From positions 1 through 45,410 of the forward strand of contig DRHW01000006.1 in the NCBI GenBank assembly GCA_011053005.1: a stretch of DNA of 45,410 bases, given 5' to 3'. The notes under the pieces are model-generated. The model had not been told where the DNA came from. It ran no database searches and saw only the letters and a list, made by a program, of their open reading frames with translations. Source of the stretch: Methylophaga sp. Its GTDB lineage: Bacteria; Pseudomonadota; Gammaproteobacteria; Nitrosococcales; Methylophagaceae. Made by a program: the position numbers and the translations under genes. This document shows, in pieces, positions 1 through 45,410 of this stretch (the stretch's first letter is position 1; every line of letters begins with the position of its first letter).

Positions 1-187
1 ATCCAGGGGTATTGATGTACAACGGCTTCCCTATTTTTTTGATATGACGAGCCAATCCATTTACTTCTCGCTTCAGAAGCAACGTTCTTAATTGGTTCAT
101 TTGAAATTGGGGGTATTGACGCAGAAAGACAGGCAGCTTCTGCCAATCGTCTAAATTTTTGTTTTGGTGCTTATAATTGTGTTTCAT
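1..187 (-). CDS. Small HTH-like mobile-element protein, cut by window edge
   Basis: Reading leftwards from an ATG at 187, 62 codons are open to the edge (it starts MKHNYKHQNKNLDDW and continues LRTLLLKREVNGLARHI, then GKPLYINTPG). A good ribosome binding site (GAGG, about 8 nt before the ATG) supports the start. The pattern of a helix pair with a short K-x-G-K/R-x-x-Y-I strand resembles small winged-helix proteins often found beside AlpA in P4-like elements; that is inference from memory of such elements. It is the next gene downstream of the 233-codon hypothetical gene and AlpA on the same strand, so it is probably part of the same element. Function unknown; the C-terminus lies outside the window. 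Confidence 0.55.
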   Translation of the reverse strand, partial: MKHNYKHQNKNLDDWQKLPVFLRQYPQFQMNQLRTLLLKREVNGLARHIKKIGKPLYINTPG

Positions 188-245
188 TTTATTACCTCAT
201 AGTTAGTTCGTTGTTGCTATGAGGTATTGTTATTCAAAACTCTCT

Positions 246-268
246 CGGTTTGACTAGGGGGCAAACCG
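246..268 (-). terminator. Hairpin after the hypothetical gene
   Basis: CGGTTTG and CAAACCG form a perfect 7-bp stem with a 9-nt loop, 12 bp past the stop codon of the gene ending at 280. The following T-tract on the minus strand is weak, so this may be a poor terminator or an RNA-stability or protein-binding hairpin. Confidence 0.4.
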
Positions 269-279
269 ATTAGTTATTA

Positions 280-927
280 TCAATTTTCCAATTCCAATAA
301 TTTCTGAATCATAATTTTGGGGAAATTAGGGTAATCTTTGTATTCTAATCCTATGGATCTATAAATCTTTTCACTATCAGCTCGCCGATTCCAAATATCA
401 CTAACCCCACCATGCTTCATTTTTTCAGTATCCCAACGATTAATATCTTTAGTCGTTAATTGCACTGCGGTGTCAAGTATGCCGGCATTCTTAGCAAGAT
501 AATAAGCAATTATTTGACAATATGTATCCTCTCTCAATGTCGATTTCCTTTTTTTATTTTTCAAAAAAAGCGCTTCTGCGACAGGATTTTTATTATTACT
601 ATTTTTTTTTCTTGCTAGCGCTGCATCTATCAAAATTTCAGCAGCGAACTCAACCCAGTGTAAAGGTGGCATTTGTCCTTTCTTGGTTTCTGAATAAAGT
701 AATTCAAAAAAGAATAATGTCGTATCAATATCAGAAGCTTCATCAAGCCTCTGACGAATATCACCAACATTTTTTCCAAAAACAAAATTTAAATTTTGAG
801 GCTGGTTTGATATGTAATCTTTCATTTCATCAGCTATTTCCTCAAATAAAGGAAAAGTATCTGGATTTTCAGTTAACATCTGTTTCAATTCCACAACTAG
901 CTCATCCATATTTATTTTTTTATTCAT
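280..927 (-). CDS. Hypothetical protein of the P4-like element
   Basis: Protein of about 215 aa, not recognised. The frame is open further up to a TTG at 981, but the ATG at 927 (start MNKKINMDEL) has a strong TAAGGAG 10 nt upstream and is the better start. The protein is mostly helical and rich in Lys, Asp and Glu, with no signal peptide or membrane segment. Centre and C-terminus contain an FFFELLYSET stretch and a basic patch (ALARKKNSNNK) that might contact nucleic acid. It follows alpA on the same strand with a gap of about 46 bp (or overlap, if the TTG start is used), so the two are probably co-transcribed. Likely a regulatory or accessory gene of the mobile element; no function can be assigned. 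Confidence 0.7.
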   Translation of the reverse strand: MNKKINMDELVVELKQMLTENPDTFPLFEEIADEMKDYISNQPQNLNFVFGKNVGDIRQRLDEASDIDTTLFFFELLYSETKKGQMPPLHWVEFAAEILIDAALARKKNSNNKNPVAEALFLKNKKRKSTLREDTYCQIIAYYLAKNAGILDTAVQLTTKDINRWDTEKMKHGGVSDIWNRRADSEKIYRSIGLEYKDYPNFPKIMIQKLLELEN

Positions 928-973
928 CTCATATAATCTCCTTAATCTCCCAACATTAGAACTCAACCTTACC

Positions 974-1156
974 CTATCCAATATAAGCTCGTTCGTTTTC
1001 CCACCCTTCTATATCCGATAATTTCCACCTCGTAGAACCATTAAGTTTTACAGGTTTTGGTAGCTGTTGACACTGTGTCCATCGCCAAATTGTTGCCTTA
1101 CTCACCTCAAATCGTTTTGCTACGCTATCGACTGAGAGATATCTAGAATTAGTCAT
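974..1156 (-). CDS. AlpA family DNA-binding regulator
   Basis: A 60-aa protein that is nearly all one MerR-like winged helix of the AlpA family: YLSVDSVAKRFEVSKATIWRW (HTH, residues 6 to 26), then LPKPVKLNGSTRWKLSDIEGW, the typical AlpA wing that ends with a Trp-containing helix. Length matches the family (60 to 75 aa). In P4-like and CP4-57-like elements AlpA activates excision by promoting expression of, or acting with, the integrase. Here it lies on the same strand as the integrase at 8490 but is separated from it by the cargo pair. Start ATG at 1156. Confidence 0.88.
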   Translation of the reverse strand: MTNSRYLSVDSVAKRFEVSKATIWRWTQCQQLPKPVKLNGSTRWKLSDIEGWENERAYIG

Positions 1157-1722
1157 GTTTTTAGCCTTATCAGAGTTGATATAAGCAGTATTACATGCAA
1201 TATGGAAACGATTAATAGCTTTGGGTAACTTTTTACTAAAAATTTAATTGCGTTATTTTCCATATAAAACCAAGTAGTCTTATGTTAGAAATAAAGACCG
1301 GAATTTTTAATACATCGTCTAATATTTTAATTAAAAAAGGTCCAACAATGTTTAGCAAAACCTAGACATTGAATGACATTAAGAGTTGCAATCAATAACT
1401 CTTCACTAATCTGCAGAATGATGATTTATTAATATTCATGTGCGAGTGTATATAGTTTTAACTTAGTTTATTGGAGCATACACATCGTTATTTAAAGTCT
1501 CCGAATCATCAAAGTATGGTGTGGAACTCATCATCCATGGGTTGATAATTTCATGAGTACGGCGACACTCTTGTGACCACTTAAATACTCTTAGAGAAAA
1601 CCTAAGGTCTTGTCATGCTTATCCAAGGCTTCAAGGATACCCATCACCAAAGATTACGAAATACTCACATCACGTAACGCCCAGTCGTTTCTCCATATTA
1701 AATATGAACGTTACAAAAAGAG
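1157..1722. other. 566-bp gap: hairpin and possible decayed ORF
   Basis: No intact gene. Positions 1346-1355 and 1362-1371 form a 10-bp stem (CAATGTTTAG / CTAGACATTG, one mismatch) around a 6-nt loop. On the minus strand, 1463 to about 1611 reads open for about 50 codons (LRVFKWSQECRRTHEII, then NPWMMSSTPYFDD), and a short in-phase-looking stretch in another frame lies just upstream (MGILEALDKHDKTLGF). The two look like one frameshifted, decayed gene, but I do not recognise it. The gap separates alpA from the cargo pair and should contain the promoter of alpA (its start is at 1156). Confidence 0.35.
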
Positions 1723-3663
1723 TCATAGCTTATTTAGCTCTGCTATAAGTGACTCTAAAGTATGTAAAGCTCTACCACACGTACAATAAAGCCTTGGTTC
1801 AAAAGTCGTAAGTTGCTCCAACAAATTTTTTAGTTTTTTTAAAGATTCACCTTTAGGTGGGAGAAAAACAAGCTCAGTGATCCAGTCGCCAGAATATTTT
1901 AGCCAATCGTCAATATCTTCATGAGCTGCTGCAGCGTATAAACCAATGCCTAACAAAGACACTTGTGAATTTTCGTCTAAATAATCTCTATAGCGTCGCG
2001 AAAGAATGACCAATTCTGCTGCAAGTTCAGTATTTCTTGAAATCGCTGAAACAATCGCTATTCCTTGTAAAATTGATATAATTTCATCTTGATTTTTTGT
2101 TTGATAAAGCTTGTGCTTTGCTTCTTTTAAAATGTTGATAAGATGTTTGGTATGATCTATTTCTAATCTCCAAATCTGTGCAATATTGAGCAGAGGAGTA
2201 ATACCTCTTATATTAAGTTGAGCAGTATATAGCTCTTTCTCGAATTCTTTGGATATATCCAAGGGAAGTTTAGATGGGGAGATGTTCCCCTCTAAGGGAC
2301 CTGATAGCATGAAATTGATCCCAAGACTCAACTGAGGAGATGGTGATAAGCTATTTGAATCAAACAAAATATCTCCAAGCCTAGTTTGGTTCAGCTGTTT
2401 CTCAGATTGTAATGCGGAGAGATAAATTCTACCAACTAACTCCATCTTAAGCTGTTTTGGTGTTTGATAATCTGGGAGCCAACGGGGTTCTAATCTTAGA
2501 TCAATTAAGTTTTGACAGTAAAAAGTCATACTACGTTGTTCTATCACGTTTGGAATAAATTTATTATCATGAACATTTGCTCTGATAGTTGCTCTTTGAA
2601 TAAGAGCTGCCTGAGTAAAGGCTGCTAAACGCCTATAGAACGTTGGTTTATTTTGAAATATTTGTAGAAGAGAAAGCTCACTGTCTACAAGAATTATTAA
2701 GGCATTCAACAAATCCCATTGTTGTTCATTATGATTTGCAGGTTTGTCGACTATCTTAAGTAATAACTTTTCTATTGAAGCCTCTAGGTTAGGATAATTA
2801 GTCAGAAGCGATATACCCAATTCAATCAGACCTGCTTGAGAAATAAGGTCACCTTGTGTCAATAAGTTTTCGAATACCTTAATAAGTATAGTTTCATCAA
2901 ATTCAACCTCACTAAGTAATTGAATGATAGCTGAGTGCGATGACATCAATAGCGCCGACTCAATACCTACATAAGTATCATTTTGTAATAGTGTTTTAAA
3001 ATGGATTTTTAGTTCAGACTTAGCATATTCAAGGATATTAGTACTATCTTTATGGATGCCTATTAACCGTGCATAGTATTTGATATTTTGAGGCACCATT
3101 GTCTTTAGAGCACTCGCCCCTATCTCTAGCTCTCGAATTAATTGTTCAGTATTGGAGAAGGGGGTATTATTTAAATCATCATGTAAATCATTTATATCAT
3201 CATCAGAAAGTAAAATTGTTTCTAACTTTTGGCTCCAATAATTTATATCTTCAGATGGTAATTGTCTCTTTGTGCATTCGTGTTCAAAGATAGATAATCG
3301 TTCATCGATATCAGTTATAAAAGGCCAGAAATCATCAAGGAGAAAGGTTTCTGACCCTTTAGTAAGGCTTACGATGTAACTAAATTCTGAATAACTGTCT
3401 AGCGTTAAAGTCCAAACATATTGATTGGTATCATTTATTTTTACTGCCATACCACCGCTTGAAGCACTTTCTCTAGCCGAAGCATATAGGTTAGAACGTT
3501 TAAATGATGTGTTTAGATTTTGAATAGAAAGGTTCGAATCCAAATTAAAGCCATATATATTACGAAAAGAAGCGTTGGATATAAGTTCATTCTTAATTGA
3601 AGGGGGATATAAGTTTAGGCAGGTTCCTATCATATATAAACGTTCTTCTTTTGTAGGCTTCAT
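1723..3663 (-). CDS. Unrecognised 646-aa partner of the hydrolase-TPR-PIN protein
   Basis: Not recognised. The protein is almost wholly helical, with no signal peptide or membrane segment. From residue 150 onward it reads as repeated helix pairs (for example LLTQGDLISQAGLIELGISLL and LLNALIILVDSELSLLQIF), suggesting a HEAT- or TPR-like solenoid. The C-terminus has a small CTCGRAL motif. Its ATG overlaps the stop of the upstream 1552-aa gene by 4 bp (ATGA, 3660-3663), which indicates translational coupling and a shared complex or pathway. The N-terminus (SSGGMAVKINDTNQYVWTLT, around residues 68 to 87) looks like a compact beta-rich start. Role inferred only from coupling: a sensor, regulator or inhibitor of the hydrolase/PIN effector. 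Confidence 0.85.
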   Translation of the reverse strand: MKPTKEERLYMIGTCLNLYPPSIKNELISNASFRNIYGFNLDSNLSIQNLNTSFKRSNLYASARESASSGGMAVKINDTNQYVWTLTLDSYSEFSYIVSLTKGSETFLLDDFWPFITDIDERLSIFEHECTKRQLPSEDINYWSQKLETILLSDDDINDLHDDLNNTPFSNTEQLIRELEIGASALKTMVPQNIKYYARLIGIHKDSTNILEYAKSELKIHFKTLLQNDTYVGIESALLMSSHSAIIQLLSEVEFDETILIKVFENLLTQGDLISQAGLIELGISLLTNYPNLEASIEKLLLKIVDKPANHNEQQWDLLNALIILVDSELSLLQIFQNKPTFYRRLAAFTQAALIQRATIRANVHDNKFIPNVIEQRSMTFYCQNLIDLRLEPRWLPDYQTPKQLKMELVGRIYLSALQSEKQLNQTRLGDILFDSNSLSPSPQLSLGINFMLSGPLEGNISPSKLPLDISKEFEKELYTAQLNIRGITPLLNIAQIWRLEIDHTKHLINILKEAKHKLYQTKNQDEIISILQGIAIVSAISRNTELAAELVILSRRYRDYLDENSQVSLLGIGLYAAAAHEDIDDWLKYSGDWITELVFLPPKGESLKKLKNLLEQLTTFEPRLYCTCGRALHTLESLIAELNKL

Positions 3664-6600
3664 TCGTCAAAGACTCCTTCAAAATATTCATCATTACTTA
3701 GCTTTTCGATTTCATTTTGTGCCATTGAAACGATCCACTCATAAGAGTTTGGATCATTTTCTTTTAAAGGTTTGATCAGTCTATCTTCAAGCCATTCCCA
3801 ATAATGCTTTTTTACCTCTGGAGTTAGATTTTCCGGTGCTAACAATAATGTGCTTATAGTTAATCCTGCACCAAATTTAGCCATGTGAAACCCAGTATTA
3901 CCTATAAAACAATGTGCCCACCCTCTGTAATCAATTAACTGTAGTAGCCATTCAGATCTGGCAATAGATATTTCACTATCCGAACTTTGTAGCCATTGTG
4001 TTTTTATGTTGTCACTTAACAGTTTTAATAACTGTGCTAACCAAGCATGATCTCGGGGTAATTGAACTAAATGACTCATTTTTAACTGTAGTATATTTTC
4101 TCTAATTGCTCTTAATTCTGCTGTTTCACGAAGTACCCCCTTATCAATTAGCCCCTTATTAAGGTGATAGTTAAGCTCCTCTGACGTTAATGGTATAAAT
4201 ATATAACCAGCTTGTCGAAGCTTAGTTATATACATGATCCATTGCTCATAATTAAGTATCCCTCGATATTTAAATGTTTCTAATAAGTCTAATGTGGTAT
4301 TTATGGGAATTCTTTTTGCTTCAAAATCTATGTACGAATGGCTGTTTATGCAACGGTCATCAATAATAGCTGCTTGAGCATCTTGAACAGTTGAAATAAT
4401 CTCTAAATAAATGTGTTTGAGAGCATCTTCTGAGCTCTCGTTTAAAATAGAGGACGGGGCTATTTTGACAGAACCAGATTTAATTCCTTCACATAGGATC
4501 GCCCTAATGCTTTCAATAATCTCACCGGCTTTGTTGCTTTCAGTTTCAAAATTTTGCAATGCATTTTGTTCTTCTGCATATTCGGGAGAGATAAATACTA
4601 CGAAATTTGATGCAATCTTGTCCAAGATATCTATTTGTAGAAAGTATGTAACGGCTAGACTATCTAAATAAATAATTGCGTTATCTTCTATTTCGACCAA
4701 GTCAGGCCACTGCCCTTCATTTTTCGATAGGTATTTGAATGCCTCATCTCTTTCGGCTTCAGTGCACCCACCAAACGAATGTAATTTATTTACTATTGAT
4801 GAGCAGCTACACAATTGGTTTGAATAAGATGATAGGTCGGCATTTTCATTCATTAATGAATCGATTTTGTGTACAGGATATGGTCTAACGACTAGTCTTT
4901 GAGGCTTGTTCGTTTCAGACTCTACTTTTGCTTCTTGTAGGAATTGAGCTAACTCGTCCCCTATTTCTAATGCAAGTTCGATATCCGAGATGAACTCTTT
5001 GGGAAGTATTTTGATTTTTTTACCTGCAATTAGGCGCCAAATATTTTTAGCCTTTTCTATTCTAGATGGCTGATGAAATCCTACTTTTTGTTTTTCAGTA
5101 AATAACCACCCTAAAGTCGAGTGGGGAAGTTCTATTACATTGAAACAGTCTATCGTCTGCTTTAATAATCCAAGATAGCCTAGCGTCAGGAGTGAAGTTC
5201 TATCTAAACTGATAATTTCATGTGATATTGATTTTGAGGACCTAGTATTACTGAATGCTGGAATGAGCGTTTTACTTATAAGTTCTCCAGAATTTATATT
5301 TAGCAGTGCTGGATATAAATAAAAGTCAGTCAGTGACTTATTTAATTGATTGGCAATCATAGATACTGGAGCACTACCATCATTTAAGGCTTGCCATACT
5401 TTTCTATCTCGTTCACGCCATTTTGGAATCAGCTCGTAGAGGTCTTGCAAATTCATTTGATGAACTGGACCACTTTCATCAGACAGATTATTAGCATCCT
5501 TTAGCCATTGAGCAGTACTTGGTTCATCCTCCCAGCCCATAGTGTTAGCCGTCAAATATGCTGACATCAGGACTTCCGCAGAGTTGTCATCTTTTCCCGC
5601 GGCAGCGATAATGAACTCTTTTGCCCTTCTACTTTGAACTACTTTTGCTAGCTGCCCTGCAGTTAACAGCTCATTCGCTGATCGTTGTTCGCGTTTTATC
5701 CATTCATTTTCAATAATTGGCTGTAATGACTCCCAGTCACCACTGGTAATTGCAATATTTATCTGTAAATCTTTGAAATAGGGCTGCCCTTCTTGAGTAG
5801 TTAATTTTTTAAGTTCTGTTTGACTCTCAGCTAACCTACCTTCTCGGTAAAGCGTCCAAGCCCAATGGACTTGAAGAACATCTGATTGTGATAGAAATTC
5901 TTGATTTTGTCTTAAAAAACTACCAATTTCTTTAAAGTTTCCGAGCTTACTCCATGTGCGAACTAATGTATTAGCATCTTCAACTGCTTTTGTTTTTTCA
6001 AATAATTCTAGTGAATATTGAAGTGACTTCGGGTGGGATAGCTTATTCTTTATGTGGTCAACTAATATTCTTAGATCATCGATATGGCCTGTTTTTTCGT
6101 ATTGTGATTCCAATGACGATGTTGAGTCATAATCTTGAACCATACACGATGCAATTACCATTTTTAGGCGCTGACGTAGTGATTGATTCAATGTACTCTC
6201 ATCAAGCCTTTCAAAAAGAACTGTCGCTTGCTCCGTTTCACCGGCTTGGGCTAAAACCTCAATTTCAATACAGTATAGGTAATCTGAATCAATAACTAAT
6301 TCAATTTGTTGACGGTATTTAGCTATATATTTGTATGCGCGTTTGGGGTCTTTCATACAAAAGATGAATTCAAACCTCGCCATTGCTGCAACGAGATCCT
6401 TACCTTCAGTTAAAGCAGTTAGCCGCTCAATCTCTTTTTCAATAATATTCAGATCAACATTGATTCCAACATTGAATGCTAGTGGAAATCGACGCAAGAG
6501 GAGGTCGATATTGCCTGAGATACTTTTCTCAAGTTCTTGTTTAGCCTTTTCAGCTTGAAGCTTATCTTCTAATTGCAGCCATAATCGATACTCTTCGGCA

Positions 6601-8318
6601 GTGTTGGCAATATCTTCACATCCTAGATCTCTAGCAATAATGCTACATTGAATAAATAACCTTATTGCTGTATTCCGATGCTCTAGAGCATTAACATCGG
6701 AAGCTAATGAAAACTGTTCAGTTTTATTCGGAATAGAATAGATTAGGCTATCCCTAGACTCCTCTGGTACTACTTGGATTAAATGCGCCATAGCAATAAG
6801 GTTTAATAACGCCGGATAGTCTTCATAGTCAGACTCTTCGACGCTGGAAATATTTTCAATTAATAGATCCCATTCTTTAAGAGCAAATAAAGTATTAATG
6901 AATGTAGTTTTTCCTCCAGAATCAAATTGAGATAATTGGATGTTTGACTTTTGTTTCCAGTCTTTGGCTTTTTGGGGGCCTTGATGAAAATTTATCAGCA
7001 TATAAGCCGCTGAATATTTTAATTCATTTGGTATTTTTATTAGCTCTGTAACAATGTCAAACACACTTTCAGATGTAGCATTAATAAATGCTTTTGCGAT
7101 GACAATTTCTTCTGTAGAACCAAGTTGCTTAGCTTCATTGAGATAAGCTTCTGCTTTGCCACGATTATCTCCAATACTCAAAAAACGCGCACACCAAGAT
7201 AATGCTAGGCATCTTATTTGTGGAGTGCCGTTTTTTAGGTTGCCCACAGAAACCCTGCGAGCTAAGTCTTTTGCTCTTTCTTCAGTTTGAAATCCCCTGA
7301 GAAAGCGTGACTTTCTTATAATTGTAAGTTCTTTTTTAATATCAGTATCAATCAACTCGCTTCCACTAAAACTTTCAAAAGAAGGCATCAAGGATAATCG
7401 CTCATTTATTTTCTCAACGACCATATTAGCTGTTTCTGTCGGCTGTGAAGATAGTGTGCTTAGAATGCGGTATTCCCCTTTTTCTATCGTCTCTATTGAA
7501 AGATCAAGCTTTTGTTCAATTACTGTATCTCGGTGAGATGTTATTAACTCCTTTTGAATAAAATTTTTAATGAAAATATAAGTCGCAGAATTCTGATTTT
7601 CAGGTTTACAAATATTGTAATGGTCCGCATCAATGGGGACAGCTGTGCAGGTTAAGCCTGGATCAGCACTTTCAGCAGACACTATTAATTCTTTGTATCG
7701 CCATATAATTTTAGATAATCTAGTTTCATATAAAACAAGGTGCTCGATTCTATGTACACCGGCCCATTTTCGGTACCAATTATTTAGTTCTCTAAGGTTC
7801 GGGCTGTTAAGTATTAGACTATAAGTAGCCTGACTGGGTCTTGTGAAGAATCGTAAAATATTTGCTACAGCTCCTAAAGTGGAGCCAGCATGAGGCGTCG
7901 CTAAAAAGGCAACTCGGCGTGTTCGTTTAATAAACTCGGCAGCTGTTATATTCGTTTTTGCTTCAGATTCTGCATGTCTCAATATTTGTTTGATAACAAG
8001 ACCACCTAGACTATGGCCTATAAAAACTAACTCGCCTTGCTGAAGTTCAGACTTAGTGAGAAGTAAATTGAGTAAGTTAACTCCTCGATCTGTCAGGTGC
8101 ATTGCTTCACCACCAAGCCAACGACTTATATCTGCAGGATAATCAATAGTCCAAATTGAAATGTGATTTGATTTGTCATTTAACCAAAGTGGCCAGAATT
8201 CCGGAGTAGTGGATAATGACAGCCAAGTTTCAGCTGAGTCACCACCAAGGCCATGAACAAAAATGACATGTTGTTTGACGTTATCATTTGATTTCGTCAT
8301 CAATTTAATTGTAGACAA
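3660..8318 (-). CDS. Serine hydrolase - TPR array - PIN-like nuclease fusion (1552 aa)
   Basis: Residues 16 to 240 are an alpha/beta hydrolase of the PGAP1/DUF676 lipase kind: oxyanion loop VHGLGG (21-26), nucleophile elbow GHSLGG (Ser103), ATPHAGS (140-146) and a probable catalytic His233 in DADHYN. About residues 280 to 1000 are helical repeats resembling TPRs (for example ESDYEDYPALLNLIAMAHLI). Two later segments begin like PIN domains: SLDRTSLLTLGYLGLL (Asp about 1039) and IYLDSLAVTYFLQIDILDKI (Asp about 1219), the second followed by AAIIDDR (about 1320). TPR-PIN proteins are known from comparative surveys of prokaryotic conflict genes; fusion to a lipase is less familiar to me. The start is uncertain: TTG at 8318 has GAG 6 nt upstream; an ATG at 8300 has no clear Shine-Dalgarno. 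Cytoplasmic; no signal peptide. Confidence 0.85.
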   Translation of the reverse strand: MSTIKLMTKSNDNVKQHVIFVHGLGGDSAETWLSLSTTPEFWPLWLNDKSNHISIWTIDYPADISRWLGGEAMHLTDRGVNLLNLLLTKSELQQGELVFIGHSLGGLVIKQILRHAESEAKTNITAAEFIKRTRRVAFLATPHAGSTLGAVANILRFFTRPSQATYSLILNSPNLRELNNWYRKWAGVHRIEHLVLYETRLSKIIWRYKELIVSAESADPGLTCTAVPIDADHYNICKPENQNSATYIFIKNFIQKELITSHRDTVIEQKLDLSIETIEKGEYRILSTLSSQPTETANMVVEKINERLSLMPSFESFSGSELIDTDIKKELTIIRKSRFLRGFQTEERAKDLARRVSVGNLKNGTPQIRCLALSWCARFLSIGDNRGKAEAYLNEAKQLGSTEEIVIAKAFINATSESVFDIVTELIKIPNELKYSAAYMLINFHQGPQKAKDWKQKSNIQLSQFDSGGKTTFINTLFALKEWDLLIENISSVEESDYEDYPALLNLIAMAHLIQVVPEESRDSLIYSIPNKTEQFSLASDVNALEHRNTAIRLFIQCSIIARDLGCEDIANTAEEYRLWLQLEDKLQAEKAKQELEKSISGNIDLLLRRFPLAFNVGINVDLNIIEKEIERLTALTEGKDLVAAMARFEFIFCMKDPKRAYKYIAKYRQQIELVIDSDYLYCIEIEVLAQAGETEQATVLFERLDESTLNQSLRQRLKMVIASCMVQDYDSTSSLESQYEKTGHIDDLRILVDHIKNKLSHPKSLQYSLELFEKTKAVEDANTLVRTWSKLGNFKEIGSFLRQNQEFLSQSDVLQVHWAWTLYREGRLAESQTELKKLTTQEGQPYFKDLQINIAITSGDWESLQPIIENEWIKREQRSANELLTAGQLAKVVQSRRAKEFIIAAAGKDDNSAEVLMSAYLTANTMGWEDEPSTAQWLKDANNLSDESGPVHQMNLQDLYELIPKWRERDRKVWQALNDGSAPVSMIANQLNKSLTDFYLYPALLNINSGELISKTLIPAFSNTRSSKSISHEIISLDRTSLLTLGYLGLLKQTIDCFNVIELPHSTLGWLFTEKQKVGFHQPSRIEKAKNIWRLIAGKKIKILPKEFISDIELALEIGDELAQFLQEAKVESETNKPQRLVVRPYPVHKIDSLMNENADLSSYSNQLCSCSSIVNKLHSFGGCTEAERDEAFKYLSKNEGQWPDLVEIEDNAIIYLDSLAVTYFLQIDILDKIASNFVVFISPEYAEEQNALQNFETESNKAGEIIESIRAILCEGIKSGSVKIAPSSILNESSEDALKHIYLEIISTVQDAQAAIIDDRCINSHSYIDFEAKRIPINTTLDLLETFKYRGILNYEQWIMYITKLRQAGYIFIPLTSEELNYHLNKGLIDKGVLRETAELRAIRENILQLKMSHLVQLPRDHAWLAQLLKLLSDNIKTQWLQSSDSEISIARSEWLLQLIDYRGWAHCFIGNTGFHMAKFGAGLTISTLLLAPENLTPEVKKHYWEWLEDRLIKPLKENDPNSYEWIVSMAQNEIEKLSNDEYFEGVFDE

Positions 8319-8489
8319 ATCATTCTCGCTTCTATTATCAGTTAAACAATTATCCTACTTTAAAAATCTTACCCTTGAAATTAGAAAGCAAAAGTATCCA
8401 CACTATATAATATTAAGTATTACCTTTCTCAGTTGGGATTTTTAATTACCAAAGCTACCACCCATGATTCAAAATACTTAGTAGAGATT

Positions 8490-9758
8490 TTATTTAGTTA
8501 CACCCCTACAAAAATCAGCCCAAACCTGCATCATTCCTGCGCGTTCATTTATAAGCTCATCACGTGCATAAGCCGCTCTGGTGGTGTCTGAACTAACATG
8601 AGCTAAAGCTAATTCTGAATACTCATCAGGGTATTGAGCGCCACGACGGGCCCAATCTTTGAAGGTGCTACGAAATCCATGAGTCGTAACCGTTCTATTA
8701 TCCATTGCTAAATCGATATAACCTTGTACTTTGTGATCTATCTTACTTTGGTGCATCCTTTTAATCGTAGCATTTAATGTCGCATCGGATAATTCTGTAT
8801 TTTTATCAGAAGTAAAAACTAGATGTGATGAACTGTTACTCTTTTGTTTTTTTAATAAACTAACTGCTTGCTCTGACAAAGGGACGGTATGAGGACGATC
8901 AGCTTTCATACGTTCAGCACTCAGCTTCCAGACCTTCTCTGTTAAATCAATCTCACTCCATAATGCACCACGTACATCACCTGTTCTCGCGGCAGTTAAT
9001 ATTGCAAACTCTAATGCACGCGCCCCGCTACCTTGTCTAGTCCTTAAGTCCGCCATAAAGTCCTTCATTTGATCAATATGAAGTGCTGGATGGTGTTTAT
9101 TTGCCTTACCTTGTCGTTTTTTTAGCTTTTGAGGTGCGGGCAGTAATGGTTCTAAACAACCTTTCCATGCAGCAGGATTTGTCGATGAGCGAACGCCTGA
9201 TGCAAGCGCATGATCAAATACTGCAGCAATTCTCTGTCTAACTCGTGTTGCAGTCTCGGTCTTTGTCTTCCATATAGGCGTTAATACTGCTAGCACATCG
9301 GTAACTGTAATATCATCAATCGCCATATTACCTATAAATGGAAAGGCATAAGTTTCAAGTGTAGTTATCCATTGAGCAGCGTGTTTACGGTTTTTAAATT
9401 CTTGTGTTTTCACAATATGAGCTTGTTTGGCAATATCAGTAAAGTTGATTTGTCGGTTTTGCTCTTGGATTAATACTTGTCTAAGTTGCCTACGTTCAGC
9501 TATTGGATCAGTTCCTTGCCTAATCATATCCTTTAGTTCCCGAGCTTTATCACGAGCTTCGGATAGCCCAACATCTGGGAAGCCGCCAAGACCAATATCC
9601 CGACGTACGGCACCAACCATCGTTCTGAGGATCCATGAGCGTGCATCTGGATTATTAACTTGTAAATGAAGCCCCGCTACACCACCAACAGAGTAGAACC
9701 CTTTTTGGTTTAATCTTCTTATTTGTACCGCAGACAGTTCTTTTGCTTTTTTCGGCAT
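8490..9758 (-). CDS. P4-type tyrosine integrase
   Basis: A 422-aa integrase. The N-terminal DUF4102 arm-binding domain is clear (GGVAGLHLQV, SWILRTMVG, IGLGGFPDVGLSEARDKA), followed by a SAM-like core-binding region and the catalytic domain with its tetrad: Arg in TAARTGDVRGALW, His-x-x-Arg in THGFRSTFKDW, a His in LALAHVS, and the nucleophile Tyr in TRAAYARDE. Length is normal for P4-like integrases. Such enzymes usually insert elements at tRNA or tmRNA 3' ends. It lies at the right end of the element, reading inward, and its upstream region has direct and inverted repeats suited to Int arm binding and autorepression. The start ATG at 9758 is preceded by a GGGT-like weak ribosome binding site. 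Confidence 0.95.
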   Translation of the reverse strand: MPKKAKELSAVQIRRLNQKGFYSVGGVAGLHLQVNNPDARSWILRTMVGAVRRDIGLGGFPDVGLSEARDKARELKDMIRQGTDPIAERRQLRQVLIQEQNRQINFTDIAKQAHIVKTQEFKNRKHAAQWITTLETYAFPFIGNMAIDDITVTDVLAVLTPIWKTKTETATRVRQRIAAVFDHALASGVRSSTNPAAWKGCLEPLLPAPQKLKKRQGKANKHHPALHIDQMKDFMADLRTRQGSGARALEFAILTAARTGDVRGALWSEIDLTEKVWKLSAERMKADRPHTVPLSEQAVSLLKKQKSNSSSHLVFTSDKNTELSDATLNATIKRMHQSKIDHKVQGYIDLAMDNRTVTTHGFRSTFKDWARRGAQYPDEYSELALAHVSSDTTRAAYARDELINERAGMMQVWADFCRGVTK

Positions 9759-9763
9759 TTAAT

Positions 9764-9865
9764 ACCCAACATAAAACCCAACATAAAAAATATGGTTAAA
9801 TAATATTACATGTGACAAGATAAGACAAGATTTCAAATTAATTCAATAAGTTAAATGTCTTATCT
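9764..9865. repeat. Direct and inverted repeats upstream of the integrase (putative Int arm sites)
   Basis: ACCCAACATAAA occurs twice in tandem (9764-9775 and 9776-9787), directly in front of the integrase start. Further out, GACAAGAT and GACAAGATT lie close together (9814-9832). A perfect 10-bp inverted repeat, AGATAAGACA at 9818-9827 and TGTCTTATCT at 9856-9865, is separated by 28 bp. The placement is typical for arm-type integrase sites at an attP/attR end; the assignment is inference. Confidence 0.5.
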
Positions 9866-9924
9866 AATATTATACCGTCTCACTAAATGTTATTTTTTCG
9901 GACTGACTCTCCGCTATATTTAAG

Positions 9925-9955
9925 CCCTATGTATCTGATACATGGGGTTTTTTTT
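9925..9955 (+). terminator. Strong rho-independent terminator without an upstream gene
   Basis: CCCTATGTATC and GATACATGGGG form an 11-bp stem (one G-U pair) followed by eight T residues, on the plus strand. No plus-strand gene lies in front of it; the nearest upstream gene is the minus-strand integrase. It probably once ended a gene or tRNA whose front part was displaced when the element inserted, so the element boundary should lie between about 9865 and 9925. Confidence 0.75.
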
Positions 9956-9958
9956 ATG

Positions 9959-10233
9959 TCTATAGGTTTTATATTTAAGCTTAGTTCACCATTAATATTT
10001 TATGATATTCAGCCTTCATACTTTATAATTCAATTCAAAAATCATTCTGAATACATTAACTTTCAATATAGTAGAAATGATTCGCAAGCAGTCAGTTCGC
10101 ATTCCTACGAATACATTTCCGTAAACATTCAAATAAATAATCCCCTCCTTGGCTCTATCGTAATTATTGTAATTTGTTCGAGTAGCATCGATGATTTAAT
10201 ATCAAGTACATAATATGTAATTAGAGATATTCG
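9959..10233. other. Intergenic, no supported gene
   Basis: AT-rich DNA between the terminator and the next gene. A 108-codon plus-strand frame (9887-10213) runs straight through the terminator hairpin and has low-complexity Ile, Ser and Phe composition, so I do not call it. The promoter of the gene at 10234 should be here, but no clear -35/-10 pair stands out. Confidence 0.5.
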
Positions 10234-11166
10234 ATGGCACTACAAATTAGTCCGACTGTCACCACATTTCTGAAAAGTAACCCAGAAAAGAAGTTTACAG
10301 CTCGCGAGATTGCTGACTGGATTAGGCTGCATCATGCACAAGCATGTGAACAAAAACTGAGTCAGTCTAAGAATAAACGGCTTGAAGAAGTCGCTAATGA
10401 ACAAGATCGCATCGCTGTCTTAATACAAATCTTAGTGGCTGAAATTGGAGCTCAACGACCGAATATCCAAAAGAAAACACCACAAATCAAGATCACCGAT
10501 AGTCGTCCAAGAAAATACTATTACACCGATAAAACAGATGATGCTGAAGTTGAAGCGATAGAGAACAAACAAGTCAATTCTGACTCATTACCTTTGGAGC
10601 ATGACCTCTACCCTATGTTGGTTGAGTATCTTAAGGCTGAGCATAGTTTATATGCCAAAAGAATTGACGAAAAGCGTTCTACCAACAATCGGGGCACTAA
10701 AGGTAATGAATGGCTGTATCCCGATCTGGTTGCTCTTGAAGACTTAGCATCTGAATGGTCCGCTGATGTTGCTAATTGTGCTGCAAACTATGGTGCTAAA
10801 AAAGCAAAACTTTGGAGCTTTGAAGTCAAACGATTAATCAATACATCAAATGTCCGTAGTGCTTTCTTCCAAGCGGTCAGTAATTCAAGCTGGGCAAACT
10901 TTGGCTACTTGGTTGCAGCTGAACTGGGCGATAACGCAAAGAAAGAATTGAGAATGCTGGCTAGTCTGCACGGCATTGGTTTTATATTACTTGATACAGA
11001 CACCCCATCTGAAAGCCAAATAATGATACCCGCACGCGAAAAAACAGATCTAGATTGGGACTCTATCAATCGCCTTGCCCAAGCCAATAAAGACTTTACT
11101 GTTTATATCGAAGATCTTAAGGATTTCTGTTTGACGGGTAAGGCTAAGGTTAGTGATTGGGATTAA
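10234..11166 (+). CDS. HARE-HTH / PD-(D/E)xK nuclease-like protein
   Basis: A 310-aa protein. Residues 1 to 75 look like a HARE-type winged helix (FTAREIADWI, then RIAVLIQILVAEIG), a module that brings nucleases and other enzymes to DNA. Residues 120 to 260 fit a PD-(D/E)xK fold: YPDLVALE at 162-169 supplies the Asp, and SFEVKR at 195-200 gives the E-x-K; the domain ends in SNSSWANFGYLVA and GIGFILLDTD strands. I recall COG2958-like proteins with this plan and no firm function; a role in restriction or repair is inferred. It is a single gene convergent with the Y-family polymerase, 94 bp apart. It could be chromosomal or part of the neighbouring element. Confidence 0.75.
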   Translation: MALQISPTVTTFLKSNPEKKFTAREIADWIRLHHAQACEQKLSQSKNKRLEEVANEQDRIAVLIQILVAEIGAQRPNIQKKTPQIKITDSRPRKYYYTDKTDDAEVEAIENKQVNSDSLPLEHDLYPMLVEYLKAEHSLYAKRIDEKRSTNNRGTKGNEWLYPDLVALEDLASEWSADVANCAANYGAKKAKLWSFEVKRLINTSNVRSAFFQAVSNSSWANFGYLVAAELGDNAKKELRMLASLHGIGFILLDTDTPSESQIMIPAREKTDLDWDSINRLAQANKDFTVYIEDLKDFCLTGKAKVSDWD

Positions 11167-11260
11167 GGTTATTTAATAATAATGATGATTTATCTGCCAC
11201 CATCTTTTTGTTGAATTGATAACACGGTCTTAGGATTCGGAAAATATATACCACCACACA

Positions 11261-12493
11261 TTAGATCGTTTTCCTATGACCTGTAGGCTTCCAAGATGGG
11301 GCAATCACATTCGGCATAACACTTTTATTCAGTAATCTACTGGGCGCTAATGTAAATTCGCCATAACGTTGATTGATTTCATCCATCGCATGATTAAGCT
11401 GCTGGCGTTTGTCACTTAAGTGATTATCTATAAACAAATCGCCTTGCTGCTCATGATGGGGATTGAGCGCAGTGACTTGAATTTGCCATGCGCCTTGGCC
11501 TTGCCAATGTGTCATCACGAACTGTCGACATTGGGTAAAGATAACGTGGCCATCATTAGTGGCTTGTTTAAGTTTTATTTTGCTCTTTAGCCAACCTTGT
11601 TCTGTTTTAAGGCCAATAAAAAACGAGCTTGCTTTAAAAGCATGCTTTCTAAGCCGGCTACCTACTTTTTCACTCATGTGTTGAAAATAGGTCAGAATTG
11701 TCGATAAGTCACGGGTTTGTGGCGGCATCACTTTACCGTGACCAATCGTTTTTGGATCTTTAACCGTTGTTATAATAAGTTCAGGATCTTTACCTTGAGC
11801 CATCAGCCAAAGCCGTCGACCTAAATTACCAAACCTTTTAGCCGGAATACTGATAGGAATTTTCTTCATATCTCCGCAGTTAATCACGCCATATTGAGCA
11901 AAAAATGCAGCCGTACCTTTGTTGATGCCACTTAACGCTGTCACATGTAAGGGTGCCAATACAGCTTCGGATCGCCACGGTTCAATAATGGTAAGCCCAT
12001 CAGGTTTCTTAAGCTTAGCTGCATATTTCGCCGTGGTTTTATCACCACTTACGCCGATGGAACAGGTCAAACCCGATGCTTTACTGACCGTATCTTTCAC
12101 TAATTGGCCTATTTCGAGGGGTGTACCTAATAGACTTTGACAATGCGTAACATCTAAAAACGCCTCATCGACTGAATACACTTCTAAATCAGGGGTAATA
12201 CTCTCAAGCGCCGCCATAATAGTGGTCGATATTCCAGCATAACGATTAGGACGTGATGCGGCTTGAATAAGGTCTGGACAAAGCAATCTTGCTTCTTTGA
12301 GTCGCATACCTGTTTTAATACCAAAAGCACGTGCTTCATAACTAGAGGTAATTATGGTTGTACCTTGATGACCATTGGTCACTGCTACCGGACGATTTTG
12401 CAAAAGGGGATTATCTAGCTGCTCTATTTGGGCAAAGAAGCAATTCATATCAACTAATATGATCACTTTAGGCCATGTCTGCTGTAATGTCAT
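11261..12493 (-). CDS. Y-family DNA polymerase (DinB/UmuC-like)
   Basis: A 410-aa translesion polymerase. The palm is clear: VDMNCFFAQIEQ (metal Asp15), AVTN followed by IITSSYEARAFGIKTGM, and SVDEAFLDVT (Asp109, Glu110). HhH-like ALSGINKGTAAFFAQYGV and a little-finger domain (TRDLSTILTYFQHMSEKVGSRLR) follow. It is longer than E. coli Pol IV (about 350 aa), with an extended C-terminal tail of no known motif and no obvious beta-clamp peptide that I can place. Enzymes of this family copy past damaged bases without proofreading. No LexA box (CTGT-N8-ACAG) is visible upstream. It follows a 42-codon leader gene by 3 bp. Confidence 0.92.
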   Translation of the reverse strand: MTLQQTWPKVIILVDMNCFFAQIEQLDNPLLQNRPVAVTNGHQGTTIITSSYEARAFGIKTGMRLKEARLLCPDLIQAASRPNRYAGISTTIMAALESITPDLEVYSVDEAFLDVTHCQSLLGTPLEIGQLVKDTVSKASGLTCSIGVSGDKTTAKYAAKLKKPDGLTIIEPWRSEAVLAPLHVTALSGINKGTAAFFAQYGVINCGDMKKIPISIPAKRFGNLGRRLWLMAQGKDPELIITTVKDPKTIGHGKVMPPQTRDLSTILTYFQHMSEKVGSRLRKHAFKASSFFIGLKTEQGWLKSKIKLKQATNDGHVIFTQCRQFVMTHWQGQGAWQIQVTALNPHHEQQGDLFIDNHLSDKRQQLNHAMDEINQRYGEFTLAPSRLLNKSVMPNVIAPSWKPTGHRKTI

Positions 12494-12496
12494 TGA

Positions 12497-12625
12497 CTAG
12501 AAATACGCAGAGACATTACGCTTCGTGATCGCAGTGTTAAGCCGTAAACAAACAGTTAATACAAATGAAGGATTATCAGCTTGAATAATTAATTTATGGA
12601 TGCCATGTTGATTTTGCGTCGTCAT
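12497..12625 (-). CDS. 42-aa leader protein of the polymerase gene
   Basis: Starts MTTQNQHGIHKL and ends TKRNVSAYF. An excellent ribosome binding site (TTAAGGAG, 6 nt before the ATG) and a 3-bp gap to the polymerase ATG argue that it is translated and coupled to it. It has no signal peptide or membrane segment. Not recognised; it could be a regulator of the polymerase or a shortened remnant of a UmuD- or ImuA-like partner, but no motif of either can be seen. Confidence 0.6.
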   Translation of the reverse strand: MTTQNQHGIHKLIIQADNPSFVLTVCLRLNTAITKRNVSAYF

Positions 12626-12800
12626 TATTTCTCCTTAATGCTCAACGAGAACATATTAAGAAGAAAATATAGAGAAGATCACTAGCCAGGTCAATCGTTT
12701 TTTATTCAGGGTTCTTTCAGCACTGACTTAATAACCCCGTCGTTAATTTCGTTGTTAAGCTATAGTTACTGAACATCTAAGTAATAGAAAGAAAAAATCG

Positions 12801-13376
12801 GTGACAGAACCTCAATTTTATAGCCACACATCAACTGGAAGTAAGAAAGCTATTTTTACATTCATTACAACCTTCATTGTCTGTTTGTTTTTGCTTAATA
12901 ATACTGCACGTGTATTTACAGGAACGATTTTCGTTTTTGCTGGATTATTTATCGCTTCAGTTGCTATTGCAATGCCTTTTTATTTTTTAAAAAAAAAGCA
13001 CATCAAGATCTATTCCCTTCTCTCAATAATTGAATTTTTGGTAACGTTTTTTCTGACCGTTATATTCTTTTTATATTTCTTTGCTAATCCGTATAAGCTT
13101 ACGACTATCCCCAGCCAGACTGAATCTGATAGCACTTATGCTGTAAAATGTGATGAGCCGATTCCCGAGTTTACTTTAGGTATGAATTTTATGCCTAATA
13201 AGACGAAAGCTGATGCAACTTGCTCTTGTATTTGGAAAAATCTATCATCAGCGGACAAAAATTTATCTGCATCAATTGCCAGAAATAATCAGCACGATGC
13301 CTCTGAGGGACAGTTAAGCCAGTTTCTTTTTAGGCTCGACGTAGTAATGGAAACCTGCAAGACAGAACTCATGTAA
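12801..13376 (+). CDS. Membrane protein with three transmembrane helices
   Basis: A 191-aa protein starting at GTG. Three hydrophobic helices: IFTFITTFIVCLFLLN (about 19-34), FTGTIFVFAGLFIASVAIAMPFYFL (about 39-63) and LLSIIEFLVTFFLTVIFFLYFF (about 72-93). A soluble tail follows with four or five Cys (VKCDEPIPEF, ATCSCIW, METC), probably periplasmic and disulphide-bonded. Not recognised. It stands alone, divergent from the polymerase unit, with 175 bp between them. The ribosome binding site is weak (AAGAAAGAAAA), so the start is less certain. Confidence 0.7.
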   Translation: MTEPQFYSHTSTGSKKAIFTFITTFIVCLFLLNNTARVFTGTIFVFAGLFIASVAIAMPFYFLKKKHIKIYSLLSIIEFLVTFFLTVIFFLYFFANPYKLTTIPSQTESDSTYAVKCDEPIPEFTLGMNFMPNKTKADATCSCIWKNLSSADKNLSASIARNNQHDASEGQLSQFLFRLDVVMETCKTELM

Positions 13377-13841
13377 CGACCAACACTTTTTACACTTTAA
13401 TTTTATGGTCATTCTGTAAAATATTGCTGAGCAAATAAATACCTCTATCGCGGTATTCCATACAATCAACCACGCTACGACCCCACATAACCAACGCGCT
13501 CCAACATGGAAATAAGACATTGATTTTAAATATCATTTTATATATTAAAGTCTGTGATTATAAAAGTTAGCCATTCAATATTATTTAACTTTTAGCTTGT
13601 GCTAATCAATTTAATAGCCACCAGCTGAAGCATTACAAAATAGGCTATTTGGCTTTTAATGAAATATTCGTAGAGACAAGTAGTACTAGTAATTATGTCA
13701 ATAACCTTGAAACGCCGACACTGTAAAATAGCATTATTCGCTATATAATTTATACTACTAAAAATTAAACGCATTACACCCAAATACATTTACCCCAATT
13801 GAACGTACACCCTCCTATTAACACAGAGAAAAATACAATTT
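13377..13841. other. 465-bp intergenic region
   Basis: No supported gene. AATACC (13438-13443) and GGTATT (13452-13457) form a short stem after the membrane protein gene without a T-tract. Short minus-strand frames here lack ribosome binding sites. The end of the gap should carry the uppP promoter and leader. Confidence 0.5.
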
Positions 13842-14606
13842 ATGGATATTATACAAGCGATAATTTTAGGCATTATTGAGGGTATTACAGAATTTTTACC
13901 TATCTCATCAACTGGGCATTTAATTGTTGCTAGTCATTGGTTAGCCATTGACCAGACTGATGCCAATAAAGCGTTTGAAGTGATTATCCAGTTTTCAGCG
14001 ATCTTAGCCGTTATCGCTAACTATAAAGATAAGTTTACATTCAAGCATCATCAGCTTTGGTTAAAAGTCAGCTTAGCCTTTATTCCTATTGGTGTTGTTG
14101 GTCTATTATTTCATAAACAAATTAAAGAATTTTTTACCGTACCTGTCGTAGGAACTATGTTTATTGTTGGTGGTATCGTGTTTTTAATCCTCGAATATTT
14201 TCATAAAGAACATCATGTAAAAATTGATGAAGTGGAATCAATCACTTACAAACAAGCTCTTTGGGTAGGGATTGCACAAGTTTTTGCATTAATTCCCGGT
14301 ACGAGTCGTGCTGGTGCTTCAATCGTCGGTGGCCTATTAGTAGGCTTAAATCGCAAAGCCAGTGCAGAATTTTCGTTTCTATTAGCGTTACCCGTATTAG
14401 CCGCCGCTGCTGGTTTTGATATGTTGAAAAATTATAAAGAACTACTTGATGGCAATCTGCTGGTTTTAGCTGTTGGTTTTGTAACGTCATTTCTCGTTTC
14501 GTATCTTACGATTAAATTATTTATTCGTTTTTTAGATAAGTTTACATTTGTTGGTTTTGGCATATACCGTATTTTATTCGGTGTTATTTTATTGTGGATT
14601 TTGTAA
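13842..14606 (+). CDS. uppP: Undecaprenyl-diphosphatase (UppP/BacA)
   Basis: A 254-aa polytopic membrane enzyme that hydrolyses undecaprenyl diphosphate to the monophosphate, recycling the lipid carrier for peptidoglycan and other envelope polymers. Both signature motifs are present: [18 protein letters not shown] (residues 9-26) and [13 protein letters not shown] with its key Arg (about 152-164). About seven hydrophobic helices and the normal family length support an intact gene. Often a chromosomal housekeeping or bacitracin-tolerance gene. A TauE/SafE gene follows 72 bp downstream on the same strand. Confidence 0.96.
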
Positions 14607-14678
14607 AGGATTAAGAATGTCTAGTCCTATTCGACATCACGTTTCTATTAGTAATGTAACCATATAAGTGACTGTAAT

Positions 14679-15482
14679 ATGCTAGGTCTTGAGTGGATTT
14701 TGTTATTTGTATTGTTAGGTTGTATTGTCGGTTTTATGGCAGGACTATTAGGTATTGGCGGCGGCGGGATCATGGTGCCAATACTGACTTCAATCTTTTT
14801 GGCACAAGGGCTCCCCGTTGAAAATGTCGTTCACTTGGCGTTAGGTACATCGATCGCATCAATAATCGTCACTTCAATATCAAGCTTACGCGCTCACAAT
14901 GCTAAAGGCAGTGTTATTTGGAGCGTAGTTAAAGCGATGTCACCGGGGATCATTGTCGGCACATTTCTAGCTACGTTGCTTGTCTCGCACATTAACTCTT
15001 TTTACCTTGCCTTATTCTTTTCAATATTCATGGCTTATGTTGCCATTCAAATGTTTTTGAATAAAAAACCAAAACCTACTCGCACAATTGATAATAAAAC
15101 GGGATTAATACTTGCTGGCAGTGGCATTGGCGCAATATCAGCATTGGTATCGATTGGTGGAGGCTCATTAACCGTGCCCTATTTACTCAGACAAAATGTC
15201 GATATTAAAAAAGCTATCGGTACTTCGGCAGCAATCGGCTTACCCATCTCAGTTGCTGGCACGTTAGGTTATGTTATTAATGGCTGGGATAGCTACTCAG
15301 CCGGAAGCTATACTTATGGTTATGTGTATTTACCGGCGGTATTACTTATTTCCGTAGCAAGTTTTTTTACCGCACCCTACGGCGTGAAATTAGCACACAA
15401 GCTTAATATTGCTACATTAAAAAAAGTGTTTTCTTTATTACTTATTATTTTAAGTATCAAAATGCTTGTTTCAGTGATGTAG
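14679..15482 (+). CDS. TauE/SafE family membrane exporter
   Basis: A 267-aa protein with the two inverted family repeats, each beginning with a Gly-rich motif: GFMAGLLGIGGGGIMVPIL (about 18-36) and GAISALVSIGGGSLTVPYLL (about 152-171). About eight transmembrane helices are visible. Family members move small anions such as sulphite, sulphoacetate or taurine across the inner membrane, but the substrate cannot be read from sequence. It follows uppP on the same strand and may share its transcript. Start ATG at 14679; length usual for the family. Confidence 0.92.
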   Translation: MLGLEWILLFVLLGCIVGFMAGLLGIGGGGIMVPILTSIFLAQGLPVENVVHLALGTSIASIIVTSISSLRAHNAKGSVIWSVVKAMSPGIIVGTFLATLLVSHINSFYLALFFSIFMAYVAIQMFLNKKPKPTRTIDNKTGLILAGSGIGAISALVSIGGGSLTVPYLLRQNVDIKKAIGTSAAIGLPISVAGTLGYVINGWDSYSAGSYTYGYVYLPAVLLISVASFFTAPYGVKLAHKLNIATLKKVFSLLLIILSIKMLVSVM

Positions 15483-15531
15483 TAACTATTTACTCAATTA
15501 TCAGCTGAAAATACGGGATGAATCTAAACAA

Positions 15532-15951
15532 TTAATGCAGTTTCACTTTTTCGATAGCAGTGATTTTAGCTAGAACTTGTTTTGATCTTAACGTATCTAT
15601 TCCTTCTTTTTTAGTCAGAAACAATAACTCCGTTCCAATCTTACGAATAGCTTTTTGAATCATCATCACGAATTCAGGGCTTTGTTGCTGAGTAATAAAT
15701 CCAATCAATTTTTCATGCAGTACTTGGTATTGTGATAATGCCAATTCTGATTGTTTATTTTTAAAATAAAGCTCGGCTAAATTTTGATAACTCACCACTA
15801 AAGAAGCAATTACATCAGAAAACCTTGAAGTGTCTAACTGCATATTGCTCGCAAAATCACACGCAATTTTGTAATAGTTTTCCGCCGAGTAAAACCTTCC
15901 CGTATTAAACGATTGATTACCCTCAATGATCATTCTTTTCCATGCATCCAT
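15532..15951 (-). CDS. Small TPR-like protein
   Basis: A 139-aa soluble helical protein. It contains about two TPR-like helix pairs (NTGRFYSAENYYKIACDFA, residues 17-35; SYQNLAELYFKNKQSELALSQYQVL, about 54-78) and a helical C-terminus. No signal peptide. Not recognised beyond the repeats. It lies divergent to fecR, sharing the 404-bp region that holds two Fur-like sites, so iron control is possible. It may be an adaptor, or unrelated to the haem locus. Confidence 0.75.
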   Translation of the reverse strand: MDAWKRMIIEGNQSFNTGRFYSAENYYKIACDFASNMQLDTSRFSDVIASLVVSYQNLAELYFKNKQSELALSQYQVLHEKLIGFITQQQSPEFVMMIQKAIRKIGTELLFLTKKEGIDTLRSKQVLAKITAIEKVKLH

Positions 15952-16070
15952 CAGTGACGACCCCTATTAAAAATAGTTAAATATCTGTTTTGTTTTAATT
16001 TCATACAAAGACTGCCTAGATAATTGATAACGATTTGTTTGGAGAGCATTCTGCATGAACTAATCATTAA

Positions 16071-16090
16071 ATGCAAATAATTCTCATTTA
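16071..16090. promoter_or_regulatory. Fur-box-like site 1
   Basis: ATGCAAATAATTCTCATTTA resembles the GATAATGATAATCATTATC consensus, with the typical AAT-x-ATTCTCATT core. It lies near the TPR gene side of the divergent region. Confidence 0.6.
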
Positions 16091-16275
16091 GATTTGTTGG
16101 CAATTACCCGACTAAACGATTCAACCTGACTACAACCGGCGCTAATCAAATAATATATTTCTTTATATTACCTGAAATTTTCAAAAAAATTAGACACTTA
16201 CGACATAATCTTCACTACGTAAACGCCCCAAATTTACACCACTTTAACCCTTGACTCGTCACACCCTTAAATCTT

Positions 16276-16295
16276 AATAACAATTATTTGCATTT
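16276..16295. promoter_or_regulatory. Fur-box-like site 2, upstream of fecR
   Basis: AATAACAATTATTTGCATTT is an inverted-repeat-rich match to the Fur pattern about 60 bp before the fecR start, a good place for iron repression. Confidence 0.5.
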
Positions 16296-16355
16296 ACCTC
16301 CAACTCTTAGTAACCTTTTATTAAAATAAATTTAGCTTGCTATAGAAAATAACCG

Positions 16356-17306
16356 ATGTCGAATAACATAATTGAACAGCCAACCGATTCAACCACGCAG
16401 GCATGTGTTTGGGTCGCTCGTTTGTGGGCAGATGATGTCTCAGTAGATGATCATACTGCCTGTAATAATTGGCGACGGGCATCGAAAGAGAATGAACAAG
16501 CTTGGCAACGAGTATTAAAGTTACAAGAACAATTCACTGCAGTGCCCGATCCTAAAGCTGTCAGTGAATTGTTAGGTCAAAACAAAAATGTTTCTCGCCG
16601 TCAGTTTTTGTCAATTGCTGTTGTTGGATTGGGTCTCGGTGCCTTGACGACCAAAATGTTCACCTTAAACACGCGCTCTCCGGTTGATTATGCAACCACT
16701 AAGAAAGGTGAAATAAAGAACATCACATTGGCAGATGGCACAAAGCTATCGATGAATACCTCCACCAGAGTTGATATCAATATAGATCAGTACAATCGAC
16801 AACTTATGTTGCATGAAGGCGAAATTTATATTGAAACAACTCACCACTCCACTCCGTTCACAGTGGTATCTAAAGATGGTGTGTTGCAGCCTCTCGGAAC
16901 GAGATTTACAGTCAGACTAAAGGGTGATCAAACCAAACTTAGCGTATTTGAAGGTCGCGTTCAAATTAAACCTAATCACTCTGATGAAACAAGGATTATT
17001 GAATCAGGTTTAGGGGCTGACTTCACACAAGATAGCGTTATAAATGACTATGCTGCAGACATATCAAGTATGGCGTGGACAGAACATAAAATAGCTGTTG
17101 CCGACATGCCATTGACTGAATTTATTGATGAATTATCACGGTATCGTTCAGGCAGGCTGAAGGCTAATCAGAAACTCGCTTCATTGACAATAACGGGTGT
17201 ATTTTCTCTGAACAACACAGATCATATTCTTCAGCAATTAACCGAAATTCTACCAGTTAAACTGCAATCCTTCACACCCTACTGGGTCAATATCGATCCA
17301 GCCTGA
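16356..17306 (+). CDS. fecR: FecR-type anti-sigma factor/regulator
   Basis: A 316-aa protein. Residues 10 to 65 are the DUF4880 cytoplasmic sigma-binding domain (ACVWVARLWADDVSVDD, then NWRRASKENEQAWQRV). A single membrane helix lies at about 85-100 (FLSIAVVGLGLGAL). The FecR periplasmic domain follows (GEIKNITLADGTKLSMNTSTRVDI, VVSKDGVLQPLGTRFTVRL), and the C-terminus has an STN-like end (MPLTEFIDELSRYR). Proteins of this plan take the signal from a TonB receptor in the outer membrane to a FecI sigma factor. It sits just upstream of an STN-containing receptor, as expected, but its sigma gene is at the other end of the locus (25381). Confidence 0.93.
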   Translation: MSNNIIEQPTDSTTQACVWVARLWADDVSVDDHTACNNWRRASKENEQAWQRVLKLQEQFTAVPDPKAVSELLGQNKNVSRRQFLSIAVVGLGLGALTTKMFTLNTRSPVDYATTKKGEIKNITLADGTKLSMNTSTRVDINIDQYNRQLMLHEGEIYIETTHHSTPFTVVSKDGVLQPLGTRFTVRLKGDQTKLSVFEGRVQIKPNHSDETRIIESGLGADFTQDSVINDYAADISSMAWTEHKIAVADMPLTEFIDELSRYRSGRLKANQKLASLTITGVFSLNNTDHILQQLTEILPVKLQSFTPYWVNIDPA

Positions 17307-17367
17307 CTAAGATTAAATATGTGGTTTTAAAAAACGTAGCTGATGGAGTTTATATTTTCACAGCACA

Positions 17368-17388
17368 AATAGAAATAATTATCATTTA
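17368..17388. promoter_or_regulatory. Fur-box-like site upstream of the TonB receptor
   Basis: AATAGAAATAATTATCATTTA is a good Fur match, centred about 75 bp before the receptor start. The receptor therefore probably has its own iron-repressed promoter, also the expected target of the FecI-type sigma factor. Confidence 0.65.
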
Positions 17389-17454
17389 GATTTACGGGTT
17401 TCATATTTTCGTTCGGTATATCAATACATAACGAAAATAATCTAAGGAACCTGC

Positions 17455-20400
17455 ATGTCATCTCGACCTTTTTTACCTATTACTGTCAGCTCATTCACTC
17501 TGGCAATTTTATATATACTACTAATTGTCGGGCTGCCGACCGTCGCTAACGCCGAAGACGCATTAGAGTTTAACATTCCTGCAAGTAGCTTAGATCAGGC
17601 CTTAAAACGCTACGGCCTAGAAGCAAAGATTCAGCTTTATGTAGATTCTTCGCTGACAAAAGGCAAAATGAGTTCAGGTCTACAAGGTCGCTTTACAGCA
17701 TCACAAGGGTTTGAATCATTATTGAAAGGTTCTAATCTTAAAGTTATACAACAGCCCAACGGCGCCTATCAAATAACCAGTAAAACATCGCCCATTGCTC
17801 ATGTCGACGTAACAGATTCAGACTCAATCTATATAGATACCATTGATATTATTGCCAAGGAATATGTAGGTACACGAGATGAATCTGGCTATAACGATGT
17901 ATTTGATAAAAACATCTCCAGTGTTTATGTCGGTAAGCAAGAATTAGAACGGTTTAAAGGCTCTGCACCTGCTGACATGTTGAGTGGAATGCTCAATGTG
18001 TATAGCGCCGATGCGCGTAATAGTGGCGGTATTGATGCCAATATTCGCGGTATTCAAGGTCCAGGTCGCGTGCCATTGACCATTGATGGTACCGAGCAAG
18101 CGATTACTATTTGGCGTGGTTATAACGGTGCCAATAATCGTAGCTATATCGATCCCAACCTTATTGGTAATATCAAAGCGATTAAAGGCCCTAATCTAGA
18201 ACGCGACGTTCATAGTGGTATTGGTGGAGCGGTTGTTGCCAGTACCTTAGATATTGATGACATATTAAAACCCGGAGAGACAGCGGGTGGCGAATTAAAA
18301 CTTGAAGGCAGCAATAACGCTGTAACCGCTAATGTTCCAAGTCTATCTACAGGTAAATCCTACCTCGATATTCCAGGATATGTTGCTCAGGGTGATATTA
18401 AAGATCCGACTCTTCTCATTGAGCCACATAGTGGTGGCCAAGATTACTTAAACGATTATGCCTATCGACTTGCCGTAGGAACACGTCAAGACTTTTTCGA
18501 TGTGATGGGTGCTTATGCCTACCGTAAAAAAGGCAATCATTTTTCTGGTACACACGGAAAAGGTTTTTATTCTCGTGGTTCAGATGATATCCAAGACAAT
18601 GTTATTCCCGATTTAGCCAATATCTATAAACCGGGAGATGAACTACCCAATACATCCAGTGAAATGCAATCATGGTTAGCCAAAGTAAAATTAAAAATCA
18701 GCGATTATGAAAGCATATCTTTTGGCTATAGAGATAGTACCTCGCTTTACGGCGAAATTTTCCCTTCACGTATCTCATGGGAAAGTGCAGTCAATGACGG
18801 AGTGCCTCAGTGGCCTTTGAGCAACGTCGATAGTAAAGCGTATAACGTGGAATATAAACTTAATCCAGAGACCAATCGCTGGGTTGATTTTTATGCCAAT
18901 GTCTGGAAAACCAATACTGTTAGTGATACCTACACCGCTGGCGGCTACCCAAATGAACCTGTTGTTCGTAATGATCCTACTAATACTCTTTTGCATAATA
19001 CTGCAGTCAGGAACGCACAAGAAGATCGCAAAGGTGTGACCTTAAGTAACGCCTTTACAATTATGGACAATCTTGATCTTACCTTAGGCGGCCGTTATCA
19101 AAAAGAAAAACTCAGTACGGATGATGAGTTTGGTTCACCATCTCTCGGCAGTACTTTCAGTTTATTACCAAAAGCAGGCCGCCGAGAAGAAAAATACTTT
19201 AACTTTAATTTTGCATGGAAACCCACACATTTTCTTAGTATCGATGCCGGTATGCGTTATTCCTCATTCTGGACCTTTGATGATTTCCGCCAAAGTCGTC
19301 TAGATGCGGGTGATACCAATTATAGTAACTACCTGTCTGAAATAGGCAGAACAGTATCTATCGCTTATGACAAAATTATTACTCAAGCAGAGATTGATGT
19401 AGAAATTCAATCCAATGAAAATCAAAGAGATTTCCTTGAAATGATCGGGGTGCCTGCTGCTGAAATTGATCGAGTGATTGCGGATGCTAATCAACAATCA
19501 CAGGCCAAAGTAGGCACTACAACGCCGGATGGAATGGAAGCTGTTTGGGAAGCAGACAGCGAAGGCAAATACCATCGAGCTGATAATCCTTGTTTAACCA
19601 CAGATATAGAATTCACTAGCTGTGCACGCACTGGCGAAAGACTTTACAGTGATCTAAAAACCTTGAAAAAAGTCAAACGTCTTAAAGGCGATGGCTGGGC
19701 CCCCGTATTATCTGTTGCCTTAGATATTAATGATGATAGCAAGGTGTATGCGCGCCATAGTCAGGCTTATCGCTTCCCTAGTTTGTTTGAAAATACCATC
19801 AGTTTTTCAGCATCATTGCCAGATCCTAATTATGAGCTCAAACCAGAACATATTTATAACTATGAAATTGGTTATGTGCATGACTTAGCAGGATTAGTAG
19901 ATGCCGAATATGCTGATGTAAAGCTCAACTATTTCTATAACCGTACTGAAAATGTGATCGACCGTTCACCATCATTGGTATTCAGTAATCTTGATAAGCA
20001 AACGATAAAAGGCATTGAACTCCAAGGACGCTATGACACCGGGCGTTTTTTCACCGATCTTAGCCTTGCTTATAACTTTGAAAATGAAGTATGTGATGAA
20101 AACTCAGCCGTTTTACTTGATGAATATTCAACTAGTAATTGCGTAAAAGATGGCTTTGTCGGTGGCTATCTCGTCAGTATGGCAATGCCTGAATACACAG
20201 CAAATATGACGGTTGGAAGTCGCTTTTTCAATCGCAAGCTAGAACTAGGTAGCCGAGTAACTTACTACTCTAAACACCAAGATAACTTTGATACTAACTA
20301 TCGTGACTCTTCAACGATCAGTTATTTCGCCAATACCCCGCTGTCTTGGGACACCATTTTGTTATATGACGCATATGCCAGCTATCAGGTTAATAACGAT

Positions 20401-20520
20401 TTAACCGTCGAACTCACTGGTACCAACCTTTCCAACGAATATTACATTGATCCAATGACCCGATCGGCTATTCCAGCACCCGGACGGACTTTAAAACTCA
20501 GCTTAACGGCTAAATTCTAA
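17455..20520 (+). CDS. TonB-dependent haem/hemophore receptor with STN domain
   Basis: A 1021-aa outer-membrane receptor. A signal peptide (to about residue 33, ANA) is followed by an STN signalling domain (FNIPASSLDQALKRYGLEAKI, to about residue 110), a plug domain (GSAPADMLSGMLNVYSADARN, NIRGIQGPGRVPLTIDGTEQ, to about 270), and a large beta-barrel ending in LKLSLTAKF with the C-terminal Phe. The haem-receptor signature is recognisable as YRFPSLFE followed by DPNYELKPE, matching FRAP and NPNL patterns. With the hemophilin-like and Slam genes downstream it should import haem from the hemophore (HphR-like). STN should contact FecR to induce the locus. Ribosome binding site AAGGAA; ATG at 17455. 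Confidence 0.94.
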   Translation: MSSRPFLPITVSSFTLAILYILLIVGLPTVANAEDALEFNIPASSLDQALKRYGLEAKIQLYVDSSLTKGKMSSGLQGRFTASQGFESLLKGSNLKVIQQPNGAYQITSKTSPIAHVDVTDSDSIYIDTIDIIAKEYVGTRDESGYNDVFDKNISSVYVGKQELERFKGSAPADMLSGMLNVYSADARNSGGIDANIRGIQGPGRVPLTIDGTEQAITIWRGYNGANNRSYIDPNLIGNIKAIKGPNLERDVHSGIGGAVVASTLDIDDILKPGETAGGELKLEGSNNAVTANVPSLSTGKSYLDIPGYVAQGDIKDPTLLIEPHSGGQDYLNDYAYRLAVGTRQDFFDVMGAYAYRKKGNHFSGTHGKGFYSRGSDDIQDNVIPDLANIYKPGDELPNTSSEMQSWLAKVKLKISDYESISFGYRDSTSLYGEIFPSRISWESAVNDGVPQWPLSNVDSKAYNVEYKLNPETNRWVDFYANVWKTNTVSDTYTAGGYPNEPVVRNDPTNTLLHNTAVRNAQEDRKGVTLSNAFTIMDNLDLTLGGRYQKEKLSTDDEFGSPSLGSTFSLLPKAGRREEKYFNFNFAWKPTHFLSIDAGMRYSSFWTFDDFRQSRLDAGDTNYSNYLSEIGRTVSIAYDKIITQAEIDVEIQSNENQRDFLEMIGVPAAEIDRVIADANQQSQAKVGTTTPDGMEAVWEADSEGKYHRADNPCLTTDIEFTSCARTGERLYSDLKTLKKVKRLKGDGWAPVLSVALDINDDSKVYARHSQAYRFPSLFENTISFSASLPDPNYELKPEHIYNYEIGYVHDLAGLVDAEYADVKLNYFYNRTENVIDRSPSLVFSNLDKQTIKGIELQGRYDTGRFFTDLSLAYNFENEVCDENSAVLLDEYSTSNCVKDGFVGGYLVSMAMPEYTANMTVGSRFFNRKLELGSRVTYYSKHQDNFDTNYRDSSTISYFANTPLSWDTILLYDAYASYQVNNDLTVELTGTNLSNEYYIDPMTRSAIPAPGRTLKLSLTAKF

Positions 20521-20524
20521 CTAA

Positions 20525-20570
20525 AAGGAGGTGATTTCTGAAAATAACAACCGTTTTATTCAATGAATAA
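20525..20570 (+). other. Full Shine-Dalgarno without an ORF, and small palindrome
   Basis: AAGGAGGTGAT (20525-20535) matches the 16S rRNA 3' end extremely well, yet the frames after it stop at once. A perfect palindrome TTATTCA-A-TGAATAA follows (20556-20570). Lies between the receptor gene and the hemophilin gene, which has its own AAAAGGAA site. Confidence 0.4.
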
Positions 20571-20596
20571 CTATTTTTAATTAAAAGGAAATAACA

Positions 20597-21331
20597 ATGA
20601 ACATGATCAAAAAAATCTCAATTATTACTATGGCATTAGCCTTAACAAGTGTAGTTCATGCGACTGAATCTGGTCAAAGCTATACAGGTACTATAACGGT
20701 TGGCGGCACAACGAACACCACTGTTGATCATCCTGGCACCCTTGGTGCTCCTGGTGTAGGCGTTAATGCATTTTACAGTGGCACGATGATTAGTTTCTCA
20801 AGCCTAAAAAGCATGGGTAGTGTCGATGCTAATACTATTTATGGCATCACTACAGCGATGATGCCACCAAGTCATGCTGCATTTGGTAACTTTGATTTTG
20901 CCCAAGTATCAGGGCAAGAAGTCTATTTTGGTGAGTGGTCACAAAATGGAACAACCAATGATCCTACTCGCGTTGTTTATTATTCGGGCGATGATACTGG
21001 CACAACGATGCCTACAACAGGCACGGCAGCATACACTGTAAAAGGCATGAATAACTATAATGGTTCTAATCTGCTAACAGGTACATTAAATGCTAACTTT
21101 GGAACAGGTAGCTTGTCAGGAGCAATGAGCAGAACAGGTTTAAGTGTGGCTATTAATGCAACGATTAATAGTGCCGATGCCAGTTTCTCTGGAACTGCTA
21201 ATGCATTTGATGGAACCCCTGTGTCAGGTACAAGTGAAGGTCATTTCTATGGTGCTGATGCAGCCGCCTTGGCTGGGATAGCTAAGTTCAGTAATCGTGA
21301 TTACGACACTTCATTTGGTGGTACGAAATAA
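20597..21331 (+). CDS. Hemophilin-like Slam-dependent haem-binding protein
   Basis: A 244-aa secreted protein. Signal peptide MNMIKKISIITMALALTSVVHA, cleaved before TES; no lipobox Cys, so it should be soluble rather than a lipoprotein. The mature part is Gly/Thr/Ser-rich and beta-stranded. Its C-terminal half (LTGTLNANFGTGSLSGAMSR, INATINSADASFSGTANAF, GTSEGHFYGADAAALAGIAKF) has the TbpB-like eight-stranded barrel pattern that Slam exporters recognise. Hemophilins (such as HphA of Acinetobacter) capture haem outside the cell for a dedicated TonB receptor. The gene lies between such a receptor and a Slam gene, which is the known layout. Haem ligands cannot be assigned from sequence. Confidence 0.85.
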   Translation: MNMIKKISIITMALALTSVVHATESGQSYTGTITVGGTTNTTVDHPGTLGAPGVGVNAFYSGTMISFSSLKSMGSVDANTIYGITTAMMPPSHAAFGNFDFAQVSGQEVYFGEWSQNGTTNDPTRVVYYSGDDTGTTMPTTGTAAYTVKGMNNYNGSNLLTGTLNANFGTGSLSGAMSRTGLSVAINATINSADASFSGTANAFDGTPVSGTSEGHFYGADAAALAGIAKFSNRDYDTSFGGTK

Positions 21332-21358
21332 TCATTATTGTTTTATAAATGAAATCAG

Positions 21359-21386
21359 GTCAGGTGCTTTCGAGCACCTGACTTTT
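21359..21386 (+). terminator. UUCG-loop terminator/attenuator between hemophore and Slam genes
   Basis: GTCAGGTGCT and AGCACCTGAC form a perfect 10-bp stem capped by a stable TTCG tetraloop and followed by TTTT. The short T-tract suggests partial termination, giving more hemophore mRNA than Slam mRNA. The hairpin may also protect the 3' end of the hemophore transcript. Confidence 0.85.
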
Positions 21387-21406
21387 CCATTTGTCAGAGC
21401 CAAAAC

Positions 21407-22915
21407 ATGTTACTTATCCCCTCTATTTTCATCATTTCCATTCGCCAATTAATACTTTATGCGAGTTTTTTATGTCTTTATCTAATCTGCTTCAACAGTT
21501 GGGCAGACGATACGGATACATCTTTACGGTTAAACCAAAGTATTGAACTAAGAGCAGAGCAACAAGAACAAAATATTCTCAAAGATGAAGACTATCTTCA
21601 TGGTGAACGCCCTACTCTGACAGTTAATGGACAACGCTACGCTGTGCAGCATAATAAAGACGATGTCGGTCGTGCTTTATATCTTTCTATACAACAAAAA
21701 GAATGGTCTGCAGTTGATTATTTTCTAAAAGAATATCTATATTTTCCTGATGCAGACCCATTATTACTGGCTTATGCACGTGGCGCATTGGCACGAATGC
21801 ATGAGGATTTAGACACCGCGCAACAACAGTATCGTGAGCTACTCGCATTAAAACCTGATTTTCTGCCAGGTCAGTTGGAACTGGCACGCGTATTATTTGA
21901 AAACCGTGAAGATGGTGAATCAGAAACGTTTTTTAAAAAAATAGCCTTAACCTTAACGCCTGCTAATGCTCAGCAACAAGGTTTGAGTCAGACCGTCGAT
22001 AGTTTTTTAAACGCTTTGGAAAATAGACAGTCATGGCAAGGTTCATTCTCAATTGGGCCTACTTGGGTTGATAACCTGAATCAATCTTCAGAAACTTACA
22101 CCTGTTTACAACGTTACAATGATTTTTGTTTGTATGAACGTAAAACACCTGAGGCTATAAAAGCACAGGGTATTGATTATGAAGCAACCTTGAATAAACG
22201 ATTTGCTATATCAGGTCATCACGGCATATTTTTTCGTTCATTACTTTATGGTCAAAACTATAAAGACCAATCCATTTATAACGAAAGCCAGTTAAATAGC
22301 CAGATTGGTTATAGCTATCATGATCGTCGAAATCAATATTCATTAGCACCTTCTTTTGAATTTTCGCGTTATGGCAATACTTCTATGTATGGTGCTTGGG
22401 GCACGCACGGGGAATGGCTACATTATTTGTCTGACAAGGCCATATTTAAACTAGAAGCTGATTACAAAAAACAAGAATACTTAAACGAAAATATCGCCGA
22501 TCTTTATGATGGTAATATTTGGTCAACTTATGCCACCGCTTGGTATGCCTTACCTAATGACTGGACGATATTTGGTGGACTCGATTGGACCCATAAACAG
22601 GCAAAAATAGACACTAATGCATATCAACAAATAGGTATTAGAGCAGGCGTTTCTAAAATATTTAATAAGCATATTAATGCCGTGTTATTCGCCTCTATAC
22701 GCGAACAAGAATATGGTGTCTATAATGCTTTATTGGGTGAACTACGTGACGATGTTGAACAAAATTACACGCTGATCGTGCGATTTCCAAGTCTTAGTAT
22801 CTATGGTCTTGAGCCAAGCCTGACGTTGAAACATCGTAAAGTTCACAGCAATATCGACTGGCTTTATTCTCATGAACGTAATGCAGCTAGTTTACGATTA
22901 GAAAAACGGTTTTGA
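21407..22915 (+). CDS. Slam outer-membrane exporter (DUF560)
   Basis: A 502-aa protein. A hydrophobic N-terminus with signal peptide (ends near SWA, residue 33) is followed by a periplasmic TPR region (YFLKEYLYFPDADPLLLAYARGALARM, residues 104-130; ELLALKPDFLPGQLELARVLFENRE), then a C-terminal DUF560 barrel of about 290 residues of alternating beta strands (SFSIGPTWVDNLNQSS, YSLAPSFEFSRYG, IFGGLDWTHKQAKID) ending in RLEKRF with the terminal Phe. Slam proteins move TbpB-barrel substrates across the outer membrane to the cell surface or medium. The upstream hemophilin-like protein is the obvious substrate. Length is typical of the family. The next gene starts 1 nt after its stop. Confidence 0.92.
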   Translation: MLLIPSIFIISIRQLILYASFLCLYLICFNSWADDTDTSLRLNQSIELRAEQQEQNILKDEDYLHGERPTLTVNGQRYAVQHNKDDVGRALYLSIQQKEWSAVDYFLKEYLYFPDADPLLLAYARGALARMHEDLDTAQQQYRELLALKPDFLPGQLELARVLFENREDGESETFFKKIALTLTPANAQQQGLSQTVDSFLNALENRQSWQGSFSIGPTWVDNLNQSSETYTCLQRYNDFCLYERKTPEAIKAQGIDYEATLNKRFAISGHHGIFFRSLLYGQNYKDQSIYNESQLNSQIGYSYHDRRNQYSLAPSFEFSRYGNTSMYGAWGTHGEWLHYLSDKAIFKLEADYKKQEYLNENIADLYDGNIWSTYATAWYALPNDWTIFGGLDWTHKQAKIDTNAYQQIGIRAGVSKIFNKHINAVLFASIREQEYGVYNALLGELRDDVEQNYTLIVRFPSLSIYGLEPSLTLKHRKVHSNIDWLYSHERNAASLRLEKRF

Positions 22916-22916
22916 T

Positions 22917-24275
22917 ATGAATAGGATTAAATATAAGAATCATGTTATGGGCCGATTGTATCTACCAGCATTCACTTTAATATTGATAATGTTTAGTCTG
23001 CAATCGAATGCTAACTCAGCAAATTGGCAGCAGCTTCAATCTCAAGCGATGCAATCTTATCAAGATGGTGATTATCTACGGGCTGAAAATGCGATTGAAC
23101 AAGCCATGATTATTGCCGATAAGGCTGATAATGGCGGTGCTTACAAGGCAAGTAGCCTAAATATGTTGGCTTATATTTATGCTTCTCAAGGTAAAACTGA
23201 GCAAGCTTTAGAAGCTATAAATAAGGCAGTAACACTCGGTAAACAGGTACTTGGCGCTCGAGATGAGCAGTTTAATGCATTATTATTCAATCAAGGTCAG
23301 TTATACCAACAAGCAAATAGACCAGAACAAGCACTCGCTTCTTATCAACATGCTATTGATAATTACCTCGCATTGAACAGTGAGGGCGAAGGAAAATTAT
23401 GGCAAGCGGTGTTATTACAAGCACAAATATTGATGGATCAACAGCAGTTTTCGCAAGCTGAAACATTAATAAACAATGCACTGACAGGTTTTATTAATAT
23501 TGCAGGATTCAACAAGTCACCCTCATCATTCGATCATGATGTTGAGTTACGCATATTATTCGCTAAGCTTAAATTAACTCAACATCAGATTCAGCAAGCC
23601 ATTGTGCCTCTTGAGCTGGCTCTTCAATCAATCAATAACAGTGTTAAACAAAATAAGCCAAATAATGATCGTGAGCTATTGGTATTGGAATTACTGGCAA
23701 ATGCATATGAAGATAATGCTCAGCAAGATAAGTCTATTTCATTACGAAAACAGGCATTGCAACTTCGTCAGCAACAAGGAAAACCTAGCCTGAACAGCGT
23801 AATGCACCTTAATGAACTGGCATTACAACACCAAGATAAACAAGAATATCAGCAAGCAGAAAAAAAATACCAAGAAGCGTTTACGCTACTTCTTAAGTTG
23901 AACAAAGCTGAGTCGATTGAGCAGGCTTTAATCTTGGGAAATTTTGCGAGCCTCAAACTCGCTCAAAGAGATGATGATGAAGCCTTGTCATTGTTTGAAC
24001 AAAGTCTAACCTTGCATCAAAAATTGAATCTACGTCCTATTGAAGCTGCCAACATCGCCTCTTACGCTGCGAGTTTGTATTTCAAACGACACCAATATTC
24101 ACAAGCAGAACCTTTGTTTTTGAAGGCATTGCACTGGTTAGATAGCTCATCATCCGTTAATGACGATCAGCGTCTTGTCGTATTAGAAAATCTGGTTGTA
24201 CTTTATCAATCTTGGAGTAAATCTAGCAAAGCAGGGCCCTATGCTCAACGTGCCAGAGCGATAAAAGACAAATAA
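22917..24275 (+). CDS. Periplasmic TPR protein of the haem locus
   Basis: A 452-aa protein with a signal-like N-terminus (LYLPAFTLILIMFSLQSNANS, about residues 14-34) and at least six TPR repeats across its whole length (DYLRAENAIEQAMIIADKA, ASLNMLAYIYASQGKTEQALEAINKA, EYQQAEKKYQEAFTLLLKL, LANAYEDNAQQDKSISLRKQ). It starts 1 nt after the Slam stop (TGATATG), so it is translated with Slam. I know of no such gene in the standard hemophilin cluster. By context it could be a periplasmic holdase or adaptor that hands the hemophore to Slam, but that is inference. Confidence 0.85.
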   Translation: MNRIKYKNHVMGRLYLPAFTLILIMFSLQSNANSANWQQLQSQAMQSYQDGDYLRAENAIEQAMIIADKADNGGAYKASSLNMLAYIYASQGKTEQALEAINKAVTLGKQVLGARDEQFNALLFNQGQLYQQANRPEQALASYQHAIDNYLALNSEGEGKLWQAVLLQAQILMDQQQFSQAETLINNALTGFINIAGFNKSPSSFDHDVELRILFAKLKLTQHQIQQAIVPLELALQSINNSVKQNKPNNDRELLVLELLANAYEDNAQQDKSISLRKQALQLRQQQGKPSLNSVMHLNELALQHQDKQEYQQAEKKYQEAFTLLLKLNKAESIEQALILGNFASLKLAQRDDDEALSLFEQSLTLHQKLNLRPIEAANIASYAASLYFKRHQYSQAEPLFLKALHWLDSSSSVNDDQRLVVLENLVVLYQSWSKSSKAGPYAQRARAIKDK

Positions 24276-24352
24276 ATGAAATTAATCTTACGGATAACGC
24301 TTTTTCATACGGTATATAGAGTAAGTATTTTATAACTCTAAGAGGTAAATTT

Positions 24353-24976
24353 ATGACCAAACAAGCTGAACCAGAAGCATTATCGGTTTATCTAAAATCG
24401 GGGACTCATGCAATACATGAACAATTAGATAATCATGTCATGCAACTAAACCCTTTTGCAGATGTAACTCATTACCAAGGGTTTCTGCGTATGCAACTTC
24501 GTTTGCATACGGCTGGCGAACCGGCTTATCAAGATGCAGTTCTTCAGGCACTGATACCTGATCTTGCATCACACAGTCGTTTAAGTGCTGTGTTGAAAGA
24601 TTGTGAGGATATGGGGGTTCCACTTTCTATTCAACAGCAAGATCAACAACTAGCCCATTCAATCAAAATTACTGAGCCTTATGCTGGAATCGGTTGGTTA
24701 TATACCATTGAAGGTTCAAGCTTAGGCGCGGCGATGATATTGAAACATGTGAAAAACTCACTGGATTTATCAGAAACATTTGGCGCTCATCATATGGCGG
24801 CCCATGCTGATGGTCGAGCCACATATTGGCGTGAATTCAAAGCAATGCTTGATGCTTTAGAACTCAATGACTTCCAAAGAATTCATGCTCTAAATGGTGC
24901 TATACAGGCTTTCAACTTTGTTACAAATACCGTTAATGAAATTATGGACACCAATAAAAAAGAAGTTTCTAGATAA
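24353..24976 (+). CDS. hemO: Bacterial haem oxygenase (HemO/BphO type)
   Basis: A 207-aa cytoplasmic enzyme. It opens haem with O2 and electrons to give iron, CO and biliverdin. The proximal-ligand segment is YLKSGTHAIHEQLDNHV, with His22 as the likely axial ligand. The distal helix is GWLYTIEGSSLGAAMI, with the family's Gly-rich kink. Both length and motifs match PigA/HemO. It is the last catalytic step of the locus: haem brought in by the receptor is broken down here. Ribosome binding site AAGAGG (AAGAGGTAAATTT before the ATG). The stop TAA shares one base with the ATG of the next gene. Confidence 0.93.
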   Translation: MTKQAEPEALSVYLKSGTHAIHEQLDNHVMQLNPFADVTHYQGFLRMQLRLHTAGEPAYQDAVLQALIPDLASHSRLSAVLKDCEDMGVPLSIQQQDQQLAHSIKITEPYAGIGWLYTIEGSSLGAAMILKHVKNSLDLSETFGAHHMAAHADGRATYWREFKAMLDALELNDFQRIHALNGAIQAFNFVTNTVNEIMDTNKKEVSR

Positions 24977-25353
24977 TGATAAGAACGTTGTTTTGGCGAA
25001 TAATCGCATTATTTTTTGTGGTCGTCGCTTTTATTGGTGTTATTGTTCCCGGCTTGCCAACAACGGAGTTTTTGTTGTTGGCAGTGTGGGCATCAGCTAA
25101 TGGCTGGCCTAGACTACATAATTGGTTATTAAAACATCCACGTTTTGGCCCATTAATAGAACAATGGCAAACGCACCGTATTATTCCTCGTCGTGCAAAG
25201 TGGATAGCTTTCATCAGCATGTTCATTAGCACAGTGTTTCTAGTTTCCAGTGCTGCACCGCTATTAGTAAAATGCACGGCACCATTGATTATGGCTATCG
25301 TACTAATTTGGTTAATACGTCGACCTGAAACACCACAAACGCCATTGATGTAA
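24976..25353 (+). CDS. YbaN-like inner-membrane protein (DUF454)
   Basis: A 125-aa protein with the family hallmarks: RIIALFFVVVAFIGVIVPGLPTTEFLLLA (first helices with PGLPTT), WASANGWPRLHNWLLKHPRFGPLIEQW, RRAKWIAFISMFISTVFL, and LIMAIVLIWLIRRP. About three or four transmembrane helices. DUF454 genes often lie beside haem-uptake and haem-oxygenase genes; their biochemical role is unknown. The 1-base overlap with hemO (TAATG) points to tight coupling and an accessory role in haem use or tolerance. Confidence 0.9.
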   Translation: MIRTLFWRIIALFFVVVAFIGVIVPGLPTTEFLLLAVWASANGWPRLHNWLLKHPRFGPLIEQWQTHRIIPRRAKWIAFISMFISTVFLVSSAAPLLVKCTAPLIMAIVLIWLIRRPETPQTPLM

Positions 25354-25380
25354 AAGTTGTGGCAGAGAAATCTAGCTATT

Positions 25381-25893
25381 TCATGGTTTTAATGACGCTG
25401 TCATACAGGCTTGTAATGCCCTAGCGATATATTTTTCAACCGAGGATACAGATACACCCAAACGTTCAGCAATCTCTTTATAACTGAGATTATCGAGCTG
25501 CCTTAATAACAAAGCTTTGCGAACATTATCAGGTAAACGATGTAGTAAAGCATCAAGTTCGGTGAGTGCTTCGATCATCAACGTATGGATTTCAGCAGAA
25601 GGATAATGGGCTTCTGGGATATTTTGCAGATATTCTAAATAAGATTTCTCGATCTGATTACGACGGTATTTGTCGATTAATAGCCCTTTAGCAATATGCG
25701 TTAGGAAACGTTTTGAGTCCTCTTTTTTAGGAAGCTTGTCACTGGCCAAAATGCGAAGATAGGAGTCATGGATCAGATCCATTGTATCGTCAGGGCACCC
25801 GATACGCCGCTGAATAAACACCGACAGCCAATTACGGTGCTCAAGGTAAAGCTGCTTAACCTGCTCCGTATGTGTCTGCCTTAAAATTGTCAT
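25381..25893 (-). CDS. fecI: FecI-type ECF sigma factor
   Basis: A 170-aa extracytoplasmic-function sigma factor. Region 2 is YLEHRNWLSVFIQRRIGCPDDTMDLIHDSYLRIL (about residues 17-50), and region 4 is NVRKALLLRQLDNLSYKEIAERLGVSVSSVEKYIARAL, a clear -35-binding HTH (about 124-164). Length fits the FecI group. It should be held and activated by the FecR protein at 16356 and direct transcription of the receptor operon. Unusually, it is not next to fecR: it faces the operon from the far end, convergent with the YbaN-like gene (27 bp between stops). A strong Fur box sits upstream. Confidence 0.94.
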   Translation of the reverse strand: MTILRQTHTEQVKQLYLEHRNWLSVFIQRRIGCPDDTMDLIHDSYLRILASDKLPKKEDSKRFLTHIAKGLLIDKYRRNQIEKSYLEYLQNIPEAHYPSAEIHTLMIEALTELDALLHRLPDNVRKALLLRQLDNLSYKEIAERLGVSVSSVEKYIARALQACMTASLKP

Positions 25894-25924
25894 TCAAGCC
25901 TCTTAATCACCCTTATTAAACACT

Positions 25925-25944
25925 AATGAGAATCATTATCATTT
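25925..25944. promoter_or_regulatory. Strong Fur box upstream of fecI
   Basis: AATGAGAATCATTATCATTT is a near-consensus Fur site, 32 to 51 bp before the fecI start. Iron repression of the sigma factor gates the whole haem locus. Confidence 0.85.
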
Positions 25945-26196
25945 AATGAGAAGCTTTATGCAAGTCCTATCTCAGATGCTTTTAAATTTGACGGCTATAA
26001 CACTATTAATATTCTTTTTTTGCTATTTTACGGCACGTAAATAATAGCCTTGCGAAGAATAACTTTTTATCAATCTTAAATATTGAGTTAGTCTGTAATT
26101 AAACCAGCAAACCTCTTGCTATTTTTTGCTAATACAATCCGTGACACAAGACTAAAATCATCCCCCTCTTAATATTTATTTAATTTTGAGTTTTAT

Positions 26197-26337
26197 ATGC
26201 GATTTTATTTATTGTTACCCTTAGCCATCGCCTTTCTACCGATGACTGCTATGCAGCAGATAACTGTGAAGTATCAGTTACAGACTGAAAATATGTTTAG
26301 AGATCAAGCTTGCAATCTAGTTAATCAGTTTAGGTAA
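26197..26337 (+). CDS. 46-aa putative exported peptide
   Basis: MRFYLLLPLAIAFLPMTAM is a signal-peptide-like start, followed by a polar tail (QQITVKYQLQ, then NMFRDQACNLVNQF). A GAG lies 8 nt before the ATG. It sits on the chromosomal side of the island junction. Not recognised; could be a real small protein or the decayed front of a longer periplasmic protein. Confidence 0.4.
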   Translation: MRFYLLLPLAIAFLPMTAMQQITVKYQLQTENMFRDQACNLVNQFR

Positions 26338-26354
26338 TATCTATGGGACAGAGG

Positions 26355-26391
26355 CAAAAAAAAACAGCTACCGAATTAACGATAACTGTTT
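26355..26391 (-). terminator. Terminator of the tRNA-Arg transcript
   Basis: On the minus strand AAACAG and CTGTTT (with TA/TA inside) close a hairpin followed by a run of nine T residues, 19 bp past the CCA end of the tRNA-Arg fragment. It would be the original terminator of the tRNA gene, so the DNA to its left is the original chromosome. Confidence 0.8.
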
Positions 26392-26409
26392 GTTTCTACA
26401 CTAAGTGTA

Positions 26410-26454
26410 TGGTGCGCCCGGCACGATTCGAACGTGCGACCGCCTGGTTCGTAG
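26410..26454 (-). other. 3' fragment of tRNA-Arg(ACG): island attachment site
   Basis: Reads, on the minus strand, CTACGAACC (anticodon loop with ACG), the 3' anticodon stem, a perfect T-arm (GCACG-TTCGAAT-CGTGC), the 3' acceptor strand CGGGCGC, then A and CCA. The 5' half of a tRNA is absent: bases right of 26454 do not continue it. A lone 3' end of this kind is the duplicated att site left by integration into a tRNA. With this orientation the element lies to the right and the intact tRNA-Arg should be at its other end, outside the window. Confidence 0.85.
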
Positions 26455-27130
26455 AAAGAGAACCTTAATTTAAGCTATTGATTTTAATATAAATAAAAAT
26501 GTGGTGTTCGTTGCGTATATCACTACAAATCATAACTCATCATAACTGATTCACTTAAATTTAACGAAGTACAATTTGTCTACTATTAAGCTCACATAAC
26601 CAGATATTCTCTAATTACTTTTACGACGGAATAATCGAACCCCCGTTCACACCTTATTTTTAAAGGCTTACAGAACCGCGGTGGTATTTCTGAGGCATTT
26701 CGCCCTCCCTTCCAATTCGATTCCCAGTTTCTCAATCGGATCCAGACCCGAGCAGAGTAGCTAAAAGAGCTAAAATCAATAGCCTAATCATAACAAAATT
26801 AATGAGGTTATCGATTAATGTTATCTACGATCACTTCGACCTGGGTAAAGCTATTATATTTCGATGCTGACGGGTGGAAACTATTGGGCGTTGATTAACA
26901 GAATACTAAATCAATGAATGTCTATACCAGTACTGATAACCTTCACAAAGAAACATCTGTAACATAACCTATAGCTATGGGGAAGCCTCCAAAGAGGAAA
27001 GATATTTATTCAAATTATTTACACAAATCACACGTAGTTTATCAGCTAAACCAAAAACTACTGAAGGAAACAAAATCAGGTAAATAGATTCAAAAAATCA
27101 AGTCACCACTAATATGCATTATATTCTTGC
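26455..27130. other. 676-bp island end without a gene
   Basis: AT-rich, with no ORF I can support. It holds a GGGGGTTCGATT motif on the minus strand (around 26632-26650) that recalls a tRNA T-arm but does not fold into a tRNA. The 3' untranslated end of the reverse transcriptase gene enters it from the right. It may carry a non-coding RNA for the reverse transcriptase, but no clear structure stands out. Confidence 0.45.
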
Positions 27131-30100
27131 CTATTTTGGTAATATCCTTCGTTTTGGATCCAGCACGAATCCTTCAGGTAGAGGTTTAAATGGATCACCT
27201 TTTTCAGCCCATCTCTTCGCTCTGCTCTGAAATGCCCTTAACTTTTCAATATCTAAAGTTACAGCAACGCAATAATCATTATCCCCACCTTTTAATCTAG
27301 CTAAGTCTCGCTGAAATGACTCTTTAGCTGGTGACCTAACACGACTGTCTCCGTACTCACGATTATTAACTAATATCGTATAAGCATGAATATCAAGTGC
27401 GGCTGATTCTACTAATGCAGAGAAAGTATCAAGGTCCTTATTCCATGCAAGTAGCATCAATGCATCGACTTTTCCTTGGTATTTCATTCGAGATTTTGCA
27501 TTTTGCAGTTCCGAACAAATCATTACGCCAAAATAAAAGTTATTGTGTCGATATACAGGTTTAAAAGGCTTCGGATAACCTGCTAACTTTGGATTTTGCC
27601 AAGATTTTCCATACTTCGAAATTAGCTCCTTATCTTCACCAACAGCTGGCTCCCATTTGGGTTGCCAAATTCGAACCGCTGATGGAAATCCCAAACGATT
27701 GTCAGTTAAAACCAAACATGCCTCGCTTAAAACTTTATTATCAGGAAAGTGTCGATAATCAGTACCAGCTATCAAGCTAATACCAAGCTTAACTAACCTA
27801 TTTGCAATACTATCGACCCAATCTAAAGGCACAGAAAGTTCGGGGAAAATGATATAATTAGGTTTTGGATTTAATTTTATTGCTTGATTAACAACTGATG
27901 AAATGCGTCTATATCTTTCTAAACTAGTTGCTCTTTTCCCAGCAGCCATAAGAGCCCAATCTTGATCATCGGTTTTAATATTGGTCAATACCACTACAAC
28001 TTTATTATTACTCTTAGTCCCAATTTTGAGTTTGTACTTAAATTTATTATTTTTATCTTCATTATCTTGTTCTGCGGCTAAAAGTGTAGGCTTAATCCAA
28101 ACGCCTCTAACAGCCCTCACATATTTAGCCCAAAGTTTAACTGGATTATTTTTCGGATCTTCTGCTTCACTTTTAGTTTTGAATAACCCTACACATTCAG
28201 GAACGAGCTCTGCAATTTCTGATGGATGATAAGGACGAGTGGGAAAGATAAAAGGTAGAATATTTTCACCTGTCTTATCCGCACCTTTAAGCTTGCTCAA
28301 ACGTTTTTGCCTACTTTTATTAACAAAGTCTTTCAAAGCATCAGTATCTAAGAGTTCTGTTCTTGAAAATGCATTCATGATCTTCCTGTCATCTTTTCTA
28401 TTCAATGACTTTATTAATAATTCTGATGCTGCTTCTGTATTTAAAATTCGTTTATATGCTTCTTTAGCCAAATCTGCTCGGGCAACTGATATAGCCTTTT
28501 TATAAAACTGCTCTACTGTAAGAATAGCGAATAGGCTTTCACCTGAACGGTCTAATTCATCAAAAACGTAATCAATGAATAGTTCTGCAAGCCTTCTTTT
28601 TCGAACATTACCAAATAGTTGTTTTGGGTTGTAATGTTTTATCGTAGCATCGATAAAGCACCATGTTAACGTTGCTCTAAGATATTTCCATAAAGCATCA
28701 CCAGAATATGTCTGCTGTCCGTTGATATATATCTGCTGACCCGGCTTGATTTCATCTGCCAACTCATGAAGTGAGTCGAATGCTTTCAGTACAATTTTCT
28801 CTGCTTCGCCCCACTCGTCGAGGCTTATCGCAAATCCTAATAATCTAGGTAAATAGTTGTAATGTTGAAAAAGCCTATCAGGTCTCAGAATGTGGTCATG
28901 GGCAAATTGATAAAACTCACTTCGTTGTGTTTTCCATTCATTGGGTGGCAAATCTCTTGCGAGTGATTCGACGTGACGCAACTGTAATGCCCAGCCAAGA
29001 CGCTTTATTGTCAGCCCGTCAGCTCTTCTTAAATTATCTGCTTGCTCACTGACATCTCCAGAAGCAGAAAGTACCTTTGCTGCCGTAGAGTCGTCAAGGT
29101 TATCAGGAGATGGCATCAAGCGATGTTCACTGGAGAGTTCATAAATTTCCTTCTCAATACTATCGAGGAGATCTTTACCGCCTTGTCCTTGCAATATAAA
29201 TAGCTTTTGTTTTTCTGCTTGCAGTCTTATCTGAGTTTGTTTTTGAAACATTTCGCCCTGTTGTATTCGCCAAACACTCTCTTTTTCATCTGATTCTTTC
29301 TTATCTTTGAAAAAATGTTGTTTTCCAATACGCTGTTGAATAAACTCCATCAAATCTTCTGTGTTAGTAATAGTTCCTGGGTCTCGAAGAACCAAAAACA
29401 TATCATCTACATAACGTCCATAGTGAATAGGTGTTAGCTTCTCCTTGATAAGCTTGTCCCAGCGGTGAAGAATTACATTCGATATAACTCGAGATACCGT
29501 TAAACCTATTACTAATCCACTAGGTACATGAGAATTAGAAATATTTACCTTTTTGGCAAACTTACCCGACTCATCAGACCAATGCTTGAGAAATTGAGCG
29601 AGTACTTTTGTAAATTTCTTTTCCTGCGGACTCAGCTTCTTTTCACCTATCAAAGCTAACTCTTCATAAAGTGCTTTTGATGATATCGCTAGAGGGTCTA
29701 TATAGTGATAATAAGCTTTCAAATCTAAGGAAGCGGCAATGACGTCATGTTTAGAATCTAACTCGTTACGGATAGCCTTCAAGCCATCACTGCGCCACTT
29801 TTGATAAGGTTGAAAATAAGGAAGAAATGAACCGACTGCAGTAATATGAAAAGGTCGATCATTATCTGGATTAATCTCCTCGTCATTCCTGACACGTTTT
29901 AACCTAGCACCATAGCAACTGTCATCAAGCTGAGCATCAAACTTGTGCCCAACCATATTTATCCAAAGTGCAGAAATAATGTGCGCATCAACTGGAAAGT
30001 CACCGATAATTCTAAACTCAGGCACCAATTGATTATTTTTAGTTAAGCATTCAAATGCACGGGCCGGATCAGAAAAATGGATATGTCCATTCGATGCATC

Positions 30101-30364
30101 AGCCTTTGATTTCAAACCAAGTTTTTTAGGTGTCAACCTAAAATCACCCAGCAAACGTTCATTTAATGCAAATCCTTTGTCCTGTTTGAGTTCTTCCAAA
30201 AGAACATCTAAGTTATCTAGTAGTTTTTCTTCATATTCTGCAAACTTTATCGCTGTTGGAAATGTATTCTCAAAAAAACAATCTGCTTTAGCTTTGCGAT
30301 AAGCGACAATAAGGTCTTCTCTTGTCAACTGGTCCCATCCATTGAACGCTGCTTTGTAAGTCAT
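27131..30364 (-). CDS. Reverse transcriptase-nitrilase fusion (DRT type 1-like)
   Basis: A 1077-aa protein. The N-terminal reverse transcriptase has motif A (ASLDLKAYYHYI, Asp214), a motif B-like GLVIGLTVSRVISNVIL (283-299) and the catalytic YVDD (318-321). A long helical region (about 420-720) links to a C-terminal nitrilase/CN-hydrolase domain: FPELSVP (Glu842), WQPKW (candidate Lys about 903) and GVMICSEL (Cys950). RT-nitrilase fusions belong to the UG/Abi reverse transcriptases; the type 1 DRT system with this plan protects against phage. Both active sites look intact. The gene is overlapped by a small upstream gene and forms the left end of the island, next to the tRNA-Arg junction. No group II intron or retron msr/msd pattern was recognised. 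Confidence 0.92.
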   Translation of the reverse strand: MTYKAAFNGWDQLTREDLIVAYRKAKADCFFENTFPTAIKFAEYEEKLLDNLDVLLEELKQDKGFALNERLLGDFRLTPKKLGLKSKADASNGHIHFSDPARAFECLTKNNQLVPEFRIIGDFPVDAHIISALWINMVGHKFDAQLDDSCYGARLKRVRNDEEINPDNDRPFHITAVGSFLPYFQPYQKWRSDGLKAIRNELDSKHDVIAASLDLKAYYHYIDPLAISSKALYEELALIGEKKLSPQEKKFTKVLAQFLKHWSDESGKFAKKVNISNSHVPSGLVIGLTVSRVISNVILHRWDKLIKEKLTPIHYGRYVDDMFLVLRDPGTITNTEDLMEFIQQRIGKQHFFKDKKESDEKESVWRIQQGEMFQKQTQIRLQAEKQKLFILQGQGGKDLLDSIEKEIYELSSEHRLMPSPDNLDDSTAAKVLSASGDVSEQADNLRRADGLTIKRLGWALQLRHVESLARDLPPNEWKTQRSEFYQFAHDHILRPDRLFQHYNYLPRLLGFAISLDEWGEAEKIVLKAFDSLHELADEIKPGQQIYINGQQTYSGDALWKYLRATLTWCFIDATIKHYNPKQLFGNVRKRRLAELFIDYVFDELDRSGESLFAILTVEQFYKKAISVARADLAKEAYKRILNTEAASELLIKSLNRKDDRKIMNAFSRTELLDTDALKDFVNKSRQKRLSKLKGADKTGENILPFIFPTRPYHPSEIAELVPECVGLFKTKSEAEDPKNNPVKLWAKYVRAVRGVWIKPTLLAAEQDNEDKNNKFKYKLKIGTKSNNKVVVVLTNIKTDDQDWALMAAGKRATSLERYRRISSVVNQAIKLNPKPNYIIFPELSVPLDWVDSIANRLVKLGISLIAGTDYRHFPDNKVLSEACLVLTDNRLGFPSAVRIWQPKWEPAVGEDKELISKYGKSWQNPKLAGYPKPFKPVYRHNNFYFGVMICSELQNAKSRMKYQGKVDALMLLAWNKDLDTFSALVESAALDIHAYTILVNNREYGDSRVRSPAKESFQRDLARLKGGDNDYCVAVTLDIEKLRAFQSRAKRWAEKGDPFKPLPEGFVLDPKRRILPK

Positions 30365-30668
30365 ACTGATCCCTTTTCTTTTTGCTTATTTTTTGTTTGA
30401 TTGATAAGTTTAGTTTTTCTGCTTTGATATTTACTAGTAATGATTCGGCAAAATTGTCTCCACGGATCAAGTTATCATCGGCGGCACGCCTGACTGCATT
30501 GTGTTCATCACGGAATGCTTTGGTGAGATTATTCACTCGTACTAATAATTGTTGGACTTTTTCAGTACTTTTTGCGAGTTTAACGAAAATAGGCTCACAC
30601 TCAGCTAAAAAAGAAAAATTACTCTTTGCAGTCTCTATGTTGTTCATTAACATCATTTGCCCACCCAT
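30288..30668 (-). CDS. Small helical partner of the reverse transcriptase
   Basis: A 126-aa frame, highly helical and charged (KSNFSFLAECEPIFVKLAKS, then VQQLLVRVNNLTKAFRDEHNAVRR). The N-terminal part recalls DUF4145-like starts, a weak resemblance. It overlaps the upstream gene by about 50 bp and runs 77 bp into the reverse transcriptase gene, which is odd. One extra A in the six-A run near 30396-30401 would change the end to KNKQKEKGSV and a stop that overlaps the RT ATG as ATGA. So the natural protein may be about 105 aa and the long overlap an artefact or mutation. Probably an accessory DRT component. Confidence 0.6.
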   Translation of the reverse strand: MGGQMMLMNNIETAKSNFSFLAECEPIFVKLAKSTEKVQQLLVRVNNLTKAFRDEHNAVRRAADDNLIRGDNFAESLLVNIKAEKLNLSIKQKISKKKRDQYDLQSSVQWMGPVDKRRPYCRLSQS

Positions 30669-31122
30669 TTAGATAGCTTAGTAATTCTATGAAGGTAGCA
30701 TTATCACCAAGTAGAGTATAAAACATGCTCGAAAGAGGGTAAGGACCCCATACATCGACTGATAGCCTCTCAAATACCTCTACCGTAGCTTGCGTCTGTT
30801 TGCTTAGTCTGGTTTTATCCCATTCATTGTTATGTTTCCAGTAATTAGCGCATGCATTGGTAATTTCAGCGTAAGATTTTCCGGTTGAATGAAAAGGACC
30901 TTTTTTAAAAGCTACAAATTTGTTTTCACCTTTATGCATTGACACTAAAAACGTTTGGCATATAGCAAACCCAATACCATAAAACTCTTCATATTGTTCT
31001 ATTAGTCCAAATGTGTCTGGATCAGGATGCTTAGAAATTTCAATTCTATAATTGGCTAACACAAGATCAATTGGCTCAAGGATATTTAATATAGATACCC
31101 GATTGTAATGAGTTTTCATCAT
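30619..31122 (-). CDS. Unrecognised protein upstream of the reverse transcriptase
   Basis: About 167 aa from tandem ATG codons at 31122 and 31119 (MMKTHYNRVSIL), each just after TTAGGAGT; a TTG at 31137 is less likely. Soluble, mixed helical, with aromatic-rich stretches (EQYEEFYGIGFAICQTF, SVDVWGPYPLSSMFYTLLG). Not recognised. Its 3' end overlaps the small RT partner, so the three genes form one transcription unit. Its start lies directly next to the attC-like site at 31125-31179, as a cassette gene would. Confidence 0.65.
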   Translation of the reverse strand: MMKTHYNRVSILNILEPIDLVLANYRIEISKHPDPDTFGLIEQYEEFYGIGFAICQTFLVSMHKGENKFVAFKKGPFHSTGKSYAEITNACANYWKHNNEWDKTRLSKQTQATVEVFERLSVDVWGPYPLSSMFYTLLGDNATFIELLSYLNGWANDVNEQHRDCKE

Positions 31123-31124
31123 AC

Positions 31125-31179
31125 TCCTAACGAGCAAGTTGAGGGGCTATAGCGAACAAACTTGAACTGCTTGTTAAGT
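31125..31179 (-). other. attC-like integron recombination site (55 bp)
   Basis: On the minus strand: ACTTAAC (fits RYYYAAC), then AAGCAGTTCAAG, an 18-nt centre, CTCAACTTGCTC and GTTAGGA (GTTRRR, last base off consensus). The two halves pair imperfectly with extra-helical bases, and the GTTCAAG and CAACTTGC boxes resemble known attC L-boxes. 55 bp equals the shortest known attC sites. Confidence 0.5.
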
Positions 31180-31209
31180 TTTGTCTGCATTTGCAACGAA
31201 ATGATCATA

Positions 31210-31434
31210 TTATTTACGAGCCTCTTCCTCCGTTCCTAATGCAACATCAATAACCACTTGAAGGCTCCATAAAGGAGCAGGAGTAACCAGTTCTAAATCT
31301 AGGTCTTTGGGATAAGCTTCAGGATCTATTGCCATTTCAAAAGCCATCGAAAATATCGAAGCTGTGATGATATTTGTTTTAAGCGTCTCGGGATGAAGAG
31401 CTCTCTCCCACGATGCTTTAACTTTTTCGTCCAT
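31210..31434 (-). CDS. Hypothetical 74-aa protein between attC-like sites
   Basis: From the ATG at 31434 (MDEKVKASWERALHPETLKT); the frame opens further to a TTG at 31449. Acidic C-terminal half (AIDPEAYPKDLDLEL) and an LWSLQVVIDVALG helix. It has no signal peptide or membrane segment. Not recognised. It is flanked on both sides by attC-like sites, the layout of a single-gene integron cassette. Confidence 0.55.
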   Translation of the reverse strand: MDEKVKASWERALHPETLKTNIITASIFSMAFEMAIDPEAYPKDLDLELVTPAPLWSLQVVIDVALGTEEEARK

Positions 31435-31453
31435 ACTCAATCTCGACAAAAAA

Positions 31454-31551
31454 ACTTAACGATCTAATTAAAGGGCGTGAGTTACAAGCATCCCAACGGG
31501 AGTCACGCTTTTTTTGTGGCTGGAGTGAATTTGACCTTTTTTAGGTTAAGC
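31454..31551 (-). other. attC-like site with extensive self-pairing (98 bp)
   Basis: On the minus strand it opens with GCTTAAC (RYYYAAC) 1 nt after the zinc-finger gene's stop and closes with GTTAAGT (GTTRRRY). Ends pair 6 of 7, followed by CTAA/TTAG and AAAGG/CCTTT. Inside is GCGTGA/TCACGC (31475-31480 and 31503-31508) around a small TCCC-AAC-GGGA hairpin; on the plus strand this is followed by seven T residues and could also act as a terminator. Confidence 0.5.
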
Positions 31552-31552
31552 A

Positions 31553-31975
31553 TCAATGTCTTCTCCTGTTTCCTTCAAATGCACCGCCTGTTTTCGCATA
31601 TTCCAAGGCATCCTTCTTCCCAAAAGACCTATCGAATAACATCGGCTTACAGTCAGCACAAATATTCACCACTCCATGAGAACTCTCAGTGTAATGCCAT
31701 ACAGGAGATTTCTCCTTGTGGCACAAATTACACTCGGTTTTTCTTTCAATCCGTGTCCCTCTTTTGCTGATGAGCATTAATTTATTTTTCTTCTTGCGGC
31801 CCTTTTTCTGTGTGTTAGGTGTTTTGCCCTTCGTCGTTTTAGTACTAGGTCTAATGTTATCCAATACTTTATTCTTACTTTCGGATTGGCACCCAAATTT
31901 CTTGTGTTCCAAGTAATAGCTTTTCAATACTTTGGATTCGCACTCAGGGCAAATGATTGTTAGTTCCTTGGCCAT
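31553..31975 (-). CDS. Small zinc-finger protein
   Basis: A 140-aa protein with two probable zinc sites: an N-terminal IICPECESKV...HKKFGC (C2HC-like, residues 8-29) and a C-terminal CNLCHKEKSPVWHY...VNICADC (about 82-109, with a CxxC, an HNH-like spacing and a final CxxC). A Lys-rich linker (KGKTPNTQKKGRKKKNK) joins them and could bind nucleic acid. The C-terminal part could be a minimal treble-clef or HNH-like fold, but no catalytic His pair is convincing. Starts 6 nt after GTTAGGT, a possible cassette boundary (31981-31987), and its stop abuts an attC-like site. Confidence 0.75.
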   Translation of the reverse strand: MAKELTIICPECESKVLKSYYLEHKKFGCQSESKNKVLDNIRPSTKTTKGKTPNTQKKGRKKKNKLMLISKRGTRIERKTECNLCHKEKSPVWHYTESSHGVVNICADCKPMLFDRSFGKKDALEYAKTGGAFEGNRRRH

Positions 31976-32098
31976 TTTTAACCTAACTTGTTTTTAAAGG
32001 GAATAGTGATTCCATCTATTTACTTCTCATGATAGTACTTAGGCCTAAGCCCAACAAAATGATATGGAGTGACCATATGACTCGAATTACACCATGCT
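31976..32098. other. Intergenic: 12-bp palindrome, possible third cassette boundary
   Basis: A perfect CTTAGGCCTAAG palindrome lies around 32039-32050. Near 31981-31987, the minus strand reads GTTAGGT preceded by CCCTTTAA, like the end of the 98-bp attC-like site. No matching RYYYAAC partner is visible, so it is not called as attC. Confidence 0.35.
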
Positions 32099-32272
32099 TT
32101 ATTTGTCATTATTGAGAATCCCAGAAGCGATTAAACTCTCTGTATGGGGAAAAAGTGAAAAACTAAATCGGTCTAATATTGGGATAGCCGCAACGATACC
32201 TATTAATTTAGTCAAACGACGTACACCTTCAGGCAGCACCGTTGACTTTATTTGATTGTAATCTTTACCCAT
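32099..32272 (-). CDS. 57-aa putative membrane-associated protein
   Basis: Starts MGKDYNQIKSTVLPEGVRRL, followed by a hydrophobic stretch LIGIVAAIPILDRFSFSLF. It begins 9 nt after the stop of the DUF262 gene on the same strand. The GGAGG at the end of that gene lies 15 nt before the ATG, a little far. Not recognised; a coupled accessory peptide is plausible. Confidence 0.45.
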   Translation of the reverse strand: MGKDYNQIKSTVLPEGVRRLTKLIGIVAAIPILDRFSFSLFPHTESLIASGILNNDK

Positions 32273-32281
32273 GATTCGCTT

Positions 32282-34096
32282 TTATAACCTCCATATTTCA
32301 ACAGCAGTCGCAGCAAACAGTTTGCACCGTTCCTGAACAGCACCAAAATCAAAGTGTTTAGCACTGTACTCATGGCACAAATTCTTTGTTAATTGAATAT
32401 TAGAGTTTTTATATTCATTCATTTTGGCTGAGAAAGGATTATTAGAGGCAACGATGTTTAATCCACCAGCTATCAGAGTGAAGTTACCGATTTTATTCAC
32501 ATAGTTACGATGCAGAGCCGTTCCTTGAGGGCATAAATATGACTCCCAGTCTCCGAATTCTTTCTTAGATTTTTTGGTATCGATTGTCTGAGGAATGATA
32601 TGTTCTAAATGAACATCGCTACCAGATTGCAGAATGTATTCGCCCTGGTCGCCAATAAGATGATACTCAAGCTTTTCTAAAATATATTTTGCTCGATTTA
32701 TCTCTCTTTTAAAGTTGGCTGACTCAAACTTATCTTGGAACTCTGCATCTGTAGGCAAATCTTTACGCAATTGATTTTTTATCTCTTCAACGATATTGTC
32801 ATTGCTAAGCGGTATTAACTTCGCGAAAATATTATCTAACTCACTCGTCCGATATTCGCAGATATGTCGGCGTAACATGAACGTCTCGATAACTTTAAGA
32901 ATATCAATATAAGTGGCTAAATTAAGCCCTTGCCTTTGAAATAGGTCTAGCAAGAAAATGTAAGAAGGAAATGATTTTATACGCTGTAAATTGTAAACAT
33001 GTTGATTGATCTTTTTTTCGCTGAACTCTCGATTAAGTATATTACGGTAGGTCAATGAAGCATTTCTCAATGCAGTTGAAAACTCGATAATTGAGATTTT
33101 ACCATCCACCTCCAACGGCACCACTACATCGTCAATTACAGCATCATCTAAATCATCATCAATCAACTCATCTTCTATTTCTTCAGCGTATTCAACTGGT
33201 TGAGCAAGTTCACTATACAGCTCATATTCTGATAAGTTTTCAGCTTCTTTAACCCGATGAAAATAGTATTTTTTAAACTCATCAATAATATAAGTATCAG
33301 TTACTTTATAGGTTCGAATACCAGACATAAATTGTCGGAAAAATTTATCACTGTCGATCCTATCCAAGTTGATGATAAGATTTTTCCAATTTTCACGAAC
33401 AGTAGCGATCGTATCTTCACTAATCGTTGATGCATGGCCAAGCAGAAAGTTTTTGATGATATCGGTACTATCAAGTTTTAGGCCACGGTTATTGATCGTT
33501 TCAAACAACCTGAAAGCATCCTTAGCTTCACCCACATCAAGTCTGATCAGTAGCACGTTATTAATGAATTTAAAATAAAGTTCATTAAGTGCATCATCCG
33601 TAAGCTGAGCAACCCACTCTTTTAATTTGTTGTAGGCCATCACTAGGTTTTTATTTTTAACATCATCAAGATTCTGCTGAGAAAGTACTGATGAATAATC
33701 AGTATTATCTAAATCGCCCAGCAATATCTTATTCATCGGTTTTCTATCAATACCTTTGCAAACTAGATAATTACCAATTTCACTCGCCACTTCCTCATTA
33801 CCTAATTCTAGAAAACGGTTTTGCATGACTTTCAGGAATATCGACAAACTAGTGATTCGTTGCTGACCATCAACAATCTCTAGGGGATTAAGCCCGGCCG
33901 TGTGACTAAACGTGAGGCAAACTAAGCTACCCAGAAGATGAGTATCGTTAGTTTTTAAATGATGGATATCATCAAACAATTCACCTAACTGTTTCTCTTG
34001 CCATGAATATCTTCGTTGATAGGCTGGAATAACAAACTGCTCATTTGTACTACTAAATAGCTGACTGAGTGTTAACGTGGTTGGTGTTATTTTCAT
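32282..34096 (-). CDS. DUF262/DUF1524 nuclease (GmrSD-like)
   Basis: A 604-aa protein. The N-terminal DUF262 domain has FVIPAYQRRYSW (21-32), LLGSLV and the hallmark IVDGQQRITSL (74-84), a ParB/Srx-like NTP-binding site. The C-terminal DUF1524 domain has an HNH-like HLEHIIPQT and NKIGNFTLI. In GmrSD and related type IV restriction enzymes these domains use NTP to cut glucosylated hydroxymethylcytosine DNA; other family members act on other modified DNA, so the exact target is open. An acidic stretch in the middle (EEIEDELIDDDLDDAVIDD) is unusual. A single-gene defence system within the island. Confidence 0.9.
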   Translation of the reverse strand: MKITPTTLTLSQLFSSTNEQFVIPAYQRRYSWQEKQLGELFDDIHHLKTNDTHLLGSLVCLTFSHTAGLNPLEIVDGQQRITSLSIFLKVMQNRFLELGNEEVASEIGNYLVCKGIDRKPMNKILLGDLDNTDYSSVLSQQNLDDVKNKNLVMAYNKLKEWVAQLTDDALNELYFKFINNVLLIRLDVGEAKDAFRLFETINNRGLKLDSTDIIKNFLLGHASTISEDTIATVRENWKNLIINLDRIDSDKFFRQFMSGIRTYKVTDTYIIDEFKKYYFHRVKEAENLSEYELYSELAQPVEYAEEIEDELIDDDLDDAVIDDVVVPLEVDGKISIIEFSTALRNASLTYRNILNREFSEKKINQHVYNLQRIKSFPSYIFLLDLFQRQGLNLATYIDILKVIETFMLRRHICEYRTSELDNIFAKLIPLSNDNIVEEIKNQLRKDLPTDAEFQDKFESANFKREINRAKYILEKLEYHLIGDQGEYILQSGSDVHLEHIIPQTIDTKKSKKEFGDWESYLCPQGTALHRNYVNKIGNFTLIAGGLNIVASNNPFSAKMNEYKNSNIQLTKNLCHEYSAKHFDFGAVQERCKLFAATAVEIWRL

Positions 34097-34185
34097 GGTT
34101 CATCCTATGTTCATGAATTGCTCAATGCCCTGTTAAAAGCATCATATTAAATTGTACATTGCTACTAACTTGTAATACTTACCAT

Positions 34186-34484
34186 CTAAAACACACCATA
34201 ACTACTCATCCCTGCCCCTTGATAATTAGAGTAAATATGTTGGTACACCAACAGACTTTTAATATCCAACTCTTCATCAGGGTATGGCACTTGTGGTAAC
34301 CACTGCAGACTATCATTAATCATCGTTCTAACTTGGGCGCTGATTTGTGTGCTTTCACGCCAACCCTGTACTTTCAGCTTTTGAGTGTCTCATTATCAAT
34401 TGAAACAGCACCAAAGTTTAAGTCTTTTTTGAGTGTCTCATTATCAATTGAAACAGCACCAAAGTTTAAGTCTTTGTCGTCCAT
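34186..34484 (-). pseudogene. Frameshifted remnant, perhaps of a type I restriction R subunit
   Basis: From an ATG at 34484 the frame reads MDDK and two copies of DLNFGAVSIDNETLK, then stops at 34374. A frame offset by one base carries on without a break: KLKVQGWRESTQISAQVRTM, INDSLQWLPQVPYPDEELDI, KSLLVYQHIYSNYQGAG, to a stop at 34186. Adding one A to the four-A run just before AGCTG joins the two. The second part recalls C-termini of HsdR-type subunits (LP...Y...E...K...VYxH...Y), a weak resemblance from memory. Only a short tail exists, so the gene is a fragment whatever the frameshift's origin. Confidence 0.55.
34379..34475. repeat. Two-copy 48-bp tandem repeat
   Basis: Unit at about 34381-34428 repeated at 34429-34475 with full identity (TTGAGTGTCTCATTATCAAT, then TGAAACAGCACCAAAGTTTA, then AGTCTTT). 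48 bp is 16 codons, so the repeat is in frame within the remnant gene. Complete identity points to a recent duplication. Confidence 0.95.
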
Positions 34485-34495
34485 CAATATTATTC

Positions 34496-35212
34496 TTACT
34501 GATTATTTATAAAAACAATCACATCAGAAGATTGATGATGAACTTCCAATCTGCCATTCTGACTGAGGTCACTTGCTTGAAAGTGAAGTTCAAATGGGAA
34601 CCACACTGGCGCGTCACTTATCGTCGTTAAGCTTCGACTAGATTGGCTCTCAGAATACAAACTTGCTTCGACAAGCCAAGCTTTAACTGATGACGAATCA
34701 ACCTTAATAGGTTTTTGCGTTTGATAGAGACCTTGCTTAGGGTTAGCCAAAAGATCAAGGTTAATCAATGTCCTCACAACAAATTGCATACTTCTTTTAA
34801 TAGTAGATGTATCACCAAAGTTTTCAACTACTCTTTGTTCCAACTGTGCATATAAGAATGCATCGTTTAACTTCGTCAATCGACCTATTTGACCTACAAC
34901 TAAGTAAAAAAATGGGTATTTAGCCAGCATCATTCCCCAGTGGAATACTAAATTTAACTCACTATGTTCCATAATAAGTTTTGCAGCATCATCTTGAAAT
35001 GCTTTCGGAATATGCGCTGGCAGTTTATTCCAAATCCCAAAAAGCAAATTACGTGTTTTATCTTTAGCAACTTGACTTGTAAATACTGGTGCAAGCATCA
35101 AATCAATCTGGCTTTTTAATTCGTCACCTTCAATGTCCTTAGCAACCCACGATGCAGTTTGCGTTAGCCATTCAGTTTCAAGATGTCGATTAAATCCTAT
35201 TGATACTTTCAC
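34496..35212 (-). CDS. BrxA-like protein, second copy
   Basis: A 238-aa protein paralogous to the gene just upstream (35226). Shared segments include FNRHLETEWLTQTASWVAKD (compare FSRHVEKDWLDQTALWC), DKTRNLLFGIWNKLPAHIP, LVFHWGMMLAKYPFF, IGRLTKLNDAFLYAQLEQRV and a C-terminal LEVHHQSSDVIVF. It has diverged well below identity, so the duplication is old. In BREX type 3 a single brxA normally follows pglZ; this is an extra member, 13 bp downstream of the first. Role by family: small DNA-binding BREX component; specific task unknown. Confidence 0.75.
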   Translation of the reverse strand: MKVSIGFNRHLETEWLTQTASWVAKDIEGDELKSQIDLMLAPVFTSQVAKDKTRNLLFGIWNKLPAHIPKAFQDDAAKLIMEHSELNLVFHWGMMLAKYPFFYLVVGQIGRLTKLNDAFLYAQLEQRVVENFGDTSTIKRSMQFVVRTLINLDLLANPKQGLYQTQKPIKVDSSSVKAWLVEASLYSESQSSRSLTTISDAPVWFPFELHFQASDLSQNGRLEVHHQSSDVIVFINNQ

Positions 35213-35225
35213 TTTTCTTGTTTTC

Positions 35226-35933
35226 CTATTTCCTGAAAATCACTAAATCATTGCCTTGCTGATGCAATTCAAACCACGATTGTTCAATTTCATTAGCTTG
35301 TACATTAAAGTCAAATGGAAACCAAATAGCATCATCTATAATATCGGGTAAAGATCGACTCATTACCTCTTCACTAATTAATAAAGAATAAAGAAGCCAG
35401 TTTTTAAGGTCTGAATTTACCACTAATTTTCGATCTGCAACCTGATAACTTCTAGATGAACTCCGTATCACCACCCCAAACTCTACAAGTGTTTTTAATA
35501 CAGATCGTAAGTGCCGTTTAACCGTCTCAGTATCCCCGTATAATTCAACCATTCGTTTTTGAACTTGGGCATAAGTAAAAGAACAATTTAATTTCGTTGT
35601 TCTACCAATAAATCTAGCTACCTCAGCAAAGAATTTTTTCTTTGCAATTAGCAAACCCCAATGGATAGCTAAGGGAATATCACTACTACCTCTCACTTTA
35701 TCACAGGCAAACTTTTGAAAGCGTGATGGAATATTTCCAGGTATATCAATCCAAATTGAAGTTAATTGATTCCTTGTCTTTCCAAGATTAATCTTGCATG
35801 TAATCCAGGGCGTCAGCATCGTATTAATCTTTGTGACTATTTCTTTTTTATCTAAATTATCTGTACACCACAAAGCAGTTTGGTCCAACCAGTCTTTTTC
35901 TACGTGTCGACTAAAACTAACTTTTTTCAACAT
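35226..35933 (-). CDS. brxA: BrxA-like BREX protein, first copy
   Basis: A 235-aa protein directly after pglZ, overlapping it by 17 bp, which is the place of brxA in BREX type 3 operons. Helical N-terminal half with GKTRNQLTSIWIDIPGNIP (residues 51-69) and IHWGLLIAKKKFF; the central part (VQKRMVELYGDTETVKRHLRSVLKTLVEFGVV) looks like a winged helix. Overall similarity to the BrxA of type 1 systems is not obvious from sequence alone, so the name rests on position, size and the KTR pattern. Confidence 0.75.
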   Translation of the reverse strand: MLKKVSFSRHVEKDWLDQTALWCTDNLDKKEIVTKINTMLTPWITCKINLGKTRNQLTSIWIDIPGNIPSRFQKFACDKVRGSSDIPLAIHWGLLIAKKKFFAEVARFIGRTTKLNCSFTYAQVQKRMVELYGDTETVKRHLRSVLKTLVEFGVVIRSSSRSYQVADRKLVVNSDLKNWLLYSLLISEEVMSRSLPDIIDDAIWFPFDFNVQANEIEQSWFELHQQGNDLVIFRK

Positions 35934-37914
35934 TATGTTTATTTTTTCTCTTAATGATTGCTAACGGTACAATAACTTCGTGTAAGCCTATTCCACCGTG
36001 TCCGACGATCTTTTGTCCAGCCTTAACGAATGCGTGACAACCTCGACTTACCAGAGGGTAAAAACCATTTGGTAACCCATATTTTTTGCTGGGCCAGTTT
36101 ATCACCTTGCCATTTAAATTATCTGAAGATAGTGTGCTTTTTGCTGCCTCAGCACTCTTATACATTCTAACTCGCTCGCCCTTGGTTTCAGCCTTTACTC
36201 CTTCATTGAGTCGACCAGCCCCAACAGCCTCCTGATTACCGTGATCAGCAGTAATGATAATTTCATAACCTTCATCTAATAAGATATTAATTTTGTCCGT
36301 AAATTGCCACTGTTCAAGCCAGTCATCGACAACAGAGTTCAAACCAGACATCCCAGCCTTCATACCGTGCATTTGCTCATCAATGAAATTTATAACTAAC
36401 CCTGCAACCATCACATTCCGTGATCCAATCAAGTCTTTAAAATCAGTATAATTTATTTTGTCTTCAACTTTCTTTGCATAAAGAACTTGCTCACGATTAA
36501 GTCCTTGGTCATCCCAATAATTTGTCCATAGTGCCTTTTCTTTAGCTGTAGTCAACAATGAATCTGCAAAATAGTATGGCTTCTTCCCTGAAAATAAAGC
36601 CTGCCGAGAAATAGATGTAATAGTGGGTACCCAAGCAAAACAATAGCGTTCATCCACAGCAATATTAGCACAAGTATTTAATTTATCTCGTAATAGTGCC
36701 CACTGTTGAAAGCCCATTCCATCCATCACCAATAAACAAACTTTTTTCCCTAATTGAACTTTTTGATTGAGCCAGCTAGGAATCTTATGGAGCATATTCG
36801 GATATTGGACGGATGGAATCGATATTAACTCACCATATTTATCTAATAACCAAGCCTCAAAGCTTTCATCTGTCTGTCGGTTTAAATCAACAAGATTTTC
36901 AATTTCTAAAGCTAACAATTGTTGCCTAATTTGATATGAAATTGCATTAAGGTTTCCCAACCCACGTGCTAGTTCTCCCCAAAAATCAGCATTCACAGTC
37001 TTTATATCTATTTTTGAAAGTGATTTTTTAACGGTGTCATATAAATGTTGATAACGCTTCAGCTTTGTTTGATCGTTATCCGTTTGAATGCCAATCCAAG
37101 CCCAATGTTCAGGAGCAATCCCTACGAACTTAATTGGTTTTAACAAGCCATCTGCAAATAAGTTGTCTACAAAAACTTTTATGTCCTGATCATCAAATGG
37201 CACAATAAGCTGATGATTTGGATAAGCCGTTTCCTTAAGCTCATTACTAATAAGTAAGCTATCTAAATACATTCCCCATTGCTGTTGTAAAAACTCAAAG
37301 AACTGCGGCTTGTATGGAATAAGTTGGTCAAATTTCCACCCCGAAAATACAGTATTTAAATTCAGTAAACGAATTAAATGCTTTTCTATTTCTTCAGGCA
37401 TCTCATTCATTAAATAATGCTTCCGAATCAGCATTCTCACCACATCAACATCTGTTTGAATTATTTCTGGTGCAATTTTATAAATATGTCTCAACACAAA
37501 GTCCAAACTTGCCACTTTTGTCAACTTTCCAGGTCGATAACTTTGAACTCGCATACTGATAAGTTGGTAATTCTCGGGGGGGATAATTCTTAATACATCT
37601 GCATCTATATCCTCAATAACTTCACTTATATGAAAATCGACAATTTTCGATTTACGTAACAACTCATACGGGATATTTATCTCATTAATATCAGAGTATC
37701 GAAACAGAAAAGCACCACCACTTTCCTTTTCTAACCACTCTTCATAAATAAGGTGCAAAGCAATTGGATCTACATCATCAAAGATTATTGCTTTAGATTG
37801 CTTGATAGCGTTGGAGATGTGTGGCTCATAACAAATGCGATCAGGATCATTGATGACAAAGCATAACGACTCATTCAACGCTAACTTATTAAGTAACCTA
37901 TCTTGCCATTGCAT
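35917..37914 (-). CDS. pglZ: BREX phosphatase PglZ (type 3-like)
   Basis: A 665-aa protein of the alkaline phosphatase superfamily. The metal-binding and nucleophile region is LLVMDGMGFQQWALL (394-408) with VPTITSISRQALFSG (429-443) supplying the likely nucleophile Thr/Ser. A second metal cluster is IITADHGNQEAVGAG (553-567), and VSRGCHAFVKAG, VGHGGIGLHEVIVP lies near the C-terminus. The N-terminal half is specific to PglZ and helical. PglZ is the core marker of BREX systems, required for phage exclusion and for host DNA methylation. Size and position fit BREX type 3. The gene starts 3 bp after the helicase stop. Confidence 0.93.
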   Translation of the reverse strand: MQWQDRLLNKLALNESLCFVINDPDRICYEPHISNAIKQSKAIIFDDVDPIALHLIYEEWLEKESGGAFLFRYSDINEINIPYELLRKSKIVDFHISEVIEDIDADVLRIIPPENYQLISMRVQSYRPGKLTKVASLDFVLRHIYKIAPEIIQTDVDVVRMLIRKHYLMNEMPEEIEKHLIRLLNLNTVFSGWKFDQLIPYKPQFFEFLQQQWGMYLDSLLISNELKETAYPNHQLIVPFDDQDIKVFVDNLFADGLLKPIKFVGIAPEHWAWIGIQTDNDQTKLKRYQHLYDTVKKSLSKIDIKTVNADFWGELARGLGNLNAISYQIRQQLLALEIENLVDLNRQTDESFEAWLLDKYGELISIPSVQYPNMLHKIPSWLNQKVQLGKKVCLLVMDGMGFQQWALLRDKLNTCANIAVDERYCFAWVPTITSISRQALFSGKKPYYFADSLLTTAKEKALWTNYWDDQGLNREQVLYAKKVEDKINYTDFKDLIGSRNVMVAGLVINFIDEQMHGMKAGMSGLNSVVDDWLEQWQFTDKINILLDEGYEIIITADHGNQEAVGAGRLNEGVKAETKGERVRMYKSAEAAKSTLSSDNLNGKVINWPSKKYGLPNGFYPLVSRGCHAFVKAGQKIVGHGGIGLHEVIVPLAIIKRKNKHNVEKS

Positions 37915-37917
37915 TAG

Positions 37918-40713
37918 CTAGTCTCTTATCTCACAAGCTAGATGAAGGTTTAACTCAGGATAAACAGCTTTTTTATCAGCCATTTTTTTCGTCCAGTTAT
38001 TATATTCATCATCTAACTGTCTCAACCGATAATTTTTCACTTCTGGTAAACCGATTCTATTAATCGCCCGTCTACGAGCTAAAAATGAATACTCACCTTT
38101 TTCTCTTTGCTGTTCTAAATCAGTTAAATGCTGTGCCAGCATATTTTCAAATACAAACTTACCTTGCTGCTTTGCATTATTTAGAAGTTGTAGATAAATA
38201 TCGTTTTTATTGATTAATTTATCTGCAGCAATATTTCCTAACTGGATGCTTTCAGAACAAATAGCATCCCAAATTCGATTTGATGCTGGTGAAGAATACT
38301 GACCATCTAAAGCAATATAAATAGGTAGGTATTTTAATTGTCTTTCATCTTGTCCTGCAAAACGTATGCTCCACAATGACCAAAAACCTTTTACACCACT
38401 AGGCAATGAGGGAACACTGATGATGGGGATATTTTGTACTTCACTCCACAGAGGCAAGCTTGCGCACAACCCTCTTATTTTAGGGTTCTCAAGGGTAATA
38501 TGCTTCAGGTTAAGATCATCTTGAGCTTCTTTGCCCACAAAGGTAATATTATTCCAAATAGCCCCATCTTCCCATTTAAGGTTCAATCCTCTCCCCTCAA
38601 GTAAAGTAAAGCTTGTTTTTTGTCCCATTTCTTGTCGCCAAGCTAAATACTGCTTCACCATATTGGCAATCCAGTGGGGTAATGGATGGTTTGTTATTTT
38701 TTGATAATCATAAGCTTTCAGCTCAACATTATCCGAAAATAAATTATCCTGTGAATGTTTATCTCTAGCAGCTTCTTGAACCGTTTGTAAGGCTTTTTCA
38801 AGCTCTTGGTCCATTACCGCTGGATTAGTTAATGATTCCATAAATAACTTATCAAATAAATGATTGGCTTCGGCAGAATCTAATACATCACTGCTCTTAT
38901 CAACACCAAATTCATCTAAGATAATTTGAAGTTTAGCTTCTAACACCTCACGGACACGATGTTCAACTGTATCTTCCAGTACAAAGTTTATTGCCCTAAC
39001 AATATGAGGCTGACCAATACGATCAACGCGGCCTATTCTCTGTTCCATCCTCATCGGATTCCAAGGCATATCGTAATTAACAATAATATGACAAAACTGT
39101 AAATTTATGCCTTCGCCGCCTGCATCAGTAGAAATCAAGATTCGAGCATCACCTGCAAACTCAGTTTGTACTTTTTGACGCTCATTCACATCCATCGAAC
39201 CATTTAAGCAAACAATACTAATACCACGGTCTGTAAAAAACTTACTTAGCATTTGCTGAGTAGGAACAAACTCTGTAAATACCAACATTTTTAAATTCGG
39301 AGACTGCTCCTCCTGCTGTAACTTATATAGCCAGTCAATCAAGGCTTCGGCTTTTGCATCACTTTCCTTAGCAACACATCTTTCGGCTAATTGTAGTAAA
39401 TGTTCGACTTCCCCTTTCTCATTATCGAGCGCTTGTTTACCTTCACTAATTAATTTATCAAGCTGGGATTGTCCATCTAACTCAGCCCACTCTTCAGCAG
39501 ATATCATTGGAAGATCTTCTTCGATAACTATATTATTAAGAGCATCTAACCTTCGAGCTAATGTCTTAGCAATAGCAGCACTACTAGAGCTCACCAACCG
39601 TTGCATCAATATCATTAAAAAACCAATTCCATTCTGCTTTTTTGCTTTAGCCTGGTTGTAACCTTCTTTTATATACTCAGTTACTTCATCATATAACTGC
39701 CTTTGCAAGGCATGTTTCTTTTGCCAAGCGACGGGAATCAATGCTGTTTTTCTGGGCTGGAATAATGACTTTCCTTCGCCATCAATAGAGATACGCTTTT
39801 CGGTTCGAATGACATAAGGGTTAACGCGGTCTTTCGTAATACTTCCAAGGTCAGGAAAGGCTTCTTTATCAATCAAAGCCATTAAGCGATGAAAGGCATC
39901 ACTTTTACCTTGATGCGGCGTGGCTGATAGTAGTAAGAGATAAGGTGCCGATTCTGCTAAACCTTGCCCTAGCTTATACCTAGCAACAAGCTCTGTACTC
40001 CCACCTAGTCGATGTGCTTCATCAACAATAATAAGGTCCCAGCCAGATGCTAATAGATCATCAAAACGATGTTTGTTGTATTCGTGTACCTGTTTTAATG
40101 ACCAACCTTGTCGCATTTCAATCGGTTTAATACTATCAACAGGACACACAATCTGATCGTGTCTAAGCCAAATATTATCGTGCTCATCTACAGCTTTCTG
40201 CTCACCAGGAAGTAATAAGTGAAAACTTTCATTGAAATGAATCTTCATCTCACTTACCCACTGACTCACCAAGCCTTTCGGGGTACAAATTAAAATACGC
40301 TTTGCCATCCCCCGCAATTTTAGCTCACGTAAAATCAGTCCTGCTTCAATAGTTTTTCCCAAGCCCACTTCATCAGCAAGCAAATAGCGAACTTGCTTTC
40401 GAGACATCGCCTTACTAAGAGCCTTTAATTGATGGGGTAAAGGGATCACATTGGATTCAATCGGGGCTAACAATATATCTTCTTTTTGAGCATTCGCAAT
40501 TTTTGCAGCAATGCTAATGTAAGAAATGAAATGCACATCAGTCGATGAGGCTTCATTTGGTGAGGTTAAATCATCACTCGATACCTTCACCAGAACATCT
40601 TGCTGTTGTAACCATATACGATAAAAACTTTGCCCCCAAAGAACGGCATTCTCAATTACCTTCACATTTTGTTGATATGACTTACTCCATGCCCAATCAC
40701 CGACATTAAACAT
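37918..40713 (-). CDS. brxHII: BREX SNF2-type helicase (BrxHII)
   Basis: A 931-aa superfamily 2 ATPase. The SNF2 N-terminal half has Walker A LLADEVGLGKTIEAGLIL (111-128), ICTPKGLVSQW, DEAH (231-234) in LIIVDEAHRLGG, and LLSATPHQGK. The C-terminal helicase half has FTEFVPTQQM, ILISTDAGGEGINLQFC and MEQRIGRVDRIGQ (motif VI). The final 300 residues are an accessory region. SNF2-type translocases of BREX type 3 move on DNA and are needed for defence. The gene lies between pglX and pglZ, as in the type 3 order; gaps are 18 and 3 bp. Confidence 0.92.
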   Translation of the reverse strand: MFNVGDWAWSKSYQQNVKVIENAVLWGQSFYRIWLQQQDVLVKVSSDDLTSPNEASSTDVHFISYISIAAKIANAQKEDILLAPIESNVIPLPHQLKALSKAMSRKQVRYLLADEVGLGKTIEAGLILRELKLRGMAKRILICTPKGLVSQWVSEMKIHFNESFHLLLPGEQKAVDEHDNIWLRHDQIVCPVDSIKPIEMRQGWSLKQVHEYNKHRFDDLLASGWDLIIVDEAHRLGGSTELVARYKLGQGLAESAPYLLLLSATPHQGKSDAFHRLMALIDKEAFPDLGSITKDRVNPYVIRTEKRISIDGEGKSLFQPRKTALIPVAWQKKHALQRQLYDEVTEYIKEGYNQAKAKKQNGIGFLMILMQRLVSSSSAAIAKTLARRLDALNNIVIEEDLPMISAEEWAELDGQSQLDKLISEGKQALDNEKGEVEHLLQLAERCVAKESDAKAEALIDWLYKLQQEEQSPNLKMLVFTEFVPTQQMLSKFFTDRGISIVCLNGSMDVNERQKVQTEFAGDARILISTDAGGEGINLQFCHIIVNYDMPWNPMRMEQRIGRVDRIGQPHIVRAINFVLEDTVEHRVREVLEAKLQIILDEFGVDKSSDVLDSAEANHLFDKLFMESLTNPAVMDQELEKALQTVQEAARDKHSQDNLFSDNVELKAYDYQKITNHPLPHWIANMVKQYLAWRQEMGQKTSFTLLEGRGLNLKWEDGAIWNNITFVGKEAQDDLNLKHITLENPKIRGLCASLPLWSEVQNIPIISVPSLPSGVKGFWSLWSIRFAGQDERQLKYLPIYIALDGQYSSPASNRIWDAICSESIQLGNIAADKLINKNDIYLQLLNNAKQQGKFVFENMLAQHLTDLEQQREKGEYSFLARRRAINRIGLPEVKNYRLRQLDDEYNNWTKKMADKKAVYPELNLHLACEIRD

Positions 40714-40731
40714 CCATATTAACTCCTTAAA

Positions 40732-43557
40732 TTAGTCCCAATCATCATCTTGACTGGATGTTAATGTCTGAGCGTTATCATAAAACATCAATAGCTTTTC
40801 ATCTTCTTGTAATACGTCAGAAGGGATTTTAGAAGCAACATCTAAAATTGTTTGATAGTCTTGCACTTGCCAGCAAGCGTTAAAGCCTGCACGCAAAGCC
40901 TCAGCTCTTGGTTGCTTAACTTTTTTCTTCTCTTCTTTATACGTTTCAAACTCTCTCATCAGAGAGCGTAATCGAAGTCTTTCTAGATCATCAGCTTTAT
41001 TATGGTCTGGCACATACCAACGCTCTTTTGCTTTATTTTTTAGGCTTGGATTATCTTTCTCAAGCCCCCGTAGATCTTTGAAATTTGTTGATAAGTATGT
41101 ATGAATTTGAGATGGCACATCATCCTCAGCATCATATTTGATGAAATTTTGTTCTAACAATATAGCAAGCTCAAGTTGTAATTCATTTTTCTTCCAACCT
41201 GAAAGTTCATTCAGAAATAAAGGGTGAATTTCTGAATATGTTTTAGGTTTAATCTTTAGTTCTTGTCGTAACCATTCAATTGCAGAAGCTTCATCATCAA
41301 CAAAAATAGATAGTTGCTTAATAGCCATAGAAGTCGCTCGGTTCCTATCGTATTCAGCAACTTGTTCAGATAGAAAGTACATGCCATCTCGCATCGAAAA
41401 CCGTTGAGCTAGTCCTTTTTGAAATTCTTGGCTCGATAATGGAATAGGAAAACCTCTTCGAATAAAAAAGGAAACAACCTGGTCAAATAGAATTCTAGGG
41501 TCACGCTCAGGTACAAAAAGTAGGTCTCCGCGGTTTTTTTTTGCAACCGGGAGGTACTGAAGATGAGTTTGTATAAAGTCCCAAACTCCCTCCTCTGTTT
41601 CAGCCTCACTTTCGAACCGTTTATCAAAGCTCCCATCAGGCTTATATGCTGAAATAACAAGGTCTTGTTTCACTGCTGTAGTAGTAGTAACAGCTTTGAA
41701 ACTACCTTGTTTTTTATCTAAGGCAGAAACATTTCCAACAATAAAACCAGCTTCCGATAAAGCTGTTTGAAGACTATTCCAAATAGCCGATTTGGTATTA
41801 GAAAACTCAACGGTCATCCATCGACCAGGTTTTAAAATTCGATATGCCTCTTTAAAACAATCAGTCATTAGTGCACGATATTCATCACTACCTTTTCCCT
41901 GAGTCTTATTTTCTATCGCTTCATGTTTGTTATTTGTCCAGACCCCCAGCCAAGCCTCCCATAAACTATTTAATTCCGAATAGTTTAAGTTAGCTCCAAA
42001 TGGTGGATCTATAAATAGATAATCTAGGCTATTTGAAGGTAAATTAGTCTCCCCCATACTTGAAGTGGAGCAAACTTTCTCTCCAGTGAAAGTAACTCTA
42101 GCTAGAGTTTTCTTCTCCCTATTCTTCCAAGTTTCAAATGGCTGAACTTCCACAGAATAAGAAGGTATATAAAGAGTGCCAGATAGTGGTGTTCCAACCC
42201 ATCCGCCGCCGCCGTGGAAAAAATATGACACTAAAAGTCTTGTGCGCTTAGACTGTCTAATGATTAAAGAATCAAATTGATACTGTAATTCATTTGATAA
42301 ATAAGATTGCTTAATATACTTTCTAAAGGATGCTAGGGCATAAAGATTTCTTTTTGTATAAAAGTGGTGAATGTGAGTTGCACCGTGTGAATTTGCAGGT
42401 TGAGCAGTATTCGAGCCTTCAGGTAACTTATCCGAAGGGTAATCATCAGTAATTACTAAATCATTGATCTTATTTATTAACTCTTGATCAAATATGTCAG
42501 GAACCTTTCTGTATCTTTCTTTCTCACCCTTAAGGGTATAAACAATTAAGACTGCTTCTTGTTTAGCTTGCTTAATTAACTTGCCGAGAGCGTGATCATA
42601 TGTAGCTTGCCATACGGTTTGAAGTGTTTTCTTTGTTAACTCAACATTGCAGTGCGGGCAAGGAAAGTTCTCCTTAACTTTACCTTTATCAAAATCAATT
42701 GATGCATTCCAAAAAACAAGCTCTTCCCCACAATGAGAACAGACAAATACATCAGACCAAATAACACAATTGATTATTCCCCTAGTTTCTCCATCAGAAT
42801 GAATGGTTTCATACATCCATTCACACTCCTTCTCAACTTCAGATAAAATACGGGCAGCTTCTAAAGAAAATGCACGCTCATCAATTCGAGAATTATAATG
42901 ATAGGAAATAAATGAAGCTACAGGAGATAGATCATTTAAGACAGCCCTTCGAGCGCCTATTTTTGAAAATGGTACCCATTTAACGGCTCCATCTATCTGC
43001 TCTTCCTTTTTATTAATAATTCCGTTCTCTGTGACTTGATAGCCTAACGACACGACAACGCTTTCATCGCCACACATTTGAGCTGCTACCCCCGTCATTC
43101 CAGTACCACATACCCCATCAAACACTATGTCTCCAGGATTAGTGTAATGCAATATATACCTCATTATCGCCTTGTGTGGTACCTTTGTATGATATGAATG
43201 CGCATTATAAATAGGATCATTTTTTCCTTCTTGAACATCAGCTGCAAAAGGTTCTCGATGGTATACTTCATCAGAATCGCCCTTTTTTTCTTCCCACAAT
43301 TTTATAAAATCCTGAAACCAAGGATTTGGACAAGCCGTATAATATGGCGGATCTGAAAGTTCTAAGATAGCGTCCTCATTTCCTAGAGGAAACCCATCAA
43401 TCTTTCTAAATTCAGGATCATTTAATTTTTCGCGTAACAACTCTGTGAAATGCTTTTTTCTAGCATCATCATTTTCAAATATTTGCCCTAAACATTCCAC
43501 TGGGCTATTTTTGTTAGTTTTCACATCATCACTATTTAACAAGGTTCCTTGCTTCAT
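40732..43557 (-). CDS. pglXI: BREX adenine methyltransferase (PglX of type 3)
   Basis: A 941-aa DNA methyltransferase. The N-terminal motif IV is LSDPPYYTACPNPW (67-80), followed by the SAM-binding motif I IVFDGVCGTGMTGVAAQ (144-160), the permuted order of N6/N4 methylases of the beta kind. A zinc ribbon CSHCGEEL / CPHCNVEL (Cys273, 276, 300, 303) is inserted. A second DPPF (IDPPFGANLNYSELN, 516-530) is present. The C-terminal 300 residues are likely target recognition. In BREX it marks the host genome at a specific adenine site so that the exclusion machinery spares it. The recognition sequence cannot be read here. Confidence 0.92.
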   Translation of the reverse strand: MKQGTLLNSDDVKTNKNSPVECLGQIFENDDARKKHFTELLREKLNDPEFRKIDGFPLGNEDAILELSDPPYYTACPNPWFQDFIKLWEEKKGDSDEVYHREPFAADVQEGKNDPIYNAHSYHTKVPHKAIMRYILHYTNPGDIVFDGVCGTGMTGVAAQMCGDESVVVSLGYQVTENGIINKKEEQIDGAVKWVPFSKIGARRAVLNDLSPVASFISYHYNSRIDERAFSLEAARILSEVEKECEWMYETIHSDGETRGIINCVIWSDVFVCSHCGEELVFWNASIDFDKGKVKENFPCPHCNVELTKKTLQTVWQATYDHALGKLIKQAKQEAVLIVYTLKGEKERYRKVPDIFDQELINKINDLVITDDYPSDKLPEGSNTAQPANSHGATHIHHFYTKRNLYALASFRKYIKQSYLSNELQYQFDSLIIRQSKRTRLLVSYFFHGGGGWVGTPLSGTLYIPSYSVEVQPFETWKNREKKTLARVTFTGEKVCSTSSMGETNLPSNSLDYLFIDPPFGANLNYSELNSLWEAWLGVWTNNKHEAIENKTQGKGSDEYRALMTDCFKEAYRILKPGRWMTVEFSNTKSAIWNSLQTALSEAGFIVGNVSALDKKQGSFKAVTTTTAVKQDLVISAYKPDGSFDKRFESEAETEEGVWDFIQTHLQYLPVAKKNRGDLLFVPERDPRILFDQVVSFFIRRGFPIPLSSQEFQKGLAQRFSMRDGMYFLSEQVAEYDRNRATSMAIKQLSIFVDDEASAIEWLRQELKIKPKTYSEIHPLFLNELSGWKKNELQLELAILLEQNFIKYDAEDDVPSQIHTYLSTNFKDLRGLEKDNPSLKNKAKERWYVPDHNKADDLERLRLRSLMREFETYKEEKKKVKQPRAEALRAGFNACWQVQDYQTILDVASKIPSDVLQEDEKLLMFYDNAQTLTSSQDDDWD

Positions 43558-43598
43558 ATCTCATTTCCTAAATTAATCTTTCCGTTTTTCAATTACAG

Positions 43599-45410
43599 TT
43601 ATTCAATAATAATGCGAATTTTTTCACTATCTTTACCCTTGCAATGCTCTTGAATCAAGATTTCAAATCGTTTTCGTATTTCTTCCACACTTTGTGGTGT
43701 ACCTTTACCTAGTCTTGAAACCAGTTCATCTATTGAGATGTTAACCTGTTCAAGTCCTGACAAGACCTTATTCACTTCCTCAATAAATTCACGGCTTAAC
43801 GGTTCAGGCAATTTACCTGAGGAGATGAAGCTATTAACATTCTCTTTTTGCGAAGCTTTAAGCAAATCTAGCTGGATAAATGGGTCAGCTAAATTATTTT
43901 TTAGATTTAAGGTCCATTCTTTTAGCATCGAATCTAACTGGTCATCTAAATAATATAGCCTATCTTTAGCTTGTCCAGCCCAAGTATTAGCTCTAGGGTT
44001 AAATGCTACTGGCTGAGGATTCACTTCTAGCATTTTAGGTTCAATAGATTCTGCAACTTGCAAACCAGCCCAACTCTCACGCCATTTTTTTAAATGCTCT
44101 GCTGGTAATAAAGTTATACCCGCCAGAGTTTCCAAACTTATTAACCTACTATCAGAAATTAGTTTTGCCTTTACTTGATCTTCAACTAACGTTAACCGTG
44201 CTCGTTGATATTGCTCTACAAACCGTTGAATATATGCTTTCTTTAATTCACCTAATTGTTTAAGCATTTTTTCTTTGAAGTTTGCATCTAAACGGGTATT
44301 TCTTTCAAGTAAACCTGCACGGAGAGACTGTTGAATATTTTTTGCTTGTTCTTGCCAGTCATCATCTTCAGCCAGTATCAATTGTGCGTTTTTTAAATAA
44401 TCAACCATTGGTGTTAAGTCACCAACAACTTCTTTTAACTGCTTATATTCACGCCAGGCTTCTAAGTTTAAAGTTTGAGCCTCAATCTCTGCTACTGTAA
44501 CTTTAAGGTTCTTTAATTTTCCAGGAGTATTAAAGCGCTGCTGTTCTTCTAAGAATATTTTTGTTTCTGTTAACTTGTTATTCAGCGTTTGAGCTTCTGC
44601 CTCTTCAAGTACATGTTGCCCCCAAAGAGGTAAGCGATCTTTTAGGTTTTGTTGGTCACGTAAAATGACTCGAATGTAGTCGTCTATTTTTTCACCCATT
44701 GTTCGAACTACACCATCATCACCATTCTGGATTGATATCGCTAATCCTTCATTCATATCCAGCATCTCAAGCAATGCTTTAATAGCGGAGGTATTAAAAT
44801 CTTTGGGTGCTTGTATATGCTTAAAATCTTTTAAAGTATCAAAACTAACCGTTTTAAATAAAGTTGTATCGCTAGCTGATATATTGTGTCCCACAACGGA
44901 AAGTTCTAACTCTCCAGAATGAACCAGGCTAGCCAAAATAACTAATAACCACTCAGGTTCTAGGCGATAGCTATCTGGCTTGAAATACAGTCGTGCATTT
45001 ACTCGCTCAAGTAACTCGCTGTTGTTAACAACTTGACCGTGTCCTTTAGCTTGCAAAATGTCTAAAACAGTTATTGCATAGCGTGATTTTGTTGCCCTAA
45101 GCTTGTCTCCTTCCAATAATCCTAACGCATCCATTACGGCTGTAGCTCGTTTTGTTGCCGCTCCACCAGCAAGATAACTTAGAACATCTTGAGCTGCTCC
45201 TTGCATACTATCCCCAGTAATCCACTGACTAAATGCAGGATAATCGGGGGCTATTGCTTCGAAATAGCCAGAAAATATATAACTTGCCACTGCTTCAAAG
45301 ATATCTTTTACATTTCCGTGTTCACTATCTGCAATACCAGTTATAGCCCTGACCGATGAGCCTTTCAACCAATTCATAATTGGCTTCGCTTGACCTTTAT
45401 ACTGAACTTC
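43599..45410 (-). CDS. brxC: BREX large ATPase BrxC/PglY-like (DUF6079), C-terminal part
   Basis: The frame runs open to the window edge (603 codons seen), with no start required at 45377, so this is a 5'-truncated view of a longer gene. The visible part lacks the Walker motifs, which lie upstream in this family. It starts near a helical WLKGSSVRAITG region, continues with a winged-helix-like segment (ITVLDILQAKGHGQVVNNSEL) and ends in long coiled-coil helices (EEAEAQTLNNKLTETKIFLEEQQ). BrxC is the first large gene of BREX type 3, usually behind brxF, which should lie just outside. Forty-one bp to pglX. Confidence 0.8.
   Translation of the reverse strand, partial: EVQYKGQAKPIMNWLKGSSVRAITGIADSEHGNVKDIFEAVASYIFSGYFEAIAPDYPAFSQWITGDSMQGAAQDVLSYLAGGAATKRATAVMDALGLLEGDKLRATKSRYAITVLDILQAKGHGQVVNNSELLERVNARLYFKPDSYRLEPEWLLVILASLVHSGELELSVVGHNISASDTTLFKTVSFDTLKDFKHIQAPKDFNTSAIKALLEMLDMNEGLAISIQNGDDGVVRTMGEKIDDYIRVILRDQQNLKDRLPLWGQHVLEEAEAQTLNNKLTETKIFLEEQQRFNTPGKLKNLKVTVAEIEAQTLNLEAWREYKQLKEVVGDLTPMVDYLKNAQLILAEDDDWQEQAKNIQQSLRAGLLERNTRLDANFKEKMLKQLGELKKAYIQRFVEQYQRARLTLVEDQVKAKLISDSRLISLETLAGITLLPAEHLKKWRESWAGLQVAESIEPKMLEVNPQPVAFNPRANTWAGQAKDRLYYLDDQLDSMLKEWTLNLKNNLADPFIQLDLLKASQKENVNSFISSGKLPEPLSREFIEEVNKVLSGLEQVNISIDELVSRLGKGTPQSVEEIRKRFEILIQEHCKGKDSEKIRIIIE

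What the first reader, a model, noticed from the sequence alone, without database searches (positions are those of the whole stretch)
26355..26454. tRNA-Arg fragment marks the left edge of a defence island
A lone 3' tRNA half with perfect T-arm and CCA, followed by a matching terminator, is a clear att footprint. It predicts a single large insertion from 26455 to beyond 45410, with an intact tRNA-Arg(ACG) and integrase at the right end. All island genes point the same way.
Basis: partly seen in the sequence, partly recalled or inferred. Interest (0 to 1): 0.62.

Follow-up and report, generated by a model that had tools for sequence, protein, structure and literature searches.

The report
tRNA-Arg scar bordering a defence island
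A leftover 3' half of a tRNA-arginine gene marks where a mobile DNA island carrying anti-phage defence genes inserted; the intact tRNA with an integrase beside it lies on another contig of the same genome, so the mechanism is the ordinary, well-known one.

Summary
Window 26410-26454 (minus strand) is the last 45 bases of tRNA-Arg(ACG), from the first anticodon-loop base to CCA, followed by a terminator. The own genome holds one other match, an intact tRNA-Arg(ACG) on contig C40 (47-nt exact repeat). There an integrase gene ends 42 nt from the tRNA's 3' end, and core genes (tRNA-Ser, csrA, lysC, alaS) lie on the other side, as predicted. Joining C40's 5' side to the window's 3' half recreates a site that aligns unbroken with a close relative, G006 (348 of 348 nt, 91.8%). 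The same tRNA bears displaced fragments in 7 of 26 relatives' loci, with other defence-like cargo between (Gabija, a protein kinase). The island side carries a UG5-nitrilase reverse transcriptase, a GmrSD-like gene and a type 3 BREX operon that continues onto contig C43. Not shown: that C6, C43 and C40 form one uninterrupted insertion. The DNA left of the scar (hemophilin locus) looks accessory too. Verdict: new member of a known kind; ordinary, well supported.

The parts
26410..26454 (-). Displaced 3' half of tRNA-Arg(ACG): anticodon loop to CCA; att core of the island's left end (exact repeat with the intact copy is 26408-26454)
26362..26391 (-). Terminator of the ancestral tRNA-Arg gene, stranded with the fragment; also the only terminator-like site in 26300-32300, downstream of the RT gene
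26339..26454 (-). Stretch shared with the intact tRNA-Arg 3' side of relatives (G006 88.8% over 116 nt)
26455..45410 (.). Left part of the island held in this contig (ends at the contig end)
27131..30364 (-). UG5-nitrilase reverse transcriptase (DRT class in PADLOC)
   Evidence: (1007 bits)
32282..34096 (-). GmrSD-like / HEC-06-like restriction protein
34496..35212 (-). BrxA homologue (second in reading order)
35226..35933 (-). BrxA homologue (first in reading order)
35917..37914 (-). PglZ
37918..40713 (-). BREX helicase, taken as BrxHII (SNF2-related domain, 931 aa); best PADLOC model is labelled BrxHI|BrxHII with description BrxHI
40732..43557 (-). PglXI (BrxXI) methyltransferase
43599..45410 (-). 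C-terminal part of BrxC (DUF6079), cut by the contig end; N-terminal part and BrxF are on contig C43

Best explanation
26410-26454 is the displaced tRNA end of a tyrosine-integrase genomic island inserted into tRNA-Arg(ACG). The integrase recombined the island's attP, which carries its own copy of the tRNA 3' half, with the chromosomal tRNA at the anticodon loop. The tRNA 5' half was thereby joined to the island's 3' half and terminator (contig C40, beside the integrase), and the original 3' half with its original terminator was pushed to the far end (this window). The island lies to the right of 26454. It starts with a UG5-nitrilase RT, a GmrSD-like gene and a type 3 BREX operon, continues into contig C43, and most likely ends at the integrase on C40. 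Shown: the repeat, the orientation, the integrase, the difference in terminators and the rejoined empty site. Inferred: contiguity C6-C43-(gap)-C40, the exact crossover base, current mobility, and that the stranded tRNA terminator now ends transcripts of the island's minus-strand genes.
For: One fragment and one intact copy in the genome; 47-nt exact repeat whose identity stops at the anticodon loop. On C40 the integrase ORF ends at 8815 and the tRNA starts at 8858, with tRNA-Ser, csrA, lysC and alaS beyond it. C40's 5' side joined to the window 3' half aligns over 348 of 348 nt with G006 at 91.8%, while the present C40 sequence stops aligning at 282 of 347. 20 of 28 intact tRNA-Arg 3' flanks in relatives score closer to the window flank than to the C40 flank; the best are G006, G028 and G033. 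The C40-type flank recurs in G008 next to an 88% identical integrase piece. Integrase relatives sit at tRNA-Arg(ACG) in 4 of 4 named loci (in L106, which appears to be the same contig as G008:C32, the tRNA is cut by the contig end). 7 of 26 relatives' loci with an intact tRNA-Arg(ACG) also hold a displaced fragment, in the same orientation and on the 3' side. uppP-TauE (window 13842-15482) lies on the tRNA 3' side in G006 too, same contig and relative orientation.
Against: The intact tRNA is on a different contig, no exact overlap of 15-200 nt was found between the six contig ends tested, and the other half of merA at C43's low end was not found in the assembly. Left-side synteny with G006 is limited to uppP-TauE and 116 nt at the tRNA. 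G001, about as close as G006 by alaS and lysC, has another integrase and a C40-like flank at its tRNA-Arg, a galU-like gene nearby and no uppP match; the matching stretch in the own genome lies on C34. In G033 the join test separates the two flanks only weakly (358 against 297 bits). In the class scan the integrase family sits at many tRNAs: of the 29 best non-own loci, 7 at Arg(ACG), 14 at other tRNAs, 8 at none; the tree does not resolve an Arg(ACG) clade. GC content gives no contrast across the edge.
Confidence: 0.92

Rival explanations
1. Composite or tandem occupation: more than one element was inserted at this tRNA or inside the first island, so the fragment and the C40 integrase belong to different elements, or the BREX/RT block is a later insert.
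For: C40 carries a second, 302-aa integrase-like gene (28.8 bits, just over Pfam's cut-off). C43 carries transposase-like genes and a mer operon (my reading) and an EptA gene. G008 has two fragments 1.2 kb apart, and G034 has two intact copies plus a fragment.
Against: Only one fragment exists in the own genome; Islander recognises tandem arrays by each island having its own fragment and integrase.
Confidence: 0.35
2. The fragment is a decayed tandem copy of tRNA-Arg rather than an integration scar.
For: G033, G021 and G034 carry two intact tRNA-Arg(ACG) copies side by side.
Against: The cut is exact at the anticodon loop with 45 of 45 bases intact; the same edge is seen in G013, G015, G018 and G034, beside different cargo; the fragment is not next to csrA/tRNA-Ser, and an integrase stands at the intact copy.
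Confidence: 0.03
3. The island lies to the left of the fragment (hemophilin locus side) and the BREX side is chromosome.
For: The Slam gene of the hemophilin cluster left of the fragment had no match in 29 of 29 other genomes searched.
Against: The fragment's 3' flank is of the ancestral tRNA type, so the chromosome-side join is on the left; in 7 relatives the displaced fragment lies on the tRNA 3' side in the same orientation; uppP-TauE on the left is linked to tRNA-Arg in G006.
Confidence: 0.03

Closest known systems
tDNA-targeted genomic islands (Islander type, anticodon-centred att site 'A')
   Same: Intact tRNA plus a displaced 3' fragment in the same orientation, a tyrosine integrase beside the intact tRNA, identity ending at the anticodon loop. 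Islander lists 2083 A-site islands of 3919 (PMC4383910, passages seen).
   Different: The two ends are on separate contigs here, so the interval is not closed.
Defence hotspots at tRNA genes (E. coli pan-genome)
   Same: Different defence systems occupy the same tRNA site in related genomes; 18 of 41 E. coli hotspots lie in tRNA loci, and one (number 32) is a tRNA-Arg gene (PMC10121019, passages seen).
   Different: Another genus; the site is tRNA-Arg(ACG) after csrA/tRNA-Ser. In E. coli, BREX was reported at hotspots 1 and 37 only.
Type 3 BREX
   Same: BrxF, BrxC, PglXI, SNF2-type helicase, PglZ and BrxA genes in that order; component list as in PMC12839542 (passages seen).
   Different: Two adjacent BrxA genes; an SfsA-family gene lies just upstream of BrxF. 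Whether such variants are already described was not searched beyond, where 'SfsA' did not occur.

Membership tests
tDNA-integrated genomic island | intact tDNA in the same genome | tested here: met
   C40 tRNA-Arg(ACG)
tDNA-integrated genomic island | displaced 3' fragment, same orientation as the tDNA, on its 3' side | tested here: inconclusive
   fragment and orientations fit; relative position needs the contigs to be joined
tDNA-integrated genomic island | tyrosine integrase gene inside the interval | tested here: met
   L003 7622-8815, Pfam Phage_integrase 58.5 bits, beside the tRNA; inside the interval if the contig chain is right
tDNA-integrated genomic island | empty site in a relative | tested here: met
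   joined flanks align over 348 of 348 nt with G006; beyond the terminator synteny is poor
tDNA-integrated genomic island | contiguous interval between the two ends | tested here: inconclusive
   C6 linked to C43 through split brxC only; C43 to C40 unlinked
tDNA-integrated genomic island | excision as a circle | not testable with these tools
   needs PCR or reads
Type 3 BREX | BrxF, BrxC, BrxXI, BrxHII, PglZ, BrxA | tested here: met
   BrxC is split by a contig gap of about 74 model positions; the helicase's best PADLOC model bears both names BrxHI|BrxHII (description BrxHI), and I call it BrxHII from its SNF2 domain and length as
UG5-nitrilase RT (DRT) | RT fused to nitrilase domain | tested here: met
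   PDLC03780 1007 bits over residues 1-1076, PDLC03804 RTasNitrilase over 803-1066; Pfam gave no family at 0.001

The most novel reading that the evidence does not exclude
A genus-wide defence-swapping dock: at least two unlike integrase groups (27-29% identical) use the same anticodon-loop core of tRNA-Arg(ACG) after csrA/tRNA-Ser to exchange different defence cassettes. In this genome the stranded host tRNA terminator serves as terminator of the incoming defence genes.
Probability: 0.4. Interest if true: 0.4.

Novelty: new member of a known kind. Interest (0 to 1): 0.28.

Why it matters
It gives one end of a defence island with base precision and shows that tRNA-Arg(ACG) after csrA is an integration hotspot in this genus. 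That lets others pull out defence cassettes from relatives by looking between the tRNA and its fragment. The mechanism itself is textbook.

Tried and rejected
Rfam on 25900-35000 (0 matches, E up to 1) and on 26300-27140 (3 matches, all far below the gathering scores): no known RNA between the fragment and the RT gene. Blast of 26455-27131 against the other loci held (three that contain it left out): no match. GC content as an island marker: no contrast; GC skew turns negative right of about 26 kb, as expected when all genes lie on one strand. Contig chaining: MerA-family and OEP-family searches in the own genome did not reveal the missing neighbours of C43 and C40; no exact overlaps of 15-200 nt between the six contig ends tested. 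Integrase tree: 7 of 29 inner branches well supported, no Arg(ACG) clade resolved. Plasmid search with 26455-45410, megablast: no match. Viral-contig scan with the integrase: none. Phage records: 138 with an integrase match, all under 60% identity, best listed 42.6%. The 126-aa and 172-aa ORFs upstream of the RT found no counterpart in the short flanks of other UG5-nitrilase RTs (4 loci from 3 genomes).

Considered and rejected: decayed tandem tRNA copy, and island on the left side (see rivals). Paper searches. I saw listings only, plus passages of three papers. No listed title or abstract start names this site; that is not a claim that it is absent from print.

Full report
The window is a whole contig (C6, 45410 b) of a 2.89-Mb, 44-contig genome, so its right edge is an assembly end, not a biological one.

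Observation. The minus strand of 26410-26454 reads as the last 45 bases of a tRNA-Arg(ACG), from the first base of the anticodon loop to CCA. A terminator follows at 26391-26362. ARAGORN finds no whole tRNA in the window. The own genome has two matches to 26355-26454 at E up to 0.001: itself and C40:8800-8902. The latter is an intact tRNA-Arg(ACG) with tRNA-Ser(GCT), csrA, lysC and alaS on its 5' side (the gene names are my reading of the translations). The exact shared run is 47 nt, and identity stops at the anticodon loop.

Integrase. On C40 a 397-aa tyrosine integrase (Pfam Phage_integrase, 58.5 bits) converges on the tRNA. Its ORF ends at 8815 and the tRNA begins at 8858, a gap of 42 nt. 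The named-genome scan gave 4 relatives out of 11 pattern matches. All 4 lie at tRNA-Arg(ACG); in L106 the tRNA is cut by the contig end, and L106 appears to be the same contig as G008:C32 (same length, 22155 b), so it is not independent of the G008 evidence. In the class scan 53 of 369 genomes, the own included, matched at E up to 1e-30. Only the 30 best loci were examined. Of the 29 that are not the own genome, 7 lie at Arg(ACG) (L108; L109, judged from a tRNA piece at a contig end; L110; L129; L130; L132 at 188 nt; L133 by its second aligned piece), 14 at other tRNAs and 8 without a tRNA called. So this is a tRNA-end integrase family that changes targets; the tree did not resolve an Arg(ACG) clade.

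Empty site. I joined C40's 5' side (232 nt, ending in the tRNA 5' half) to the window's 3' half and flank (116 nt) and compared the join with three relatives picked for strong matches. It aligns to G006 without a break over 348 of 348 nt at 91.8%; the occupied C40 sequence stops at 282 of 347, 5 nt past CCA. In G028 the aligned spans are 39-335 for the join and 39-282 for C40. In G033 the contrast is weak: 39-346 (358 bits) and 39-335 (297 bits). Of 28 intact tRNA-Arg 3' flanks (G007's was cut and left out), 20 score closer to the window flank than to the C40 flank. Several of the others differ little either way, but G001 clearly resembles the C40 flank (41.5 against 22), as does the G008 copy beside an 88% identical integrase piece (42 against 8). 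This fits the expected swap: the window keeps the old flank, C40 has the island's.

Direction of the island. The fragment's 3' flank lies to the left, so the island lies to the right. G006 carries uppP-TauE (91% and 81% protein identity to window 13842-15482) on the same contig as its tRNA-Arg, on the 3' side and in the same relative orientation. Against easy reading: between the tRNA and uppP, G006 and the window share only the 116 nt at the tRNA. The Slam gene of the window's hemophilin cluster had no match in 29 of 29 other genomes searched; G034, which was not in that search, has a 63% DNA match to about 24414-25851, far from its tRNA-Arg. G001, about as close as G006 by alaS and lysC identity, has a galU-like gene near its tRNA-Arg and no uppP match, while the matching stretch in the own genome lies on C34. 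The left side is thus a variable region too.

Cargo. From the edge inward: UG5-nitrilase RT, small ORFs, GmrSD/HEC-06-like protein, two BrxA, PglZ, a BREX SNF2-type helicase, PglXI and the C-terminal part of BrxC. The helicase's best PADLOC model is named BrxHI|BrxHII with the description BrxHI; I take it as BrxHII because of its SNF2 domain, its length (931 aa) and its partners. The N-terminal part of BrxC and BrxF are at the high end of C43. The two BrxC pieces match complementary parts of one model (2-557 and 632-1231), with about 74 positions missing between the contigs. This is the type 3 BREX component set described in PMC12839542 (passages seen). C43 further holds transposase-like genes, a two-component pair and a mer operon cut by the contig end (my reading) and an EptA-type phosphoethanolamine transferase. 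C40's left end holds a CzcC-like fragment and a UmuC-like gene (my reading). The chain from C43 to C40 was not found.

Hotspot. One search covered 59 genomes, the own included; 41 of 58 relatives matched and 17 did not. I fetched loci from 29 of the 41. Of these 29, 26 have an intact tRNA-Arg(ACG), each with tRNA-Ser(GCT) beside it, and 24 with csrA found. Seven of the 26 also hold a displaced fragment (G028, G026, G018, G013, G015, G010, G034). In G013, G015, G018 and G034 the identity ends exactly at the anticodon loop; in G028, G026 and G010 small changes blur the edge. G008, G011 and G042 have fragments without an intact copy on the locus. Cargo between fragment and tRNA differs: Gabija in G028 (GajA in two ORFs), a protein kinase (PADLOC mad6 or PD-T4-6-like) with a TPR protein in G015, PDC-M36A in G013. 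G006 has an HNH gene with a weak mREase_IV match (42 bits) beside the tRNA, but no fragment was found there. Integrases only 27-29% identical to the C40 one stand on the tRNA 3' side in G001, G013, G015, G017 and G024, and a 58% piece of the C40 type in G021, so unlike integrases use the same tRNA.

Mechanism. Anticodon-centred integration with restoration of the tRNA is the standard Islander model (PMC4383910, passages seen), and tRNA sites as defence hotspots are established in E. coli (PMC10121019, passages seen). Inferred only: the island genes in the window read toward the fragment, and its terminator is the sole terminator-like site in 26300-32300, so the stranded host terminator may end their transcripts. 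In G013 and G015 the cargo reads the other way, so this would not be general.

Conclusion: a sound att footprint of a known kind, with the decisive prediction met and contiguity open.

Noticed in passing
window 280-9758: A second island-like block: integrase (8490-9758), a 1552-aa abhydrolase/PIN protein and a 646-aa protein with a sub-threshold Permuted_GreAB-C match, resembling the TPR-GreAB-C-PIN conflict system. No tRNA in the window and no repeat of 8201-10240 elsewhere in it.
   Followed up: partly
window 16356-25893: Heme-uptake cluster: HphA hemophilin and Slam by Pfam, with FecR-, TonB-receptor-, heme-oxygenase- and ECF-sigma-like genes by my reading. The Slam gene had no match in 29 of 29 other genomes searched.
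   Followed up: partly
window 11261-12493 and L003 2739-3971: Two similar 410-aa UmuC-like genes (my reading), one near each integrase-bearing block.
   Followed up: no
window 30288-30668: 126-aa ORF overlapping the RT start, similar to the C-terminal end of type I specificity subunits; not found in the flanks of other UG5-nitrilase RTs held.
   Followed up: partly
L100 1-6022 (contig C43): A mer operon cut by the contig end (my reading; partial MerA) and an EptA-type phosphoethanolamine transferase on the contig that carries the rest of BREX.
   Followed up: no
L101 5175-5906 (contig C43): SfsA-family gene directly upstream of BrxF.
   Followed up: no
L035 8700-10286 (G028): Gabija GajA split into two ORFs between the tRNA-Arg and its fragment, either broken or a sequencing error.
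   Followed up: no
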